In this document: in pieces, positions 1 to 64,000 of the stretch
How the letters are laid out: each line of letters opens with the position of its first letter
How positions within the stretch are numbered: the first letter of the stretch is position 1
NCBI GenBank assembly: GCA_023663945.1
Contig: JAMPGL010000001.1
Location: 85,577 to 149,576 of the forward strand
Source: Lachnospiraceae bacterium
GTDB lineage: Bacteria; Bacillota; Clostridia; Lachnospirales; Lachnospiraceae
Length of the DNA stretch: 64,000 bases
Reading direction: 5' to 3'
The notes under the pieces: model-generated
Told to the model about the DNA's origin: nothing
Databases searched by the model: none
The model's input: only the letters and a program-made list of their open reading frames with translations
Made by a program: the position numbers and the translations under genes

Positions 1-146
1 CGCTTTTTAGTGAACGAGAGTGGGGCGACGTAGAAGTTATTCTTGATACGAGTGGTCGTTTTAATAATACGCCTAATCAAACTAAACCGGAACTTAATCC
101 CCACCCCGCCTTCCTCGCAACTTTTGTAAAATTTTTTAAAAATCAC

Positions 147-175
147 TTGCATGTTTTGAAAACATCATGTATACT
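147..175 (+). promoter_or_regulatory. sigma-A-type promoter of the S10 operon
   Basis: TTGCAT (147-152) and TATACT (170-175) are separated by exactly 17 bp. They lie about 300 bp before rpsJ, so transcription would produce a long 5' leader. No other candidate as good lies between here and rpsJ. Confidence 0.75.
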
Positions 176-181
176 ATCAAT

Positions 182-480
182 TGCTGTGGCATGATAGCGA
201 TGAAGCGTGAGGTTGCTGCTTTGCCGAGAGGCACTGCAGGTTTTCCGTGGAGCGAATGTCAAGAGGAACGGTATTCACCGTACCTAAGAACCTGACGGCA
301 AGTCACTGTACAAACAACGTCTGTGAATACAGAAACACGTGTGTTAAGAATGTTTTTATTTTTAAAAGATGCGTAATGACGCAGTTTTTATTTAAAAGAA
401 CAGGACACACACGGAAGAGTGTACAGTCACCGCTTGTCGTACTTATTAATCAAAAGTGCGAAAAGGAGGCGGCTTTTTTT
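182..480 (+). promoter_or_regulatory. structured 5' leader of the S10 operon
   Basis: This is about 300 nt of untranslated sequence between the promoter and rpsJ. Small hairpins are visible: ACGGT/ACCGT at 268-281, TCTGT/ACAGA at 320-333, and TGCGT-AATG-ACGCA at 370-383 followed by GTTTTTATTT, which looks like an attenuator-type terminator. Ribosomal-protein leaders that give feedback control (for example by L4) are known before S10 operons, so autoregulation is plausible. I cannot assign a named leader family. The strong AGGAGG site at 464-469 belongs to rpsJ. Confidence 0.5.
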
Positions 481-798
481 ATGGCAAGTCAAGTAATGAG
501 AATCACACTCAAGGCTTATGATCATCAGTTAGTGGATGCATCTGCCAAAAAAATTATCGAAACAGTCAAGAAGAATGGATCACAGGTAAGCGGACCGGTG
601 CCCCTTCCCACCAAGAAGGAAGTTATTACCATCTTAAGGGCGGTTCACAAATACAAAGATTCCAGAGAGCAGTTTGAGCAGAGAACTCATAAGAGACTGA
701 TCGATATTATCACACCTACACCCAAGACCGTCGATGCTCTGCAGAGACTGGAAATGCCTGCCGGTGTGTACATTGATATTAAAATGAAGAATAAATAA
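481..798 (+). CDS. rpsJ: 30S ribosomal protein S10
   Basis: The 105-residue protein is S10, a 30S head protein that also serves as NusE in antitermination complexes. The core VPLPTKKEV and the stretch around [11 protein letters not shown] are typical. The open frame extends upstream to 247, but the ATG at 481 follows AGGAGG (464-469) and gives the normal family length, so the upstream part is leader. It is the first gene of the S10 operon. A CCCCTA/TAGGGG hairpin (817-844) sits in the gap before rplC. Confidence 0.98.
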
Positions 799-874
799 TT
801 CTTCCAAACAATTTAACCCCTACACTAGAATGGCCCGATAGGGGCCCGCTGTAGAAACAAATGGAGGTAAAGAA

Positions 875-1558
875 ATGAAGAAAGCTATTTTAGCTACCAA
901 AGTCGGAATGACACAGATTTTTAGCGAAGACGGAACACTGATTCCCGTAACCGTGCTTCTGGCAGGTCCTTGTGTGGTAACACAGATTAAGACCGTGGAG
1001 AACGACGGTTACAGTGCAGTACAGGTTGGCTTTGTTGACAAGAAAGAAAGAATCACCAACAAAGACAAGAGCGGAAAGAAAGAAATTATTCACAGGCATG
1101 GCGTAAACAAGGCTATGAAGGGACACTTTGACAAGGCAGGGGTTTCCTGCAAGAGATTTGTCAGAGAATTTAAGCTGGAAGGCGCAGAGGAATACACGCT
1201 TGGAAGTGAGATCAAGGCGGATGTTTTTGCGGCAGGCGACAGGATTGACGCTTCTGCAATCTCCAAAGGAAAAGGCTTCCAGGGTGCCATCAAGAGACAC
1301 GGACAGCACAGAGGTCCCATGACTCACGGCTCCAAATTCCATCGTCATCAGGGTTCAAACGGTGCCTGCTCCTCGCCCAGCCGTGTGTTCAAAGGAAAAG
1401 GAATGCCCGGACACATGGGATGCGTTAAGGTGACGGTACAGAACCTGGAAGTTGTTAGAGTTGATGCTGAAAAGAACCTGCTTCTTGTTAAGGGCGCAGT
1501 ACCCGGACCAAAGAAAGCGCTGGTTACAATCAAAGAGTCAGTTAAGACTATGGCGTAA
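875..1558 (+). CDS. rplC: 50S ribosomal protein L3
   Basis: L3 is an early-assembly 23S rRNA-binding protein whose long loop reaches toward the peptidyl-transferase centre. The N-terminus [16 protein letters not shown] and the loop with [14 protein letters not shown] followed by [11 protein letters not shown] are characteristic. At 227 residues it is slightly longer than the usual ~210. The start follows ATGGAGGT with good spacing. It is second in the operon, before rplD. Confidence 0.98.
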
Positions 1559-1587
1559 GCCGATGAGATGAAAGGAGGACCATTCAG

Positions 1588-2208
1588 ATGGCAAACGTAT
1601 CTGTTTTTAATATGGAAGGCAAGGAAGTCGGCACAATTGAATTAAGCGATGCGGTATTTGGTGTTACGGTGAATGAACATCTGGTACACATGGCAGTTGT
1701 GCAGCATCTTGCAAATAGGCGTCAGGGAACGCAGAAAGCAAAGACACGTTCTGAGGTTTCCGGCGGCGGAAGGAAGCCCTGGAGACAAAAGGGAACCGGT
1801 CATGCAAGACAGGGTTCAATCAGAGCTCCTCAGTGGAAGGGAGGCGGCGTTGTTTTCGCTCCCGTACCGAGAGATTATTCGTTTAAGCTCAACAAGAAAG
1901 AAAAGAGAGCGGCTCTTAAGTCCGCGCTTACAAGCAGAGTGCAGGATGGCAAGCTGATTGTTGTAGATGAGCTTAAGCTTGACGAGATTAAGACCAAGAA
2001 ATTCAAAGCGGTTATGGACAACTTAAAGGTCAGCAAGGCACTGGTTGTACTTGGTGACAATGATGAAAAGGTGGTTATGTCCGCGAGAAACATCCCCACC
2101 ATAAAGACGGCATTGGTCGGAACAATCAATGTCTATGACATCCTTAAGGGCGACACGCTGGTTCTTACCAAGGATGCAGCAGCCAAGATCGAGGAGGTGT
2201 ATGCATAA
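1588..2208 (+). CDS. rplD: 50S ribosomal protein L4
   Basis: L4 lines the exit tunnel and in several bacteria represses its own S10 operon. The 206-residue sequence has the tunnel-loop signature [19 protein letters not shown] followed by [17 protein letters not shown] precedes the ATG. Its stop TAA overlaps the rplW start by one base (TAATG), so the two are probably translationally coupled. Confidence 0.98.
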
Positions 2209-2507
2209 TGGCAGCAATTCAATATTATGACGTAATCCTGAAACCGGTTATCACCGAAAAGAGCATGGCGGGAATGAGCGACAAGAAGTACACATTTTTA
2301 GTTCATCCCGAAGCAAATAAGACGATGATCAAGGAAGCAGTTGAGAAGATGTTCGACGGCGCAAAGGTGAAAAAGGTCAACACCATGAACCTTGCCGGAA
2401 AGAAAAAGAGGCGCGGCATGACGGTCGGCAGGACGGCAAAGACCAAAAAGGCGATCGTATGGCTTACCGAGGACAGCAAGGATATTGAGATTTTTGCGGG
2501 TCTTTAA
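2208..2507 (+). CDS. rplW: 50S ribosomal protein L23
   Basis: L23 sits at the tunnel exit and docks trigger factor and SRP. The 99-residue frame begins with [19 protein letters not shown]; 'PVITEKS' is the L23 hallmark. The C-terminal half carries the basic [20 protein letters not shown] loop that contacts 23S rRNA. The start codon is shared by one base with the rplD stop. A 110-nt gap without a gene follows, before rplB. Confidence 0.98.
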
Positions 2508-2617
2508 GCCAATAACCTCGCTGCAAGTACAGCGCCTGACTCATTGAGTGCAGGAATAAAACAGACTATGCACAGGAAAAGTGCGATATTAAATGAAGCT
2601 TGAAAGGAGAAATAAAC

Positions 2618-3460
2618 ATGGGAATCAAGAAATATAACCCATACACACCTTCCAGAAGAAATATGACCGGTTCTGATTTTTCAGAGATTACCAAGAAAAA
2701 ACCTGAGAAATCGCTTGTGACTTCCTTAAAGAAGCATTCCGGCCGTAACAATCAGGGTAAGATTACAGTAAGACATCGCGGAGGCGGTGAAAAGAGAAAA
2801 TACAGACTGGTAGATTTTAAGAGAAACAAAGAGGGCGTGCCCGCTACCGTAATCGGAATCGAGTATGATCCCAACAGAACAGCAAACATTGCGTTGATCT
2901 GCTATGCAGACGGTGAGAAGTCCTATATCATTGCACCGGAAGGGCTTACGGACGGCATGAAGGTCATGAACGGACCGGAAGCCGAAGTGAGAGTAGGAAA
3001 CTGCCTGCCCTTATCAGCAATCCCTGTTGGTACACAGGTACACAACATTGAGTTATATCCCGGAAAGGGCGGCCAGCTGGTACGTTCCGCTGGAAACAGT
3101 GCACAGCTTATGGCGAAGGAAGGAAAGTATGCAACCCTTCGTCTCCCTTCAGGAGAAATGAGAATGGTGCCCATCGTTTGCAGGGCAACCATCGGTGTTG
3201 TTGGAAACGTTGACCACAACCTGATCAAGATTGGCAAGGCAGGGCGTAAGCGTCACATGGGCATTCGTCCCACTGTCCGCGGTTCCGTTATGAACCCCAA
3301 CGACCATCCTCACGGCGGCGGTGAAGGCAAGACCGGCATCGGACGTCCCGGACCGTCAACACCTTGGGGCAAGCCCGCTCTTGGACTTAAGACCCGCAAG
3401 AAGAACAAAGCTTCTAACAAGCTGATCGTAAGAAGAAGAGACGGCAGGGCCATCAAATAA
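2618..3460 (+). CDS. rplB: 50S ribosomal protein L2
   Basis: L2 is needed for subunit joining and peptidyl transfer. The 280-residue protein starts [14 protein letters not shown] and has the C-terminal [19 protein letters not shown] with the conserved histidine. The open frame can be read from a TTG at 2600, but GAAAGGAG lies just before ATG 2618, and this gives the family's usual length. It is followed at 20 bp by rpsS. Confidence 0.98.
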
Positions 3461-3479
3461 TTAAGGAGGAGAGAAGAAA

Positions 3480-3761
3480 ATGGCTAGATCACTGAAAAAA
3501 GGACCTTTTGCAGATGCAAGTCTGCTTAAAAAAGTAGATGCGATGAATGCAGCAGGACAGAAGCAGGTTATCAAGACCTGGTCCCGCCGTTCTACAATCT
3601 TCCCCTCTTTTGTGGGACACACATTTGCAGTGCATGACGGAAGAAAGCATGTGCCGGTATATGTGACGGAAGACATGGTAGGACATAAGCTGGGTGAGTT
3701 TGTTGCAACCAGAACTTATAGAGGACACGGCAAAGACGAGAAAAAGTCGAAAGTAAAGTAA
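3480..3761 (+). CDS. rpsS: 30S ribosomal protein S19
   Basis: S19 binds the 30S head next to S13. The 93-residue sequence opens [16 protein letters not shown] and contains [20 protein letters not shown], both diagnostic. AAGGAGG precedes the ATG. Length is normal and rplV follows at 16 bp. Confidence 0.98.
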
Positions 3762-3777
3762 GATAGGAGGTTTCATC

Positions 3778-4182
3778 ATGGCAAAAGGACATAGATCCCA
3801 AATTAAAAGAGAAAGAAATGCGCAGAAAGATACCAGACCTTCCGCTAAGTTATCTTACGCAAGAGTGTCGGTTCAGAAAGCATGTTTCGTATTAGATGCC
3901 ATCAGAGGCAAAGATGTGGAAACCGCTCTGGGAATTTTAGAGTACAATCCCAGATACGCTTCCAGCGTCATCAAGAAATTACTGGAATCTGCGCGTGCAA
4001 ATGCTGAATATTTGTACAGCCAGGATCCCACAAAGTATCCGAATCCGGAGCACCTTTACATTGCAGAATGTTATGCGGACAAAGGACCTACAATGAAGAG
4101 AGTAAGACCTCGTGCACAGGGAAGAGCTTACAGAATCGAAAAGAGAACGAGTCACATTACCGTTATACTGGATGAAAGATAG
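3778..4182 (+). CDS. rplV: 50S ribosomal protein L22
   Basis: L22 is a globular domain plus a beta-hairpin that lines the exit tunnel; changes there can affect macrolide sensitivity. The 134-residue sequence shows the KACFVLDAIRGK region and the C-terminal hairpin GPTMKRVRPRAQGRAYRIEK. At the N-terminus there is an extra basic segment (MAKGHRSQIKRERNAQK) before the conserved core. The start is preceded by ATAGGAGGTT. Confidence 0.98.
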   Translation: MAKGHRSQIKRERNAQKDTRPSAKLSYARVSVQKACFVLDAIRGKDVETALGILEYNPRYASSVIKKLLESARANAEYLYSQDPTKYPNPEHLYIAECYADKGPTMKRVRPRAQGRAYRIEKRTSHITVILDER

Positions 4183-4201
4183 GAAAGGAGCAAAGTGATT
4201 T

Positions 4202-4873
4202 ATGGGACAGAAAGTTAATCCTCACGGCTTGAGAGTCGGAATTATTAAGGATTGGGATTCTAAGTGGTACGCAGAAGAAGAGTTTTCTGAATTCCTTGTA
4301 GAAGATTACAATATCAGAAAATTTCTGAAAAAGAAATTATACAGCGCCGGAGTTTCTAAGATTGAAATCGAGAGAGCTTCCGACAGAGTTAAGGTTGTTA
4401 TTTACACGGCAAAGCCCGGCGTGGTAATCGGCAAGGGCGGAGCTGAGATTGAAGTGACCAAGAAAGAGCTTTCCAAGATGACCGGAAAGAAGGTTTTGGT
4501 TGACATCAAGGAGATTAAGAGACCGGATAAGGATGCACAGCTTGTTGCAGAAAACATTGCGCAGCAGCTTGAGAACCGTGTTTCCTTTAGGCGTGCCATG
4601 AAGTCCTGCATGGGCAGAACCATGAAAGCAGGAGCGCAGGGCATCAAGACTTCCGTATCGGGACGTTTGGGCGGCGCTGATATGGCTCGTACAGAATTTT
4701 ACAGCGAAGGTACTATTCCCCTTCAGACATTGCGTGCAGACATAGAGTATGGTTTTGCGGAGGCTGACACGACCTACGGTAAGGTGGGCGTTAAGGTATG
4801 GATTTATAAGGGTGAAGTACTTCCTACAAAGAAGAACGAAGAAAAGACAGTGCAGGAAGGGAGCGATAAATAA
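4202..4873 (+). CDS. rpsC: 30S ribosomal protein S3
   Basis: S3 is part of the mRNA entry channel and carries a type II KH domain. It begins [20 protein letters not shown], and the KH GxxG loop appears as VVIGKGG near residue 77. The C-terminal half has the [19 protein letters not shown] block. At 223 residues it is a normal length. Its TAA overlaps the rplP ATG by one base. Confidence 0.98.
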
Positions 4874-5310
4874 TGTTAATGCCTAAGAGAGTTAAACGTC
4901 GTAAACAGTTCCGCGGCACCATGAGAGGAAAGGCAACCCGCGGCAACACAATTACTTACGGTGATTACGGTATTGTTGCATTAGAGCCTTGTTGGATCAA
5001 ATCAAACCAGATTGAAGCAGCCCGTATCGCAATGACCCGTTACATTAAGCGTGGCGGTAAAGTCTGGATTAAGATTTTCCCTGACAAACCGGTAACAGCA
5101 AAACCCGCAGAAACACGTATGGGTTCCGGTAAAGGAACTCTGGAGTACTGGGTAGCAGTAGTGAAGCCCGGACGTGTAATGTTTGAAATCGCAGGAGTTT
5201 CCGAAGAAATCGCAAAAGAAGCTTTGCGTCTTGCAACTTACAAGCTTCCTTGCAAGTGCAAGATCGTTTCTAAGGCAGACTTGGAAGGTGGTGCATCAAA
5301 TGAAAACTAA
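4873..5310 (+). CDS. rplP: 50S ribosomal protein L16
   Basis: L16 binds near the A-site finger and helps position tRNA. The start [19 protein letters not shown] is canonical, and the [20 protein letters not shown] block near residues 75-100 is highly conserved. The 145-residue frame ends inside the start of rpmC (11-bp overlap), implying coupled translation with L29. Confidence 0.98.
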
Positions 5311-5506
5311 CAAGTATGTAGAAGAATTAAGAGCAAAATCAGCCGCGGCGCTGGCAGATGATTTAGTGGCAGCAAAGAAAGAGCTTTTCAATTTGAGATT
5401 CCAGAATGCAACAAACCAGCTGGATAATACCGCAAGAATCAAAGAAGTAAGAAAGAACATTGCAAGAATTCAGACTGTGATTACTCAGAAGCAAAAAGAA
5501 GCATAA
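5300..5506 (+). CDS. rpmC: 50S ribosomal protein L29
   Basis: L29 is a small helical hairpin beside the tunnel exit. I place the start at ATG 5300 ([11 protein letters not shown]), which gives 68 residues, the family norm. The longer open frame from 5183 lies inside rplP and is not real coding sequence. The ribosome site GGAAGGTGG lies within the rplP 3' end. The helix motif [13 protein letters not shown] is typical. Confidence 0.97.
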
Positions 5507-5563
5507 ATTCCTTCAAAGGATTAAACAGCGTTGCAGGAATGTCAAAGAAAGGAGACAAATATC

Positions 5564-5818
5564 GTGGAAAGAAATTTGAGAAAAACACGTATCGGTAAAG
5601 TGACCAGTGACAAGATGGATAAAACAATCGTTGTTGCAATTGAAAATCATGTTAAGCATCCTCTTTATAAGAAGGTCGTTAAGAGAACTTACAAGCTGAA
5701 AGCTCATGATGAGAACAACGAGTGTCATATTGGCGATACCGTTAAGGTTATGGAGACAAGACCTTTGTCCAAGGATAAGAGATGGAGACTTGTTGAAATC
5801 GTAGAGCGGGCAAAATAA
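5564..5818 (+). CDS. rpsQ: 30S ribosomal protein S17
   Basis: S17 is an OB-fold protein of the 30S body. I choose GTG 5564, giving [20 protein letters not shown] and 84 residues, the standard length. AAAGGAG (5548-5554) is well spaced from it, whereas the upstream TTG at 5531 lacks a site. The core [18 protein letters not shown] is recognisable. An 81-nt gap follows before rplN. Confidence 0.97.
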
Positions 5819-5899
5819 ATCATATTTTTTCAGATTATTATATAAATATGAATTTATAAGCCTAAAGATTGATGAGATTATATTGGAAGGAGAATTGGC

Positions 5900-6268
5900 A
5901 TGATTCAACAGGAAAGCAGATTGAAAGTTGCTGATAATACAGGTGCAAAAGAAATCCTTTGCATCAGAGTTATGGGTGGCTCCACAAGAAGATATGCAAA
6001 TATCGGCGATGTGATTATTGCTACGGTCAAAGATGCAACACCAGGCGGCGTTGTAAAAAAAGGCGATATCGTAAAGGCTGTGGTTGTCCGCACCGCCAAG
6101 GGAGCGCGCCGTAAGGATGGTTCTTATATTAAATTTGATGAAAATGCTGCTGTTATCATTAAAGATGATAAGACTCCCAGAGGAACACGTATTTTTGGAC
6201 CGGTAGCAAGAGAGCTTCGTGAGAAACAGTTTATGAAAATTGTTTCCTTAGCTCCCGAAGTATTATAG
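5900..6268 (+). CDS. rplN: 50S ribosomal protein L14
   Basis: L14 sits at the subunit interface and is the docking point for RsfS. The 122-residue sequence begins [20 protein letters not shown] and has the conserved [13 protein letters not shown] segment. Length is exactly that of the family. GAAGGAG precedes the ATG. Confidence 0.98.
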
Positions 6269-6280
6269 GAGGTGCTTAGC

Positions 6281-6592
6281 ATGGCAACTTTAAAGATTAA
6301 AAAGGGCGACACCGTTAAGGTAATTGCCGGTAAAGATAAAGGAACAGAAGGTAAGGTAATTTCTGTTGACGCTAAGAAACACAGGGTTATTGTGGAAGGC
6401 GCGGGCATGGTTACCAAGCATACAAAACCTTCGGCAGCGAACCAGAATGGCGGGATTATTCAAAAGGAAGCGCCTATTGACATTTCAAACGTAATGTATG
6501 TCCACAAGGGCCAGCCCACAAGGGTCGGCTTTAAGATGGAAGGCGACAAGAAAGTACGTTTTGCAAAATCAACAGGTGATGTGATTGATTAA
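6281..6592 (+). CDS. rplX: 50S ribosomal protein L24
   Basis: L24 is a KOW-fold assembly initiator on 23S rRNA. The ATG at 6281 ([20 protein letters not shown]) follows TAGGAGG and gives 103 residues; the in-frame codon at 6272 overlaps that ribosome site. The motif [17 protein letters not shown] is the KOW signature. Confidence 0.97.
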
Positions 6593-6616
6593 TTCTAGGA
6601 AAGGAGAACTGGAAGC

Positions 6617-7156
6617 GTGAGCAGACTTAAAACGATGTATAATGACGAGATCGTAGATGCTATGATCAAAAAGTTCGGATATAAAAACGTTATGGAAGTA
6701 CCGAAGCTTGACAAGATTGTTATCAACATGGGCGTAGGCGAAGCAAAAGAAAATGCCAAAGTGCTGGAGTCCGCCGTAAAAGATTTGGAAATAATCTCGG
6801 GTCAGAAAGCCGTAATTACCAAAGCAAAGAAGTCCGTGGCAAACTTCAAAATCAGGGAAGGCATGTCAATCGGATGCAAGGTTACCCTTCGAGGTGAAAA
6901 GATGTATGATTTTTTGGATCGCCTTGTAAACCTTGCACTGCCCCGTGTGCGTGATTTTAGAGGAGTAAATCCCAACGCATTTGACGGAAGAGGAAATTAT
7001 TCACTGGGTATCAAGGAACAGCTTATTTTCCCCGAAATCGAGTACGATAAGGTGGATAAAGTAAGAGGTATGGACGTAATCTTTGTTACAACAGCAAAGA
7101 CCGATGAAGAAGCGCGTGAATTGTTAAGATTATTCAATATGCCATTTGCAAAATAG
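6617..7156 (+). CDS. rplE: 50S ribosomal protein L5
   Basis: L5 binds 5S rRNA and contacts P-site tRNA. The GTG start at 6617 ([16 protein letters not shown]) follows AAAGGAG and gives 179 residues, the usual length. Recognisable blocks are [28 protein letters not shown] and [18 protein letters not shown]. The 5' start codon is GTG where most neighbours use ATG. Confidence 0.98.
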
Positions 7157-7170
7157 GAGGAGGTAAATTC

Positions 7171-7356
7171 ATGGCTAAAACATCAATGAAGATCAAACAG
7201 CAGCGTAAACCGAAATTTTCTACCAGAGAATATACCCGTTGCAAAGTATGCGGACGCCCGCATTCTGTCCTTAGAAAATACGGGATCTGTAGAATTTGTT
7301 TCCGTGAATTAGCTTATAAGGGACAGATTCCCGGCGTCAGAAAAGCAAGCTGGTAA
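7171..7356 (+). CDS. rpsZ: 30S ribosomal protein S14, zinc-binding type
   Basis: This is the short 61-residue S14 with an intact zinc ribbon: CKVC and CRIC flank [10 protein letters not shown]. It is the zinc-dependent form usual in Firmicutes (also written rpsN1). Zinc-free paralogues exist in many genomes, but none is in this window. The start follows AGGAGG. Confidence 0.97.
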
Positions 7357-7391
7357 AGGTTATCGCATCGAATAATATAGGAGGAAGTAAA

Positions 7392-7793
7392 ATGACAATG
7401 AGTGATCCTATTGCAGATATGCTTACAAGAATCCGTAATGCAAATACTGCAAAACATGATACAGTAGACATTCCTGCTTCTAAGATGAAACTGGCTATAG
7501 CCGACATACTGGTAGAAGAAGGATATATTAAGAAATATGATCTGATCGATGAAGGCAGTTTTAAGACGATCCGTATTGCACTTAAGTACGGCGCAGACAG
7601 AAACGAAAAGATCATCAGCGGTTTAAAGAGAATTTCCAAACCCGGTCTTCGTATATATGCCGGTAAGGAAGATCTGCCTAAGGTGCTTGGCGGACTTGGC
7701 ATTGCAATCATTTCCACCAATCAGGGCGTTATCACCGACAAGAAGGCAAGAGAGCTGCAGGTAGGCGGCGAGGTTCTGGCTTACGTATGGTAA
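7392..7793 (+). CDS. rpsH: 30S ribosomal protein S8
   Basis: S8 organises the central domain of 16S rRNA and, in some bacteria, represses the spc operon. [18 protein letters not shown] is the classic N-terminus, and the C-terminal [20 protein letters not shown] is conserved. Length is 133 residues. The ATGs at 7392 and 7398 are both possible; ATAGGAGG fits the first. Confidence 0.98.
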
Positions 7794-7839
7794 GAAGCAG
7801 AAATCTGGCTATCAATCAAATATAATAGGAGGTACGGGC

Positions 7840-8382
7840 ATGTCACGTATAGGAAGAATGCCAATCGCAATCCCCGCAGGCGTTACTGTGGATATTGCAG
7901 AAAATAATAAAGTGACTGTAAAAGGTCCTAAAGGAACACTGGAAAGAGTGCTTCCGGCAGAAATGGAAATCAAGGTTGAGGGCGCTGAGGTTGTTGTCAC
8001 AAGACCCAATGATTTAAAGAAAATGAAGTCCCTGCACGGTCTTACCAGATCACTGATCGCAAACATGGTAAAGGGCGTTACAGACGGCTTTGAGAAGAAA
8101 CTGGAAGTAAACGGTGTTGGTTACAGAGCAGCCAAATCCGGCAATAAGTTAACCTTATCCTTAGGATATTCTCACCCGGTTGAGATGACGGATCCGGAAG
8201 GTATTGAGACCGTTTTGGAAGGTCAGAATATCATCATTGTAAAGGGTATTGACAAAGAAAAAGTTGGCCAATTCGCAGCCGAAATCAGAGACAAGAGAAG
8301 ACCGGAGCCTTACAAGGGCAAAGGAATCAAGTATGCTGATGAAACAATCAGGCGTAAAGTTGGTAAGACTGGTAAGAAATAG
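7840..8382 (+). CDS. rplF: 50S ribosomal protein L6
   Basis: L6 lies near the sarcin-ricin loop. The 180-residue sequence starts [20 protein letters not shown] and ends with the [19 protein letters not shown] block typical of the second L6 domain. TAGGAGGT precedes the ATG. Confidence 0.98.
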
Positions 8383-8399
8383 ATAAGGAGAGTGTAGAG

Positions 8400-8768
8400 A
8401 TGGTTAGTAAAGAGTCAAGACAAAAAGTTCGTGTTAAAAAGCACAAGAAAATACGTAACCGTTTTAGCGGTACAGCTGAAAGACCTCGTCTTGCAGTATT
8501 CAGAAGCAATAATCATATGTATGCTCAAATTATTGACGATACAGTTGGAAATACTTTAGTTGCGGCTTCCACCGTTGAGAAAGAAGTGAGAGCTGAGCTT
8601 AAAAAGACCAATAACGTTGATGCAGCAGCATATCTTGGAACAGTGATTGCAAAGAGAGCAATCGAAAAAGGTATTGATACCGTTGTCTTTGACAGAGGCG
8701 GCTTTATATACCATGGTAAGATCGCGGCGTTAGCTGATGCAGCCAGAGAAGCTGGCTTGAAATTCTAG
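8400..8768 (+). CDS. rplR: 50S ribosomal protein L18
   Basis: L18 delivers 5S rRNA to the large subunit together with L5. The 122-residue sequence has the basic N-terminus, then [20 protein letters not shown] and the C-terminal [20 protein letters not shown]. It overlaps no neighbour and lies 16 bp before rpsE. Confidence 0.98.
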
Positions 8769-8784
8769 GAAGGGAGAAACACAC

Positions 8785-9294
8785 ATGAGACATACAATCA
8801 TCGATGTCAGCGGCATGGAATTAACAGAAAAAGTAGTTGCCATCAAGAGAGTAACCAAGACGGTAAAGGGTGGACGCAACATGCGTTTTACGGCTCTTGT
8901 AGTGGTAGGCGACGGCAACGGTCATGTAGGTGCGGGCCTCGGCAAAGCTGTTGAAATTCCTGAAGCTATCCGTAAAGGAAAAGAAGATGCCATGAAGCAT
9001 ATCGTTAAGATTGCCATGGATGAAAATAATTCCATTACACATGACTTTATCGGAAAATTCGGCTCAGCAAATGTTCTTTTAAAGAAGGCTCCCGAAGGTA
9101 CAGGTATTATTGCAGGCGGTCCGGCACGTATTGTCTGTGAGCTTGCAGGAATCAAAAACATTCGTACCAAGTCATTGGGATCTAACAATAAACAGAATGT
9201 AGTCCTTGCGACCATTGAGGGTCTCCGCAGTCTGAAGACGCCTGAGGAAGTTGCAAGAAACCGCGGTAAATCTGTGGAAGAAGTTATGGCATAG
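8785..9294 (+). CDS. rpsE: 30S ribosomal protein S5
   Basis: S5 helps maintain decoding accuracy and unwinds mRNA at the entry channel. The double-stranded RNA-binding domain is visible as [20 protein letters not shown] and [20 protein letters not shown]; the C-terminal half has [17 protein letters not shown]. At 169 residues it is a normal length. Confidence 0.98.
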
Positions 9295-9308
9295 GAGGGA
9301 ATGGTAAG

Positions 9309-9497
9309 ATGGCAGAACAGAAAATGTTAAAGATTACATTGGTGAAATCTCCTATCGGTGCAGTTCCCAAGCATAAAGCTACTGTGAAATCCATGGGACT
9401 TAGAAAGCTGAACAAGTCCATCACGCTGCCGGACAATGCGGCAACCAGAGGTCAGATTCAGCAGATCAGACATTTAATCAAAGTTGAGGAAGTTTAA
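9309..9497 (+). CDS. rpmD: 50S ribosomal protein L30
   Basis: The 62-residue sequence is L30, with [20 protein letters not shown] and [16 protein letters not shown]. It lies between rpsE and rplO, as expected for an spc operon, with GGAGGGAATGG upstream of the ATG. Confidence 0.97.
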
Positions 9498-9517
9498 AAG
9501 ATAAGGAGGTGTCAACA

Positions 9518-9967
9518 ATGAGTTTGGAATTATCAAATTTAAGACCTGCCAAAGGGTCCAAGCATAATGATAATTTTAGAAGAGGTCGTGGACACGGTTC
9601 AGGAAATGGTAAGACAGCCGGTAAGGGACATAAGGGTCAGAAAGCTCGTTCCGGAGCACCCAGACCTGGTTTTGAAGGCGGTCAGATGCCTTTATACCGC
9701 AGGATTCCCAAGAGAGGCTTTACATGCCCCAGCTCAAAGGAGATTGTGGGCATTAATATAAGCGTGCTGAATGACAGATTTGAAGACGGCGCTTTAGTAG
9801 ATGTAGATGCATTGATCGAAAGCGGCGTTGTCAAAAATCCGAAAGACGGCGTTAAGATCCTCGGAAACGGAGAAATTACCAAGAAGCTTACAGTAAAGGC
9901 AAATGCTTTCAGTGCATCCGCAAAAGAAAAAATTGAAGCTGCTGGTGGAACTGCAGAGGTGATGTAA
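9518..9967 (+). CDS. rplO: 50S ribosomal protein L15
   Basis: L15 is a late-assembly 50S protein with a glycine-rich RNA-threading N-terminus, seen here as [23 protein letters not shown] 9518 ([14 protein letters not shown]) is chosen because AAGGAGG at 9503-9509 is correctly spaced; the GTG at 9509 overlaps that site. Length is 149 residues. secY follows after one base. Confidence 0.97.
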
Positions 9968-9968
9968 T

Positions 9969-11282
9969 ATGTTTACAACCTTAAAAAATGCATTAAAGAT
10001 CAAAGAGATCAGAAATAAATTGTTATTTACATTTGGCATGCTGGTTGTGATTCGTCTTGGGTCACAGCTCCCCGTGCCGGGTGTGAGAATTGACCAGTTT
10101 CAGGAATGGCTGAGTCAAAATATCGGTGATGAGTTTAGCTTCTTTAACGCTTTTACCGGAGGCTCCTTTGAGAGAATGTCAATTTTGGCGCTGAACATCA
10201 CGCCTTATATCACATCCTCCATTATCATGCAGCTCCTCACGATTGCAATCCCTAAGCTGGAAGAGATGCAGAAGGAAGGCGAGGACGGGCGGAAGAAGAT
10301 TGCTTCCATCACCCGTTATGTGACGGTAGCGCTTGCGCTGATCGAATCAACGGCTATGGCAGTGGCATTTTGGAATGGAAATCTGTTAAAAGAAAAGAAC
10401 ATTTTAAGTGTATTCACGATTATTGCCGCACTTACAGCCGGAAGTGCATTCCTGATGTGGGTAGGAGAGCGGATTACGGAAAACGGCGTTGGAAACGGTA
10501 TCTCCATTGTGCTGGTCATCAACATTATTTCAAGGATTCCGCAGGATATATCAAAGCTGTTTGAACAGTTCGTATTCGGCAAAGCAATTGCAGTGGGAGC
10601 GGTAGCGGCACTGATCATTATCGCTATCATGGTAGCGATGGTGGCGATGGTAGTCATTTTAAATGACGGAACCCGCAAAATTCCTGTTCAGTATGCTAAG
10701 AAGGTACAGGGCAGAAAGATGGTGGGCGGACAAACCTCATCCCTTCCCCTGAAGGTAAATACGGCAGGCGTTATCCCGATTATCTTTGCTTCTTCGCTGA
10801 TGCAGCTTCCTGTGATACTCTGTCAATTCTTCGGGTATCAGGGAACCGGTTTCTGGGCGCACGTTCTAAGGGGACTGAGCTCTAACAATTGGTGTAATCC
10901 CAATGAGCCGGTATATTCTATCGGACTTGTGGTGTATATTGTACTTGTAGTGTTCTTTGCCTACTTCTATACATCCATTACCTTTAATCCGATGGAGATT
11001 TCGGAAAACATGAAGAAGCAGGGCGGATTTATCCCCGGAATCAGACCGGGCAAACCTACTTGCGAGTATCTGACAAAAATCTTAAATTATATCATCTTTA
11101 TTGGAGCAGTAGGGCTTACGATTATCTGCGTGATTCCCTTTGTGTTCAATGGAGTGTTTGGGGCTTCGGTTTCCTTTGGCGGAACCAGTCTGATCATCAT
11201 CGTCAGCGTTGTGTTAGAGACAATGAAGCAGATTGAGTCGCAGATGCTGGTGCGTAATTATAAAGGTTTTTTGAATGATTAA
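9969..11282 (+). CDS. secY: protein translocase subunit SecY
   Basis: SecY is the ten-helix channel of the general secretion pathway in the cytoplasmic membrane. The 437-residue sequence opens with amphipathic MFTTLKNALKIKEIRNKLLF and the first membrane segment. It includes the plug-region FNAFTGGSFERMSILALNI, the cytoplasmic loop RKIPVQYAKK, and the C-terminal LIIIVSVVLETMKQIESQML. It is the last spc-operon gene before adk. Confidence 0.98.
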   Translation: MFTTLKNALKIKEIRNKLLFTFGMLVVIRLGSQLPVPGVRIDQFQEWLSQNIGDEFSFFNAFTGGSFERMSILALNITPYITSSIIMQLLTIAIPKLEEMQKEGEDGRKKIASITRYVTVALALIESTAMAVAFWNGNLLKEKNILSVFTIIAALTAGSAFLMWVGERITENGVGNGISIVLVINIISRIPQDISKLFEQFVFGKAIAVGAVAALIIIAIMVAMVAMVVILNDGTRKIPVQYAKKVQGRKMVGGQTSSLPLKVNTAGVIPIIFASSLMQLPVILCQFFGYQGTGFWAHVLRGLSSNNWCNPNEPVYSIGLVVYIVLVVFFAYFYTSITFNPMEISENMKKQGGFIPGIRPGKPTCEYLTKILNYIIFIGAVGLTIICVIPFVFNGVFGASVSFGGTSLIIIVSVVLETMKQIESQMLVRNYKGFLND

Positions 11283-11299
11283 ATGACTTAAATACAATT

Positions 11300-11363
11300 A
11301 GAGGTTAAAGGAAACAAGGGCATCAGACCAGCATAGGTTCTGCCGGGTTTTCCTTTGCCTCTA
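11300..11363 (+). repeat. inverted repeat between secY and adk
   Basis: The arms AGAGGTTAAAGGAAAC (11300-11315) and GTTTTCCTTTGCCTCT (11347-11362) are nearly complementary and enclose about 30 nt. A second small hairpin, GTTCTG/CAGAAC, follows at 11371-11388. There is no U-run after either, so this looks more like a leader or processing structure than a terminator. Confidence 0.5.
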
Positions 11364-11411
11364 TCTTGCGTTCTGGATAGACAGAACATGCTGAAAGAAA
11401 GAGGTATGGCG

Positions 11412-12053
11412 ATGAAGATTATTATGTTAGGAGCTCCCGGAGCGGGCAAGGGAACGCAGGCAAAGATGATCGCGGAAAAGTATGCGGTTCCCCATGTCTC
11501 TACCGGCGATATATTCAGGGCAAATATCAAAAACGGCACAGAGCTTGGAATGGAAGCCAAAAAGTATATGGATCAGGGGCTTCTGGTTCCCGATGAGCTC
11601 ACGGTAAAGATCCTTCTTGACCGGGTAGCGCAGGAGGACTGCAGGAACGGTTACGTTCTGGATGGATTTCCGCGGACCATCCCTCAGGCAGAGGTTTTGG
11701 ACCGTGCGCTTGATGAGATTGGAGACAAAATCGATTATGCCATCAATGTGGATGTGCCGGACGAGAATATTATCCGGAGAATGGGCGGAAGACGCGCCTG
11801 CCTTTCCTGCGGCGCAACTTATCATGTAGAACATATTCCGCCTAAGCAGGAAGGAATCTGCGATACCTGCGGGAAGGAACTGGTGCTCCGCGATGACGAC
11901 AAGCCTGAGACCGTAAAGAACCGCCTTGATGTTTATCACAAGCAGACCCAGCCCTTGATTGATTTTTATCAGGCAAAAGGGATTCTGCGCACGGTGGACG
12001 GAACAGTGGATATGAAGGAAGTATTTGCCGCAATTACGGCAATTCTGGATTGA
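11412..12053 (+). CDS. adk: adenylate kinase
   Basis: Adenylate kinase converts ATP + AMP to 2 ADP. The P-loop MLGAPGAGKGTQAKMIAEKY is at the N-terminus and the NMP-binding HVSTGDIFRANI follows. The LID carries a zinc site: CLSC near residue 130 and CDTC about 20 residues later, typical of Gram-positive enzymes. I choose ATG 11412 rather than 11406, since AAGAGG ends at 11404. The product has 213 residues, as expected. Confidence 0.97.
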   Translation: MKIIMLGAPGAGKGTQAKMIAEKYAVPHVSTGDIFRANIKNGTELGMEAKKYMDQGLLVPDELTVKILLDRVAQEDCRNGYVLDGFPRTIPQAEVLDRALDEIGDKIDYAINVDVPDENIIRRMGGRRACLSCGATYHVEHIPPKQEGICDTCGKELVLRDDDKPETVKNRLDVYHKQTQPLIDFYQAKGILRTVDGTVDMKEVFAAITAILD

Positions 12054-12080
12054 GATGATATTTGAAAGGCTGGTTCGTCA

Positions 12081-12845
12081 ATGGCAGTAACAATTAAATC
12101 GGAACGGGAAATTAATTTGATGCGTGAATCCTGTAAGATTCTTGCAGAAGTTCACGCCAGACTGGGAGAAGCCATAGAGCCCGGCATGTCTACTCTGGAC
12201 ATTGACAGGCTGGGAGAAAGGCTCATACGGAGCTGTGGCTGCGTACCAAATTTTTTGAATTATAACGGGTATCCTGCTTCCATCTGCGTCTCCGTAAACG
12301 ACGAGGTGGTGCATGGAATCCCTTCCGAAAAGCGTATCCTTAAGGAGGGAGACATTGTCAGCCTGGATGCAGGACTTATTTATAAAGGCTATCATTCGGA
12401 TGCGGCAAGAACCCATGCGGTAGGCAGAATCAGCCCGGAGGCTGAGCGGCTAATCCGGGTGACCAGACAAAGCTTTTTTGAAGGGATTAAATATGCAAGA
12501 GAGGGCTGTCATCTTTATGACATATCCAATGCCATAGACAGCTATTGCAGCCGCTTCGGCTACGGCGTGGTGCGGGATCTGGTAGGGCACGGCATCGGCA
12601 CAAGCCTCCACGAGGAACCGCAGATTCCCAATTTCAAGCAGTGGCGCAGGGGAATCAAGCTGAAAGCCGGCATGACGCTTGCCATTGAGCCGATGATCAA
12701 TATGGGCGGATGGCAGGTGGAATGGCTTGACGATGACTGGACGGTAGTCACCAGAGACGGGTCTCTTTCGGCGCATTACGAAAACACCGTGCTGATCACC
12801 CGCAGGGAACCGGAGATTCTGACGCTGCTTCCCGGAATGGAATAG
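12081..12845 (+). CDS. map: methionine aminopeptidase type I
   Basis: This cytosolic metalloprotease removes initiator methionine. Metal ligands are seen in SLDAG, SDAART, GHGIG, AIEPM and HYENTV. The 254-residue length fits type Ia enzymes. Its place between adk and infA is typical of Gram-positive spc-operon extensions. The ribosome site is weak (GAAAGG about 16 nt upstream). Confidence 0.97.
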   Translation: MAVTIKSEREINLMRESCKILAEVHARLGEAIEPGMSTLDIDRLGERLIRSCGCVPNFLNYNGYPASICVSVNDEVVHGIPSEKRILKEGDIVSLDAGLIYKGYHSDAARTHAVGRISPEAERLIRVTRQSFFEGIKYAREGCHLYDISNAIDSYCSRFGYGVVRDLVGHGIGTSLHEEPQIPNFKQWRRGIKLKAGMTLAIEPMINMGGWQVEWLDDDWTVVTRDGSLSAHYENTVLITRREPEILTLLPGME

Positions 12846-12866
12846 CGCAGAAAGGCAGGTACTTAT

Positions 12867-13145
12867 ATGATTGGAATGTTTGCCGTTTCAAAAGCAGGAC
12901 ACGATAAAGGGAGGATGTATCTTATTGTCGGAGAGGATGAGACCACGGTGGATTTGGCGGACGGCAGAATAAGAACATTGGAGAACCCGAAGAAAAAAAA
13001 GAAAAAGCATGTGCAGGTTGTAAAAAGGGATTCAGACCCGGTTTTAATGCATAAGCTTTTAGAGAAAGAGACTCTATATAATGAAGAAATAAAACATGCC
13101 ATCAGAATGAGAGCAAATAAGGAGGTAACGAATGTCGAAGGCTGA
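12867..13145 (+). CDS. KOW-domain RNA-binding protein
   Basis: The 92-residue protein begins [20 protein letters not shown], a KOW/L14e-like SH3 fold, followed by a [11 protein letters not shown] basic patch and a helical tail. Related small proteins sit between map and infA in many clostridia, and RNA or ribosome binding is assumed; the exact role is unknown to me. Its 3' end overlaps infA by 14 bp, so translation is probably coupled. Confidence 0.85.
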
Positions 13146-13350
13146 CGTAATCGAAATTGAAGGAACGGTAGTGGAGAAGCTTCCCAATACCATGTTTCAG
13201 GTGGAATTGGAAAATGGACATAGGGTATTGGCGCATATCAGCGGAAAGCTGAGACAGAATTTTATCCGTATTCTGCCCGGTGACAAAGTGACTTTGGAAT
13301 TATCACCCTATGACCTGAGCAAGGGCAGAATCATCTGGAGAGACAAATAG
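13132..13350 (+). CDS. infA: translation initiation factor IF-1
   Basis: IF-1 is a 72-residue OB-fold that blocks the A site during initiation. The sequence [20 protein letters not shown] and the ending [17 protein letters not shown] are canonical. The AAGGAGG lies within the end of the KOW gene. Confidence 0.98.
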
Positions 13351-13364
13351 CAGAATTTATTTTA

Positions 13365-13394
13365 GAATTAAAATTAATGTATCAATTTTAATTC
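13365..13394 (+). terminator. AT-rich hairpin after infA
   Basis: GAATTAAAATT (13365-13375) and AATTTTAATTC (13384-13394) are perfect 11-bp arms around 8 nt, followed by ATATTTTCTT. It is a weak AT-only stem. It lies between infA and a fresh promoter, so a partial terminator or boundary is plausible. Confidence 0.45.
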
Positions 13395-13402
13395 ATATTT
13401 TC

Positions 13403-13431
13403 TTGCATTTGTAGATATACCATGTTATAAT
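13403..13431 (+). promoter_or_regulatory. sigma-A-type promoter before rpmJ (alpha operon)
   Basis: TTGCAT (13403-13408), a 17-bp spacer and a perfect TATAAT (13426-13431) lie 33 bp before the rpmJ ATG. This suggests the alpha operon (rpmJ-rpsM-rpsK-rpsD-rpoA-rplQ) can be transcribed separately from the spc genes. Confidence 0.75.
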
Positions 13432-13463
13432 GTAAAACGGTCTTTTTTGAAAGGAGGTTTAAC

Positions 13464-13577
13464 ATGAAGGTTAGATCATCAGTAAAACCGATTTGCGAGA
13501 AATGCAAAATCATCAAGAGAAAAGGACGTATCAGAGTTATCTGCGAGAATCCGAAGCACAAACAAAGACAAGGATAA
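13464..13577 (+). CDS. rpmJ: 50S ribosomal protein L36
   Basis: This 37-codon gene encodes L36. The zinc ligands are C11, C14, C27 and H32 (CEKC and CENPKH), so it is the zinc-containing form. It starts [15 protein letters not shown] and ends KHKQRQG. AAAGGAGG lies just before the ATG, and it is the first gene after the alpha-operon promoter. Confidence 0.97.
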
Positions 13578-13848
13578 TCCACTGGGATGCCGGTGACGGC
13601 TGGGCATCAGCAGGAGGGTTCTTGTCCAATTAGTATGAAAGCGGCTGCAGTCCGGCGGATAAGCCGAACTGATTTCTATATAATTGTACGACGGAGCCTT
13701 AGTGATTACTTCTTGATTCGTGACTGTGCCGGTGAGCAGATTAGGCAGATAAGTTGCGTAAGATCGGAAACGTCCGGTTGGGCAGAAGCGCCCCAATCAA
13801 TTAGTATTAGCGCATATCCTATGCGCAAAGAAAATGGAGGAAATGTAA
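13578..13848 (+). promoter_or_regulatory. rpmJ-rpsM intergenic leader
   Basis: 271 nt contain no plausible gene. The stem GCGCATA-TCC-TATGCGC (13810-13826) is perfect and lies 8 nt before the rpsM ribosome site (ATGGAGG). Upstream, TTGGG/CCCAA forms a second short stem near 13776-13796. The long gap inside an otherwise tight operon suggests post-transcriptional control of rpsM. No named leader family can be assigned from sequence alone. Confidence 0.45.
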
Positions 13849-14217
13849 ATGGCTCGTATTGCAGGTGTTGACTTACCGAGAGAAAAACGTGTTGAAATTG
13901 GTTTGACCTATGTTTACGGAATCGGAAGAGTAAGCTCTAACAAGATTCTGGAGAAGGCAAAGGTTAATCCGGACACTCGAGTAAGAGAGTTAACCGATGA
14001 AGAGGTTAAGAGAATCAGCGAAGTGATTGACGCTGATTACACGGTAGAAGGCGATTTGCGTAGAGAAGTTGCCATGAATATCAAGAGGCTTCAGGAGATT
14101 GGATGCTACAGGGGCATCCGTCACAGAAAAGGTCTCCCCGTACGTGGACAGAGGACAAAGACCAACGCAAGAACCAGAAAAGGTCCTAAGAGGACTGTTG
14201 CAAACAAGAAGAAATAA
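13849..14217 (+). CDS. rpsM: 30S ribosomal protein S13
   Basis: S13 sits on the 30S head and contacts P-site tRNA and L5. The 122-residue sequence begins [20 protein letters not shown] and ends with [19 protein letters not shown] plus a lysine-rich tail. TGGAGG precedes the ATG. Confidence 0.98.
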
Positions 14218-14265
14218 CAATGTTACTCAAAAACTATTTATTTTAAAGAAAGTAGGTTAGTTTAA

Positions 14266-14664
14266 ATGGCAGCAAAAAAAGTTACAAAAAAAGTGACCAA
14301 AAAACGTGTCAAGAAAAACGTTGAACATGGACAGGCACATATCCAGTCTTCATTTAACAATACAATTGTTACATTGACAGACAATGAAGGAAATGCCTTA
14401 AGCTGGGCAAGCGCCGGCGGTCTTGGATTTAGAGGTTCAAGGAAATCTACTCCCTATGCGGCTCAGATGGCAGCAGAGACAGCCACCAAAGCAGCGCTGG
14501 TACATGGATTAAAAACAGTTGACGTTATGGTTAAGGGACCCGGTTCAGGGCGTGAAGCGGCGATTCGTGCGCTTTCCGCATGCGGACTTGAGGTTACCAG
14601 CATCAGAGACGTGACGCCTGTTCCTCATAACGGATGCCGTCCGCCTAAGCGCCGCAGAGTATAG
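14266..14664 (+). CDS. rpsK: 30S ribosomal protein S11
   Basis: S11 lines the platform near the E site. After a lysine-rich N-terminus (residues 1-20) come [40 protein letters not shown] and the C-terminal [17 protein letters not shown]. Length is 132 residues. The ribosome site is weak (AAGAAAGTAGG). A structured gap to rpsD follows. Confidence 0.98.
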
Positions 14665-14834
14665 CAGCACGAGAAGATTTTCTAAGGCGGCAGAACACCG
14701 CCTGAGAAAACTATGTCTCGTGTTAAAGAACAGCAGAGCTGTTCTTTCTAAGTTAGCAGTTAAGTTGGTTGGAAGAAGGCGTTAGGGCAGAGCCTATGGC
14801 GCTGTAAACAATATTTTCAGGAGGAAATTAAAAA
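14665..14834 (+). promoter_or_regulatory. structured leader between rpsK and rpsD (candidate S4 autoregulatory RNA)
   Basis: 170 nt separate two ribosomal genes. An outer stem CACGAGA (14668-14674)/TCTCGTG (14716-14722) encloses a 12-bp hairpin: TTTTCT-A-AGGCGG (14678-14690) with CCGCCT-G-AGAAAA (14698-14710). Next comes a perfect 10-bp stem, AAAGAACAGC-AGA-GCTGTTCTTT (14725-14747). There is no strong U-tract. S4 is known to bind and repress its own mRNA in other bacteria, so this is a good candidate for S4 feedback; the assignment is inference. Confidence 0.55.
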
Positions 14835-15428
14835 ATGGCAGTAAACAGAGTTCCGGTTTTAAAAAGATGCAGAGCGCTCGGTCTTGAGCCTGCGTACTTA
14901 GGATATGACAAGAAATCAAACAGAACAAATGCAAGAGCAGGCAAGAAGGTAAGTGAGTACGGTCTGCAGCTCAGAGAGAAACAAAAAGCGAAATTTATCT
15001 ACGGCGTGCTTGAGAAGCCTTTCAGAAACTACTACAACAAGGCTGACAGAATGAAAGGCATGACCGGTGAAAATCTGATGGTTCTCCTTGAGAGAAGACT
15101 TGACAGCGTGATTTTCAGAATGGGATTTGCGAGAACCAGAAGAGAAGCAAGACAGGTAGTAGGGCATAAGCATGTTCTGGTGAACGGAAAGTCAGTGAAT
15201 ATTCCTTCCTATCTGATTAAGGCAGGGGATGTTATCGAAATCAGGGAAAAATCAAAGTCTTTACAGAGATACAAAGACATTTTGGAAGTAACCGGAGGAA
15301 GACTGGTTCCTGAATGGCTGGAAGTGGATCAGGAGGCTATGAAGGGAACTGTTAAGAACCTTCCTACCAGAGAAATGATTGACGTTCCTGTTAATGAGAT
15401 GCTTATCGTCGAGTTGTACTCCAAATAA
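14835..15428 (+). CDS. rpsD: 30S ribosomal protein S4
   Basis: S4 nucleates 30S assembly and is a translational repressor in several bacteria. The 197-residue sequence has the S4-like RNA-binding domain [20 protein letters not shown] and then [20 protein letters not shown]. The N-terminal zinc cluster is absent: only one cysteine (C12) is present, so it is the zinc-free form. CAGGAGG precedes the ATG. Here it lies in the alpha operon rather than apart from it as in Bacillus subtilis. Confidence 0.97.
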
Positions 15429-15470
15429 ACCGTGGGGTAAGTCAATTGTTCGTAAAGGAGGGTATTTGCG

Positions 15471-16430
15471 GTGTTTGATTTTGAGAGACCTAATATTGAG
15501 GTGGCAGAAATCTCTGAGGATAAGAAATATGGCAGATTTGTCGTAGAACCTTTGGAAAGAGGTTACGGTATTACGCTTGGTAATTCGCTTAGAAGAATTA
15601 TGCTTTCTTCTCTGCCCGGCGCCGCTGTGAGCCAGGTCAAGATAGAAGGCGTGCTTCATGAGTTCAGTTCCATCGAAGGAGTAAAAGAGGATGTAACTGA
15701 GATTATCATGAATATCAAAAACCTTGCTATCCGGAACAACAGCGATACAAATGAACCCAAGACGGCATACATTGAGTATGAGGGAGAAGGGGTCGTAAAG
15801 GCATCAGATATTCAGTGCGATCAGGATATTGAAATCTTAAATCCGGAGATTACGATTGCAACTTTAAGCGGTAAAAATACCAAGCTTTATATGGAGCTGA
15901 CCATCACAAAAGGCAGGGGCTATGTGAGCGCCGACAAGAATAAGAGTGAGGATCTGCCTATCGGGGTTATTGCGGTTGATTCCATTTATACACCCGTTGA
16001 GAGAGTCAATGTGACCGTTGAAAATACGCGTGTAGGTCAGATTACAGACTTTGATAAGCTGTCGCTGGACGTTTATACCAACGGAACCCTGGTGCCTGAC
16101 GAGGCGGTCAGTCTGGCTGCAAAAGTACTCAGCGAACATTTAAGCCTTTTCATCGATTTGTCCGAAAATGCTAAGACAGCGGAAGTTATGGTAGAAAAGG
16201 AAGAGGATGAAAAGGAAAAAGTATTGGAGATGAGCATTGACGAGTTAGAGTTGTCAGTTCGTTCCTATAATTGTTTAAAGAGAGCCGGTATCAATACCGT
16301 TGAAGAATTAACAAACAAGACTTCCGAGGACATGATGAAGGTTCGTAATTTGGGACGCAAGTCTTTGGAAGAGGTTTTGGCAAAATTAAAAGAGTTAGGA
16401 TTACAGCTTAATCCCAGCGAGGAGGCTTAA
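15471..16430 (+). CDS. rpoA: RNA polymerase alpha subunit
   Basis: RpoA provides the assembly dimer and the C-terminal domain that contacts UP elements and activators. The GTG start at 15471 ([15 protein letters not shown]) follows AAAGGAGGG. The N-terminal domain shows [20 protein letters not shown]; the CTD shows [20 protein letters not shown] and [16 protein letters not shown]. Its 319 residues are the usual length. The linker is acidic (KEEDEKEK). Confidence 0.98.
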
Positions 16431-16651
16431 ATCCAATTTCGTTAGTTCATGAAGCATGGCGCGGTAAGACCGAAGAGCGCGCGGCGTGTTCTCATAAATG
16501 GTGAAAGTTCCTGAAAGGAACAAAATGTAACTGCGTTCGGTAAGTAAGACCAAAGAGCGTTGCCGGATGTACCATGACGGGTTAAGACCCACTGAGAAAG
16601 GAATACTTTTACGGATTATTCCGGAAAGAATCCCTTGGAAAGGAGCCATAA
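16431..16651 (+). promoter_or_regulatory. rpoA-rplQ intergenic region with internal repeats
   Basis: 221 nt without a gene. A motif GGTAAGACCGAAGAGCG near 16461 recurs as GGTAAGTAAGACCAAAGAGCG near 16540. A perfect GTTCCT-GAA-AGGAAC hairpin lies near 16507. The layout suggests a folded mRNA leader for L17; nothing diagnostic was recognised. Confidence 0.4.
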
Positions 16652-17188
16652 ATGGCAAAATACAGAAAACTGGGAAGAACATCAAGCCAGAGAAAAGCAT
16701 TACTCAGAAGTCAGGTGACAAGCCTGATTTATAAGGGAAGAATCATTACCACACAGGCAAGAGCTAAGGAAGTTATGAAGATTGCAGACGGCTTGATTGC
16801 ACTTGCTGTCAAGGAAAGAGATAACTACGAGACCGTTACGGTTTCCGCAAAGGTTCCCTTAAAGGACAAGGACGGAAAGAGAGTAAAAGAGGTAATTGAC
16901 GGCAAGAGAGTTACCAAGTACGAGACCGTTGAGAAACAAATCAAAAAGGATCTGCCTTCCAGACTTCACGCAAGACATCAGATACTGAAGGTTCTTTATC
17001 CGGTAACGGAAGTTCCTACGAAAGCGGCAGGAAGAAAGAGAGGAACCAAGCAGATAGATTTGGTTGCAAAGCTGTTTGATGAGTACGGACCGAAGTATGC
17101 AAACCGCAACGGCGGCTACACCAGAATCATTAAGATTGGACAGCGTAAAGGCGACGGAGCTATGCAGGTTGTTCTTGAATTAGTTTAA
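16652..17188 (+). CDS. rplQ: 50S ribosomal protein L17, long form
   Basis: L17 lies at the tunnel exit. The N-terminus [20 protein letters not shown] is canonical. The protein has 178 residues, longer than the ~115-130 typical of bacteria. The excess is a central basic insertion of about 50 residues ([20 protein letters not shown] and nearby). It is followed directly by a strong terminator, so it ends the alpha operon. Confidence 0.97.
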
Positions 17189-17193
17189 TGGAG

Positions 17194-17229
17194 ATACCCG
17201 TGAATGTGAATTTTCACGGGTATTTTTTT
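17194..17229 (+). terminator. rho-independent terminator of the ribosomal block
   Basis: ATACCCGTGAA (17194-17204) pairs with TTCACGGGTAT (17213-17223), an 11-bp stem followed by six T residues. It sits right after rplQ. Confidence 0.9.
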
Positions 17230-17375
17230 AGAAAAATTTCTGCAAAGAGCATATAATCGTGAAGAGACTTTCTTATAAGAAGGTCTGTCTTAAAAAATAT
17301 TTTTTTGTAGGGTAGAACTTGTATTTGGCGGATGTTAAAGGCAGATATTAAATGCGTCAGTTTCTGTATTCGGTA

Positions 17376-17403
17376 TAGACAATCGGCGAAAAAGTGATAT
17401 AAT
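17376..17403 (+). promoter_or_regulatory. promoter of the chemotaxis receptor gene
   Basis: TAGACA (17376-17381), a 16-bp spacer and TATAAT (17398-17403) lie about 98 bp before the gene. No convincing sigma-28 motility promoter was found, which would be more usual for a chemoreceptor. Confidence 0.6.
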
Positions 17404-17422
17404 TATATCAGCAGTATTTATT

Positions 17423-17464
17423 AAAATTCATACTTATCAAAATTCATACTTATCAAAATCCATA
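17423..17464. repeat. 16-bp tandem repeat in the receptor leader
   Basis: The unit AAAATTCATACTTATC occurs at 17423-17438 and again at 17439-17454, followed by a partial third copy (AAAATCCATA). It lies between promoter and ribosome site, in the untranslated leader. Confidence 0.85.
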
Positions 17465-17500
17465 ATTTTAACAAAAATAACAATACAAGGGGTTGTGAAA

Positions 17501-19192
17501 ATGAAAGTACAAACGAAAATTTTGATGGTTGCATTAATACCGCTTTTAGGATTAGGGCTGGCAGTTATCTTGGTTGGCAATATCAAGATCGGCAAGGTGG
17601 TAACCGGAACGATTGAGAATGGGCTGCGAAGCACGGCGATTTCCGTCAGGGACACTTTGAGCTATGCAGACCAAGGAGAGTACCGGCTGGACGGAGATAC
17701 CTTATATAAGGGAGAGTTTAACATCAGTGCGGCGACAGAGATAGGCGACAATGTCAGAAATGCATCCGACACAGATATTACCATTTTTTATGGGGATACC
17801 CGCTATATGACGTCTGTTGTGGACGGTCAGGGGAACCGCGTGGTGGGAACCAAGGCGGGAGATGCAGTGATTCAAAAGGTTCTGGTGGGAGGACAGGAGC
17901 ATTTTGCAACCAATGTGGATGTGGCAGGACAGCCGTACTTTGGCTATTATGTTCCTTTGTATGAAAATGGAAGCGTTATCGGAATGGTATTTGCCGGGAT
18001 TCCGGAAGCGGAGGCAGAGGGACAGATTCTGGCAATTATCACACTGATAGCGGGAATTGTTATCGTTCTGTTTGTAGCATGTGCCGTTTTGCTTTTTGTT
18101 GTGGTACGAAGGATTATAAAGGCATTGCAGAGAGGAGAGGATGCCTTAGAGAACGTTGCGGAAGGTAAATTGAATGTGGAGATTGATCCGAGAATCTTAG
18201 ACCGTAAGGATGAAATTGGTCAGCTTGGACAGTCAATTTTACAATTAAAGACAAAGCAGATAGAGGTTATCAGCAGTATCAAGAGGCAGAGTGAAGAGTT
18301 GAATAGTGCATCCATATATCTGAACGACAAGACCAATATGGGTTTTGACCATATCAGGCAGGTAGAGCGTGCGGTGGATGAGATTGCGCAGGGAGCGGGC
18401 AATCAGGCGGAAGAGACCCAGAGCGCCACAGAGAATATTATTGTCATGGGCAATATGATAGAAGAAACGGTCAATGAGATTGATGCAATGAATGATAATG
18501 CAAAGAATATCAAGGATCTTGGCGAAAAGGCGACACATACCCTTCAGGATTTGCAGAAGATTAACCAGAAGACCAAAGAATCGATTGATATAATTTATGC
18601 GCAGACGAATACCACGAACACATCTGCACAGAAAATCAGGGAGGCGACAGCCCTCATTACCGATATTGCTGAGGAGACAAATCTGCTGTCCTTAAATGCA
18701 TCTATCGAGGCGGCAAGAGCGGGTGAGCAGGGCAAAGGCTTTGCAGTTGTGGCGGCGCAGATACAGAAGCTTGCTGAGCAGTCCAATGATTCCGCAAGAC
18801 AGATAGAGGAGATTATCAACCTGCTTCTCAATGATTCCGAAAAGGCAGTGGAATCCATGGAAGAAGTGAAGCAGACCATGGAGCTGCAGGATGAAAATGT
18901 GCGGAAGACGGACAAACAGGTTCATCAGGTATTGGGACAGGTGGAACAGTCCATTGAGGCAATCGAAAGAGTTGCCGAGAAGACTACAAGGCTGAATGAG
19001 GCAAGAGTGAGCGTTACGGATACCGTGCAGAACCTTACGGCAGTTGCCCAGGAGAATGCGGCAAGCACGCAGGAATCTGCGGCATCTGTTAATCAGGTCA
19101 GTGAGATTATCCATGACATTGCAGAGAACGCCGGTAAGCTGAAAGAGATTGCTGCCCAGATGGAAAGCAATATGAGTATCTTTGAAGTATAG
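17501..19192 (+). CDS. methyl-accepting chemotaxis protein
   Basis: Membrane receptor signalling to CheA. A first membrane helix at residues ~6-26 is followed by an extracellular single-Cache-like domain (residues ~40-180) with [16 protein letters not shown] and [21 protein letters not shown] second membrane helix (~185-207), a HAMP segment and the signalling domain follow. The conserved hairpin tip is [20 protein letters not shown], then [11 protein letters not shown] 17501 is favoured over the GTG at 17495 because AGGGG is 8 nt upstream. No other chemotaxis gene is nearby, so the ligand is unknown. Confidence 0.93.
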
Positions 19193-19215
19193 ACAGTCAG
19201 AGACGGAGAGGGAAG

Positions 19216-19845
19216 ATGGATAACATTTACGAGGCAGTAAAAGGATTTTTGAAGGCAATAGTCAATCTATTTACGGCTGTCATTGATTTGTTTGCAGGAA
19301 TCATCAACGGAATTGCTTTTATTCTGGGAAAATTAAAGCCGAAAGCGTCACAGCGGCTCAGTGAGATTGGCAAAGGCGGTTTTGAGGGAAAGCTTGGCGG
19401 TATCGACAGAAGATTTTTAAAACGAAGGGACACCGCCTTTTCCGGCAATGAAGAAGCGTTAGTCGATGCGGTGAGAGAGGAGCTTCGGGAAAAGGTGACC
19501 AGTCAGGAGCGATATTATTACCTTTATGCCAAGGCAGAGGATGGCGGAAACGGATTTTATGTGATTGTCTTTGCAATCCTTGCCTTTGCCCTGTCTGCCT
19601 CTAACATGCTTTATCTGATGTGGTCCGCGGACAGCATTAGAATCCTGTCCGTGGTCGTAATGGCGGTTATCTGCGCGGCGGCATGCATTGCCGTGATGCA
19701 GTACCGCAAAAGATTAGTCCGGAACCGGCTGGTCAGGCTGATTTTGGAGGAAGAGTTCAAAGACATTGAGTGGGGAAAGATTCACCCGATTATGGAAGTA
19801 AACAGAGATGAGAATGCAGTAGAGAAAAAAGAACTGGCAAAGTAA
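19216..19845 (+). CDS. small membrane protein of unknown function
   Basis: 209 residues, not recognised. The N-terminus is a long hydrophobic or amphipathic stretch (residues ~8-38), then a basic charged middle region. Two clear membrane helices follow (residues ~115-138 and ~143-163), and the C-terminal tail is charged. The start follows GGAGAGGGA and lies 24 bp after the chemoreceptor stop, so it may be co-transcribed. Its 3' end is 2 bp from the end of the convergent M15 gene. Confidence 0.7.
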   Translation: MDNIYEAVKGFLKAIVNLFTAVIDLFAGIINGIAFILGKLKPKASQRLSEIGKGGFEGKLGGIDRRFLKRRDTAFSGNEEALVDAVREELREKVTSQERYYYLYAKAEDGGNGFYVIVFAILAFALSASNMLYLMWSADSIRILSVVVMAVICAAACIAVMQYRKRLVRNRLVRLILEEEFKDIEWGKIHPIMEVNRDENAVEKKELAK

Positions 19846-19847
19846 TG

Positions 19848-20795
19848 TCAGTTCTTTACTACTTTCTGAAAATGCTGATAATCCTTGCTGGAATTCCAAT
19901 CTCCGCCCCATGTAAATCCATGGGCTTTAAAGAGCTTATAGCACAAATCATCTTCATCAATCTTATAGGGGAAGTTCAGCGAACGGTCCGCGTATGTCTC
20001 GCTTCCTTTGGGGGAAATGTAAGTCTCACCGCTCCCATCTTTATTGAATACCACATATGGATTATAAAAAGGATTGACATCGATTGCGCACCCTAACGCA
20101 TGTTTGGACAGACTGCTCGTGCCGTCCACAACACGGTAATTAAAGCAGGAAGTGTTGTTGTCCTCCATGGATGCGGTGTCATCACCGTTATACTCGTCAA
20201 CCAGCCGGATTTTTTCAATCTGGTATTCATTTTGGTATAGCTCGTAGAAGATTTCAACTAAATCCTGTGCAATTCCTTTATTGCAAATTAGTTCTCCAAT
20301 TTGAACTTGCCCCTGAAAATCATAGTATAATACATTCATATAGCACAGATCATCATAGGATACGGCAGGCGTATCGGCATCGGCAATCACATTGACGGCA
20401 TGAATGGAGAGCGCTGGGGCAATGCTTTCGGTTACCGGATAAGAGATTCCAGTTATTCTGGCTGTTACCGCGTCAGACAAAGGCTGAAAAAAGAAACCAT
20501 CCTGATAGTGTGTGCTGTCTGCGGATTCCGTATCCAAAGGAACGAAAGCCAGTTCCTCTTCCGGCAATGGAGAAGCAGTAGGGCTGGGGGCAGGCTCCGG
20601 AGAAGGCGTTGGAGATACGTTTGGAGAAGGCGTCGGCGCTTCTGTTTTTGACGGAGAAGCATATGCAAGCTCCGGATTTTGTTCCGCGTAGTCGGCAAGG
20701 GTTTCTCCACGGGAGAGAAGTCTCCCGATTACGGAACAGAGAAGTATAAAGATAACTAAAAAAAGCAGAGGCTTTAACCATTTGTCTTTGTCCAT
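19848..20795 (-). CDS. M15-family D-alanyl-D-alanine carboxypeptidase, membrane-anchored
   Basis: Extracytoplasmic zinc peptidase that trims peptidoglycan stem peptides. The frame starts at ATG 20795 (MDKDKWLKPLLFLVIF), preceded by AAAGGAG; the longer frame to 20897 runs into the repeat array. After one membrane anchor comes a Pro/Thr/Ser-rich linker (residues ~50-80), then the catalytic domain. That domain has SKHALGCAIDVNPFYNP (SxHxxGxAxD, zinc His and Asp), HGFTWGGDW and YQHFQK. Length is 315 residues. The upstream region contains a 65-bp repeat array. Confidence 0.9.
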   Translation of the reverse strand: MDKDKWLKPLLFLVIFILLCSVIGRLLSRGETLADYAEQNPELAYASPSKTEAPTPSPNVSPTPSPEPAPSPTASPLPEEELAFVPLDTESADSTHYQDGFFFQPLSDAVTARITGISYPVTESIAPALSIHAVNVIADADTPAVSYDDLCYMNVLYYDFQGQVQIGELICNKGIAQDLVEIFYELYQNEYQIEKIRLVDEYNGDDTASMEDNNTSCFNYRVVDGTSSLSKHALGCAIDVNPFYNPYVVFNKDGSGETYISPKGSETYADRSLNFPYKIDEDDLCYKLFKAHGFTWGGDWNSSKDYQHFQKVVKN

Positions 20796-20834
20796 GTGAG
20801 ATACTCCTTTTTTGTCATGCGCTTTTAGGCATGC

Positions 20835-21018
20835 AAGCCTGCAAGTTATGAGCATGTTACGTTGCAAAAGCGCACAAACCCGCGCGCTTATAGTCACGAA
20901 AGTTTGCAGGCTGTAAGCATGTTACGCTGCAAAAGCGCACAAACCCGCGCGCTTATAGTCACGAAAGTTTGCAGGCTGTAAGCATGTTATGCTGCAAAAG
21001 CGCACAAACCCGCGCTTA
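20835..21018. repeat. 65-bp tandem repeat array, about 2.8 copies
   Basis: The block starting GCAAAAGCGCACAAACCC occurs at 20864, 20929 and 20994, exactly 65 bp apart. The first copy is diverged at its 5' side and the last is cut short at CGCGCTTACGCG. The array lies 40 bp upstream of the M15 gene, on its promoter side, and contains no plausible gene. Confidence 0.92.
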
Positions 21019-21114
21019 CGCGCTTCCTGTCCGATTTCATCGGACGTTTGTGCGCTAACAGACGCAAGAAAAACAAATGCCTGCTCCGCAGTCGCTTGTT
21101 TTTCTTTTGCGTCT
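20999..21114. repeat. nested perfect and near-perfect palindromes
   Basis: AGCGCACAAAC (20999-21009) pairs perfectly with GTTTGTGCGCT (21046-21056). Inside it GTCCGAT-TTC-ATCGGAC (21030-21046) forms a second perfect stem. Adjacent arms 21060-21076 (AGACGCAAGAAAAACAA) and 21096-21114 form another ~17-bp stem with a 2-nt bulge. Because the first arm is part of the 65-bp repeat, the right arm could pair with any copy. Confidence 0.85.
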
Positions 21115-21125
21115 ATTATATTATA

Positions 21126-21176
21126 TGTTTTGGCAAAACACAATCTATTGCAAATGGAAAGAATATCCTGTAGAAT
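21126..21176 (+). promoter_or_regulatory. ecfA1 operon promoter with an upstream palindrome
   Basis: TTGCAA (21148-21153), a 17-bp spacer and TAGAAT (21171-21176) lie about 40 bp before ecfA1. The palindrome TGTTTTG-G-CAAAACA (21126-21140) lies just upstream of the -35 and could be an operator. Confidence 0.6.
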
Positions 21177-21216
21177 AATGGGTTGAGAGAATTGCCGTCT
21201 GGCAGGGAGGCATGTT

Positions 21217-22062
21217 ATGGGAATCATTGAGACGAAGGATCTGGTTTTTGAATATATACGGCGGGACGAGGAAGGAAACGTTGAGGGCATCACCCGGGCG
21301 GTTGACGAGGTCAGCCTTGATATAAAGAAAGGGGATTTTATTGCCATTTTAGGGCACAACGGTTCCGGAAAATCCACGCTTGCCAAGCACCTAAATGCCA
21401 TTTTATATCCGACGGAAGGAACTGTCTGGGTGGATGGGATGGATACGTCGGACGAGGAGAAGTTATGGGACATCAGGCAGGAGGCCGGCATGGTCTTTCA
21501 AAATCCGGATAATCAGATTATCGGTCAGGTGGTGGAGGAGGATGTGGGATTCGGACCGGAAAATTTGGGTGTGCCTGCCAAGGAAATCTGGGAGCGGGTG
21601 GAAGAGAGCCTGAAAGCAGTAGGGATGTACGAATTTCGCAAGCATTCCCCCAATAAGCTTTCCGGAGGGCAAAAGCAGAGAGTATCAATTGCCGGCGTGA
21701 TTGCCATGCATCCTAAATGCATTGTGCTGGACGAGCCCACGGCAATGCTGGATCCAAACGGGCGGAAAGAGGTAATCCGCGCGGTGCGGGCGTTGAATGA
21801 TGTAGAAGGAATCACGGTAATTCTGATTACCCATTATATGGAAGAGATTATTCATGCAGATAAGGTTTTTGTGATGGACAAGGGAAGCATTGCAATGGAG
21901 GGAACGCCCAGGGAAATTTTCAGTCAGGTAGAGAGGCTGAAAGGGCTTAGGCTGGACGTTCCGCAGGTCACGCTGCTTGCGCATGAGCTGAAAAAAGCGG
22001 GATTGGATATTGGGGATGGGATTTTGACCATACAGGAGCTGGTAAGCGCCCTGAAACTGTAA
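21217..22062 (+). CDS. ecfA1: ECF transporter ATP-binding protein EcfA1
   Basis: ATPase of the shared energy-coupling module for vitamin and cofactor uptake. The 281-residue sequence has Walker [16 protein letters not shown] near residue 45, the Q-loop MVFQNPDNQ, signature [13 protein letters not shown] and Walker [14 protein letters not shown]. The start follows CAGGGAGG. It pairs with the paralogous next gene and EcfT; no substrate-binding S component lies here, which fits a group II ECF system that serves many S proteins. Confidence 0.95.
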
Positions 22063-22077
22063 AAGAGGTGAGCAGAA

Positions 22078-22926
22078 ATGTCGATTATTTTAGATCATGT
22101 AAGTCATGTTTATGAAGCCGGAACGGCAATGGAGTTTGCGGCGCTGAAAGATATTAGTCTGGTCATACCGGAGGGACAGTTTATCGGGCTGATAGGGCAT
22201 ACCGGTTCCGGAAAGTCTACGCTGGTGCAGCATCTAAACGGACTGCTGGCGCCTACGGACGGAAATATTTATTATAATGGAAAAGATATTCATGACAATG
22301 ATTTTGATAAAAAGGAGCTCCGCAGTAAGGTGGGGCTGGTGTTTCAGTATCCGGAGCATCAATTGTTTGAGATTGACGTGTTCACGGACGTGTGCTTTGG
22401 CCCTAAGAATCTGGGGCTTGGCAAAAAGGAGACGGAGCTGCGCGCCTATGCCGCTCTAAAGCAGGTGGGGCTGGAGGACGAATATTTTTACCAGTCGCCC
22501 TTTGACCTTTCAGGCGGGCAAAAGAGAAGGGCGGCGATTGCCGGAGTTCTTGCAATGAAACCGGAGGTTTTGATTTTGGATGAGCCGACCGCCGGACTTG
22601 ACCCAAAGGGCAGGGACGAAATTTTGGGTCAGGTGGCAAAGCTGAGAGAAGAGACCAAAATCACGGTAATTCTGGTATCCCACAGCATGGAAGATGTGGC
22701 AAAGTATGTGGACAGAATTATAGTGATGAATAAGGGACAGATTATGTACGATGATACGCCTAAGTCGGTTTTCCGGCATTATAAAGAATTGGAGAGCGTA
22801 GGGCTTGCGGCGCCTTCCGTTACCTATATAATGCAGGCACTGAAAGAGAAGGGGCTTCCCGTAGATACGGACATTACCACGATAACGGAAGCTAAGACTG
22901 CTATTTTGAAGGCACTGGGGCGATAG
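22078..22926 (+). CDS. ecfA2: ECF transporter ATP-binding protein EcfA2
   Basis: Second ATPase of the heterodimeric energy-coupling module. Walker A is GHTGSGKSTLVQHLNG, the signature LSGGQKRRAAIAG and Walker B VLILDEPTAGLDPKGR. Length is 282 residues. It starts 15 bp after ecfA1 with AAAGAGGTGA and is followed 10 bp later by ecfT. Confidence 0.95.
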   Translation: MSIILDHVSHVYEAGTAMEFAALKDISLVIPEGQFIGLIGHTGSGKSTLVQHLNGLLAPTDGNIYYNGKDIHDNDFDKKELRSKVGLVFQYPEHQLFEIDVFTDVCFGPKNLGLGKKETELRAYAALKQVGLEDEYFYQSPFDLSGGQKRRAAIAGVLAMKPEVLILDEPTAGLDPKGRDEILGQVAKLREETKITVILVSHSMEDVAKYVDRIIVMNKGQIMYDDTPKSVFRHYKELESVGLAAPSVTYIMQALKEKGLPVDTDITTITEAKTAILKALGR

Positions 22927-22936
22927 AGGTGAAAAG

Positions 22937-23740
22937 ATGCTGAGAGATATTACTTTGGGACAATATTATCAGACGGATTCGGTGATACACAGGCTGGACC
23001 CTAGGGTAAAGCTGGTTACAACACTCTGCTTTATTATTTCGCTTTTTCTTGTAGATAACTGGATTGGATATGCGATTGCAGGTTTGTTTCTGCTGTTAGT
23101 CATAAAGCTTTCCAGAGTCCCCTTTAAATTTATGGTAAGAGGCATGAAGGCTATCGTGTTCCTGCTCCTTATTGCGGTATTCTTCAATTTGTTTTTGACG
23201 CCCGGCGAACATGTGCTGGTAACGATTTGGAAGTTTACAATCACAAAAGAAGGAGTGAGGCTTGCCTCCTTTATGGCTGTGAGGCTGGTATTTTTGATTA
23301 TGGGCTCTTCCGTGATGACGCTGACTACCACGCCGAACAATCTGACCGATGCCATTGAAAAACTCCTTGGACCGCTTAAGGTGATTAAGGTTCCGGTACA
23401 TGAGATTGCAATGATGATGTCGATAGCCCTCCGCTTTATTCCGATTCTGCTGGAAGAGACAGATAAGATTATGAAAGCTCAGATTGCAAGAGGAGCCGAT
23501 TTTGAGAGCGGGAATCTGATTAAAAAGGCAAAAAGTCTGGTTCCGCTCTTAGTTCCGCTGTTCATTTCCGCCTTTCGGAGGGCAAATGACCTGGCGATGG
23601 CAATGGAGGCAAGGTGCTACCGGGGAGGCGAGCACCGCACGAAAATGAAACCGCTTACCTATCGAAAAAGAGATGGAATTGCATACGGGATCGTGGTCTG
23701 TTATTTGGCGCTTTGCATTGTATGCGGAAGAATATTGTAG
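22937..23740 (+). CDS. ecfT: ECF transporter membrane subunit EcfT
   Basis: Membrane scaffold of the energy-coupling module. The 267-residue sequence has about five membrane helices. The cytoplasmic coupling helices carry the two arginine motifs that insert into the ATPases: AQIARGADFES near residue 185 and AMEARCYRGGEHR near residue 225. It is the third gene of the ecfA1-ecfA2-ecfT-truA operon. Confidence 0.94.
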   Translation: MLRDITLGQYYQTDSVIHRLDPRVKLVTTLCFIISLFLVDNWIGYAIAGLFLLLVIKLSRVPFKFMVRGMKAIVFLLLIAVFFNLFLTPGEHVLVTIWKFTITKEGVRLASFMAVRLVFLIMGSSVMTLTTTPNNLTDAIEKLLGPLKVIKVPVHEIAMMMSIALRFIPILLEETDKIMKAQIARGADFESGNLIKKAKSLVPLLVPLFISAFRRANDLAMAMEARCYRGGEHRTKMKPLTYRKRDGIAYGIVVCYLALCIVCGRIL

Positions 23741-23758
23741 TAAAGGACAGAGAATCAA

Positions 23759-24559
23759 TTGAAAAGAGTGATGCTGATAGCGGCATATGACGGAACTGAT
23801 TATCACGGATGGCAGTTTCAGCCCGGCGTGCCTACAATCGAAGGAGAACTAAATAAAGCATTGGGAGAACTTTTGGGTGAGGAAATTCAGGTAATCGGAG
23901 CCAGCAGAACCGACTCCGGCGTACATGCTCTCTGCAACGCGGCAGTGTTTGACACGGACACAAAAATACCGGCGGAAAAGTTGTCCTATGCGCTGAACCA
24001 GCGTCTTCCGGAGGATATTAAGATTCAGAAATCCATGGAAGTTGCAGGAGATTTTCATCCAAGACACTGTAACAGCCAAAAGACCTACGAATATCGGATT
24101 TTAAACTGCGAATTTCCCATTCCAACGAAAAGGAGATATTCACACTTCACATACGTGCATCTTGACGTGGATAAAATGCAAAAAGCGGCTGATTATCTTG
24201 TGGGAGAACATGATTTTAAAAGTTTTTGCTCGGCAGGAGCCGTGACGGAAACGACCGTGCGGACTATTTATACTCTTTCTGTGGAAAAACAGGATTGTGA
24301 GATTGTGATACGGGTATGCGGAAACGGATTTCTATATAATATGGTAAGGATTATCGCAGGGACTTTGATGGAGGCGGGACGGGGAAGCTTTGAACCGGAA
24401 AAGATGAGAGATATTTTGGAGGCAAAGGACAGGGCGGCGGCAGGCCCTACGGCACCGGCGTGCGGGCTTACACTGATTGATTATAAGTGGGAAGGATTAG
24501 AAACCGATATTAAAGAAAACGCATTGGAAACTTTCCCGAAACCGGGACCGCAGGGCTGA
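23759..24559 (+). CDS. truA: tRNA pseudouridine(38-40) synthase
   Basis: TruA isomerises uridines 38-40 in the tRNA anticodon arm. The catalytic aspartate is in GASRTDSGVHALCN. The start KRVMLIAAYDGTDYHGWQF is canonical, and the C-terminal half has GNGFLYNMVRIIAGTL. I use the TTG at 23759, with AAAGGA 11 nt upstream; a GTG and an ATG a few codons later are alternatives. Length is 266 residues. Confidence 0.95.
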   Translation: MKRVMLIAAYDGTDYHGWQFQPGVPTIEGELNKALGELLGEEIQVIGASRTDSGVHALCNAAVFDTDTKIPAEKLSYALNQRLPEDIKIQKSMEVAGDFHPRHCNSQKTYEYRILNCEFPIPTKRRYSHFTYVHLDVDKMQKAADYLVGEHDFKSFCSAGAVTETTVRTIYTLSVEKQDCEIVIRVCGNGFLYNMVRIIAGTLMEAGRGSFEPEKMRDILEAKDRAAAGPTAPACGLTLIDYKWEGLETDIKENALETFPKPGPQG

Positions 24560-24571
24560 ACTGCCAAGAAT

Positions 24572-24590
24572 CTGAAAATTCAATTTTCAG
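24572..24590 (+). terminator. AT-rich hairpin after truA
   Basis: CTGAAAATT-C-AATTTTCAG is a 9-bp near-palindrome, followed by GTTTAATTTTAAATTT. It could be a weak terminator between truA and the rplM promoter. Confidence 0.4.
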
Positions 24591-24633
24591 GTTTAATTTT
24601 AAATTTAATTTTCAAATTCTATGCAAAATATGG

Positions 24634-24662
24634 TTGACACGCTTGGAAGCGTATAATATAAT
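24634..24662 (+). promoter_or_regulatory. promoter of rplM-rpsI
   Basis: A perfect TTGACA (24634-24639), 17-bp spacer and perfect TATAAT (24657-24662). This is the best consensus promoter in the window, as expected for a ribosomal operon. Confidence 0.9.
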
Positions 24663-24668
24663 TATTCA

Positions 24669-24859
24669 ATGTGACGATGTTTGGTAATGCTTTGTCTAAC
24701 GGTGCTTTTAAGCAGGAACTTTAGGAGAACCGTTATTCCCTGACAGGGCATTATGATAGATACCTTTGCATATCGAGAGAACCGGCGGCCCGGACATCCG
24801 GCGGAATATGGAAGATAAAAAGGTGCAAATTGAAGATTAGGAAAGGCATGGTGAATGGA
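24669..24859 (+). promoter_or_regulatory. rplM leader (candidate L13 ribosomal leader)
   Basis: About 190 nt of untranslated sequence between the promoter and rplM. Local stems include CCCT-GAC-AGGG and a GC-rich CCGGC...CCGG segment close to the gene. L13 leaders are known in Firmicutes at this position; I infer one here from location and structure, not from a match to a covariance model. Confidence 0.5.
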
Positions 24860-25288
24860 ATGAAAACATTTATGGCTAGTCCTGCTACCATCGATAGAAA
24901 GTGGTATGTGGTTGACGCTGCAAATATGACATTGGGACGTTTGGCTTCAGAAGTAGCTAAAGTTTTAAGAGGCAAGAATAAGCCGATATTTACTCCGCAT
25001 ATGGATACAGGCGACTATGTAATCGTAGTCAATGCAGACAAGGTTAAAGTAACAGGAAGGAAGCTCGATCAGAAGATTTATTACCGTCATTCTGAATATG
25101 TAGGCGGCATGAAAGAGACGACTCTTCGTGAGATGATGGCGAAAAAGCCTGAGAGAGTAGTAGAGCTTGCTGTTAAGGGCATGCTTCCCAAGGGACCTTT
25201 AGGAAGACAGATGTATACAAAGCTTCATGTATATGCTGGTCCTGATCATAAGCATGCGGCTCAGAAGCCCGAAGCATTAACATTTTAA
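24860..25288 (+). CDS. rplM: 50S ribosomal protein L13
   Basis: L13 is an early-assembly 50S protein. ATG 24860 gives [20 protein letters not shown] and 142 residues, the family norm; upstream in-frame starts at 24830 and 24848 would add residues not expected in L13. The body shows [19 protein letters not shown] and [19 protein letters not shown]. It is followed 23 bp later by rpsI. Confidence 0.95.
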
Positions 25289-25311
25289 GGGACTGAAAGG
25301 AGAAGAAGAAA

Positions 25312-25707
25312 ATGGCTAAGTCAGCAAGATTTTACGGAACCGGCAGAAGAAAAAAATCAATTGCCAGAGTATATTTAATGCCCGGCAAAGGAGATATTAA
25401 AATCAACAAAAGAACGATTGACGATTATTTTGGTTTAGAGACTCTGAAAGTTATTGTGCGTCAGCCCCTTGCAGCAACAGATACCCTTGATAAGTATGAT
25501 GTGCTTGTAAATGTTCGCGGCGGCGGCTATACAGGTCAGGCAGGCGCAATCAGACATGGAATTGCAAGAGCGCTGCTTCAGGTAGATGCAGATTACAGAC
25601 CAATCCTCAAGAAAGCGGGATACTTAACGAGAGACCCTCGTATGAAAGAGAGAAAGAAATATGGTCTCAAGGCTGCAAGAAGAGCGCCTCAGTTCTCGAA
25701 GAGATAA
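25312..25707 (+). CDS. rpsI: 30S ribosomal protein S9
   Basis: S9's C-terminal tail reaches the P-site tRNA. The 131-residue sequence has [40 protein letters not shown] and the basic ending RRAPQFSKR. The last 20 bases of the gene are nearly duplicated 2.4 kb downstream, marking it as the integration target of a mobile element; the coding end itself is intact. Confidence 0.97.
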
Positions 25708-25712
25708 TCTTA
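25691..25712 (+). other. putative attL core (rpsI 3' end)
   Basis: The last codons of rpsI and its TAA form the left copy of a 22-bp direct repeat. The right copy is at 28156-28177 (2 mismatches). Confidence 0.7.
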
Positions 25713-25754
25713 TACAGACTTCAAAAAGAGTGCAGAACCCTCGAAATTCCAGCG

Positions 25755-25790
25755 GAAACCCGCTTGTTTTCGGGGGTTTTCTTTATTTTC
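25755..25790 (+). terminator. terminator after rpsI
   Basis: GGAAACCCG and CGGGGGTTTTC form a GC-rich stem around CTTGTTTT, followed by TTTATTTTC. It lies 48 bp after rpsI, inside the proposed element. Confidence 0.7.
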
Positions 25791-25835
25791 AAAGTGTTCA
25801 AAAATTTTCAAAAAATGTAGAAAAATTTACCATGC

Positions 25836-25864
25836 AGCCCCATTATAGCCCCATAGTAGCCCCA
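25836..25864. repeat. three AGCCCCA direct repeats with 11-bp period
   Basis: AGCCCCA occurs at 25836, 25847 and 25858, exactly 11 bp apart, 124 bp inside the putative attL. Regularly spaced short repeats near an att core are typical of arm-type sites for tyrosine integrases. Confidence 0.75.
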
Positions 25865-25882
25865 ACTATGCACTTTTCTGTG

Positions 25883-25911
25883 TTGTGTCTTGCGTAAGAC
25901 AGTGTTAAAAT
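25883..25911 (+). promoter_or_regulatory. promoter of the 70-residue element gene
   Basis: TTGTGT (25883-25888), 17-bp spacer and TAAAAT (25906-25911), about 59 bp before the ATG at 25970. Confidence 0.5.
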
Positions 25912-25969
25912 GCTGAAAATCCAGTAAATACAATGGTTTTCAGAGCGATAAGGCGAAAGGGGCGGTTTT

Positions 25970-26182
25970 ATGACAAGGACAGCATCTGCATTTAATGAGC
26001 GTGAGTATTTTTCTTTAGATGATGTAATGGCGATAACTGGGGAAAGCCGGGAGGAACTTTTACAGAGAATAGAACAATGTCGGCAGGAATTGATAGAGGC
26101 AGGAGGAAACCCGGACAATTATTTCAAGCCTGTAGAACCACAGAGGGCAGCAGTCTATTACTTTCCTAACGGTTTGCATTAA
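25970..26182 (+). CDS. small hypothetical protein of the rpsI element
   Basis: 70 residues, not recognised. The sequence is mostly helical, with a central stretch resembling a short helix-turn-helix or leucine-rich segment (SLDDVMAITGESREELLQRI) and a C-terminal AAVYYFPNGLH. The start follows AAAGGGGCGG with good spacing. Its last codons and stop lie in a 19-bp sequence that recurs at 28603, so its end may have been set by recombination. Confidence 0.6.
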   Translation: MTRTASAFNEREYFSLDDVMAITGESREELLQRIEQCRQELIEAGGNPDNYFKPVEPQRAAVYYFPNGLH

Positions 26183-26185
26183 CGG
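26167..26185. repeat. 19-bp direct repeat, copy 1
   Basis: TAACGGTTTGCATTAACGG, identical to 28603-28621. Internally it is TAACGG-TTTGCAT-TAACGG, a 6-bp direct repeat. Confidence 0.9.
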
Positions 26186-26206
26186 TAATATTTGAGGAAA
26201 TATGTG

Positions 26207-26238
26207 TATAAGGCAGGGCATTAAAACCCCGCCTTATA
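26207..26238. terminator. bidirectional terminator between the small gene and hicB
   Basis: TATAAGGC (26207-26214) pairs with GCCTTATA (26231-26238), extended inward by AGGG/CCCC. It separates two convergent genes. Confidence 0.75.
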
Positions 26239-26248
26239 TGTGTATTTA

Positions 26249-26593
26249 TTAAAGTGCCAACTTGTATAATGCTAACTGATTAAGGCTCACGCCCTCTTTT
26301 TCTGCTTCAATAGCTAATCTTTGATGTAGGGATTTTGGAAGCCTTACAACAAATTTTCCGCTGTAATTGTTTGATGTTTCTGGAATAGGAATAGAGAGAT
26401 TATTTTCTATTTTTATTTCAATGTATCCCTCCATTGCTTCATTAAGGCTTTCATATAGCCCTTCAAGCGTATCACTGGTACTTTGGCATCCGTCAAGTTC
26501 TAAAATCCTGCCGTAAAAATAATGTCCGCTTTCGTCATTCATTTCCTGTACCAATCGTGTATAAGGCAATTTCATATAATCTTTTACTTCCAT
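26249..26593 (-). CDS. hicB: HicB-family antitoxin
   Basis: Antitoxin of a type II toxin-antitoxin pair. The N-terminal partial RNase-H-like domain shows GRILELDGCQSTSDTLEGLY and LNEAMEGYIEIKIE. The C-terminal part, FVVRLPKSLHQRLAIEAEKE, is a ribbon-helix-helix DNA-binding domain, so it probably represses its own promoter. Length is 114 residues. AAAGGAG precedes the ATG. It lies 47 bp downstream of the toxin gene on the same strand, the usual hicA-hicB order. Confidence 0.88.
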   Translation of the reverse strand: MEVKDYMKLPYTRLVQEMNDESGHYFYGRILELDGCQSTSDTLEGLYESLNEAMEGYIEIKIENNLSIPIPETSNNYSGKFVVRLPKSLHQRLAIEAEKEGVSLNQLALYKLAL

Positions 26594-26640
26594 GCTTTCA
26601 TGCTCCTTTCTGCTTTCTACATCATTCTGGGATAAGGGGA

Positions 26641-26868
26641 TTATTCCCCTATCCTATTCAGAACATCTACGACATAAGCTTTTTTTAATGGATTTTCTTG
26701 TTTTATTGTTATCAAATCGCCCGTTTCTTTATTCAGATAATGCTTATGACTTCCTTTTTGCCTTGCCGGAACATAACCGTATGCTGCTAAAACCTTGTCT
26801 ATTTCTTCTGGTCGCATTCCGTTTGGCTGCTGCTTCATTTTTTCAATTAGTTTTTTTACATTTGGCAC
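26641..26868 (-). CDS. hicA: HicA-family mRNA interferase toxin
   Basis: Small double-stranded-RNA-binding-fold toxin that cleaves mRNA. I choose GTG 26868 (MPNVKKLIEKMKQQ), giving 75 residues, because AAAGGAG lies about 10 nt upstream; the open frame to 26973 includes promoter sequence. The catalytic histidine is H41 in QKGSHKHYLN. The N-terminus is slightly longer than compact HicA proteins. It pairs with hicB just downstream. Confidence 0.85.
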   Translation of the reverse strand: MPNVKKLIEKMKQQPNGMRPEEIDKVLAAYGYVPARQKGSHKHYLNKETGDLITIKQENPLKKAYVVDVLNRIGE

Positions 26869-27061
26869 TGTGAGTATCTCCTTTCTTTTATATATAGTAT
26901 CATATATAGTACTATTTGTCAATGAGATTATGTAGGGTGGTATTAAAAATAATGTTATTTTAAAATATATCAAAAGTTATTGACAACAACAATAATAAGA
27001 TGAAAATGAAAGTATCAAAACAGACGAACGATAGAAATGATACTGAAAGAGAGGATTGCTT

Positions 27062-27250
27062 ATGTGTATGTATGGATATTGCAGGATAAGTACAAAGCAA
27101 CAGAGCATTGATAGGCAGATAAGAAACATCAAGAGCAGTTATGATAAAGCTGTGATAATACAAGAAGTATATACAGGAACAAAGCAGGATAGACCAGAAT
27201 GGAATAAGCTGTATAAGAAAGCGAAGGCAGGAGATACCATTATTTTTGAT
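27062..27250 (+). pseudogene. serine recombinase (resolvase), N-terminal fragment
   Basis: The frame from ATG 27062 reads MCMYGYCRISTKQQSIDRQI, with the catalytic-serine motif RIST of small serine recombinases, and continues to AKAGDTIIFD. It then loses homology and runs into sigma factor sequence in another frame. The family's remaining catalytic arginines and the helix-turn-helix are missing, so it is inactive. AGAGAGG precedes the start. Confidence 0.75.
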
Positions 27251-28070
27251 ATACAGCCTATGAGCCTATGGAGGACTTATTGCAGGAAGCCTACTTCGGA
27301 CTGGTGGAAGCGATACAGCATTATGAAACATCTAAAAATGTGCGATTTATGACCTATGCGAATACTGGATAAGGCAAGCAGTACAACGCTATATTGAAAA
27401 ATGCGGCTCTGCTGTGCGAATACCGAGCCATACAAGACAGAAGATAGCACGTTACAAGAAAATCGTACAGGAATTAGAGCAGGACTTAGGCAGAGTTCCA
27501 ACGGATAATGAAATAGCTGACAAAATGCGTATATCTGTAGGATTGCTGACGGAATTAAAAATACAGATGCAGGGGGTAGCCAGTTTAGACACCCCATTAA
27601 CAGATGATAACAGTCTGACACTTGCCGATACCGTACAAGCCGATTATAGTCTTGAAGATGAAACAATAGATAAAATATATGTTGAACACTCTAATAGCGA
27701 ATTATGGAGCATTGTAGCACGTTTCACAACCGAAAGAGAGAACCTAATAATAAAAGAGATTTTTATAAACAATCAGACTATGGCGGCAGTAGCCAGAGAA
27801 CAGGGCATATCTTTAGATAGGATAAGGCAGATTAAGGAAAAGGGCTTGCGAAAGCTGCGGACAGGCAGGGCAAGACGTGAGTTATTAGAAAAATTTGATA
27901 TTGTGGAAGCCGGGGCATATAGAAACAGCATGAGCAAATTTAATGAGCATGGTTTTACTTCTACAGTGGAATATATCGCTTTACGCAGGGTAGAGATACA
28001 GGCAGAATATGAAGAGCGAAAAAAGCAGATAGAAGCCATGTTTGAACAGAGGAAAAGAAAGTGTTTATGA
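27250..28070 (+). pseudogene. sigma-70-family factor, 5'-truncated and frameshifted
   Basis: Reading from 27250 gives YEPMEDLLQEAYFGLVEAIQ and NVRFMTYAN, sigma region 2 including its -10-binding part. After AAT (27361-27363) one base is missing: adding a T restores YWIRQAVQRYIEK and joins the frame that continues to 28070. That part contains region 3 (RIPSHTRQKIARYKK) and region 4 (AAVAREQGISLDRIRQIKEK). Such sigma factors are carried by conjugative elements. The 5' end is fused to the resolvase remnant. Confidence 0.75.
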
Positions 28071-28100
28071 GTGTTCAAAAGTAGGTAAAAATGTTTTGTC

Positions 28101-28120
28101 GTAACACACTTGTAGTACAC
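28101..28120. repeat. paired GTARYACAC motif, 11-bp period
   Basis: GTAACACAC (28101-28109) and GTAGTACAC (28112-28120) are 11 bp apart and lie about 36 bp left of the putative attR core. They may be integrase arm sites; with only two imperfect copies this is weak. Confidence 0.4.
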
Positions 28121-28155
28121 AAATAGTTTGAAAAGCCTTGTTTTATGCGGTTTGT

Positions 28156-28177
28156 AGTTCTCAAAGAGATAATTTTA
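28156..28177 (+). other. putative attR core
   Basis: AGTTCTCAAAGAGATAATTT then TA, matching the rpsI end at 20 of 22 positions. It carries the equivalent of the rpsI stop codon TAA in the same place. Confidence 0.7.
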
Positions 28178-28260
28178 CGGTTACGCAAGATCCAAGAAAA
28201 ACCCATTTTACAAGGGTACAGAGGTTGTGGAAAGTTGTCAGATGTGCTGGATTTCAAACG

Positions 28261-28281
28261 GTATGCAACAAGTATGCAACA
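28261..28281. repeat. GTATGCAAC direct repeat, 11-bp period
   Basis: GTATGCAAC occurs at 28261 and 28272. The shared core ATGCAA(C) also appears in the four-copy array at 29040-29080, with the same 11-bp period. Confidence 0.7.
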
Positions 28282-28301
28282 CGAATATCAATGATATGTA
28301 T

Positions 28302-28343
28302 AGGACATTTTTCAGTAAGGAATTACTGGAAAGTGTCCTTTTT
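28302..28343 (+). terminator. strong terminator, right of attR
   Basis: AGGACATTTTTCAGTAA (28302-28318) and TTACTGGAAAGTGTCCT (28323-28339) form a 17-bp stem with G-T wobbles around GGAA, followed by TTTTTATT. It may be the original rpsI terminator displaced by the insertion, or belong to a second element. Confidence 0.75.
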
Positions 28344-28538
28344 ATTATTGTTCAAACAAATTTTATTGTATCCAACAAGGATACTTTCTCCAGTGTCAAC
28401 GATACGCTTTAATATTATGAGTAATTTCTCTTGGCTGATAGAGCGTGGAAGAACTGTGTAATCAACTTCTCTGCTCCATCTTTGTTTGTATATCTCACAA
28501 AGTTCATTGAGCTGTTTTAAAGTGTTTGGATTAATCAT
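28323..28538 (-). CDS. TnpW-like transposon-encoded small protein
   Basis: 71 residues beginning MINPNTLKQLNELCEIYKQR and containing REVDYTVLPRSISQEKLLII. This resembles the small TnpW proteins of clostridial mobilisable elements, whose function is unknown. The match is from memory, so moderate confidence. AAAAGGAG lies 6 nt before the ATG. The C-terminal codons overlap a terminator stem read on the other strand, so the true tail may have been altered by rearrangement. Confidence 0.55.
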   Translation of the reverse strand: MINPNTLKQLNELCEIYKQRWSREVDYTVLPRSISQEKLLIILKRIVDTGESILVGYNKICLNNNKKDTFQ

Positions 28539-28602
28539 AGGATGCTCCTTTTTTAAATCTTGTTAATTGCATTTATAAGCTCCTTAACATCAAAGACCTC
28601 CT

Positions 28603-28621
28603 TAACGGTTTGCATTAACGG
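28603..28621. repeat. 19-bp direct repeat, copy 2
   Basis: Exact copy of 26167-26185 (TAACGGTTTGCATTAACGG). It lies 11 bp upstream of the antitoxin RNA -35 element. Confidence 0.9.
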
Positions 28622-28631
28622 AAATTTGCAC

Positions 28632-28660
28632 TTGAAACAAAAGCGAAAACATGATATAGT
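28632..28660 (+). promoter_or_regulatory. promoter of the antisense antitoxin RNA
   Basis: TTGAAA (28632-28637), 17-bp spacer and TATAGT (28655-28660), directed toward the toxin gene's 3' end. Confidence 0.75.
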
Positions 28661-28666
28661 GTGAAT

Positions 28667-28767
28667 GTAAAAAGAGGAAACAACCGACCACAAAGTGGTT
28701 GACCTCCAGATGACTATATATAAGCCTACCTGTACCCGTCAAGTAACAAGGTAGGCTTATTTATTTT
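28667..28767 (+). ncRNA. candidate antisense antitoxin RNA of a type I system
   Basis: A transcript starting near 28667 would be about 100 nt. It has a short stem ACCAC-AAA-GTGGT (28687-28699) and a terminal 11-bp perfect stem, ATAAGCCTACC (28720-28730) with GGTAGGCTTAT (28750-28760), followed by TTATTTT. The terminator stem lies just past the toxin stop codon, so the two convergent RNAs would overlap at their 3' ends, as in TxpA/RatA-type systems. Confidence 0.65.
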
Positions 28768-28856
28768 CGCTTATTATTCCTATCTATGTAGGTAAGCAGT
28801 GCAACAAGAAACGTTCCGAAAAGAATTAACAGCGTTAATATTTCGTATGTACTCAT
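28761..28856 (-). CDS. small holin-like type I toxin
   Basis: A 31-codon frame starts MSTYEILTLLILFGTFLVAL and ends with basic IDRNNKRK: one membrane helix plus a charged tail. This is the form of Firmicutes putative holin-like toxins, which kill by membrane damage when unrepressed. GAGGGGAGGTGG gives a very strong ribosome site before ATG 28856. A promoter lies upstream on the same strand and an antisense RNA faces it. Confidence 0.8.
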   Translation of the reverse strand: MSTYEILTLLILFGTFLVALLTYIDRNNKRK

Positions 28857-28926
28857 ATGCACCACCTCCCCTCTTTTTCAAGTTTAGGGAGGCTACCACC
28901 CTGCAACACGATTGTTCCTCTTCGTT

Positions 28927-28955
28927 ATTCTATCATATTCTTTCTTTTGTGACAA
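28927..28955 (-). promoter_or_regulatory. promoter of the type I toxin gene
   Basis: On the minus strand TTGTCA (28955-28950), a 17-bp spacer and TAGAAT (28932-28927). The transcript would carry a ~65-nt leader before the toxin ATG. Confidence 0.7.
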
Positions 28956-29039
28956 TTTCTTTTTAAATTTTCATCTAATAAGCAGGTCAAGAGTTGGCTA
29001 CTGTGTGAAAAGTAACGTTTTTTTATGTATTTAAATCAA

Positions 29040-29095
29040 ATGATGCAACTATGATGCAAAAATGATGCAATTATGATGCATCGTAAAGGTATAAT
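29040..29095 (+). promoter_or_regulatory. four ATGATGCA repeats with 11-bp period before a TATAAT box
   Basis: ATGATGCA starts at 29040, 29051, 29062 and 29073, one helical turn apart. TATAAT follows at 29090-29095, without a recognisable -35. Two readings fit: a regulator-binding array for the lipoprotein gene at 29183, or arm-type sites left from an integrated element, since the motif resembles the pair at 28261. Confidence 0.75.
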
Positions 29096-29182
29096 AGCAG
29101 TGTGGAACAAGATAAGTACAAATTGTTCTGCACTGTTTTTGCGTTTAAACAGTATTTGGCAGAGGAGAAAAGGAGCGTAACT

Positions 29183-30067
29183 ATGAAAAGCCGACTCTCA
29201 AAAACTTTTAAATGGAAAAGGCACCTGCTTTTGGGAGTGTTGCTAATAGGAAGCACAGTGGGCGGACTGCTGAGCTGTGGAAAGCAGGAACCACAACAGG
29301 CGGACTCGGAAAAAATTAGTATAAAACTTTCGAGAAGAGAGCCTTTTCCCTTTGTGTTTGAGGATTTTAACGCAGACGGTTATTCAGATTTATCGGTAGT
29401 ATTGTATCATGCCCAGCATAATACAATCGTTTCTCATTATATTTTCAGCCCGTCCAAAAGAGAATTTGTGAAGCTGGATTCGGAGCCTGACTATGACGCA
29501 TACGTGGATTACGAGAAAAGGCAGCTGCAGATCCATCATTGGTTTATACAAAATTATGGTCTTGAAGTTACTTATCAGTGGAAAAATGAAATGGATTTCG
29601 AGATGGTCAAACGGTTTAAGCATGACGAGGCAGAGGGAGGCGTGTTGGTAAAGATTGCCCGCTATGAGAACGGAGAGGAGGAGATTCTTTCCAATTATAT
29701 TTATTCTCAAGAGGAATACGCGGAACGTGATGATATTTGGGGAACTTATCGTGAAGATTTTATCTGGGAAAAGGAAGTGGCGGACAGCACTGACGGAAAA
29801 AAATATACGATTCGTTATGCAGAAGTTTTTCTGCCGGAGGAGGCTGAAAAAAATAACGGCATTTATTATGACGGGCGGATTTATGTCTATAATGAGGACA
29901 CTTATCTGGTCAGTGTGACGCATTCGGAGATTGTCGCTGAGTCGGAGAGCATTGTCTGGGAAGAGGGGGACGGAGGGAAAGAGCAGGCGGTTGTCATTTG
30001 CTATGCTGACGGCGGAAAATCTAAATTTTATCTGTCAGGGCTGATTTGGCCGGATTATCATGTTTGA
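29183..30067 (+). CDS. lipoprotein with acidic Ca-binding-like motif, unknown function
   Basis: The ATG at 29183 follows AAAAGGAG and begins MKSRLSKTFKWKRHLLLGVL, a basic plus hydrophobic signal ending in the lipobox LLSC. The mature part has FEDFNADGYSDLSVVLYH, a D-x-N-x-D-G-x-x-D repeat like those of VCBS/FG-GAP or EF-hand-like domains. The rest (294 residues total) is not recognised. It stands just upstream of the BlaI/M56 genes, whose exported partners carry the same kind of motif. Confidence 0.75.
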   Translation: MKSRLSKTFKWKRHLLLGVLLIGSTVGGLLSCGKQEPQQADSEKISIKLSRREPFPFVFEDFNADGYSDLSVVLYHAQHNTIVSHYIFSPSKREFVKLDSEPDYDAYVDYEKRQLQIHHWFIQNYGLEVTYQWKNEMDFEMVKRFKHDEAEGGVLVKIARYENGEEEILSNYIYSQEEYAERDDIWGTYREDFIWEKEVADSTDGKKYTIRYAEVFLPEEAEKNNGIYYDGRIYVYNEDTYLVSVTHSEIVAESESIVWEEGDGGKEQAVVICYADGGKSKFYLSGLIWPDYHV

Positions 30068-30089
30068 TAATTCCGGTCTTGCAGAAAGG

Positions 30090-30145
30090 TGTTTACATTG
30101 TAAACAGTCAGTGTTAAAATGGGTATGGTGTTTACAATGTAGACA
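30090..30145 (+). promoter_or_regulatory. BlaI-type operators and promoter
   Basis: Operator 1 is the perfect palindrome TGTTTACA-T-TGTAAACA (30090-30106). Operator 2 is TGTTTACA-A-TGTAGACA (30129-30145), with one mismatch. Both hold the TACA-N-TGTA core of BlaI/MecI sites. TTTACA (30092-30097) and TAAAAT (30115-30120) with a 17-bp spacer form a promoter, so operator 1 covers the -35 and operator 2 the start site. Confidence 0.85.
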
Positions 30146-30175
30146 GTTTGGATGAAGGAAGGAACCGGATTATTT

Positions 30176-30553
30176 ATGAGAGAATTAAGTGAAGCGGAAT
30201 GGCATGTGCTGGAAAGTTTGTGGGCGGATTCCCCCAAGGTGGGAAGCCGGATTGTGGCGGATATGGATGCAAGAAGGGGCTGGAACAGGAGCACCACTTT
30301 GACGATGCTTCGGAGAATGACGGAAAAGGGGCTGATTGCCTGTGATGACAGCGGAAAGATGAAAACTTACAGTCCTTTAGTCCACAGGGAAGAGGCAGTC
30401 AAGAAGGAAACGGAAAGCTTCCTAAATAGAGTATATCAGGGCAGTGTGAGTATGCTGTTAAACAGTTTTGTTGGGAAGCAGAAGCTGACTGCTGAGGAGA
30501 TTCGGGAGCTCAGAAAAATTTTGGATCAGGCGGAGGAGAGAGATGAGCATTGA
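30176..30553 (+). CDS. BlaI/MecI-family transcriptional repressor
   Basis: Winged-helix repressor that is cleaved when its partner M56 protease is activated. I use ATG 30176 (MRELSEAEWHVLESLWADSP), the usual family start, with AAGGAAGG upstream; ATG 30152 is less well placed. The DNA-binding helix region is RSTTLTMLRRMTEKGLI. The C-terminal half is the dimerisation domain. Length is 125 residues. It overlaps the M56 gene by 11 bp, so the two are coupled. Confidence 0.92.
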   Translation: MRELSEAEWHVLESLWADSPKVGSRIVADMDARRGWNRSTTLTMLRRMTEKGLIACDDSGKMKTYSPLVHREEAVKKETESFLNRVYQGSVSMLLNSFVGKQKLTAEEIRELRKILDQAEERDEH

Positions 30554-33092
30554 ATGGATAGTGTCTTCCAGCGCACTTATTTTGCTGGTATTGCTGGTCA
30601 GATTTCTTTTTAAGAAAAAGATTTCACCCTGCCTGCGGTATGGGCTATGGCTGATCATTGCACTACGGCTGTTGTGCCCTTTTTCGATTTCAGGAACGCG
30701 TGTCAGTATTTTAAATCTGCTTCCGGAATTGACATGGGAAAGAGCTGTAAACGAGAGCGGACAAATCATCTATGAGCAGAACGGCGGAGCGGATGGCACT
30801 ATGGCAGGATTTGGCGCGGCATCAAACGCGCCGGAGGCACTCATTATTGAGAAGGATGCGGACGAACAGGGGATAGAAACCGCAAATTGGGATGCAGAAG
30901 ATCAAAGCATAGGGCAAGGTAAAAGCATAGAGCAAAGTAAAAGCATGGAACATCAAGCCGTAAATTGGGATACCATGTGGGAAAGCGACGGGGAAGCAGT
31001 AGAATTATTTGCAGAGTACGGGAAAAGGATTTTCACAATCGTGAGCGAAAAGTTCACGAATGGGAATGAGATAGATATCAGCATGATACTCCGCCTAATT
31101 TGGATATTGGGCGCCGGGATATGCGGAAGTATCTTTTTGCTTGTAAATGTGGACTATAGCAGACGGCTTAAGTCCGGCAGGGAGCGGATTGAGACGGAAA
31201 ATCTTCCGGTTCTCTCTGCAATACCGGTATATAAAACAGAGATGATTCAAACTCCATGTTTATTCGGCGTGTTTGCTCCGGCTGTCTATGTGACGGAAGA
31301 CACCCTTAAGGAGGAACAAACATTCCGTTTTGTGCTTTGTCATGAAAATACTCATTATATGCAGCGCGATCACTGGTGGGCGTTCGTACGGGTATTGTGT
31401 CTTTGCGTGCACTGGTTTAATCCGCTGGTGTGGCTGGCGGCAGATTTGTCCCGTCAGGATGGGGAAATGGCTTGTGACGAAAAGGCATTGAAAATGCTTG
31501 GCGATAAGGTCCGGCTTAATTACGGAAAAATTTTGCTGGAACTGAGCGCAGGGAAGTCTGCCATCAATGGATGGCGGATTTCCACCACCATGTCGGGAAA
31601 TGCCCGTCAGATGAAGGAACGGCTGGGAATGATTGTAAATACGCCCGGCAGGAAGAGGGGAATGCAGATTCTTGTGGTGGTGCTTGCAGCGCTCTTGTCG
31701 GTGGTCACTTTTACGGGCAAAAGCAGGGCGCAGGAAAGTGAAAATCTTTACGCGGAAGATGGAGAGCGGGCGGCAGCGGACGCAGAAACAAATACTGATA
31801 AAGCAAATGCAGATGAAACAAATGCGGATAAAGCAAATGCGGATGAATCGAATACAGCCGAAAAGAATGCAGATGAAAAGAATGCCCCTGCCGGATCGGA
31901 GGGTTACAAGGACAATTTGACGGAAATGGAAAATCAGGCGTCAAGAGAAAACGGCGGTGATAAGGCGCAGGAGGTAGAATTTTATCGGGAAATTACTCCG
32001 GTTGTCATCGGGGAGAAGGAATATGAGCTTTGGAGCGAAGGGCATACATCCGAATACGGGTTTTATATCATCGATGCAATTAATCTGGTGGATCCTGACA
32101 GCCCGGAGAAGTATGTGGACAGTATCCGGACGGAGGAGATAAGCCGGGCTCATTGGAATACGCCTGTGGAGCAGGAGGCGATAGCCGTGGAATCGACGAG
32201 AAGAAACGGGGGACTTCTCACGGCTGACCTGAATTTTGACGGGTGGAATGATTTATGCTTTGAGGGCTGGATTACCAATGCCAATGAGCCGTATTATTGT
32301 ATGCTGTGGAATCCGGATCTTAAACAGTACGAGTTCAGCACGGTGCTGTGCAACGTGGAAGTTGACGAGGAGGAGCGGTTCATCATCGAGAGCACCAGAG
32401 ACGGGGACGGTCAATACTCCACCACTTATTACCGTTATGATGAGGAACGCCGGCTTCATATGATAAGATACGTGGAAGAGAATTTGTCGCCGGATGCGGT
32501 ATTTGAACAATTAGATTTGACTTATGTGGAAGATGAGGATAGTATTTATATGCTTCCGGCAATCGTGGACGAAGAGGATATTTTCCAGTATTCTCCCTAC
32601 ACTCTGCTTGCTATGGCAAAGCAGGCGCTTTTGGAGTTATATCAGTGGACAGGGCAGAAGGTGGATACGGCATGTTTTGAGGTAACCAACTTGGGCGATG
32701 TTTTCTTTGGCATGACCCGGGAGGATGTGATACATTCCAGAGTATTTTACAGTCGGGCGTTTGGCGCGGACACGGCGTATAATCTCAGCGACTATGACAA
32801 AATGATTTCTTCCATGTATATCACAACGGGAAGGAGTGCCTGGTATTCACCGGTGTTTTGGAATGTTTATCCAGACCAGATGGATAAAATGACGGACGAG
32901 GAGATTATCATCTGGTATCTGGAACAGACTCCGCTGGTAAAGGATTGTAAGGTGAAGAGTATTGAGAAGCGTTATGCGGATATGTGGACGGTGCAGACGG
33001 AGACGGACGTCTGGCTGGAGGTATTTTATAATGCGGAGATTAAGGAAATCGGCGCGGTGACCGGTCCGTATCCGGATTATCCGGAGCATTAA
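30543..33092 (+). CDS. M56-family (BlaR1-like) membrane metalloprotease with large C-terminal domain
   Basis: Membrane helices at residues ~5-24, ~33-50 and ~185-205 frame a cytoplasmic zinc protease: H267-E-N-T-H271, then MACDEKAL. A final helix lies at ~374-392. Outside the cell follows a low-complexity Asn/Ala/Asp/Glu/Lys linker (residues ~417-450) with NADE/NADK units. A ~400-residue domain then carries LLTADLNFDGWNDLCFEGW. At 849 residues it is far longer than many M56 proteins, and no penicillin-binding motif (SxxK) was recognised in the extra domain. Confidence 0.87.
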   Translation: MSIEWIVSSSALILLVLLVRFLFKKKISPCLRYGLWLIIALRLLCPFSISGTRVSILNLLPELTWERAVNESGQIIYEQNGGADGTMAGFGAASNAPEALIIEKDADEQGIETANWDAEDQSIGQGKSIEQSKSMEHQAVNWDTMWESDGEAVELFAEYGKRIFTIVSEKFTNGNEIDISMILRLIWILGAGICGSIFLLVNVDYSRRLKSGRERIETENLPVLSAIPVYKTEMIQTPCLFGVFAPAVYVTEDTLKEEQTFRFVLCHENTHYMQRDHWWAFVRVLCLCVHWFNPLVWLAADLSRQDGEMACDEKALKMLGDKVRLNYGKILLELSAGKSAINGWRISTTMSGNARQMKERLGMIVNTPGRKRGMQILVVVLAALLSVVTFTGKSRAQESENLYAEDGERAAADAETNTDKANADETNADKANADESNTAEKNADEKNAPAGSEGYKDNLTEMENQASRENGGDKAQEVEFYREITPVVIGEKEYELWSEGHTSEYGFYIIDAINLVDPDSPEKYVDSIRTEEISRAHWNTPVEQEAIAVESTRRNGGLLTADLNFDGWNDLCFEGWITNANEPYYCMLWNPDLKQYEFSTVLCNVEVDEEERFIIESTRDGDGQYSTTYYRYDEERRLHMIRYVEENLSPDAVFEQLDLTYVEDEDSIYMLPAIVDEEDIFQYSPYTLLAMAKQALLELYQWTGQKVDTACFEVTNLGDVFFGMTREDVIHSRVFYSRAFGADTAYNLSDYDKMISSMYITTGRSAWYSPVFWNVYPDQMDKMTDEEIIIWYLEQTPLVKDCKVKSIEKRYADMWTVQTETDVWLEVFYNAEIKEIGAVTGPYPDYPEH

Positions 33093-33114
33093 AGCGCAGG
33101 TTTAGGAGGAGAAA

Positions 33115-34788
33115 ATGAAAAGAAGAATTGTGGCGGGAATCGCAGGCGTAATGTTATTATTTTTGTCGGCATGCGGTGCAGAGGAAAAAGAACAATTGAT
33201 TGTGGTGGAGGAGGCGGTGCCGGACTCTTCCATGGAAAAGACGGAGAGCGGAACGGAAATGCCGCTTCATGGGTCTGAGAATCCGGCAGATGCCAATGCA
33301 GACTCCGATACGGGTTCCAATTTGGATTCCAAGTTGGATTCTAATAAAAATTCTTATATAGGGGTTTATCAGCAGATCGTTTCGGAAATGGAAGAGGAGG
33401 GGACTGTCTTTTCCTTGATTTATTTAGATAATGATGATATTCCGGAGCTGGCGGTCTGCGACCGGAGGTATGATGCTTATTCTGTTTACACGGTGAAGGA
33501 GGACAGCGCTTTTTGCATCATGGATGCTATGATTACGGTGGAAATGACTTACTTTGAGCAAAAAGGCGTGCTCGCTCAGTTTGCCAGATGGAACGGAGGA
33601 GGCGACGAGGGCGGATACGGCTGGTATTATTATCAGATGAATGCCGACAAGACCCTTGCGGATGACAGTGTGCCTGATTTGCATTTTACTTATAATGCAA
33701 TCTATGATGATGAGGGAAATTGGACGGGTGCGCGGGATTATTACTGCCAAGGAGAAGAAATAAGTGAAGCGGATTATCAGAAAAAGCTGAATGATATGGG
33801 AATCGTGGATGGCAACAGCAGGATTTGTATGGAGAATGCCCTAGGGAAAAAGGAAATGCTGGAATTGCTTGAACAGGATGCAAAACAAGTGGAATCGGGA
33901 AAGGCACTGGCGGAAGCGGAAGGGCAGATTGCCGGACAGTCCTTTGAAACAGAGCTTTATGGGTTTGGAAAGGTGGTTTTTGCGCCTTTTGAGCCTTTGA
34001 GCTATCCGTCGGAAAATCCGGATTACGGCACGACAACCTTTGGAGATGTGCGTTTTATGCTGCTTTCCCCGGCAGATGGAAAGACGGTTTATGAATTTCC
34101 GGGGACGGAAGAGGACAATATTCTGCCGGGCTTTACGCAGTTTCGGGAGGTTTTGTCCGTGGCGTTTAAAGATTATAACGAGGATGGAAAGACGGATATT
34201 CTCCTTATTCTGGAATACCTTAATTCGGAAGGAACGCCTTTCAGAAAAGCGCGGGTTTACAGCCAGAAGGATGGGGAGCAGGAGTTCTGGTATAACCGGA
34301 ATCTGTCAGAATTTTTGTGGGATTATACGGAGAGCATGGAACAGCTTTGTAAGGGGATTGCTGTTTATCAGGAAAGTTACAGCACTTATTATGCGGAAGA
34401 TTTATCCGAAGAGGAGCTGATGGAGTTTTTGGACGAAAGAGGGGGATATTACCAGAAGAGCGCATATTATCCGGAAATAATCGACTACTGGGAAAATGTG
34501 CGTGAGGTGAGAGATGTTTCCAATCATATCATACCGCTTTACGAGTCGTCTACCCGTTATTTGACGAAAGAGGAGCTTGCCTCCGCTCCTCCGGTAGTGA
34601 TTCATCTGGCGAAAAACGAAATTTACGCCCGGCACGGATATATTTTTAAAGAACCGGATCTGTACAATTATTTTATGGGATGTATCTGGTACACGCCTGC
34701 CGTTGCACCGGAGGATTTCAGGGAAGAGATGCTGAATGAGTATGAAAAAGAAAATCTGAAGCTGTTTGCTGAGCTGGATACCATGTAA
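33115..34788 (+). CDS. lipoprotein with C-terminal YARHG domain
   Basis: The signal MKRRIVAGIAGVMLLFLSAC ends in lipobox LSAC. The linker is Asp/Ser/Asn rich (residues ~55-75). Then come FSLIYLDNDDIPELAV and FKDYNEDGKTDILLILEYL, acidic D-rich motifs like those of its neighbours. The C-terminal YARHGYIFKEPDLYNYFMG (from residue ~504) is a YARHG extracellular domain. It is 557 residues long and starts 22 bp after the M56 gene with TTAGGAGG, so it shares that operon. Function unknown; a surface sensor or binding role is inferred. Confidence 0.8.
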   Translation: MKRRIVAGIAGVMLLFLSACGAEEKEQLIVVEEAVPDSSMEKTESGTEMPLHGSENPADANADSDTGSNLDSKLDSNKNSYIGVYQQIVSEMEEEGTVFSLIYLDNDDIPELAVCDRRYDAYSVYTVKEDSAFCIMDAMITVEMTYFEQKGVLAQFARWNGGGDEGGYGWYYYQMNADKTLADDSVPDLHFTYNAIYDDEGNWTGARDYYCQGEEISEADYQKKLNDMGIVDGNSRICMENALGKKEMLELLEQDAKQVESGKALAEAEGQIAGQSFETELYGFGKVVFAPFEPLSYPSENPDYGTTTFGDVRFMLLSPADGKTVYEFPGTEEDNILPGFTQFREVLSVAFKDYNEDGKTDILLILEYLNSEGTPFRKARVYSQKDGEQEFWYNRNLSEFLWDYTESMEQLCKGIAVYQESYSTYYAEDLSEEELMEFLDERGGYYQKSAYYPEIIDYWENVREVRDVSNHIIPLYESSTRYLTKEELASAPPVVIHLAKNEIYARHGYIFKEPDLYNYFMGCIWYTPAVAPEDFREEMLNEYEKENLKLFAELDTM

Positions 34789-34800
34789 AGGGAGTCGAAG

Positions 34801-35715
34801 ATGAAGAACAAATATTTGATATTGTTATTGGGGATATTGGTTATCGGGACATCAGGATGTGGAAAGAGCGGAGAGAAAGAAGATTTGATACCTCCCATAG
34901 TAGTTGAAGAGATAGAAGAATCGGATTATGATGACAATGCCGGAGAAAAAGAGGGTACAGATGAAACAAATGAGGATTCCAGAGAGAAAATCGTAAAAGA
35001 GGATTCGGCTGTAGAAAAGGAGGATGCGGCAAAGGCAGTTGGAGCGCAAAAAGCAGAGGAGGGCATTGACACTGCATCACAGACAGACCCGGAAAAGGCG
35101 GCATATAATGCCGTGCTTGAGAAACTTTATACGACTTATACTCTCCCTGACGGAACAGAGCTGGGGTATGATGGAATAACAGATCTTTCATGGAATAAAT
35201 TTGCCATATATGATATCGATCAGGATGGAAAGGAAGAACTGATTATCCAATGGACAACTACATACACGGCGGGAATGTCGGGAATCATATACGGTTTTGA
35301 CAGCGTTTCCGGCACTGTCAAGGCGGAGCTTTGGGAATATCCTTCACAGACCTTTTATGATAACGGCGTTGTGGAAGTGGAGCTGTCCCACAATCATGGG
35401 ATGGCTGGTGAGATAGAAGATTTTTGGCCTTATACTTTTTATCAGTATGATAAGAATACGGACACCTATCTCTGCACAGCGGAGGTGGACGCATGGAATA
35501 AGGCATACTATGAAACGGACTATGACGGCGTGCCTTTTCCGGATGAGCTTGATGCGGACAAAGATGGAATTTTGTATCAAGTAACAGTTGGGAATAGCGA
35601 AAAGCTGATGGATTTAGAGGAGTATGAAAAGTGGCGGGACTCTATGATTGGCGGAGCAGTGAAGATAGAGATTCCGTTTGTGGGGATAACGGAGGAGAGC
35701 ATCCGCAACAGTTAA
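34801..35715 (+). CDS. lipoprotein of unknown function, same cluster
   Basis: 304 residues. The signal MKNKYLILLLGILVIGTSGC ends in lipobox TSGC, followed by a highly acidic linker (residues ~35-95). The folded part has KFAIYDIDQDGKEELIIQWT, again a D-x-D-x-D-G motif. It starts 12 bp after the YARHG lipoprotein stop. Not recognised beyond these features; a calcium-dependent extracellular domain is possible. Confidence 0.75.
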   Translation: MKNKYLILLLGILVIGTSGCGKSGEKEDLIPPIVVEEIEESDYDDNAGEKEGTDETNEDSREKIVKEDSAVEKEDAAKAVGAQKAEEGIDTASQTDPEKAAYNAVLEKLYTTYTLPDGTELGYDGITDLSWNKFAIYDIDQDGKEELIIQWTTTYTAGMSGIIYGFDSVSGTVKAELWEYPSQTFYDNGVVEVELSHNHGMAGEIEDFWPYTFYQYDKNTDTYLCTAEVDAWNKAYYETDYDGVPFPDELDADKDGILYQVTVGNSEKLMDLEEYEKWRDSMIGGAVKIEIPFVGITEESIRNS

Positions 35716-35757
35716 GCTTTGCAGATTTGGGCTGTAGGAAAACCCCATTTAAAATTC

Positions 35758-35786
35758 TTTACCATGTATAAAAATTGAGATATAAT
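35758..35786 (+). promoter_or_regulatory. promoter of the GH127 gene
   Basis: TTTACC (35758-35763), 17-bp spacer and perfect TATAAT (35781-35786), about 90 bp before the ATG. Confidence 0.65.
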
Positions 35787-35877
35787 TATATCACGAAAAA
35801 TGGTGAAGGCGATTTGGTGCTTATGAGTATTGAAGCTTGAAAAGCAAGAAAAGACTTTGGAAAGAAAGGAATCCAAT

Positions 35878-37797
35878 ATGAAAATACAAAGGCAGATAGA
35901 CGTCAAAGGCTTCGAGAGCAGAAAAGGCTTTATTTATGACTATCAAAAGCTCATAAAGGATGTAGTGATTCCTTACCAGTATGCGGTTCTGCACGATCAG
36001 GTGGAGGGAGTGGAAAAGAGCCATGTAGTTTCCAATTTTGAAAATGCGGCAAAAGCAGTCCGGGGAGAAGATGTGGGGGACGGATTTTACGGGATGGTTT
36101 TTCAGGACAGCGACGCCGCCAAGTGGCTTGAGGCGGCGGCTTATTCGCTGGCGGTTTTTCCAGATAAGGATTTGGAGCAAAAGGCGGACGTGCTGATTGA
36201 AAAGATTGCAGCGGCGCAGGATACGGATGGATACCTAAATACATATTTTACCATTAAAGACAGGGAAAAGCGCTGGACGAATCTTTTGGAAGGGCATGAG
36301 CTTTATTGTGCCGGGCACATGATGGAGGCTGCCGCCGCTTATTTTGAGACGACAGGAAAGGACAGGCTTCTTAAGGTAATGCTTAAGAATGCGGAGCATA
36401 TTTATCAAAAATTTGTGGTGGAAGGAAAGGAAGGCTATCCGGGCCATCCGGAGGTAGAGCTGGCTCTGCTTCGGATGTACCGCGCGGCAAACGATGAGAA
36501 GTGTCTGGAACTGGCAAAGCATTTTATTGACGTGCGGGGCGTTGACCGGGAGTTTTATAAAAGGGAAGTGGAGAGCCGGGATTGGAAGGTCTGGGGAAAC
36601 GATGCGTCGGATTACGATTATCAGCAGTCCGGAAAGCCGGTGCGGGAGCAGAGCGATGCCACGGGGCACAGTGTCCGGGCGGTATATCTTTATACCGGAA
36701 TGGCTGACCTTGCATCGGAGACAGGGGATGAGGAGCTTCGCGCGGCATGTAAAAGATTGTTTGAAAGTATCCGGGAACGCCGGATGTATGTGACAGGCGG
36801 AATTGGATCTACCGCGCTTGGAGAAGCATTTACCGTTGATTATCATCTTCCCAATGACACAGCGTATGCGGAGACCTGCGCGTCCATCGGGTTAATGTTT
36901 TTTGCGTCCAGAATGCTGGAGATGGAAGTGGATTCTGTCTATAGCGACGTGATGGAGCGGGCGTTTTACAATACGGTGCTGGCAGGGATGCAGCTTGACG
37001 GCAGGCGGTTCTTTTATGTGAATCCGCTGGAGGTGATTCCGGGAATTTCCGGCGAGGCAGCGACTCACAAACACGCGCTTCCTCAGAGACCCGGCTGGTA
37101 TACCTGTGCCTGCTGTCCGCCCAATGTGGCGCGGTGCATTGCCTCCATCGGCAGATATGCTTACGGGGAAAATGAGACTACAGCCTTTATCCATCTGTTT
37201 ATGGAAGGAAAGGCATCTTTGAAAAACGGTTTTGTGCTGGACTGTGAGACAAAGTATCCCTATGAAATGAAGGCGGTGTATCGGGTTCTGGCTGGAAACG
37301 GTACGGTGGCAGTGCGGGAGCCGGACTGGAGCAGGGACAGCTTCCGGATTTTGGTGAATGGCAGTGAGCAGGCGGGAAATTATGCGAGAGGATACCGGTA
37401 TCTGGAAGGAATCAAGGCAGGAGATGTGATTGAGGTTGTTTTTGACGACCGTGTAAAAAGAATTTATGCTTCTGCCAAGGTTTCCAGTGACAGCGGATAC
37501 GCTGCATTGCAGAGGGGACCGCTGGTATATTGCGTGGAAGGGATTGATAATGAGGGAGACGTGCTTTCTCTCTCCTATGCAGAAGAGGGAAAGGTGGAAA
37601 TAGGAGAGTTTGAACCGGAGCTGCTTAACGGAACCATAAAGTTAAGAGCGGAGGGTTATAGAACGGTTCAAAATCAATCACTTTACACTTATGAGAAGCA
37701 GAAACGGGAGCGGTGCATAATCACGGCAGTTCCTTATTACACATGGGGAAACCGGGGGCTGGGACAGATGAGGGTATGGCTTCCAGAGAGACCTTAG
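35878..37797 (+). CDS. GH127-family beta-L-arabinofuranosidase-like glycosidase
   Basis: Glycoside hydrolase releasing beta-linked L-arabinofuranose from plant glycans in characterised relatives. The 639-residue sequence has the cysteine zinc site of the family: E332-T-C334 and the C412/C413 pair in CACCPPNVARCI; one of the latter is the expected nucleophile. AAAGAAAGGA precedes ATG 35878; the open frame upstream to 35830 lacks a better site. There is no signal peptide, so it acts in the cytoplasm on imported oligosaccharides. Substrate assignment is by family only. Confidence 0.9.
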   Translation: MKIQRQIDVKGFESRKGFIYDYQKLIKDVVIPYQYAVLHDQVEGVEKSHVVSNFENAAKAVRGEDVGDGFYGMVFQDSDAAKWLEAAAYSLAVFPDKDLEQKADVLIEKIAAAQDTDGYLNTYFTIKDREKRWTNLLEGHELYCAGHMMEAAAAYFETTGKDRLLKVMLKNAEHIYQKFVVEGKEGYPGHPEVELALLRMYRAANDEKCLELAKHFIDVRGVDREFYKREVESRDWKVWGNDASDYDYQQSGKPVREQSDATGHSVRAVYLYTGMADLASETGDEELRAACKRLFESIRERRMYVTGGIGSTALGEAFTVDYHLPNDTAYAETCASIGLMFFASRMLEMEVDSVYSDVMERAFYNTVLAGMQLDGRRFFYVNPLEVIPGISGEAATHKHALPQRPGWYTCACCPPNVARCIASIGRYAYGENETTAFIHLFMEGKASLKNGFVLDCETKYPYEMKAVYRVLAGNGTVAVREPDWSRDSFRILVNGSEQAGNYARGYRYLEGIKAGDVIEVVFDDRVKRIYASAKVSSDSGYAALQRGPLVYCVEGIDNEGDVLSLSYAEEGKVEIGEFEPELLNGTIKLRAEGYRTVQNQSLYTYEKQKRERCIITAVPYYTWGNRGLGQMRVWLPERP

Positions 37798-37886
37798 AAG
37801 CAGAAAGCCCGGCAGGAGAATCGGTTCAGTTTCACAGGTCAGTCTTTTTTGATATACTATAGACAAAACGCAGGGAGGAAATGGCA

Positions 37887-39428
37887 ATGGCAAAGTGGCT
37901 TGACGACGCAATTTTTTATGAAATTTATCCGCAGTCCTTTCAGGATTCTAACGGAGATGGAATCGGGGATCTACAGGGAATCATATCCAGACTGGATTAT
38001 ATTAAGGAGCTGGGGTGCAATGCGCTTTGGATTAATCCCTGTTTTGCTTCGCCCTTTGGAGATGCGGGATATGATGTGGCGGATTATTACAGCATAGCTC
38101 CCAGATACGGCACCAATGAGGATGCCAGAGAGCTTTTTGAAGAGGTGCATAGGAGGGGAATGCATATTCTGCTGGATTTGGTTCCTGGGCACACTTCGGT
38201 GGAGCATCCCTGGTTTAAAGAATCCATGAAAGCACAGCCCAATGAATTTACAGACCGGTATGTGTGGACGGACAGCATTTGGGAAGAGCCGAAGGGAATG
38301 GGAAGCCTCCGGGGAATTTCGGACAGGGACGGCTCCTGTGCCGTGAATTTCTTTTCCAATCAGCCCTCTTTAAATTATGGTTTTTATCGGATTGACAGAC
38401 CGTGGCAGCAGGCGGTGGATGCGCCGGGACCTGCGGCGACTCTCGAGGCGTTAAAAGATATTATGCGCTTCTGGCTTACCATGGGCTGTGACGGATTCCG
38501 GGTGGATATGGCGGGTTCTCTGGTCAAAAATGACGAGGACGGCAAGGGAACCATTGCATTGTGGAAAAAGGTGCGCAGTTTTTTGGATGAGGAATTTCCG
38601 GAGGCTGCAATGGTGTCCGAGTGGGGAGAGCCGGATAAATCCTTGCAGGGCGGGTTCCATATGGATTTTCTCCTGCACTTTGGCCCGTCTCACTATAACG
38701 ACCTGTTCCGGTGCGAAAATCCTTATTTTGCCAGAAGCGGAAAGGGCGATATTTCCCAGTTCGTGGCAAAGTATCTTGAAAATTATGAGAAGTCGGAGAA
38801 AAAGGGCTTAATCTGTATCCCATCCGGAAATCATGATATGGGAAGACTGGCGAAGACGCTCGACCAGAAGGAGATGAAGATTGCCTTTGCGTTTCTTCTT
38901 TCCATGCCGGGAGCTCCTTTTATCTACTATGGGGACGAGATTGGAATGCGCTATGTGGAAGATTTGGTTTCGGTGGAGGGCGGTTATGACAGAACCGGCT
39001 CCCGTACGCCGATGCAGTGGGACGAGGGTGTGAATGCCGGGTTTAGCACGGCTTCCAAGGAAAAGCTTTACGTCCGTCAGGATGAAAGTGCTGACCGCCC
39101 CACGGTGCAAAAGCAGATGAATGAAGAAAATTCTCTTTATCAGGAGATACGGAAACTGATTAAAATACGGCAGTCTCACAAGGCATTGCAGAGTAAGGGG
39201 GAAATCCGTTTTCTTTATGCCGAAGAATATGCTTATCCCTTTGCTTATTTGCGGAGCAGCGGGGAAGAAAAGATTCTGGTCGTGCTCAATCCTTCCGACA
39301 GGGAAGAGAGCTTTGCCTGTGACTTCAAATTAGGAAAAGCTCTCTACACGCTGGGCGGTAAGGTAGAAACAGCAGACGGAATTATAAAAGTACCGGGATG
39401 CACGGCGGGATTTTTTGAGATTCCTTGA
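37887..39428 (+). CDS. GH13 alpha-amylase-family glycosidase
   Basis: Cytoplasmic enzyme acting on alpha-glucosides. The (beta/alpha)8 motifs are present: a Ca-binding-type DSNGDGIGDL near the N-terminus, GFRVDMAGS with the nucleophile D207, the acid/base in VSEWGEPD, and the final SGNHDMGRL. ATG 37887 is preferred over 37881 because AGGGAGG ends at 37878. Length is 513 residues. It lies 89 bp after GH127, perhaps with its own weak promoter. The exact substrate (maltodextrin, trehalose or other) cannot be read from sequence. Confidence 0.9.
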   Translation: MAKWLDDAIFYEIYPQSFQDSNGDGIGDLQGIISRLDYIKELGCNALWINPCFASPFGDAGYDVADYYSIAPRYGTNEDARELFEEVHRRGMHILLDLVPGHTSVEHPWFKESMKAQPNEFTDRYVWTDSIWEEPKGMGSLRGISDRDGSCAVNFFSNQPSLNYGFYRIDRPWQQAVDAPGPAATLEALKDIMRFWLTMGCDGFRVDMAGSLVKNDEDGKGTIALWKKVRSFLDEEFPEAAMVSEWGEPDKSLQGGFHMDFLLHFGPSHYNDLFRCENPYFARSGKGDISQFVAKYLENYEKSEKKGLICIPSGNHDMGRLAKTLDQKEMKIAFAFLLSMPGAPFIYYGDEIGMRYVEDLVSVEGGYDRTGSRTPMQWDEGVNAGFSTASKEKLYVRQDESADRPTVQKQMNEENSLYQEIRKLIKIRQSHKALQSKGEIRFLYAEEYAYPFAYLRSSGEEKILVVLNPSDREESFACDFKLGKALYTLGGKVETADGIIKVPGCTAGFFEIP

Positions 39429-39461
39429 AAGAATCTCTAGGAATCTGTTAGGAATCCGCTC

Positions 39462-39560
39462 GGCTCCTGCTAGAAACCGAAGGATCCTTCTAGGAGCTGA
39501 AAGTTCCTCTAGGAGCCGAAGGCACCTACTAGGAACCCGAAGGCTCCTCTAGGAGCCACA
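39462..39560. repeat. five ~20-bp tandem repeats, each partly palindromic
   Basis: Units begin at 39462, 39482, 39502, 39521 and 39542, with lengths 20, 20, 19, 21 and 19 bp. The best unit contains GCTCCT-CT-AGGAGC. More diverged copies (CTAGGAATC, TTAGGAATC) occur upstream from ~39436. The array fills the gap between two convergent genes and supplies the stop codon of the ABC permease. Confidence 0.85.
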
Positions 39561-40322
39561 GGACGCATAGTGCCTTACTCCGATTTTCCACAACAGCAGG
39601 CAGGGAAGGATAAACAGGCATGCTAGAGCGGGAAGGAGGGCATACCAGCTTTTGCCCCGGTCAAGGAGATACAGAAGAGGATAGTACTGTATCAGCGCGT
39701 AAGGCACTACAAAGGTACAAAAGAGCAGAACCTGTCTGCCGTAAATGCAGACAGGGTATTTGCCGTATTCTCTGGCACCGTCGGTAAAGATATTCATAAA
39801 TTCCAGCCCTTCCACGGTATAAAAGCAGATGGAGGCATAGATCAGAAAGACACCGCTGAAAACTACCGTTCCGCCAAGGAGCATTAAAATAACCGTCAAA
39901 ATCTTAGAAAGCGTCCAAGTCACATCACTCGCGGAAAATCCCCAGACAAACATGATAACAGCCTGTAAAACACGTCCAATCCTGCTAAATTCGATGTGGC
40001 TTCCCAAAACTTGGATGATTTCGTTCCGGGGACGGACCATGATACGGTCAAACTCCCCTTTTTTGATCATGGAGGCAAACTGGTCAAAGCCTCTGGCAAA
40101 AGCCTCCGCAAGGGCAAATTCCATCAGCGTAATGCTAAAGCAGAGTAAAACTTCATTATAGGTAAATCCTTCTATTTCATGAAACCGCTGAAACATGAAA
40201 TAAATCCCCAAAAACACGTTAAAAGACACCCAAAACTGTCCCAGACAGGTCATGAGAAAAGAGGTCTTGTATTCCATAATGCTTTTGAGGTGAATCATAA
40301 AATATTTTCCGTATAACTTCAT
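39549..40322 (-). CDS. ABC-2-type exporter permease
   Basis: 257 residues with about six membrane helices, resembling the ABC-2-type permeases that pair with the next upstream gene (YadH/DUF990-like). It starts MKLYGKYFMIHLKSIMEYKT and includes KKGEFDRIMVRPRNEIIQVL between helices. Its start is 4 bp after the stop of the upstream permease. The C-terminal tail and stop lie inside the tandem repeats. The exported substrate is unknown. Confidence 0.87.
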   Translation of the reverse strand: MKLYGKYFMIHLKSIMEYKTSFLMTCLGQFWVSFNVFLGIYFMFQRFHEIEGFTYNEVLLCFSITLMEFALAEAFARGFDQFASMIKKGEFDRIMVRPRNEIIQVLGSHIEFSRIGRVLQAVIMFVWGFSASDVTWTLSKILTVILMLLGGTVVFSGVFLIYASICFYTVEGLEFMNIFTDGAREYGKYPVCIYGRQVLLFCTFVVPYALIQYYPLLYLLDRGKSWYALLPALACLFILPCLLLWKIGVRHYASCGS

Positions 40323-40326
40323 GGTA

Positions 40327-41130
40327 TCAACCTCCTTGTACCGTAATTCGTTTCATAGCCAATAAGTTTAAAAATTCCCCGAAAAGAGTCAGTGCAATCA
40401 GCCAGAAAATTTGCAGAAGCACCGCCTGATGCATGGAAGCCCCGGCAAGATCCCCGCTGTAAATCCGAAGAGGAACATTTTGCATGGAAGCAAAAGGCAG
40501 CAGTTCCAGAAAACGCCTCAGCCCATCGGGAAAAAAGGGCAGAGGAATCACGGCGCCCGATAAAAATTCCACGGCGGATGCGGCAACTAAGCGGATTCCC
40601 ATAGGGGAAATGGTAAAAAAAGATACCATGTAAATCAACATGCAAAAGGCGGCGGTCACTCCGGTGCCGAGAAACAGCGTCAAAAGGAACAGCCCGAAAG
40701 CGGCCGGACTTACCGGAAGCATCAGCCCATAAGGTGCGGGCAGGAACAAAGCGACCAGTAAGATGGGCAGACAGCGGAGCAGAGCCTTAGCCATACGGTT
40801 TGCCAGACTTCTGGCAAACCACATGCGGTAGACATTGATGGGACGGCAGAGCTCGTAAGCGATATTGCCGTCCATAATGGAATTAAATATTTCATTTTCC
40901 ATCATCCACGCCAAAAACAATGCCAAAAACGCCTGCTGCATCCACACGTAGGAGGCAGTGGCGTGAAAGCTCATAGGAAAGGCGGAGGAATTTGTCCGGT
41001 AAAAAGCGCGGAACATTAAGATTTCCATTGTGCCCCAGGCAAATTGAGTGACGACTCCCGCCAAGGCGGCGGCACGGTATTGCAGATCCATGGAAAAGCG
41101 GAGCCTGAAAAAAGCAAAATATTTACCCAT
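40327..41130 (-). CDS. ABC-2-type exporter permease
   Basis: 267 residues, about six membrane helices, paralogous in organisation to the following permease. ATG 41130 (MGKYFAFFRLRFSMDLQYRA) follows AGGAGG; the open frame to 41214 overlaps the ATPase gene. It contains FNSIMDGNIAYELCRPINVY, comparable to the GEFDRIMVRP region in its partner. Likely forms a heterodimer with that protein. Confidence 0.87.
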   Translation of the reverse strand: MGKYFAFFRLRFSMDLQYRAAALAGVVTQFAWGTMEILMFRAFYRTNSSAFPMSFHATASYVWMQQAFLALFLAWMMENEIFNSIMDGNIAYELCRPINVYRMWFARSLANRMAKALLRCLPILLVALFLPAPYGLMLPVSPAAFGLFLLTLFLGTGVTAAFCMLIYMVSFFTISPMGIRLVAASAVEFLSGAVIPLPFFPDGLRRFLELLPFASMQNVPLRIYSGDLAGASMHQAVLLQIFWLIALTLFGEFLNLLAMKRITVQGG

Positions 41131-41140
41131 AGCACACCTC

Positions 41141-41929
41141 CTAAATCCGGTGGCTGCGGTAAAAGTCCGCCAGCGCCTCTTCCGTGCTGTCAAAGTTCCC
41201 GCGGATGTCGTCAATTGTGCCGTCCAGCAGGACTTTTCCCCTGCCGATTAATATGACTCTATTAGTCAACGCTTCGATGTCCTGCATGTCATGTGTTGTC
41301 AGAATGACAGTGGTGTTTTTTTCTTTGTTCAATTGCAGGATAAAGTCCCTGACAGCCAGTTTTGACACTGCATCCAACCCGATGGTAGGCTCGTCTAAGA
41401 ATAAGATTTTGGGGTTATGTAAAAGGGAGGCGGCAATTTCACACCGCATCCTCTGCCCCAAGGAAAGCTGGCGCACCGGGGTTTTTAAAAGCTCCGAAAG
41501 GTTTAAGAGCTCGGAGAGCATCTCAAGGTTTCGTTTGTAAGTGTCTGGATTGATTCGATAGATTTCTTTTAATAATTCAAAGGAATCAAGAACCGGCACA
41601 TCCCACCATAACTGAGTCCGTTGACCAAAGACCACGCCGATATTTTGGACGTGCCGGATACGGTCTTTCCATGGGGTGAGGCCGTCAATCTGACAAGTCC
41701 CCTCCTCCGGGGTGAGAATACCGCTTAGAATCTTGATGGTAGAGCTCTTTCCGGCGCCGTTCGGACCAATGTAGCCCACCATTTCTCCCTCGGAAATGGT
41801 AAAGGAAACGTCGTCAAGAGCGTGAATGTACTCATATTCCTTGTGGAATAGAGCTTTTAGCGCCGGACCAAATCCGGCGTTTCGTTTAGAGACCTTGTAG
41901 GTCTTGCGAACATGTTCGACTTTAATCAT
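41141..41929 (-). CDS. ABC exporter ATP-binding protein
   Basis: First gene of a minus-strand three-gene operon. The 262-residue ATPase has Walker A GPNGAGKSS near residue 58, the signature LSLGQRMR and Walker B ILFLDEPTIGLD, then the switch histidine in TTHDMQD. The N-terminal insert KRNAGFGPALKALFHKEYEY before the core is typical of this exporter subgroup. AGGAGG lies just before ATG 41929. Confidence 0.93.
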   Translation of the reverse strand: MIKVEHVRKTYKVSKRNAGFGPALKALFHKEYEYIHALDDVSFTISEGEMVGYIGPNGAGKSSTIKILSGILTPEEGTCQIDGLTPWKDRIRHVQNIGVVFGQRTQLWWDVPVLDSFELLKEIYRINPDTYKRNLEMLSELLNLSELLKTPVRQLSLGQRMRCEIAASLLHNPKILFLDEPTIGLDAVSKLAVRDFILQLNKEKNTTVILTTHDMQDIEALTNRVILIGRGKVLLDGTIDDIRGNFDSTEEALADFYRSHRI

Positions 41930-42241
41930 GTCTGCGTCCTCCTGGTAGTATTATAATAGTTTATAACTTGCCAAGCCGGTCTGCTGCCTCCGGATTTTGC
42001 CGGAAAGCTACCGCAGGTAAGTATGAAGTTGTATCGCTTATGGAAAAGCGAAAGGAATTTAAGAATATCACTATGGGGATAGATTGTCAAGGTCAAATGT
42101 GATAAAATTATCTTATGAGCAAAGGGAGCTGTGAAACAGCGGAGAGCACGAAGTGCGTCTTTGTGGAAGTTAAGCCTGTCGGAACGCCATTTTGAAAGTT
42201 CTGGGGGAGCACGAAGTGCGCCTTTGCGGAAGGAAAACAGA
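41930..42241. other. divergent intergenic region, 312 bp
   Basis: It separates the minus-strand ABC operon from the cysteine-cluster gene. It contains a TATTATAAT stretch near 41949-41957 read on the minus strand, a TTGTCA near 42088 on the plus strand without a clear partner, and the two 26-bp repeats listed separately. No gene or recognised RNA was seen. Confidence 0.5.
42144..42232. repeat. 26-bp direct repeat, two copies 63 bp apart
   Basis: Copies at 42144-42169 and 42207-42232 share GAGCACGAAGTGCG-Y-CTTTG-Y-GGAAG. Each contains the small hairpin GCAC-GAA-GTGC. The second copy runs into the ribosome-site region of the next gene. Confidence 0.88.
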
Positions 42242-42910
42242 ATGAAGCGTGAAATTGATTTAAATGAAATATCAGACGGTAAGCTATACACATCCGGCGA
42301 TATGGTGAGAATCGGATGCAATGACTGTGCGGGATGCTCGGAATGCTGCCGGACGGCAGGGGATACCATCCTGTTAGACCCTTATGATATTTATCAATTA
42401 GAGCAGGCGTTACAGACCGGCTTTGAGTGGCTTATGGCGGAGTATATTAATCTGCGGGTGGTGGATGGACTGATTCAGCCCCATTTAAGGATGCGCCCGG
42501 AGGAGGGCTGTGTTTTTTTAAGCGGAGAAGGGCGGTGCTCCATTCACGACCATAGACCGGGGTTCTGCCGGATGTTTCCCATGGGACGGATTTACCAGGA
42601 ACAGGGATTTAAATATTTTTTGCAGGTACACGAGTGCTCTTATCCCAATAAGACCAAGGTGAAGCTTTGGAAATGGCTGGGGATTCCGGTGATTAACATT
42701 TACGAAAATTATATTGAAAAGTGGCACGGTTTTGTGCAGGAACAGGTGAAAGCTGTGGAGGGTATGGAGAATCAGGAGATTATTAAAAAGTTGAATTTGT
42801 ACCTGCTGAACCAGTTTTATGTAAACCAATATGAGATAAATGAGGATTTTTATCCGCAGTTTGATAAAAGGCTGGAGGAAGCAAAAACGGTGGCGGCGCT
42901 GTACCGGTGA
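42242..42910 (+). CDS. YkgJ-type cysteine-cluster protein
   Basis: 222 residues. Cysteines cluster as CNDCAGCSECC near residues 25-35, with later C residues in GRCSIHDHRPGFCRMFPMG and HECSY. This is the pattern of the YkgJ/Fe-S-type cysteine-cluster family, whose members are thought to bind metal or an iron-sulfur centre; function is unknown. ATG 42242 is near GCGGAAGGAAAAC; upstream in-frame codons lie in the repeat copies and are not used. Confidence 0.85.
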   Translation: MKREIDLNEISDGKLYTSGDMVRIGCNDCAGCSECCRTAGDTILLDPYDIYQLEQALQTGFEWLMAEYINLRVVDGLIQPHLRMRPEEGCVFLSGEGRCSIHDHRPGFCRMFPMGRIYQEQGFKYFLQVHECSYPNKTKVKLWKWLGIPVINIYENYIEKWHGFVQEQVKAVEGMENQEIIKKLNLYLLNQFYVNQYEINEDFYPQFDKRLEEAKTVAALYR

Positions 42911-42953
42911 GGGTTAAGGATATATAATAAAAGAAAATGGGTGAAAGCATTTT

Positions 42954-43553
42954 ATGGAAAACGATAAAGGATTAAATCAAGCTAAGAAAAGAACGGAAAA
43001 GATTTATATCACGGATATTGCAATAGAGAAAGTACCGTATATCCGGTATAAAAACTTTTCAGAAAAGCAGAATATGGTTATGCGGCAGTTGGCAAGGGAT
43101 GTGTTGTCGTTATCCAAAGAATTTAATGACAGCAATGAAGTGGCAATTACTTGCGATATTGGTGCAGATATGCCGTTAGATGAATATGGAATTAGTTATG
43201 GGACGGAGCATAGCGTGCAAATAACATCGGATACGTTGTCAAACCACATACTTACATCAGCAGACAGCGTATCGGTGGTTATCCTGCACAACCATCCATC
43301 GTCACAGACATTCTCGCTGGAAGATATACGTTTTTTCCTTGTTTATTCCACGGTGGCTGTTATTTCCGTAGTATCAAATCAGGGAACTATTCATTATCTG
43401 TATAAAGATAGGCAATATGATTTCCATAAGGCATTTGCCTTGTTTAAGGAATTTGCTGCAAAAGCAACTAAGAATCTTACGGTAAAGGAGCATTATGATA
43501 TAGCGCTCTCTTTTCTGAAACATTGTAATGAGGCAGGATTGTTTTATGAATGA
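42954..43553 (+). CDS. JAMM/RadC-type domain protein
   Basis: 199 residues. The motif H112-N-H114-P-S with S121 and D124 (LHNHPSSQTFSLED) is the JAMM metal site of RadC and JAB proteins. Unlike RadC there is no N-terminal helix-hairpin-helix, and the rest is not recognised. RadC-like JAB proteins are common on mobile elements; their biochemical role is unclear. A 59-residue gene follows at 11 bp. Confidence 0.75.
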   Translation: MENDKGLNQAKKRTEKIYITDIAIEKVPYIRYKNFSEKQNMVMRQLARDVLSLSKEFNDSNEVAITCDIGADMPLDEYGISYGTEHSVQITSDTLSNHILTSADSVSVVILHNHPSSQTFSLEDIRFFLVYSTVAVISVVSNQGTIHYLYKDRQYDFHKAFALFKEFAAKATKNLTVKEHYDIALSFLKHCNEAGLFYE

Positions 43554-43564
43554 AAGGGTGATTT

Positions 43565-43744
43565 ATGATGAGAGAAGAAGGTTATCTTAACGACTTATTT
43601 TATGAGGACAGACCAATGCGGCTTATTGTTCCCGAACCGCTTCAAAAGATAGACGAACAGGAATTGGAACAAAGCAGGATGAAGAATCGTGAAATGATAA
43701 TGGCAATCAGGAAAAAACAAAAGGGATTCCTAAAAGACCAATAA
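43565..43744 (+). CDS. 59-residue hypothetical protein, partner of the JAMM gene
   Basis: The frame starts MMREEGYLNDLFYEDRPMRL (ATG 43565 or 43568) with AAAGGG 7-10 nt upstream, and ends with a basic IRKKQKGFLKDQ tail. It lies 11 bp after the JAMM gene on the same strand, which suggests joint expression. It is acidic at the front, basic at the end and probably helical. Not recognised. Confidence 0.6.
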   Translation: MMREEGYLNDLFYEDRPMRLIVPEPLQKIDEQELEQSRMKNREMIMAIRKKQKGFLKDQ

Positions 43745-43803
43745 CCAGCAGAGTGTTCTATTCTTGACGACATTGAAAAGGCTTAAAAAGGGGAAGCGGT
43801 GGG

Positions 43804-46596
43804 ATGAGCATGAGACGTGGGATGAAAAGGTATACATGTTTTTTGGGTTTATGTCTGCTGTCATTATGTGTCTGCGGGTGGGAAAATGCTGATGACCAAA
43901 CAGGTCAAAAGGAGAAATTCGTGGACTTGGACGAAATCAGGGAAGAAGGCGTCGTGCTGGATTCCATGGGGCAGGAATTTGAAATTCTGGAATATATCTT
44001 TGAGATGCCTGAAGCAGAGCATGTCAGTGAGCAGGCGGCGGAAGAGATTAAGAAGTGGCAGAAGGAGGAGCTTGCGCTCTTCTGGCAGGCGGTGGAAGAG
44101 CAGGCTTCGGTGGAGGACGACAAGTTTTGGGAAATCAAGTCCAATCCGGAGGAGGAAAAGCAGATTTGGTGGGGCGCCGGATATTATCATGTGGAATATT
44201 CTGTTTTTGAGAGCGATGGGCTGATTAGCTTTTTGAAAAGGGAATATCAGCTTTACACGAACGCCGCCCATGAAATACTAGATGACAGTTCTGTCATTTT
44301 TGACAGTGACACGGGGGAGAGGGTTGCATCACAGCAGATTTTAAATAGGCTGATTGGAGAAGGAGAAGAGAAGCGCATTTATCTGGCACAGTACTTGAAG
44401 GAACAGCTTCATGAGCTGGCATGGAACGAATATTATAGTGACAGGCTGGTATATAAGATTTTGTATCAACCGGAATGCTATGTGAAGAGAGATACGTTGG
44501 TGGTGTTCTTTGATACATATGATATTGCAGTCTATGCGGCAGGAGATATTTTTCTGGAAGTTCCTTTCCATAAGTTAGACCGCCTTGAAGAGGAGATCAT
44601 TGATAAGTCATCAGCCAAAGAGCGCATTAGAAAGCTGGACAAACCGGGAGGTCAAAATGGATACCTGATTGAAATTGCGGAGGGAGAAACTGTTCGGGCG
44701 GATTTGGACGGCGACGGAGGGGAAGAGGTTCTGTTTTATCCTCTCCGCAAGGAGCCGGATAAGGATAATCATGAATTAACCATTACAGTCAATGGAAAAA
44801 AGATTGATTTTCCATTGGAGGAAAAGGCGGAAAGGAGAGCAATCGCCTTAGTGGATCTTGACAAGGAAGATGGTGAGTATGAGCTGGCAGTCCGGACGGG
44901 GGATAAGGATGTAAATCCGGAAACGGTCTTTTTTGGATATTATGACAAAGAATTAAAAGAGGTTGGCAGGACAGGCTTTTGGATAGACCGGGAAACGATC
45001 AATGACGGAAAAGCATGGATACGCGGAGACGGATTTGTCAGTGACAATGAGGAGGTTACGGAAATTCGCAAGGAAAGCAATGCCGAAGACAAAGTAATCG
45101 TGGAAGGGCTTAAGGAGGAGGGCTCCCGGATGGATTCCTTTTATCAGGAGTCTTTGCTGTTGAACTATGAGTTTTCAATGCCTTCGATAACATGTCAAGG
45201 AGAACAGGCGGCGGAGAAAATTAAAGAATGGCAGGCGGAAGAGTTTGACGCGTTTATGCAGAAGATGGAGGAGCTGGCTTTAGATGCGGACAGTGACTGT
45301 CTAGAGCGGTTGATTAGTCAGGACGGCTGGGGCGTGCCCTGCATTTACTCAGTGAAATATGATGTATTTGAGAGCGAGGGAGCGGTCAGTCTTTTAAAAG
45401 ATGAATTTCAATGCTACGGTCCAAGTCATGGAAGCACAACCAATTCGGGAATCGTATTTGACAACAGTACCGGAGAGAGGCTTTCCATTGACTATTTCCT
45501 TGACGGAGAAGAAAATCAGTGCATTGCCCTTGCACAATACCTGATTGAGCAAGTGGATAGAGAGCATCTTATTGATAATTATAAAGAAGATATTGTGCAT
45601 AAGGTTGTATTTGACCCTCAGTTTTATGTGGACGGTGATACTCTGGTTTTTCTTTTTAGTCAGGATGAGCTTGCTTCTCATGCATATGGACCTATTTTCT
45701 TAAAGGTTCCTTTAAAGACCCAAAGAGCGGTGGAAGACCGGGAGGCAATCGAAAAGTGGACGGAGGAACTGCAGATTCCCGGCAGGGTTAATCGTTATCT
45801 GGTGGAAGTTCCAAGCGGGCAGAGAAAAACAGTTGATTTGGATGGGGACGGTCAGGAAGAGGAAATTTATTATCAGGAGGAAAAATCCGCCGTGGAAAAT
45901 ATCTCGTCAAAAATCACTGTGACGATAGGCGGGAAGAAGTTTCAGCTTACTGTGGACGAAAATATAGTCCGAGAGTCCATTGGACTGGTTGACATTGACA
46001 AGGAAGACGGAAAATACGAGCTGGCGGTTCGGGCGGCGGGATCAAGTGACGATTATGTCACCGCTTTTTACAGATATGACAGTGGGGAGATTCGGGAAAT
46101 CGGCAGGATTGGATGTATCATTGACCGTGACAGTATAGACTTAGGGGAGGCGTATCTGCATGGCAATGGAGAGATTTACGGCAGCAGGGTACTTGGCATA
46201 TTGGAAATCCGTCAGGTGAATGACCGTTGGAAACTGGATGCCGATACGGATCTGTTAGTTCTTCAGGAAAAGGAGAAATATGATTACTTTTTTAAAGATT
46301 GGACGGAACCGTTTGCAGGATGGCGCTGGGAGCGCCCTTATAAATTGACGGGCGGAATTCTTGTCTATGACCAGATGGACAGGGCATCGGAATGTCGGAT
46401 TGTCACAGGAGAGGATACGCGGATTATTCAATTTCTTTCCACCGATGGTAAAAATTGGGTGGAGACGGAGCTCTTTACGGACGGCGAATTTAAGCGGGGC
46501 TGGGTTTATTTATTGGATTCTACGTTGATAGAGGTTGAAAAAGGGCAATTTAAGCCATGCTCTCAATGCATTGAGAACTTGCAGAGGGCAGGCTGA
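43804..46596 (+). CDS. large exported protein with two DUF3298-like repeats
   Basis: 930 residues. The N-terminus (MSMRRGMKRYTCFLGLCLLS then LCVCG) is a signal with a possible but non-canonical lipobox. Two homologous halves follow, each with an EQAAEEIKKWQ-type helix, YSVFESDGLISFLKREYQ-type block, and a strand set ending DTLVVFFDTYDIAVYAAG (residue ~230) or DTLVFLFSQDELASHAYG (~612). Each half then has a VDLDGDG motif followed by VDIDKEDGKYELAVR or equivalent. Internal gene duplication is evident. Function unknown. Confidence 0.75.
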   Translation: MSMRRGMKRYTCFLGLCLLSLCVCGWENADDQTGQKEKFVDLDEIREEGVVLDSMGQEFEILEYIFEMPEAEHVSEQAAEEIKKWQKEELALFWQAVEEQASVEDDKFWEIKSNPEEEKQIWWGAGYYHVEYSVFESDGLISFLKREYQLYTNAAHEILDDSSVIFDSDTGERVASQQILNRLIGEGEEKRIYLAQYLKEQLHELAWNEYYSDRLVYKILYQPECYVKRDTLVVFFDTYDIAVYAAGDIFLEVPFHKLDRLEEEIIDKSSAKERIRKLDKPGGQNGYLIEIAEGETVRADLDGDGGEEVLFYPLRKEPDKDNHELTITVNGKKIDFPLEEKAERRAIALVDLDKEDGEYELAVRTGDKDVNPETVFFGYYDKELKEVGRTGFWIDRETINDGKAWIRGDGFVSDNEEVTEIRKESNAEDKVIVEGLKEEGSRMDSFYQESLLLNYEFSMPSITCQGEQAAEKIKEWQAEEFDAFMQKMEELALDADSDCLERLISQDGWGVPCIYSVKYDVFESEGAVSLLKDEFQCYGPSHGSTTNSGIVFDNSTGERLSIDYFLDGEENQCIALAQYLIEQVDREHLIDNYKEDIVHKVVFDPQFYVDGDTLVFLFSQDELASHAYGPIFLKVPLKTQRAVEDREAIEKWTEELQIPGRVNRYLVEVPSGQRKTVDLDGDGQEEEIYYQEEKSAVENISSKITVTIGGKKFQLTVDENIVRESIGLVDIDKEDGKYELAVRAAGSSDDYVTAFYRYDSGEIREIGRIGCIIDRDSIDLGEAYLHGNGEIYGSRVLGILEIRQVNDRWKLDADTDLLVLQEKEKYDYFFKDWTEPFAGWRWERPYKLTGGILVYDQMDRASECRIVTGEDTRIIQFLSTDGKNWVETELFTDGEFKRGWVYLLDSTLIEVEKGQFKPCSQCIENLQRAG

Positions 46597-46617
46597 CAGG
46601 AAAGGAAGTCGGGAAAT

Positions 46618-47289
46618 ATGAAGGAACTGGAAGCATCGAAGCTGTTTCATTCCATTACGGAAAAGGAGTTAGAGCGGATACTGAAATGCTCCAAGTCGCA
46701 GATAAAAAAGTATCCTCAGGGGAGCTATATTTTTGAGCAGGAAGGGCTTCCGACCAAGCTGTTTTTACTGTTGGAAGGGCAGGTGCAGATTTGCAAGGAT
46801 TTTACTTCCGGCAAGCGGGACGTGCTTTATCTGGTGGAAGAAGGCAATGTATTTGGAGAAATCTTTTTGTTTGGGGACAGACGGCATTACTGGTATGATG
46901 CGGCGGTGTCTAAGGATGCGACGGTGCTGGAAGTGCCTTGGGATTTCTTTTATCATTTTTGTTCCAATGCATGTGACCATCATAAACAACTGACGCAGAA
47001 CATGCTGGAAATAATGTCGGAAAATAACTTTAAGATTACAAGAAAGCTGCATATTGTCAGTACCTCTTCCCTTCGGGAAAGAATTGCTATCTGGCTGATT
47101 GACTCCATGGACGAGGCGGGGCAGGTGGAGCTTATGATGAACCGGGAACAGCTTGCAGACTTTTTGGGCGTGGCACGGCCTTCCTTATCCAGAGAGCTGA
47201 TGCGGATGCAGGCGGACGGGCTGATTGAGGTTTCCAAAAAGAAGATTGTGGTGCTGGATAGGGAAGCAGTGGAGCTATTGTATGATTAG
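46618..47289 (+). CDS. Crp/Fnr-family transcriptional regulator
   Basis: 223 residues: an N-terminal cyclic-nucleotide-binding-like beta barrel (SYIFEQEGLPTKLFLLLEGQ and GNVFGEIFLFGDRRHYW), a long dimer helix, and a C-terminal winged helix with NREQLADFLGVARPSLSREL. No N-terminal cysteine cluster of the Fnr type is present, so the effector is unknown. It lies 21 bp after the large exported protein. A matching dyad stands 65 bp downstream, before grcA. Confidence 0.9.
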   Translation: MKELEASKLFHSITEKELERILKCSKSQIKKYPQGSYIFEQEGLPTKLFLLLEGQVQICKDFTSGKRDVLYLVEEGNVFGEIFLFGDRRHYWYDAAVSKDATVLEVPWDFFYHFCSNACDHHKQLTQNMLEIMSENNFKITRKLHIVSTSSLRERIAIWLIDSMDEAGQVELMMNREQLADFLGVARPSLSRELMRMQADGLIEVSKKKIVVLDREAVELLYD

Positions 47290-47353
47290 GGGTTAGATTT
47301 TGGTTTCCTGTATGCTTACGGAAAGGCAAAATTTGATGAAAAAATTTAAAAAT

Positions 47354-47396
47354 CGTAACCAGTGTTACGGAATTATTTGTTTAGAGACATTAGAAT
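47354..47396 (+). promoter_or_regulatory. Crp/Fnr-type operator in class II position and -10 box
   Basis: CGTAAC-CAGT-GTTACG (47354-47369) is a perfect dyad with the 4-bp spacing of Crp/Fnr-type sites; GTAAC-N4-GTTAC is like HcpR-type motifs. TAGAAT follows at 47391-47396. With a start site near 47403 the dyad centre (47361.5) falls at about -41.5, the class II activator position. No good -35 is present, consistent with activator dependence. Confidence 0.75.
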
Positions 47397-47461
47397 ATAC
47401 ATAAATCAAAAACAAATATAATCTGCTTGAAGGATACAGAGAGAAGAAAGGAGAATGCATC

Positions 47462-47701
47462 ATGACAAACACGGCACAGGTTGATAACTTAGTTAATCTT
47501 TTGGATGGATATGCGACAAAGGGAGGGCATCATTTGAATGTCAATGTTTTGAACCGGGATACGCTTTTAGATGCGCAGAAGAACCCGGAGAAATATCCCC
47601 AGCTTACCATCCGCGTGTCCGGCTATGCGGTGAACTTTATTAAGCTTACGCCGGAACAGCAGGCGGACGTTATTTCCAGAACCTTCCACGAAGCAATGTA
47701 A
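47462..47701 (+). CDS. grcA: autonomous glycyl radical protein, GrcA-like
   Basis: 79 residues matching the C-terminal radical domain of pyruvate formate-lyase. The glycyl motif is IRVSGYAV with the radical G54, followed by [20 protein letters not shown]. In Escherichia coli the homologue replaces oxygen-damaged PFL ends. The N-terminal part, with [19 protein letters not shown], is also PFL-like. AAAGGAG precedes the ATG. No PFL or its activase lies in the window. Probably controlled by the adjacent Crp/Fnr protein. Confidence 0.88.
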
Positions 47702-47713
47702 TGGATGAGCAGA

Positions 47714-47737
47714 AAGGGAGCCGAAAGGCTCCTTTTT
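47714..47737 (+). terminator. terminator after grcA
   Basis: GGAGCC-GAAA-GGCTCC (47717-47732) followed by five T residues, 16 bp after the grcA stop. Confidence 0.9.
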
Positions 47738-47845
47738 GTGTGGGAGGGGAAATGACGAAAACATAGAAAACTTCGTTAAATGCAAAATATTAGCATGAAA
47801 AAATCTGACAAAAAAGCCATAATTACGAAAAAATCGATAATAATG

Positions 47846-47873
47846 TTGACTTTTTGAATTTAATGGATATATT
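47846..47873 (+). promoter_or_regulatory. promoter of the RloA/RloB-like pair
   Basis: TTGACT (47846-47851), 16-bp spacer and TATATT (47868-47873), about 38 bp before the ATPase start. Confidence 0.7.
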
Positions 47874-47910
47874 ATGGTAGTAGAAATGCTTTATTTTGGA
47901 GGAAAGACGA

Positions 47911-49179
47911 ATGTTGCTAATGTTCAAAGTAAAGAACTACACCTCATTTAAAAATGAATCCATACTCGATATGAGAGCAACCGCATATGTGCAGCACCCT
48001 GCCCACGTGATACGTGTTAATGATAAGCTTGGTCTGTTAAAAACAACCGCTTTATATGGCGCGAATGCATCAGGGAAGTCTAACTTTATCTCGGCAATGT
48101 TCTTTTTTGAACAGTATATATTTTCTCAATTTCTCAGCCAGAAGGAGAATGAGAATTTTGAAGCCAACAAAACAGGAACGAAATTGGAGCCTTTTAGTTT
48201 ATCAGATGATATAAATAATGCTTCAGAGTTTGACATTATATTTCTGTATAATGGCAGACAGATACAGTATGGCTTTGAGTGTACTTCGGAAGAGGTTTTA
48301 AACGAATGGTTATTTATTGATGATAAAAAAGTTTTTGAACGGGAAGGCACAGAACTTTCATTTGGAAGTAAATATCAAAAGATATTGGGGGCTTATAAAA
48401 AATTGCCTGCTGAGAGGTTATATATCGCTGTACTTGAGTACTTTCTTGACGAGGAAGCCAAAAGAATTGTTCTTGATGATTTTATTTCTTTTTTTAATAA
48501 GGAATACAATGTGTTTACGGAAATCCTTTTTGAATCGACTGTAAAGGGTTTGGCAGGAATGGTTGGACTTTCTCAAAAATTAGTCGGCAATAAAACATAT
48601 AGGAAAAAGGTAGAAAATTATCTTCGCTTGATAGATGTAGGGATTAAGCGGCTTGATGTGCAGACAGAAACAGTTTTCAATGAAAATTCCGGCAAAAAGA
48701 CAGAAGAAAAGGTTGTCCGAACCGTACATGATATTTATGATGACTCTGGAAATATAGTTGGAGAAAAATTTTTTGATTTGCGCCAAGAGTCTACTGGCAC
48801 GCTTCGCTTTTTGGCTTATATTCAAAATATTATTGAGATGATTTCTAATGGAGGCGTGTTTATTGTGGATGAAATGTCTGCAAGACTGCACCCACTGTTG
48901 ACTAAATTAATTGTAGATATTTTTTGTTCCAGCCAAAATGAAAGAGCACAGTTGATTTTTACTACTCATGATATTTCATTACTAAATAATAATCAGTTTC
49001 GGCGCGATGAGGTGGTGTTTATCGACAAAAATGAATATGGAGAATCCAGTTTATATGCCCTTTCGGATTTGAAAGTACGAGAAGATGCAACTTTTAACAA
49101 AGATTACCTTCAGGGGAAGTATGGGGCAATTCCTATTTTTAATTATGATGAAATTATGGGCGGTGAACTGAATGGGTAG
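47911..49179 (+). CDS. AAA-family ATPase, RloA/AbiLi-like defence component
   Basis: 422 residues. ATG 47911 (MLLMFKVKNYTSFKNESILD) follows TGGAGG at 8 nt. The sequence has SMC/OLD-like features: Walker A GANASGKSNFISAM, then a long middle region, ESTGTLRFLAYI, Walker B GVFIVDEMSARLHPLL and a late TTHDISLL. The partner downstream is RloB-like and overlaps by 8 bp. In Lactococcus the related AbiLi/AbiLii pair gives abortive phage resistance, so a defence role is likely but unproven here. Confidence 0.85.
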   Translation: MLLMFKVKNYTSFKNESILDMRATAYVQHPAHVIRVNDKLGLLKTTALYGANASGKSNFISAMFFFEQYIFSQFLSQKENENFEANKTGTKLEPFSLSDDINNASEFDIIFLYNGRQIQYGFECTSEEVLNEWLFIDDKKVFEREGTELSFGSKYQKILGAYKKLPAERLYIAVLEYFLDEEAKRIVLDDFISFFNKEYNVFTEILFESTVKGLAGMVGLSQKLVGNKTYRKKVENYLRLIDVGIKRLDVQTETVFNENSGKKTEEKVVRTVHDIYDDSGNIVGEKFFDLRQESTGTLRFLAYIQNIIEMISNGGVFIVDEMSARLHPLLTKLIVDIFCSSQNERAQLIFTTHDISLLNNNQFRRDEVVFIDKNEYGESSLYALSDLKVREDATFNKDYLQGKYGAIPIFNYDEIMGGELNG

Positions 49180-49816
49180 AACACAATTGTCTCCGCAGCG
49201 TCTTTCTGAGACAAGAAAGACTAATATAGGACATATCATTATATTTTGTGAAGGAAAAACTGAGAAATATTATTTTGATTACTTTGCAGAAATTATCAGA
49301 AAAAATAAGTATACTGACGTAGAAGTTATCTTGGAAACTGCAAATGGAAATGCGCAGACGGTATTAAACTGTGCAAATGAATTTATGGCTGATGAAAGGC
49401 ATAATCAAAAATTTAATACTTATGGCAAATATTTGGCATTTGATTGTGATGCTCCGCCGGATATTCAGGCGGTAGTGTTAGCTGCTGCCGGATACGAGTT
49501 ATTGATTTCAAATTTTTTATTTGAAACATGGCTGCTTATGCATTTTGAAGATGTTGAAGAAAAAATATCAAAGAAAGAAATTTACAGACGTCTGTCATTT
49601 CACTTGCATGATGTTTATTCAAAAGGACATAAAGGAAAAACACGTGAAATAGTTCAAAACGGCAATATAGAAAAAGCCATTGATAACGCAAGGGCATTAG
49701 AAAAGCAGTATATCACGGAAGGCAAAAGTATTTTTGCGGACATCAAGGCTATGAACCCGTTCACCAGTGTTTACAAATTAATAGAACAATTCATGATTGA
49801 AATTTCAGAATATTAA
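49172..49816 (+). CDS. RloB-family Toprim-like protein, AbiLii-like
   Basis: 214 residues. Toprim-type acidic motifs are visible: E27 in FCEGKTEKYYFDYF and D91/D93 in LAFDCDAPP, then a family-typical SNFLFETWLLMHFED. This is the RloB fold, proposed to act as nuclease or effector of the ATPase next to it. The start overlaps the end of the ATPase gene (AATGGGTAG), indicating coupled expression. Confidence 0.85.
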   Translation: MGRTQLSPQRLSETRKTNIGHIIIFCEGKTEKYYFDYFAEIIRKNKYTDVEVILETANGNAQTVLNCANEFMADERHNQKFNTYGKYLAFDCDAPPDIQAVVLAAAGYELLISNFLFETWLLMHFEDVEEKISKKEIYRRLSFHLHDVYSKGHKGKTREIVQNGNIEKAIDNARALEKQYITEGKSIFADIKAMNPFTSVYKLIEQFMIEISEY

Positions 49817-49864
49817 AGAGGAGCAGTTTACTAAAGAAACTTTATTTAGGGGGGACATAAGAAC

Positions 49865-50407
49865 ATGATACTGTCAGACCGCACGATTACAAAGATGCTT
49901 GATGATAAATTGTTGACGATAACGCCGATAGAACGTGAGCAGATACAGCCTGCAAGCGTAGATATTCGGCTGGGAAATACGTTCAGCATCGTTGAAGATA
50001 CACCTTCGGGAATTATAACTTTGGATCATTTGATCAAATACAAGTCAATCCAGACAGATACATACCTGATTTTACCGGGACAGTTTGTACTTGCAACCAC
50101 TATGGAGTATTTTGAACTTCCGGACAATCTGACTGCATTTGTGGAAGGGCGGAGCTCCCTTGGACGCATGGGCTTATTTATCCAGAATGCGGGCTGGGTA
50201 GACCCGGGATTTAAAGGTGAAATAACGTTGGAATTATACAATGCAAACCGATGTGCCATAGAGCTTAAATCGGGACGCAGAATCGGACAGCTTGTGTTTG
50301 CCAAAATGGATAATCCGGCGCTTAATCCGTATCATGGGAAATATCAGGGACAAACCGGAGCCACCGGTTCAAGAATATTTATGGATAAAGATGGAGAAGG
50401 AGCGTAG
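49865..50407 (+). CDS. dcd: dCTP deaminase
   Basis: Converts dCTP to dUTP or, in bifunctional forms, directly to dUMP. The 180-residue sequence has QIQPASVDIRLGN, the catalytic block VEGRSSLGRMGLF, AGWVDPGFKGEITLEL and YQGQTGATGSR. GGGGGG precedes the ATG. The last 65 bp including the stop recur as a fragment at 52206. Location right after a phage-defence pair is notable because some dCTP deaminases themselves act in phage defence; this one looks like the housekeeping form. Confidence 0.93.
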   Translation: MILSDRTITKMLDDKLLTITPIEREQIQPASVDIRLGNTFSIVEDTPSGIITLDHLIKYKSIQTDTYLILPGQFVLATTMEYFELPDNLTAFVEGRSSLGRMGLFIQNAGWVDPGFKGEITLELYNANRCAIELKSGRRIGQLVFAKMDNPALNPYHGKYQGQTGATGSRIFMDKDGEGA

Positions 50408-50446
50408 AAGGATACTTAAACTTTGCAGTTAAAAGAGGAGCTTTGT

Positions 50447-51205
50447 ATGAAAGCAATTATAATGGATTTAGACCGAACTTTGCTTCACACCGACAAAACG
50501 GTGTCGGACTACACATGCAGAATACTAAAGAAATGTCATGATAAAGGAATTTATCTTATGGCGGCAACCGCACGCCCGGAGAGGGCTGTGTTATCCTACC
50601 ATGAACAGATTGGTTTTGATGCAATAACAACATTAAACGGCGCAAGAATTATTTTGCCTCATGGAAGGATTGAAAATGGAATTGCACTGGACAGTGCAGA
50701 AAGTATTTTGAAAAGAGTAATTCAGATACCGAATTTGGTTTTGTCAATGGAAACGGGAGACGGTATTTTTGCCAATGCCCCGATTCCTGAGTGGAATGCA
50801 ATTGTGTCTGATCAGTTTCCGGTTCCGCCGACCCAAAGCATCATCTATAAAATATTATTGAGAAGTAAAGAAAACAATATTAACCGGGAAGTCAGAGAAG
50901 CCTTAACCGCAGATACGTACATGTCGGTAGCAGAAGGGACGCTGATACAGATTATGAGTAGAGCATCTACCAAATGGAACGGAATAAAAACTATGTTGGA
51001 GGCGGTAGAAACCGGACAGGATGAAGCAGTATATTTTGGAGATGATAATGACGATATAGAGTCAATAAAGAATTGCGGTGTGGGAGTTGCCGTCGCCAAT
51101 GCAATTGATGCGGTTCTTGACGCGGCGGACTTTATAACCAAAAGCAATGATGAGGACGGAGTGGCTTGGTATATTGAGGAAAATATTTTGCAGGGGAGCT
51201 ATTAG
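50447..51205 (+). CDS. HAD-superfamily (Cof-type) phosphatase
   Basis: 252 residues from ATG 50447 (MKAIIMDLDRTLLHTDKTVS), with AGAGGAGC upstream; the frame from 50423 adds residues before the site. The nucleophile is in MDLDRT, with Asp-x-Asp intact, and motif IV is GDDNDDIESIKN. The large middle cap makes it type IIB, the Cof class acting on sugar phosphates or nucleotides. Substrate unknown. Confidence 0.88.
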   Translation: MKAIIMDLDRTLLHTDKTVSDYTCRILKKCHDKGIYLMAATARPERAVLSYHEQIGFDAITTLNGARIILPHGRIENGIALDSAESILKRVIQIPNLVLSMETGDGIFANAPIPEWNAIVSDQFPVPPTQSIIYKILLRSKENNINREVREALTADTYMSVAEGTLIQIMSRASTKWNGIKTMLEAVETGQDEAVYFGDDNDDIESIKNCGVGVAVANAIDAVLDAADFITKSNDEDGVAWYIEENILQGSY

Positions 51206-51515
51206 GCTGTATGGGCGGATTGGAAATAGGAGGTCTTTAGAATACTAAGACCGGATAAATGCATAGATGAGTTTGCAAACCCCGAAGTAATAACAGATGA
51301 TCTGCTATAGATACAAATATGGAAAGTAGTGGTTTTCTGTTGTAGTGGGATTTCGATAATTCCTGTGGGTTTCCATTGAGGTGGAATAGCCTTTTTCTGG
51401 TATGATTTGAAGTGGAAAAAGGTTGCAATCCTTAATAGTGAATTAGTGTATATATTATTTATTGCTTTACAAATAAAAGGTGAGAATGTATTATAATTAG
51501 AGATTACAGAAGAGA
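51206..51515 (+). other. intergenic region with a promoter near its end
   Basis: 310 bp without a gene. A degenerate frame (RPDKCIDEFANPEVITDDLL) runs from about 51241 to 51310 without a start and may be a gene remnant. Near the end TTTACA (51466-51471), 17-bp spacer and TATTAT (51489-51494) make a promoter for the next gene. Confidence 0.5.
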
Positions 51516-52118
51516 ATGAAAATTTTTATCGAAGAACAGGAAAATAACTTTGAGGAATATGGAAATTTACATATTCAAAAAGAGAAAAATACTATGGACA
51601 GGAATGTAAATGTCATTGTCGGTCTTAATGGGGAAAAAATTGTCTTAATCAATGATATCCGGTTTAAGGGCAAAAAGAGGGAAGATTGGAAGGACGTAGA
51701 GGAATATCTTAAAGAGTATGTCGGGGAATTTTACGAGACCGCGGAAACATCAGAGAAGATATTCATTTCCAGCAGTTTCCCGGATGAATATGCTGGATCG
51801 GAGAGCAGGCTTGCTCTTAAAGGAGCCGTTGCAAAAGCCAAGGCAAATGCGGCGCAGGGGATTCCTGAGTTGATACAGATTGCCACGAATGGGGAATATT
51901 CAGAGAATACCAAAAAGAAGCATGAAAAGGATGCAAAGTATGGATGGTATCGATATGATGTGAGGTTTGCTTTGCCAGTGTATGATGATAAGAGCGGAGA
52001 GGTTTGCCGGTACAATATCTTTTTTGCTCGGATGCTGATACGTCATGATGCGGATGGCAAAAAGTATTTATATGATTTGTTGGCGATAAAAAAAGAAACG
52101 AGCAGCCCGCTTGAGTAA
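51516..52118 (+). CDS. hypothetical protein of a mobile-associated type
   Basis: 200 residues, not confidently recognised. The central and C-terminal parts have EYLKEYVGEFYETAETSEKI, ALKGAVAKAKANAAQGIPEL, then KYGWYRYDVRFALPVYDDKS and RHDADGKKYLYDLLAIKKET. The arrangement of Tyr, His and Lys near the C-terminus recalls barnase/EndoU-like nuclease tails of phage toxins, but that is a guess. The start is weakly supported: no clear ribosome site before ATG 51516; ATG 51594 is an alternative. Confidence 0.55.
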   Translation: MKIFIEEQENNFEEYGNLHIQKEKNTMDRNVNVIVGLNGEKIVLINDIRFKGKKREDWKDVEEYLKEYVGEFYETAETSEKIFISSSFPDEYAGSESRLALKGAVAKAKANAAQGIPELIQIATNGEYSENTKKKHEKDAKYGWYRYDVRFALPVYDDKSGEVCRYNIFFARMLIRHDADGKKYLYDLLAIKKETSSPLE

Positions 52119-52205
52119 AAACTGTACGGTGAAAACCCATCTCTTTTACAAATAATTATATTGAGGATATGGGATTTTGTCAATAAGGATTTTGTAAAAT
52201 ATAAA

Positions 52206-52270
52206 GGACAAACCGGCGCCACCGGTTCAAGAATATTTATGGATAAGGATGGAGTGGGAGCGTAGAAGGA
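52206..52270 (+). pseudogene. dcd 3'-end fragment
   Basis: 65 bp matching the end of dcd (50348-50412) at 61 positions, including the stop codon. It encodes only GQTGATGSRIFMDKDGVGA. It shows that a segment carrying dcd was duplicated or that the intervening 1.8 kb was inserted by homologous exchange. Confidence 0.85.
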
Positions 52271-52314
52271 TTGAAAATAGAAGGAACGCTGGGTGCAGGC
52301 GGTGAGGAATTACT

Positions 52315-52596
52315 ATGAAAGAAGAATCTGTTTTTATTTTAAGCATTATGGCATGTGTTTTTCCTGTTGTATTTGTAATAGCAGCCTTTTTTGAAAATGC
52401 TGAGCCATATAATTATTTGGTATTTCTTACTTCCCTTATGGAAGGAGCTTTTGTAGGCAGTATTTTTGGAATTATTGCACTTGTCTGTAACAGAAGAACA
52501 AAAAGTAGAAAAATATTTATTCTTTCACTGATTCCTGTATTTACGTTGTTAATATTAATAGTAAACAGCCTTAGTCATTTCAGCAATATGCCCTAG
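52315..52596 (+). CDS. small membrane protein
   Basis: 93 residues with about three membrane helices (residues ~6-25, ~36-57 and ~68-87) and a short charged RRTKSRK loop. Not recognised. No strong ribosome site (GCGGTGAGGAATT). Its end overlaps the convergent MazG-like fragment by 17 bp, at a likely rearrangement point. Confidence 0.55.
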   Translation: MKEESVFILSIMACVFPVVFVIAAFFENAEPYNYLVFLTSLMEGAFVGSIFGIIALVCNRRTKSRKIFILSLIPVFTLLILIVNSLSHFSNMP

Positions 52597-52717
52597 ATAT
52601 GATAGAGGCAGCCTCACCGCATTCCTCGAGGAGCCTTGTCATAATTTCATAGGGTGAATTTCCAGCCGGGAATCTGTTGTTCATTCCTTTTGCCATAATT
52701 AACGCTTTATCAAACAT
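52580..52717 (-). pseudogene. MazG-like nucleotide pyrophosphohydrolase, 3'-truncated
   Basis: From ATG 52717 the frame reads MFDKALIMAKGMNNRFPAGN and then YEIMTRLLEECGEAAS, the first helix of a MazG-like fold with its EExxE metal site. It stops 45 codons in, where it meets the end of the convergent membrane-protein gene. The remaining helices are missing, so activity is unlikely. Confidence 0.6.
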
Positions 52718-53242
52718 AACATTACCTCCACACAAAACAAATCTTTTTATATCGCCTTTTACTTCCATACGATGCCCTACATTTGGCTCGATACAGCATT
52801 TTATATTTTCCTGTTCGCATAATTCTCTTAATTTTTTGAAATCAAGATGCCTATCGTCTTCGCCCATGCAAGCCAGAAGAACATTATTTTGGCGGTTAAT
52901 GTAAGGAAGCGTGTCATTTAGGGGAGTAAAAAGGATCAAGGATGCAGGAATTTTATACGCTTCCTTAAGCCGGCATGCAATTACCGTTCCTATGCTTTTG
53001 GCTGTAAACACGATATCTTCATATTGTTCAAAAGCAATGGATTGAATTACTTTTTCTGCTCTTGCATACAGCACTTCATAATCTGATTCGCCAGCATCAG
53101 GAGGGCTGATGAATAATTTCTCATATCCCAAATCTTCAAAATATTTTGAATTGACCGAATTGGTTCCCCATATTCTATTTTTTATGGTAAAATATTTTTG
53201 TGCTGTTGTAAAGATTTTTAAGAGTTGGAATGAGCAATTCAA
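52580..53242 (-). CDS. alpha/beta-hydrolase-like ORF running into a MazG-like fragment
   Basis: The 220-codon frame has two parts. The first (down to ~52718) resembles a small alpha/beta hydrolase: YEDIVFTAKSIGTVIACRLK holds a nucleophile-like serine and NVGHRM a late histidine. It lacks a normal N-terminus; only a TTG at 53242 is available. Without a stop it continues into GGNVMFDKALIMAK, where a ribosome site (GGAGG) and ATG 52717 mark a second gene. Readthrough suggests a lost stop codon or fusion. Confidence 0.5.
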   Translation of the reverse strand: MNCSFQLLKIFTTAQKYFTIKNRIWGTNSVNSKYFEDLGYEKLFISPPDAGESDYEVLYARAEKVIQSIAFEQYEDIVFTAKSIGTVIACRLKEAYKIPASLILFTPLNDTLPYINRQNNVLLACMGEDDRHLDFKKLRELCEQENIKCCIEPNVGHRMEVKGDIKRFVLCGGNVMFDKALIMAKGMNNRFPAGNSPYEIMTRLLEECGEAASIISRAYC

Positions 53243-53281
53243 AGAGTCGTTTATAAATGACAGAGTGGAAGGGGTATGGCT

Positions 53282-53668
53282 ATGGACATGATATTTTCAA
53301 TATTTTTTTTCTTAATATTTGCGCTTGTTGCCGGAGGTTTTATTGTGACTTTGGTGGGAGGGATAAGCACTTGGAATAAAAACAATCATTCTCCGCGCCT
53401 GACGGTAACGGCGAAAGTTGTATCCAAAAGAATGGATATTTCGCATCATAGTCAAGCCAATGCCGGAGATATGACCGGAGCGCATGGATACACGACGACT
53501 TCTTCCACAAGTTATTATGTGACATTTCAGGTTGACAGCGGAGATAGAATGGAGCTGTCTGTCAGCGGTTCGGAATACGGAATGCTGGCGGAGGGGGATG
53601 CAGGACAGCTGTCCTTTCAAGGGACAAGGTATTTATCTTTTGAGCGCAGTGGAGAGATACCTGTCTGA
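53282..53668 (+). CDS. DUF2500-type membrane-anchored protein
   Basis: 128 residues. ATG 53282 is favoured because AAGGGG ends at 53274. One membrane helix (residues ~2-24) precedes a compact outer domain with NNHSPRLTVTAKVVSKRMDI and SYYVTFQVDSGDRMELSVSG, a pattern of the DUF2500 family. Function unknown. The gene ends at the beginning of an aminoglycoside-phosphotransferase fragment. Confidence 0.75.
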   Translation: MDMIFSIFFFLIFALVAGGFIVTLVGGISTWNKNNHSPRLTVTAKVVSKRMDISHHSQANAGDMTGAHGYTTTSSTSYYVTFQVDSGDRMELSVSGSEYGMLAEGDAGQLSFQGTRYLSFERSGEIPV

Positions 53669-53907
53669 TGAGGAAGGGATTCCGGAAGCAGATGGGACGT
53701 TTATTGTATAGAGGATGGAAAATGGTTTTATCGCACGGGGACTTCTGCCTTCCTAATCTATTCGTCGTTCATGAGAAAGTGACGGGTTATATAGATTTAG
53801 GCAAAGCAGGCATCGCGGATAAGCGGTGTGACATAGCCCTGTGCTGTCGGAGTCTGTCCCATAACTATATGAGCGCAGAAAATAAGAACAGATTAAATTG
53901 TAGGTGA
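53668..53907 (+). pseudogene. aminoglycoside phosphotransferase fragment
   Basis: The frame contains VLSHGDFCLPNLFVVHEKVT and GYIDLGKAGIADKRCDIALC, which are the catalytic loop (HGD..N) and metal-binding D-x-G region of APH(3')-like kinases. The ATP-binding N-lobe and the C-terminal end are missing, so no resistance is expected from this copy. It sits between the DUF2500 gene and a phosphatase gene in a stretch with other fragments. Confidence 0.75.
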
Positions 53908-53912
53908 TTGAT

Positions 53913-54461
53913 ATGCTTTATATTATGAGACACGGCAAAACGGACTGGAATGTGCTCCGCAAATTGCAGGGGAGGACAGATATTCCCTTAAATGACGAGG
54001 GCAGAAAAATGGCGGAGGAAGCGGGCAAAGAGTATCAGAATGTAAATTTTGATATTTGCTATTGCTCTCCGTTACTGCGCGCAAAGGAAACGGCAGAAAT
54101 CGTATTGCAGAACAGAAACATTCCTATTATTTATGACGACAGGCTGAAGGAAATGTCGTTTGGAATTTATGAGGGAATTGAGAACTCATTTCAGATACCG
54201 GACTGCCCGGTGAATGTCTTTTTTCAGAATCCTGCGCAGTATGTCCCGGCGCAGGGCGGTGAAAGCTTTGAAGAATTATTTGCCAGAACAGGTTCTTTTA
54301 TAAAGGATATGATTACGCCTGCATTAAAGGAAAACAAAGATGTACTTATTGTCGGACATGGCGCAATGAACTCCAGCATTGTATGCCAGATTAGAGGGCT
54401 TCCTCTTGAGCGGTTTTGGGAGGCCGGAATTGAAAATTGTAAGCTGATGAGATTGGTATGA
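53913..54461 (+). CDS. histidine phosphatase-family protein
   Basis: 182 residues from ATG 53913 (MLYIMRHGKTDWNVLRKLQG); TAGGTG is 7 nt upstream, and GTG 53904 is the less likely start. RHGKT carries the catalytic histidine, CYCSPLLRAKETAEI the second core, and VGHGAMN the late histidine. This is the phosphoglycerate-mutase superfamily; the substrate is unknown, and many members are general phosphatases. Confidence 0.88.
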   Translation: MLYIMRHGKTDWNVLRKLQGRTDIPLNDEGRKMAEEAGKEYQNVNFDICYCSPLLRAKETAEIVLQNRNIPIIYDDRLKEMSFGIYEGIENSFQIPDCPVNVFFQNPAQYVPAQGGESFEELFARTGSFIKDMITPALKENKDVLIVGHGAMNSSIVCQIRGLPLERFWEAGIENCKLMRLV

Positions 54462-54732
54462 AGTATAACTGGTGTGAAATTCGGGTGGAAAAGATGGAAA
54501 AATCGTATATTTTTATATAAGCAACGAAAATGACGGAAAAGAGCAGAAAAGCAGTTGACAATACGGAAGATGATTTCTGCCCTAAACCACGGATGAATAT
54601 TTGTTTCATATTCTGCCCTTTTTATGATATTTAATTTCTTTCTGATTTCAGCCTTTAGTGCCCAAGCCTGCAAATAAAAAGTCAAGCGCATTGATTTCAC
54701 GAAACTTACGCACATCAGAATTTATGAATCCA
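54462..54732. other. intergenic region without recognised gene
   Basis: 271 bp after the phosphatase gene. AT-rich with no terminator, RNA or coding feature that I can support. It ends at the palindromic promoter listed next. Confidence 0.5.
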
Positions 54733-54784
54733 TTGACAAGTATCTGTTTTCGGACTATTATATAAGAGTCCGAAAACAGATACT
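54733..54784 (+). promoter_or_regulatory. promoter embedded in an 18-bp perfect palindrome
   Basis: TTGACA (54733-54738) and TATTAT (54756-54761) are 17 bp apart. The spacer is the left arm of a perfect inverted repeat: AGTATCTGTTTTCGGACT (54739-54756) with AGTCCGAAAACAGATACT (54767-54784), loop of 10 bp. Such placement would let a dimeric repressor block the promoter; no regulator gene is adjacent. Confidence 0.85.
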
Positions 54785-54817
54785 ATATTTTTATCGTGGA
54801 AAAGGAGGTGCTTATTT

Positions 54818-55438
54818 ATGAAAATTGTAACGATAAGCCGCGAGTTTGGAAGCGGTGGCAGGGAACTGGGAAAACGGCTGGCGGATGAACTGGGCTTTGC
54901 TTATTACGACAAAGAGATTATCAGCAAAATTGCAGAAAACCTGAAGATGGATGAGCATTATATTGAGAAGGTTCTGGATCGTGGGTTTACCGTAAATTAC
55001 CCTTATACCTTTAGGCACAGCCTTACGGTGCATGTGTATGCACAGAATCAGACGGCGGCGATTATGGTGGAGCAGCACAAGATCATCCGTCTGCTGGCGG
55101 AAAAAGAAGATGCTGTCATGGTAGGAGGAAACGCTGACATTGTTCTGAGCAGGATGCATCCCTATCGTATTTTTGTATATGCAGGTAAGGAATCGAAACT
55201 GGAGCGTTGCAGGCAGAGAGCCGCAAGCGATGAAAAAATGTGTGAGTATGAGATGGAGCGACGTATGAAAATGATTGATAAAGCCCGCTCAGCAAGCCAT
55301 GATGTTCTCTCGGGTCATCGCTGGGGAGACAAACGGGCGTATGAACTGTGTATGAATACGACAAACGCTGAGATTTCTGAAATGGTGCCGCCGCTTGCTA
55401 TGCTTGCCAAGCAGTATTTTGAAAAGAGACAGAAATGA
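54818..55438 (+). CDS. cytidylate-kinase-like protein
   Basis: 206 residues. MKIVTISREFGSGGRELGKR is a P-loop variant (GSGGRELGK) found in cytidylate-kinase-like proteins, and the rest carries YYDKEIISKIAENL and KMIDKARSASHDVLSGHRWG. True Cmk function is unlikely given the divergence; the role is unknown. It follows AAAAGGAGGTG and is first in the operon controlled by the palindromic promoter. Confidence 0.8.
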   Translation: MKIVTISREFGSGGRELGKRLADELGFAYYDKEIISKIAENLKMDEHYIEKVLDRGFTVNYPYTFRHSLTVHVYAQNQTAAIMVEQHKIIRLLAEKEDAVMVGGNADIVLSRMHPYRIFVYAGKESKLERCRQRAASDEKMCEYEMERRMKMIDKARSASHDVLSGHRWGDKRAYELCMNTTNAEISEMVPPLAMLAKQYFEKRQK

Positions 55439-55558
55439 AGATTCAATTATCTGATTGCTTTAATCAATAAACTGACTCGCGAAACGGGACAACATTTGAT
55501 TATAAACGGCTTCTGCCCGATAATTTTCATGTAATAAGAATGACTGGAGGATATTACT

Positions 55559-56872
55559 ATGTTATCTCATCAAGCAAAAAATGTCTGTAAGTATGTATTT
55601 CCCGCTATGCTTTCCAATGTATGTTTTTTCCTGTTTTCTGTGGTGGACGGTATTTTTGTGGGGCAGGGAATCGGATCAAACGCATTAGGGGCTGTCAACA
55701 TCGTATATCCTATTGTGATGGTGGTGGGCGCGCTGCTTATGCTGGCAACCATTGGCGGCGTGACTATCACTGCCGTTCGTCTGGGGCGGGGCGATGAGAA
55801 GGGCGCTAACACCGCTTTTATGCACTCGATGCTCCTCACTCTTTTCATTGGCGCGTTCTTTACGGTAATCGGCGTTTTTTTCGCAAGGCCGATCTGCGTC
55901 CTGTTAGGCGCAGGCGACACCTTCCTCAAGCTGGCAGCGGACTATTTGTTCTGGTATTCCCTGTTCACCATCCCATCCGCTATGTCCCAGAATTTGCAGG
56001 GTTTCTGCCGGAATGACGGTTCTCCGGGGCTTGTTACCGTTGCGGTTGTCATTTCTACCCTATGCAATATTTTTCTGGATTGGCTGTTTATCTTTCCGCT
56101 GGCGATGGGGACAGCGGGAGCCGCCTTGGCTACGGGCATTTCTCAAGTGGTCGCCCTGCTCATTGCCTCCGTGCACTTCTTCCGCAAGGCCGGGCAGCTG
56201 CGCATCCGCATTCCAAAGCCGGAGTGGAAGCTGTTTAAAAAGATTGTGGTGAGGGGTCTGCCGGAAGGGATCGCCCAGCTTGCGACACCCGTGATGACGT
56301 TCTGCATGAACCTTGTGCTGGCTGCGCAAATAGGTGATGTCGGTATCAATGCCTTTGCTGTCATTTCCTATGTTGCCTCTTTCACCCTTGCAGTGTTTTT
56401 TGGCACAAGCGAGGGCTTGCAGCCCTTGTTCGGGCAGAGCTATGGGGCACAAGCGGAAAAAAATTTGAAATATTATTTTCGCAGTGGCATGATTATTAAT
56501 ATTGTTGGCAGTATTGCGGTCATCGGACTGATCATTTTGTTCGGCCGCCCAATCTGCGTATTGTTTGGTGCTGAGCCTGATGTGCTTGATTATGTGGTAA
56601 AAGCCATGCCTCTCTATGCATGGGGATTTGTCCCGATGGCCGTTAATGCCATGATTTCCTCCTATCTGTACTCCACGAAACGCTCCGGGTATGCGATTGT
56701 CCTCAATATACTCCGCAGCCTTGTGGTGAGCGTTGCTGTGATTTTGTTGCTTCCCGCCGTCCTAGGGGCGGACAGTGTCTGGCTGACGTTCGGCATTTAT
56801 GAACTAATCGTTGCGGCAATATCTGTTATACTGCTGAAGGCTTCGCAAAAGAATGGGCTTGCATTCAAATAA
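55559..56872 (+). CDS. MATE-family efflux transporter
   Basis: 437 residues with twelve predicted helices. The N-terminus has MLSNVCFFLFSVVDGIFVGQ and GSNALGAVNIVYPIVMVVGA; the middle has DWLFIFPLAMGTAGAALATG, both MATE-like. It probably exports a drug or metabolite by Na+ or H+ exchange. CTGGAGG precedes the ATG. It is 120 bp after the cytidylate-kinase-like gene, with similar GC-rich codon use. Confidence 0.92.
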   Translation: MLSHQAKNVCKYVFPAMLSNVCFFLFSVVDGIFVGQGIGSNALGAVNIVYPIVMVVGALLMLATIGGVTITAVRLGRGDEKGANTAFMHSMLLTLFIGAFFTVIGVFFARPICVLLGAGDTFLKLAADYLFWYSLFTIPSAMSQNLQGFCRNDGSPGLVTVAVVISTLCNIFLDWLFIFPLAMGTAGAALATGISQVVALLIASVHFFRKAGQLRIRIPKPEWKLFKKIVVRGLPEGIAQLATPVMTFCMNLVLAAQIGDVGINAFAVISYVASFTLAVFFGTSEGLQPLFGQSYGAQAEKNLKYYFRSGMIINIVGSIAVIGLIILFGRPICVLFGAEPDVLDYVVKAMPLYAWGFVPMAVNAMISSYLYSTKRSGYAIVLNILRSLVVSVAVILLLPAVLGADSVWLTFGIYELIVAAISVILLKASQKNGLAFK

Positions 56873-56963
56873 CGCGTTTTAGGGAAAACTTTTGGGTCGT
56901 TATGGAGCAACGTTTCAGCGTTTGTGCAAAGAGAAAATATGAATGATCTTGGAGAATACGGGA

Positions 56964-57950
56964 ATGAGTGTAATATCTGATTTGGAACTTGACGAGAAGA
57001 TGCAGGAATTGTCTGTACGCAGCGCAGTCCTTTTGGAAGACGTGGAAGTCCTGAACGGTCGAATGCAGGAATATTATCCGCAACTCCTAAATATGGAGCG
57101 CACAGATGTTATGACGGAAGAGGTCAGGCGCAGGGCGGAAAAGCTGACCCATGCTGGTGAAACTCTGTGGAAAGCCTCTTCTCTGACCTATGACATGGGC
57201 GATGAACTGCGTGCCCGCTGGACCGATCTGCGGAAGTCGGATCGAAAACATAGCATTTTTGCCCCGCCAGCCAATGCAGCTATTGATATTGCGGAGGAAA
57301 GCACTGACCACTTTGCCAAGGGGCTTAATTATTATAAGCTGTTTATCCTTTGCTTTGTGGCCAGTTTCTTAGGTGTGGTCATTGAAACGCTCTTTGTGCT
57401 GGCATCCCGGGGTATTCTGATGAACCGGACAGGGCTGGTGTATGGACCATTCAATCTGCTCTACGGCGTGGGAGCGGTGGTGCTGACTTTGGCTCTTTAC
57501 CGCTTTCGGAACAGGGGAATCTGGCTGTCCTTTCTCGGCGGCATGATCATCGGAAGTTCACTGGAGTATCTCTGCTCCTGGGTGCAGGAGATGGTATTGG
57601 GTTCTAGGTCGTGGGATTACAGTCATGCCCCTTTCAATATCAATGGTCGCATTTGCCTGCTGTACGTTGTCTTTTGGGGCATTTTGGGCGTATTGTGGAT
57701 TAAGAATATTTATCCCCGGATGACCCGATGGATTTTGAAGCTTCCAAGGAAGCCCGGGAAAGCGGCCGTTTGGGTTCTTACCGTGTTGCTTATGTTCAAT
57801 ATTGCTGTTTCCGGGATTTCCGTGTTCCGCTGGAGTCGGCGGATAGAGGGCATTCCGGCTAAGGGTCCTTTCTGGGAAACAGTAGATCAATGTTTTCCAG
57901 ATGAGCGGATGGAGCAAACATTTCCCAGCATGAAATTTACTTCAAACTAA
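56964..57950 (+). CDS. CmpB-type putative ABC transporter permease
   Basis: 328 residues from ATG 56964 with GGAG 9 nt upstream; ATG 56943 is an alternative. An N-terminal ~120-residue acidic helical region precedes about five membrane helices: LFILCFVASFLGVVIETLFV, then LVYGPFNLLYGVGAVVL and GSSLEYLCSWVQEMVLGSRS, the signature of the CmpB-like 'putative ABC transporter permease' family. No ATPase partner is nearby. The soluble N-terminal part is unusual. Confidence 0.8.
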   Translation: MSVISDLELDEKMQELSVRSAVLLEDVEVLNGRMQEYYPQLLNMERTDVMTEEVRRRAEKLTHAGETLWKASSLTYDMGDELRARWTDLRKSDRKHSIFAPPANAAIDIAEESTDHFAKGLNYYKLFILCFVASFLGVVIETLFVLASRGILMNRTGLVYGPFNLLYGVGAVVLTLALYRFRNRGIWLSFLGGMIIGSSLEYLCSWVQEMVLGSRSWDYSHAPFNINGRICLLYVVFWGILGVLWIKNIYPRMTRWILKLPRKPGKAAVWVLTVLLMFNIAVSGISVFRWSRRIEGIPAKGPFWETVDQCFPDERMEQTFPSMKFTSN

Positions 57951-57972
57951 CAAAAGAAAAGGAGAGCCTGCT

Positions 57973-59136
57973 ATGCAAATTGCACTGTTTACCGATACCT
58001 ACCTGCCCCAGATCAATGGGGTGGCTACCCATGTAAAAACATTGAAAGAGGGGTTAGAGGCTATCGGGCACACCGTCCTTGTGGTGACTGCCGATACCTC
58101 AGCCAGAGGCCATTACATACACGATGGCATTCTCCACTGTCCTTCCGCCACCCTGAAACATCTCTATGACTATGGAGCGGCATCCTCCCACAGCAGGGAG
58201 AGGAACCGGCTGTTGGACAGTTTCGATTTTGATGTTGTCCACATCCACACTGAGTTTGGCGTAGGCTGGTCGGGGGTGGAGACTGCCCGGCGTATGAAAA
58301 TTCCCCTGTTTTACACCCTGCATACCATGTGGGAACAATATCTCCATTATATTGTTCCCCACACATTGGTTCCTATCGCCCGAAAAGCAATGAGAGAGTA
58401 CATTGGCTACTATGGGGGGATTGCTGATGAGGTAATCGGTCCCTCTGCCAGAGTGCAGGGTTTTCTGGAAAATTGCGGCGTCAAACGCCATGTCAATGTG
58501 GTGCCAAATGCCGTGGAATTGGAGTACTTTTCCAGAGGACAGGCGGATCCTCATCGGGTGCAGTCTCTCCGGGCACAGTATGGGCTTCGCCCGGAAGATC
58601 TGGTTCTCTGTTTCTGTGGACGGCTGGGACAGGAAAAGAGTATTGGCGTTCTGCTGGACGTGTTCGCGGCGCATCACCGGTCAGACAGCTATAGTAAACT
58701 TGTGGTCATTGGAGACGGACCTATGGGAGAAACCCTGCGGAAACAGTCGGAGAATCTGGGCATCGCGGATAGTGTAATCTTCACCGGCAGTGTTCCCCAT
58801 GATCAGGTGAGGGAGGTATACGCCTGTTGTGACCTTTTTGCCACTGCCTCCCGCTCGGAGGTTAACTCAATCTCCATGCTGGAAGCTATGGCTATGGGCT
58901 TGCCTGTTCTTCATATCGTAGACGAGGAGAATCCCGGTCAGGTGCAGGAGGGAGTCAATGGTCTGCCTTTCCGTACGGCAGAGGAATTTCACGAAATCAT
59001 CCAAAACTTCCGAAACAATCCCGACACCCTCCGGCAAATGCAGGCATCTACAGTGGAGTCTGTCCGCTTGGCTGGTCAGGAAGGGCTTGCTCGCCGGATG
59101 GAGACCGTATATCTCAAAAAGGTGTCGTTGACATGA
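57973..59136 (+). CDS. GT4-family glycosyltransferase
   Basis: 387 residues, GT-B fold. It opens MQIALFTDTYLPQINGVATH; DVVHIHTEFGVGWSG follows, and the donor-binding half has VIGDGPMGETLRKQSE and ASRSEVNSISMLEAMAMGLP. The closest functional group I know is the diacylglycerol glucosyltransferases and related lipid glycosylation enzymes, so it may modify membrane lipids. AAAGGAGAG precedes the ATG. Last gene of the operon. Confidence 0.9.
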   Translation: MQIALFTDTYLPQINGVATHVKTLKEGLEAIGHTVLVVTADTSARGHYIHDGILHCPSATLKHLYDYGAASSHSRERNRLLDSFDFDVVHIHTEFGVGWSGVETARRMKIPLFYTLHTMWEQYLHYIVPHTLVPIARKAMREYIGYYGGIADEVIGPSARVQGFLENCGVKRHVNVVPNAVELEYFSRGQADPHRVQSLRAQYGLRPEDLVLCFCGRLGQEKSIGVLLDVFAAHHRSDSYSKLVVIGDGPMGETLRKQSENLGIADSVIFTGSVPHDQVREVYACCDLFATASRSEVNSISMLEAMAMGLPVLHIVDEENPGQVQEGVNGLPFRTAEEFHEIIQNFRNNPDTLRQMQASTVESVRLAGQEGLARRMETVYLKKVSLT

Positions 59137-59233
59137 GGAGTAATCAGGAGATGAGAATGAAAATAAAATAGAGTTGCTGTCGCTCCTATACTTGCGGACG
59201 GAGATCCATAGACAGCTAACCCAATTAGAAACA

Positions 59234-59273
59234 GAACCCCCAGAGAGTCGCCGCTCTCTGGGGGTTCATTTTG
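59234..59273 (+). terminator. strong terminator after the GT4 gene
   Basis: GAACCCCCAGAGAG (59234-59247) and CTCTCTGGGGGTTC (59254-59267) form a 14-bp perfect stem with loop TCGCCG, then ATTTTGT. Confidence 0.9.
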
Positions 59274-59290
59274 TACCCAATTTTTGACTT

Positions 59291-59313
59291 TGACAGGCTG
59301 ATACAGCCTGACA
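59291..59313. repeat. dyad between the GT4 terminator and the second blaI
   Basis: TGACAGGCTG-ATA-CAGCCTGACA, a 10-bp arm dyad with one mismatch. It does not match the BlaI core, so it may be a site for another regulator or a small hairpin. Confidence 0.6.
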
Positions 59314-59358
59314 GTATATTTCTCATCTCAACTAAACAGATTAGAAATTATATATTTA

Positions 59359-59410
59359 TTGACAGAACAGACAAAGGAATGTATAATTTAATCATGTTAC
59401 AAATGTAACA
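59359..59410 (+). promoter_or_regulatory. promoter and BlaI-type operator of the second blaI-blaR1 pair
   Basis: Perfect TTGACA (59359-59364), 17-bp spacer and perfect TATAAT (59382-59387). The operator TGTTACA-AA-TGTAACA (59395-59410) sits just at the start site, with the TACA/TGTA core of BlaI sites. Repressor binding would block initiation. Confidence 0.85.
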
Positions 59411-59431
59411 CGATTAGAGAGGAAGATAATA

Positions 59432-59815
59432 ATGAGTGCAGCAAGTTTTAAGATTTCGGATGCGGAACTTGAGGTAATGGCAATACTTTGGAGGGAGAAG
59501 AGGGCAGTATCGTTTAGCGATATTCGTACAGAGCTGAGTGATAAGATGGGTTGGGAGAAGTCCACAATTGCAACGCTGTTAAGACGACTGCAAAAAAAGG
59601 GAGCGGTTTCAATTCAGGAGAAAGAGATTCATTACTACATACCGAATATTACAAAAGAAGATTATATGATACCTAAGAAAAAGAGCCTGATAGATAAACT
59701 TTATGATGGAAGTATAAAGAATTTTGTTGCGGCGCTCTGTCAAAGCGGGGAACTCACAGAAGAGGATATTGATGAACTAAAGATGTATTTCCGAATGGAG
59801 GATGAAAATAAATGA
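59432..59815 (+). CDS. BlaI/MecI-family transcriptional repressor
   Basis: 127 residues; winged-helix repressor with GWEKSTIATLLRRLQKKGAV as recognition region and a helical dimerisation tail. The start MSAASFKISDAELEVMAILW follows AGAGAGGAAG. It overlaps the M56 gene by 4 bp (ATGA). It is a second, divergent copy of the switch at 30 kb. Confidence 0.93.
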   Translation: MSAASFKISDAELEVMAILWREKRAVSFSDIRTELSDKMGWEKSTIATLLRRLQKKGAVSIQEKEIHYYIPNITKEDYMIPKKKSLIDKLYDGSIKNFVAALCQSGELTEEDIDELKMYFRMEDENK

Positions 59816-61146
59816 TGGTTGTTGAAGAATATTCTGCGGAGATAATTAAGCTCATTCTTTCGATGACATTTACCGGCAGTATGGTATCGCTTTTTTTATT
59901 TACTTTAAAGCCGATAATAAAGGACAGGCTCCCTAAGTCATTTCAATATTATATGTGGTTTTCGGTGGTGATAGCTTTGATGCTGCCTGTATCAAAAATT
60001 ATTGAAATTCCTGTGTCGAATGATTTCAAAATTTCAATGAAGTCCATGTATGATATTGCACAGCAGATTTCTGATTTGGCATCTGAAAAACCTGTAAATC
60101 TTGGATTTGTATCACAAAGTAAGAACGGACAGACTGCTCGGCAGGTTACATGTTTTTCAAGTACAGCAGTTCTTTTATCTGCTTTCTGGCAATTAGGAAT
60201 GGTTTTGGTTCTTGGTTTTCATATTATATGCTATGCGCTTTATGTCCGAAAGCTCAACATACATAATATAAGCGCTGAACGGCAGGAAGTAGAACTGTTA
60301 AATACCTTGTTAGAAAGAAAAAGCACTCTGCGGTTGTACAAAAATCCAGTGATAGAAACACCGATTTTAATTGGATTTTTCCTGCCTGCGGTTATCTTGC
60401 CTGATAGAAAATATGAGGATATGAAGCTTCGGAATATTCTGATGCATGAAATTACGCATAAGAAAAGATATGACATTTTTGTCAAGTGGCTGTTAATTTT
60501 GGTTGGAGCGGTACATTGGTTTAATCCAATTGTTTATCTTGTACGCCGGGAGATGAATAAAGCATGCGAATTAGCGTGTGATGAATCCGTCATAAAAAGA
60601 TTTGATAATAGCGAAATGCAACAGTACGGCGATACTTTGATTGCAGTTGCCGCTGATTCAATAAGAAAGATGCCTCTTTCGATAACTATGTTTGAAGATA
60701 AAAAAATTTTAAAAGAAAGGCTGGATGCCATCATGAAACACAAAAAGCATTCAAAAAGAGCAGTCATTGCGGCAAGTGTTTTTTTGACTGTTATTGTCTG
60801 TGCCGTTTTGGGGCTTAGTGCATTGCACGGTACAGAAAATGAATATAAGGATAATGCTTACGCGGATAATTACCCTCTTTTCCAAGACCAAAAACGTATT
60901 AAAGAGTTAGAGCTGAAAAAGGTTTTACGCGATTATGATAAAAAGAATATTGTCGAAGCGTACGTGTTTTTAGGTGATTTAGAGGGTGAAATCACTAACG
61001 CATATATCATGATTGTCTGTCAAGAAAAAAATCCAAATTCTGAAATGCAGAGTGGAATAAAATCACTAGCATCGGAAGAGCTTGAATTAGATGTTCAAAA
61101 TGTCTATGTGGATTATATAGATTTTGAATCATTTACTTCAAATTAA
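59812..61146 (+). CDS. M56-family (BlaR1-like) membrane metalloprotease
   Basis: 444 residues. Membrane helices near residues ~12-30, ~43-60 and ~120-145 surround the zinc protease domain, where H212-E-I-T-H216 and CELACDESVI are the metal sites. A last helix lies at ~315-335, and only ~110 residues follow outside the cell. There is no penicillin-sensor domain, so the signal is unknown. Compare the 849-residue homologue at 30.5 kb. Confidence 0.92.
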   Translation: MMVVEEYSAEIIKLILSMTFTGSMVSLFLFTLKPIIKDRLPKSFQYYMWFSVVIALMLPVSKIIEIPVSNDFKISMKSMYDIAQQISDLASEKPVNLGFVSQSKNGQTARQVTCFSSTAVLLSAFWQLGMVLVLGFHIICYALYVRKLNIHNISAERQEVELLNTLLERKSTLRLYKNPVIETPILIGFFLPAVILPDRKYEDMKLRNILMHEITHKKRYDIFVKWLLILVGAVHWFNPIVYLVRREMNKACELACDESVIKRFDNSEMQQYGDTLIAVAADSIRKMPLSITMFEDKKILKERLDAIMKHKKHSKRAVIAASVFLTVIVCAVLGLSALHGTENEYKDNAYADNYPLFQDQKRIKELELKKVLRDYDKKNIVEAYVFLGDLEGEITNAYIMIVCQEKNPNSEMQSGIKSLASEELELDVQNVYVDYIDFESFTSN

Positions 61147-61174
61147 GTTCCTGCTTTCCGGCCATGCAACATTC

Positions 61175-61229
61175 ATAATCTGACGGATTAAGTCTTTATT
61201 AAAGATAAAGATATTGACCGTCAGATTAT
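61175..61229 (+). repeat. hairpin after the second blaR1
   Basis: ATAATCTGACGG (61175-61186) and CCGTCAGATTAT (61218-61229) are perfect 12-bp arms around 31 nt. There is no T-tract, so a simple terminator is not certain. Confidence 0.7.
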
Positions 61230-61241
61230 TCATGCCTTTAA

Positions 61242-61408
61242 GTTGCTATTCGCAGTCCTTCCCCGCATACGCAAGTCCAGTCAAAAGCAGCCTGGACCTG
61301 CGTATGTGGTGAAGTTCCTGCTTCCAGCCGTCCAAGAATCCATAAACCACTTTTATCAAGCAAGCTTGAAAAGTGGTTCATAGATTCTCGGCGACTGCGA
61401 ATAGCAAC
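61242..61408. repeat. 167-bp three-arm folded element
   Basis: The ends are perfect 16-bp inverted repeats: GTTGCTATTCGCAGTC (61242-61257) and GACTGCGAATAGCAAC (61393-61408). Inside are two further hairpins. One is built from GCATACGCA-GTCCAG (61265-61280) with CTGGAC-TGCGTATG (61292-61306). The other is AGAATC...AACCACTTTT (61335-61354) with AAAAGTGGTT...GATTCT (61369-61388). Terminal inverted repeats plus internal arms suggest a MITE-like unit or a folded RNA; no gene is inside. Confidence 0.8.
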
Positions 61409-61494
61409 ATTTGTTTACATTTCGTTGCTTTTTTTCTGTGTGTGATATGATAAAATATTTTCAGTTTGTATGTACAAAAGCAGGGGGCACGAGG

Positions 61495-62166
61495 GTGAAG
61501 ACAAAAATTTTGGTAATTGAGGACGATGCATCGATTTCGGAATTGATCTGCATGAATTTGGAGGCGGCAGGGTACGAGACGGAAGCCATCCGGGACGGGC
61601 TTTTGGCGGAGGCTTATTTGAAGGATTGTGGGGAGAACGAGATTGCGCTTGCGCTGGTGGATGTGATGCTCCCGGGCAAGGATGGATTCGCCCTGATGGA
61701 GGATTTGCAGAGGGGAAAGATTCCGGTTATTTATCTCACCGCCAAGGATGATGTGGTCTCGAAGGTGCACGGGCTTAAGGCGGGGGCGGAGGATTACATT
61801 GTAAAGCCTTTTGAGGTGCTTGAGCTTCTGGTGCGGATTGAAAAGGTTCTTAAGAGGACGGGACGGAGCAGGCAGAAGATACAGATCCGGGATGTGGTGA
61901 TTGATTTAAAAGAGCACAGTGTCACCAAGGCGGGCGAAAAGGTGGCGCTTAAGCCTTTGGAGTATGAACTTCTGGTAACTCTTGCAAGCAGCAGGAACGT
62001 AGCCTTTTCCAGAGAGGAGCTTCTAAATCAGATTTGGGGCTGTGATTATATGGGGGAGACCAGAACGGTGGATGTCCATATCGGACAGCTCCGGAAAAAG
62101 CTTGATTTTCATGATGTGATTCGGACAATTTCCAAAACAGGGTATCGGCTGGAGGATCTTTCGTAA
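61495..62166 (+). CDS. OmpR-family response regulator
   Basis: 223 residues from GTG 61495 (MKTKILVIEDDASISELICM) with AGGGGG 8 nt upstream; the frame to 61411 overlaps the folded element. The receiver has D10/D11, the phosphoacceptor D56 in LVDVMLPGKDG, and K in YLTAKDD. The C-terminal winged helix has LKPLEYELLVTLASSRNVAF and RTVDVHIGQLRKKL. Operon with the next histidine kinase. Confidence 0.93.
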   Translation: MKTKILVIEDDASISELICMNLEAAGYETEAIRDGLLAEAYLKDCGENEIALALVDVMLPGKDGFALMEDLQRGKIPVIYLTAKDDVVSKVHGLKAGAEDYIVKPFEVLELLVRIEKVLKRTGRSRQKIQIRDVVIDLKEHSVTKAGEKVALKPLEYELLVTLASSRNVAFSREELLNQIWGCDYMGETRTVDVHIGQLRKKLDFHDVIRTISKTGYRLEDLS

Positions 62167-63597
62167 ATGAAGCTGTGGAAAAAGTTGTCTTTGGTGACAG
62201 TGCTGGTTATGCTGGGGGCTACGGTTGCTTCCGGGCTGGCAGTGATTTATTACGAAAAACAATATAATCAGGAAAAGACCATTGAGAGTTATGAACAGCA
62301 GTTGAAGTTTACCGCCTTTTCGCTTGGGAAGGAATTGGAGGAGGGAATCCGGGCAGGCTACAATGAGGTCACGATGAATTCTTATGTGGATTTTGTGATG
62401 AGGAGACTGGAAGGAGACCAGTATATCCTGATTCGGGATGATCAGGTGATTTATAACCGGACGCCTTATGATCTGGCGAAGCCGGAGGATGAGAGGTGGA
62501 CGGGAGAGGAGGCGCACAGCATTATACTTAGGCGTGCCGGGAGCTATTATCTGATTGCCGGAAAGAGAATTGCAATGCCGGGGAAGGAGGAGTACAAGCT
62601 GGTGCTCATTCAGGATATCTCCCCGCTTTATGAGGGGCTTAGGCAGCAGGCGGTCTATAGTCTGGGCATTTATCTCTGCGCGGCGGTCATCTCAGTGCTT
62701 TTAGTCTTTTTGATTACAAGGCGGATTCTGAAACCGCTCAGGGAACTGCAAAGCGCAGCCCTTGACATCAGCGGTGGAAATTTGAAGCGCCGTGCGGCAG
62801 TGCGCACAAGGGACGAGATTGGAAGCGTGGCAAGGGCGTTTAACGGGATGGCAGACAGAATCGAGAATCAGGTTACGGAATTGGAGCAGGAGTCGGAGCG
62901 CAGAAAACTGCTTCTCGGGAGCCTGACCCACGAATTGAAAACTCCTATGACCTCCATCATCGGTTATTCAGACACGCTTCTTCATGTGAATCTAAAAGGG
63001 GAGCAAAGGCAGAGCGCACTGCATCACATTAAGGAGGAGTGCAGCCGCTTAGGGCGTCTTGGCAGTAAGCTGATGAGTCTCATGGGGTTATACGATAATG
63101 ACAGCATTTGTATGGAAGAGGTTTCTATGCAGGAGCTTTTTGAGCAGACGGCGCAGATTGAAAAGCATCCTCTGCAAAACAGGGGAATCAAGCTGGAATA
63201 TGCATGTACCATGGAGAACCGGAGGGTTGACCGCGACCTTTTGGAGAGCCTGCTGATTAATCTGATTGACAACAGTGCCAAAGCCAGCAGGGAAGGCGGT
63301 ACGATTTATTTAATCGGTGAGGGAAACCGGATTGTGGTTGAGGATGAGGGGTGCGGAATCCCGCCGGATGAGATTGCGCGCGTCACGGAAGCCTTTTATA
63401 TGGTAGATAAAGCCCGAAGCAGGAAAGAGGGCGGATGCGGGCTGGGGCTTGCGCTTTGCAGTAAGATAGCGGCGCTGCATGGGGCGGAGCTTGTGATTGA
63501 AAGCGAAGTAGGAAAAGGAACGCAGATTTCAGTTATTTTTCACGAGGACAGTGAGGGAGAAAATGAACCGGATAGGGAAAAGGCTGTTTGCAAATAA
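62167..63597 (+). CDS. sensor histidine kinase
   Basis: 476 residues, starting directly after the regulator stop. A membrane helix at ~10-30, an extracellular sensor to ~160, a second helix at ~163-185, HAMP, and the H-box with H255 in LTHELKTPMTSIIGYSD follow. The ATPase part shows LINLIDNSAKASREGG, VEDEGCGIPPDE and GCGLGLAL. The signal is unknown; a lipoprotein gene follows and may be under its control. Confidence 0.93.
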   Translation: MKLWKKLSLVTVLVMLGATVASGLAVIYYEKQYNQEKTIESYEQQLKFTAFSLGKELEEGIRAGYNEVTMNSYVDFVMRRLEGDQYILIRDDQVIYNRTPYDLAKPEDERWTGEEAHSIILRRAGSYYLIAGKRIAMPGKEEYKLVLIQDISPLYEGLRQQAVYSLGIYLCAAVISVLLVFLITRRILKPLRELQSAALDISGGNLKRRAAVRTRDEIGSVARAFNGMADRIENQVTELEQESERRKLLLGSLTHELKTPMTSIIGYSDTLLHVNLKGEQRQSALHHIKEECSRLGRLGSKLMSLMGLYDNDSICMEEVSMQELFEQTAQIEKHPLQNRGIKLEYACTMENRRVDRDLLESLLINLIDNSAKASREGGTIYLIGEGNRIVVEDEGCGIPPDEIARVTEAFYMVDKARSRKEGGCGLGLALCSKIAALHGAELVIESEVGKGTQISVIFHEDSEGENEPDREKAVCK

Positions 63598-63615
63598 ATT
63601 ACATTTTGTAGAACG

Positions 63616-63647
63616 CTTTTTACAGGATGTTGAATACTTTTTACAGG
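63616..63647. repeat. paired CTTTTTACAGG motif
   Basis: The 11-mer occurs at 63616-63626 and 63637-63647, 21 bp apart (two helical turns), upstream of the lipoprotein gene. It could be a tandem response-regulator site. Confidence 0.6.
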
Positions 63648-63675
63648 CGAAAGTACTATGCTTTCTATACACGAA

Positions 63676-63705
63676 GGAAATCCTTTCCAAGTGGAAAGAA
63701 TTTCC
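63676..63705. repeat. inverted repeat upstream of the lipoprotein gene
   Basis: GGAAATCCTTTCC (63676-63688) and GGAAAGAATTTCC (63693-63705) match as inverted arms at 12 of 13 positions, with 4 bp between. Operator or leader hairpin. Confidence 0.7.
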
Positions 63706-63745
63706 AACTAATATAGGCACTGAATAGGTGCAGAAAGAGGTTGTT

Positions 63746-64000
63746 ATGAAAGCAAAAAGAATCAGGTATTGTCTGGCAATGCTGGCAGTTATGGGGGCAT
63801 TTGCGGCAGGATGCGGAAGCGATGTGGAGACAGAAGAGGAGATTATCACTCTGAAAGAAGAGGAAGAGGGCGGGGAAAGCACGCAGCAGGAGCAGGAGAC
63901 GCCGTCAGAGCCCGTAGCAGGAGAGAGGGAGGGAATTGCCGGGCAGGTGCAGGCGCCTGAACATTATGAAGCGGATTTGTCGGACGGAGGCATTCATGTG
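63746..64000 (+). CDS. lipoprotein, 3' end beyond the window
   Basis: The ATG at 63746 follows AAAGAGG and begins MKAKRIRYCLAMLAVMGAFA with lipobox FAAGC. The mature part starts with a very Glu/Gln/Ser-rich linker (residues ~28-65). The 85 codons seen contain no identifiable domain. It follows the two-component genes, after two candidate regulatory repeats. Confidence 0.8.
   Translation, partial: MKAKRIRYCLAMLAVMGAFAAGCGSDVETEEEIITLKEEEEGGESTQQEQETPSEPVAGEREGIAGQVQAPEHYEADLSDGGIHV

Follow-up and report, generated by a model that had tools for sequence, protein, structure and literature searches.

The M56 sensors BlaR1 and MecR1 are described as responding to beta-lactams, and the sensor of BlaR1 is related to a beta-lactamase. 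In the staphylococcal BlaR1/BlaI and MecR1/MecI systems, a BlaI-family repressor is paired with an M56 protease that has an HExxH motif and a C-terminal outer region, and the promoter contains two dyads. Another protein that is relevant here, XAC2610 (X-Tfi) from Xanthomonas citri, is described as an inhibitor of a GH19 peptidoglycan hydrolase (in part of PMC10933484). RsiV, the anti-sigma factor for sigma-V in Bacillus subtilis, is described as binding lysozyme (in part of PMC4183432). M23 proteins that contain an M56 domain are also mentioned (in a portion of PMC9662197).

We compared these systems to a locus from a Lachnospiraceae bacterium, which lies within the 64,000-nucleotide stretch of DNA that we analyzed (the window). 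All features described below are on the + strand. As the initial annotation proposed, the locus encodes a BlaI-type repressor (30152..30553; PF03965, 1.6e-30) and an M56 membrane protease of 849 residues (30543..33092; PF05569, 1.1e-47). The repressor can be aligned with the structures of MecI (5.8e-18) and BlaI (1.2e-11). At what we take to be its cleavage site, the Phe after the site is present and the Asn before the site is replaced by Ser. The HExxH motif of the protease is HENTH (residues 267-271), with DGEMACDE on its C-terminal side. The final membrane-like segment is at about residues 370-396, and residues 397-849 are predicted to form the outer region. The three proteins that were proposed to be lipoproteins, which begin at 29183, 33115, and 34801, do have lipobox-like N-termini (judged by eye). 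We will call them LipA, LipB, and LipC.

Two putative BlaI operators had also been proposed, and we found them at 30091..30105 (GTTTACATTGTAAAC) and 30130..30144 (GTTTACAATGTAGAC). We take these to be dyads of the TACAnTGTA type at BlaI's own promoter, and we predict that BlaI binds them. The first operator overlaps the -35 element (TTTACA at 30092), and the second is 3' of the -10 element (TAAAAT, whose last base is 30120). This candidate promoter (TTTACA-17-TAAAAT) scored 10/12, which was the top value in our scan of 28900-36000 and was shared by six sites in total. The operator pair is present 5' of BlaI in the window, in its close relatives (L073, L074, L075, L076, and L081), and in L115, which is from another genus.

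The initial annotation viewed the locus as part of a surface-monitoring regulon. Across this genome, the only operator site with zero mismatches is the BlaI promoter. Allowing one mismatch gave two extra sites, each within an ORF. These are not above chance, because the reversed-pattern control matched about as often (five forward and one reverse matches, versus four and four for the operator). A single operator had matches in 26 of 37 genomes from the genus, versus 7 of 37 for the control pattern. For 21 of those 26 genomes, the match is inside one ORF, which, from its sequence, we take to be glyceraldehyde-3-phosphate-dehydrogenase-like; another four are at the BlaI operon, and one is before a small gene (L200). 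A genome-wide regulon was rejected, as the exact operator is confined to BlaI's own promoter and the one-mismatch sites are at chance level. Among 397 genomes from the family, the operator pair was found in three, in each case before BlaI, and the reversed-pattern control had no matches; therefore, the putative regulon looks like a single operon of BlaI, M56, LipB, and LipC. LipA lies outside this operon, 5' of the operators and with its own promoter element: four tandem ATGATGCA units with 11-bp spacing (29040..29080) and TATAAT at 29090-29095. Partly degenerate copies of this array precede the LipA homologs in L073 and L074, and 12 loci of this genome carry the array.

The outer region of the M56 protein has two domains. 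Domain 1 (31983..32624; residues 1-214 of our structural model) is similar to XAC2610: the M56 protein matches the XAC2610 family model (NF047539) at residues 561-642 with 51.5 bits, which is above the curated cut-off of 35. The match includes DLNFDGWND (32226-32252, residues 562-570), which fits the calcium-loop motif DxNxDGxxD and is predicted to bind calcium. Among the fold matches listed for a model of the outer domain, the best was XAC2610 itself (PDB 4QTQ), at a low Z score. A search of PDB sequences with a profile of the outer region did not find 4QTQ; the best hit had E = 0.019 and looked unrelated. Domain 2 (32601..33089, residues 687-849) matches no named family, and it is shared by the M56 proteins of the window, L070, L071, and L115. 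Unlike in XAC2610, there is no Tyr at the position equivalent to the inhibitory Tyr170 in either the M56 protein or LipA (alignments checked by eye); also, the domain is found here in a Gram-positive bacterium, where a membrane protease and a lipoprotein carry it, and there is no recognized effector gene beside this locus.

Although the M56 and BlaI modules and the layout of the operators are as in the BlaR1 and MecR1 systems, we consider a beta-lactam resistance switch of that kind to be extremely improbable. The earlier impression that the protease has no penicillin-binding motif was borne out: residues 396-849 contain two SxxK, one SxN, and zero KTG, with no ordered set of these motifs. The best of the listed fold matches for its outer domain, at a low Z score, is XAC2610, which is not a penicillin-binding protein, and our search with family models found no penicillin-binding protein or beta-lactamase family among the genes of the operon, where the remaining genes encode lipoproteins. 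Given the results for motifs, families, and folds, beta-lactam sensing was rejected as the main reading. The outer part of the M56 protein looks instead like a calcium-loop domain that is akin to a bacterial inhibitor of wall enzymes.

The protease and the three lipoproteins were proposed to share related calcium-binding-type domains, which is supported for the M56 protein and LipA. LipA (29183..30067) has a probable XAC2610-family domain at residues 57-142 (E = 2.3e-7), with a DxNxDGxxD motif at residues 61-69 that is predicted to bind calcium. LipA scored 31.2 bits against NF047539 (cut-off 35), or 34.8 bits in the genome search (35.1 with its neighbors in frame). LipA's relatives are 661-698 amino acids long, and the two in L074 scored 59.3 and 32.4 bits. 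LipB (33115..34788) has a calcium-loop domain (33931-34332) and a YARHG domain (34537-34776; PF13308, 2e-21). It scored just 13.2 bits against NF047539 (E = 0.093, below the curated cut-off), and a profile of its calcium-loop domain gave a best hit in the PDB of only E = 0.13, to integrin-type calcium loops. LipC (34801..35715), with a conserved domain at 35077-35712, had no match to NF047539. Since LipB's match is weak and LipC has none, the four motifs probably stem from more than one domain family.

We counted 10 instances of the shorter motif D-x-[ND]-x-D-G in 178 ORFs (54,325 amino acids), which were taken from the window plus 13 further stretches of the genome; 100 shuffles gave 0.91 on average and never more than 4. 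Five of the 10 occurrences are in the M56 protein, LipA, LipB, and LipC. The motif alone does not prove homology, because a GH13 amylase (at 37881) has it too. Direct profile comparisons of these four proteins added little, as the lone strong score was due to signal peptides. All three types of lipoprotein have relatives in the outer regions of M56 proteins; LipC did not match the outer region of its own M56 protein in profile comparisons. LipB's calcium-loop domain is also found in a second M56 protein of this genome (G000:C31, 4.1e-15). LipC-type domains form the C-terminal part of M56 proteins in L116, L120, L123, and L129 and lie within the M56 protein of L125, so that 5 of 28 fetched loci have fusions. 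These fusions are not independent: L116, L120, L123, and L125 belong to one clade of M56 proteins (46-64% identical), and L129 is separate. The surface lipoproteins of the locus appear to be built from a pool of domains that is shared with M56 outer regions.

The gene set is also found in other Lachnospiraceae. The gene order in L073 is LipA-BlaI-M56-LipB-LipC; L074 has the same order, with two copies of LipA and a split LipB; and L115 encodes BlaI, M56, LipC, an XAC2610 lipoprotein, and a LipB-like lipoprotein.

As the initial annotation suggested, the M56 protein might sense the state of the envelope or of its lipoproteins. In this case, its outer region would be touching the lipoproteins, chiefly LipC via domain 2. 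LipC would be a co-receptor, and the loss of contact or of calcium would trigger proteolysis. LipC is 3' of M56 for 7 of the 9 distinct M56 genes with domain 2 that we found (those of the window, L070, L071, L073, L074, L075, and L115; the exceptions are L076 and L081), or 6 of 8 without L115, which came from the LipC search. L070 and L071 keep this arrangement even though they lack a detectable XAC2610 domain, and the fusions show that other M56 proteins have incorporated LipC-type domains. However, two close relatives lack LipC. Our search for LipC had hits in at least 121 of 397 genomes (E ≤ 0.001), but many of these hits covered just the acidic linker and signal peptide (roughly query positions 1-100) and were set aside. 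We took 28 loci outside this genome (E of 5e-16 or better), which were annotated with HMMs built from sequences gathered in this analysis, and eight more from a second search, none of which had M56 nearby. Also against this reading, of these 36 loci, five were fused to M56 and one was adjacent; two whose LipC ORF was lost in the ORF filter (L118 and L133) were scored as neither. In L138, LipC is about 1.5 kb from M56 and on the opposite strand. Overall, we view contact with LipC as a possible but unlikely explanation.

Alternatively, the outer region might itself be the effector, such as a surface-binding or inhibitor protein, that is fused to M56 or freed from it, with signaling being secondary or lost in many species. 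This would account for the copies without the protease at 5 of 10 loci, which are 53-56% identical and retain the calcium-loop motif. One of these (L078) even has an N-terminal stretch of 62 residues that resembles residues 352-410 of the M56 protein. But in the window and in L073, L074, L075, L076, and L081, the HExxH motif and BlaI are intact, as is the operator pair, and no operator was found near the protease-free copies, although two of those loci (L077 and L080) are less than 200 bases from a contig end. We consider this explanation to be improbable.

The initial annotation was partly supported by our results, and the M56 locus is likely a self-regulated sensor with an inhibitor-like domain. 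We tentatively favor, at a little under an even chance, a self-inducing switch like that of BlaR1, in which an inhibitor-like receptor would respond, most likely, to wall damage or to an enzyme that acts on the wall. The gene set, the operators, the protease motifs, the domain family, and the shared pool of domains are read from the sequence itself; the steps would be as follows. BlaI would repress BlaI, M56, LipB, and LipC by binding the pair of dyads that overlie its own promoter. Outside the cell, the M56 protein would display the XAC2610-type calcium-loop beta domain and domain 2. Binding of an extracellular partner would activate the inner zinc protease, which would cut BlaI, so that LipB, LipC, and additional receptor are produced. 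By analogy with BlaR1 and RsiV, a signal of wall damage or an enzyme that acts on peptidoglycan is the most likely partner, and LipB and LipC may be binding or decoy proteins. The XAC2610 family is a better fit to a receptor for a peptidoglycan-active protein than to lipoprotein or envelope sensing, although the inhibitory tyrosine is missing. A more specific version seems rather doubtful to us: the ligand would be an enzyme that degrades peptidoglycan, either lysozyme from the host or a bacteriolysin from a rival, and an inhibitor fold would be used to sense it. The locus would be one of a broader group of modular systems in Lachnospiraceae whose M56 receptors and free lipoproteins exchange the same outer domains, so that each sensor resembles the protein that it induces, in the way that BlaR1 resembles a beta-lactamase.

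If our proposal is correct, then the M56 protein would work like RsiV, in that a receptor in the envelope would bind a wall hydrolase and proteolysis would provide the readout (see part of PMC4183432). RsiV, however, is an anti-sigma factor with DUF3298 and DUF4163. The M56 protein matches neither of these domains, even at E values as high as 0.1, and its target would be a repressor. M56 proteins with M23 domains likewise combine M56 with a wall-related outer domain, which in their case is from a peptidase family instead of XAC2610; another M56 protein in this genome (C13) has an M23 domain.

BlaI/M56 pairs are numerous, with 11 in this single genome, yet the named M56 sensors in the portions of the literature that we drew on, BlaR1 and MecR1, are sensors of beta-lactams. 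With its recognizable inhibitor-type domain in the receptor, a conserved operator that is seen only at its own operon, and defined neighbors, this locus is a testable case for other ligands of M56 proteins. More generally, domains that are shared by M56 receptors and lipoproteins may offer a route to guessing the remaining ligands.

ORF calling identified five genes at 29183-35715 in the window, all on the + strand: the lipoprotein LipA (29183-30067; 294 aa, with the start taken at an inner ATG), the repressor BlaI (30152-30553; Penicillinase_R in Pfam, 1.6e-30), the membrane protease M56 (30543-33092; 849 aa; Peptidase_M56 in Pfam, 1.1e-47), and the lipoproteins LipB (33115-34788; 557 aa, with YARHG from Pfam at its C-terminal end, 2e-21) and LipC (34801-35715; 304 aa). 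M56 contains HENTH at residues 267-271. Since its final membrane-like segment by hydropathy is at about residues 370-396, residues 397-849 should be extracellular, as in BlaR1. Pfam, an operator search, a motif count, and lipobox-like N-termini (judged by eye) confirmed what the initial annotation had listed here: a BlaI repressor, an 849-residue M56 protease, two operators, three lipoproteins, and an acidic motif. The host assembly is 3.74 Mb in 107 contigs. Upstream of the operon, 26249-28070 encodes a HicB-like antitoxin, a fragment that we take to be resolvase-like, and a sigma-70-like ORF, which are perhaps remnants of mobile DNA.

The acidic motif, D-x-[ND]-x-D-G, has 10 matches in 178 ORFs (54,325 amino acids) of the genome, as compared to a mean of 0.91 after shuffling, and 5 of the 10 are in M56, LipA, LipB, and LipC. 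A further match, in the GH13 amylase encoded at 37881, shows that the motif by itself is not proof of kinship. NCBIfam is more discriminating: XAC2610_fam (NF047539) matches residues 561-642 of M56 (1.1e-13; 51.5 bits, with a cut-off of 35) and residues 57-142 of LipA (2.3e-7; 31.2 bits, below that cut-off of 35). The match does not extend clearly to LipB (E = 0.093 at best) or to LipC (no match to this family in the NCBIfam scan). The genome has four matches to XAC2610_fam, two of them at this locus; of 397 Lachnospiraceae genomes, 36 contain a match with E <= 0.001, and in 22 a match exceeds the cut-off. Relatives of LipA are 661-698 amino acids, and the window's LipA lacks about 370-390 residues between the lipobox and the XAC2610 domain. 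Elsewhere in the window, a 930-residue protein (43804-46596) contains DUF3298 (1e-12), a sub-threshold match to PdaC, and two D-x-D-x-D-G motifs; DUF3298 is likewise listed for RsiV, a receptor for lysozyme (PMC4183432).

Scanning the contigs of other genomes, we found the outer region of M56 at 10 loci. It is on an M56 protein at five of these (L073, L074, L075, L076, and L081) and free of the protease at the other five (L077, L078, L079, L080, and L082). The free copy in L078 retains a stretch that matches residues 352-410 of M56, and L077 and L080 are close to a contig end. Within the genus, 11 of 37 genomes (including the window's) have matches, which are partial in G001 and G020. The gene set of the window is indeed found in other Lachnospiraceae: L073 has the order LipA-BlaI-M56-LipB-LipC, and L074 has two LipA copies (59.3 and 32.4 bits against XAC2610_fam) and LipB split into two genes. 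L115 is from another genus and encodes BlaI, M56 with domain 2 (residues 687-849 in the window's protein), LipC, an XAC2610 lipoprotein (37.1 bits), and an overlapping LipB-like ORF. Its M56 has no match to XAC2610_fam, and its outer region aligns with most of the window's (26% identity). L075 has BlaI-M56-LipC; L076 and L081 lack LipC, and L076 has a different lipoprotein of 207 residues. In L070 and L071, M56 has just domain 2 in common with the window's protein and LipC follows; we saw no BlaI ORF next to M56 in L070. Overall, LipC is downstream of 7 of the 9 distinct M56 genes that we found to have domain 2, or 6 of 8 without L115, which came from the LipC search. The window's LipB is 94 residues shorter than that of L073. 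G058, the genome with L115, also has three consecutive genes (L170, on contig C47; 1011, 723, and 896 amino acids) that match LipA and the XAC2610 family.

The initial annotation had proposed a surface-monitoring regulon, and the distribution of operators argues against such a regulon under this BlaI. The pair of operators, GTTTACAWTGTAAAC plus a close copy of it, precedes BlaI in the window and in L073, L074, L075, L076, L081, and L115. We found no operator within 2 mismatches in L070, L071, or the five protease-free loci. Among 397 genomes from the family, three (the window's genome, G058, and G384) contain the pair, in each case before BlaI-M56; the reversed pattern gave 0. Single sites are found in 26 of 37 genomes of the genus (7 of 37 for the reversed pattern): 21 are inside one ORF, 1 is before a small gene, and 4 are at this operon. 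Since the pairs are found solely before BlaI-M56 and single sites are mostly within one ORF, the switch looks private to its own operon. A second M56 protein in the window (59812-61146; 444 aa) has its own BlaI at about 59453-59785 and is followed by a response regulator (61411) and a histidine kinase (62167).

LipA is upstream of the BlaI operators. Its promoter contains four units of ATGATGCA with 11-bp spacing (29040-29080, + strand), just before a -10-like element, and partly degenerate units also precede the LipA relatives in L073 and L074. Arrays of ATGATGCA are found upstream of ORFs at 12 loci of the genome (23 matches, versus 1 for the reversed control). Judging by eye, many of these ORFs encode secreted, lipoprotein, or membrane proteins, including LipA and an XAC2610 gene on contig C30 that begins about 150 bp after an array. 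The arrays may mark a regulon in which an activator controls surface proteins. The 11-bp period resembles the sites of OmpR/PhoB-type regulators, so LipA probably answers to a system other than this BlaI.

As for the proposed relationship between the outer part of M56 and the lipoproteins, profile comparisons among the window's own proteins were weak, so for LipB and LipC the link depends on M56 proteins other than the window's. Among the LipC-type matches listed, we examined 28 loci: the LipC domain is in the extracellular portion of an M56 protein at five (L116, L120, L123, L125, and L129), and LipC adjoins M56 at one (L115). We found no M56 near eight further LipC-type loci. In L120, the M56 with the LipC-type domain (6907-8562) has no BlaI beside it in the stretch examined. 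Four of the five fusions belong to one M56 clade, which also includes a second M56 of the window's genome (L044, on contig C31; 887 aa; 40-57% identical in the catalytic half). The L044 protein has a LipB-type domain (residues 617-738, 4.1e-15) that is flanked by stretches in common with L116 (41% identity over 165 residues and 46% over 123 residues); L116 has the LipC type at the end of M56 instead of the LipB type. Another M56 from this genome, on contig C13 (L045:657-2669), has a C-terminal peptidase M23 domain (7.7e-31). In these receptors, the extracellular portions seem to be interchangeable modules, and each of the three types of lipoprotein in the window has counterparts among them.

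Of the Asn-Phe pair at the known cleavage site of BlaI, the window's protein retains the Phe, with Ser instead of Asn before it. BlaR1 is our model for a signal-activated protease and for the cleavage of BlaI (PMC7593790). By analogy, a signal from outside would activate the inner M56 protease, BlaI would be cut, and expression of the operon would rise, yielding LipB, LipC, and more receptor. Given the XAC2610 domain family and the precedent of RsiV as a lysozyme receptor (PMC4183432; PMC5014341), the first candidate for the signal would be a peptidoglycan-active enzyme or wall damage. This candidate stays tentative because the inhibitory tyrosine of XAC2610 (Tyr170) is absent at its place in M56 and LipA, none of the ten other window genes scanned was recognized as a hydrolase, and the fold match of the outer part of M56 to XAC2610 (4QTQ) has a low Z score.

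In the literature searched, which excluded most subscription journals, we found no paper that combines M56 with FG-GAP, and no title or abstract that describes an M56-type receptor like this one (searching on M56, BlaI, BlaR1, lysozyme, sensor domain, and domain architecture). The original interpretation is partly supported: XAC2610_fam matches M56 and, just under the cut-off, LipA, and the gene set occurs elsewhere, but the surface regulon is not supported. As far as we searched, the operon is private to its BlaI, and this BlaI/M56 system is a variant with a named, non-penicillin sensor family (XAC2610).
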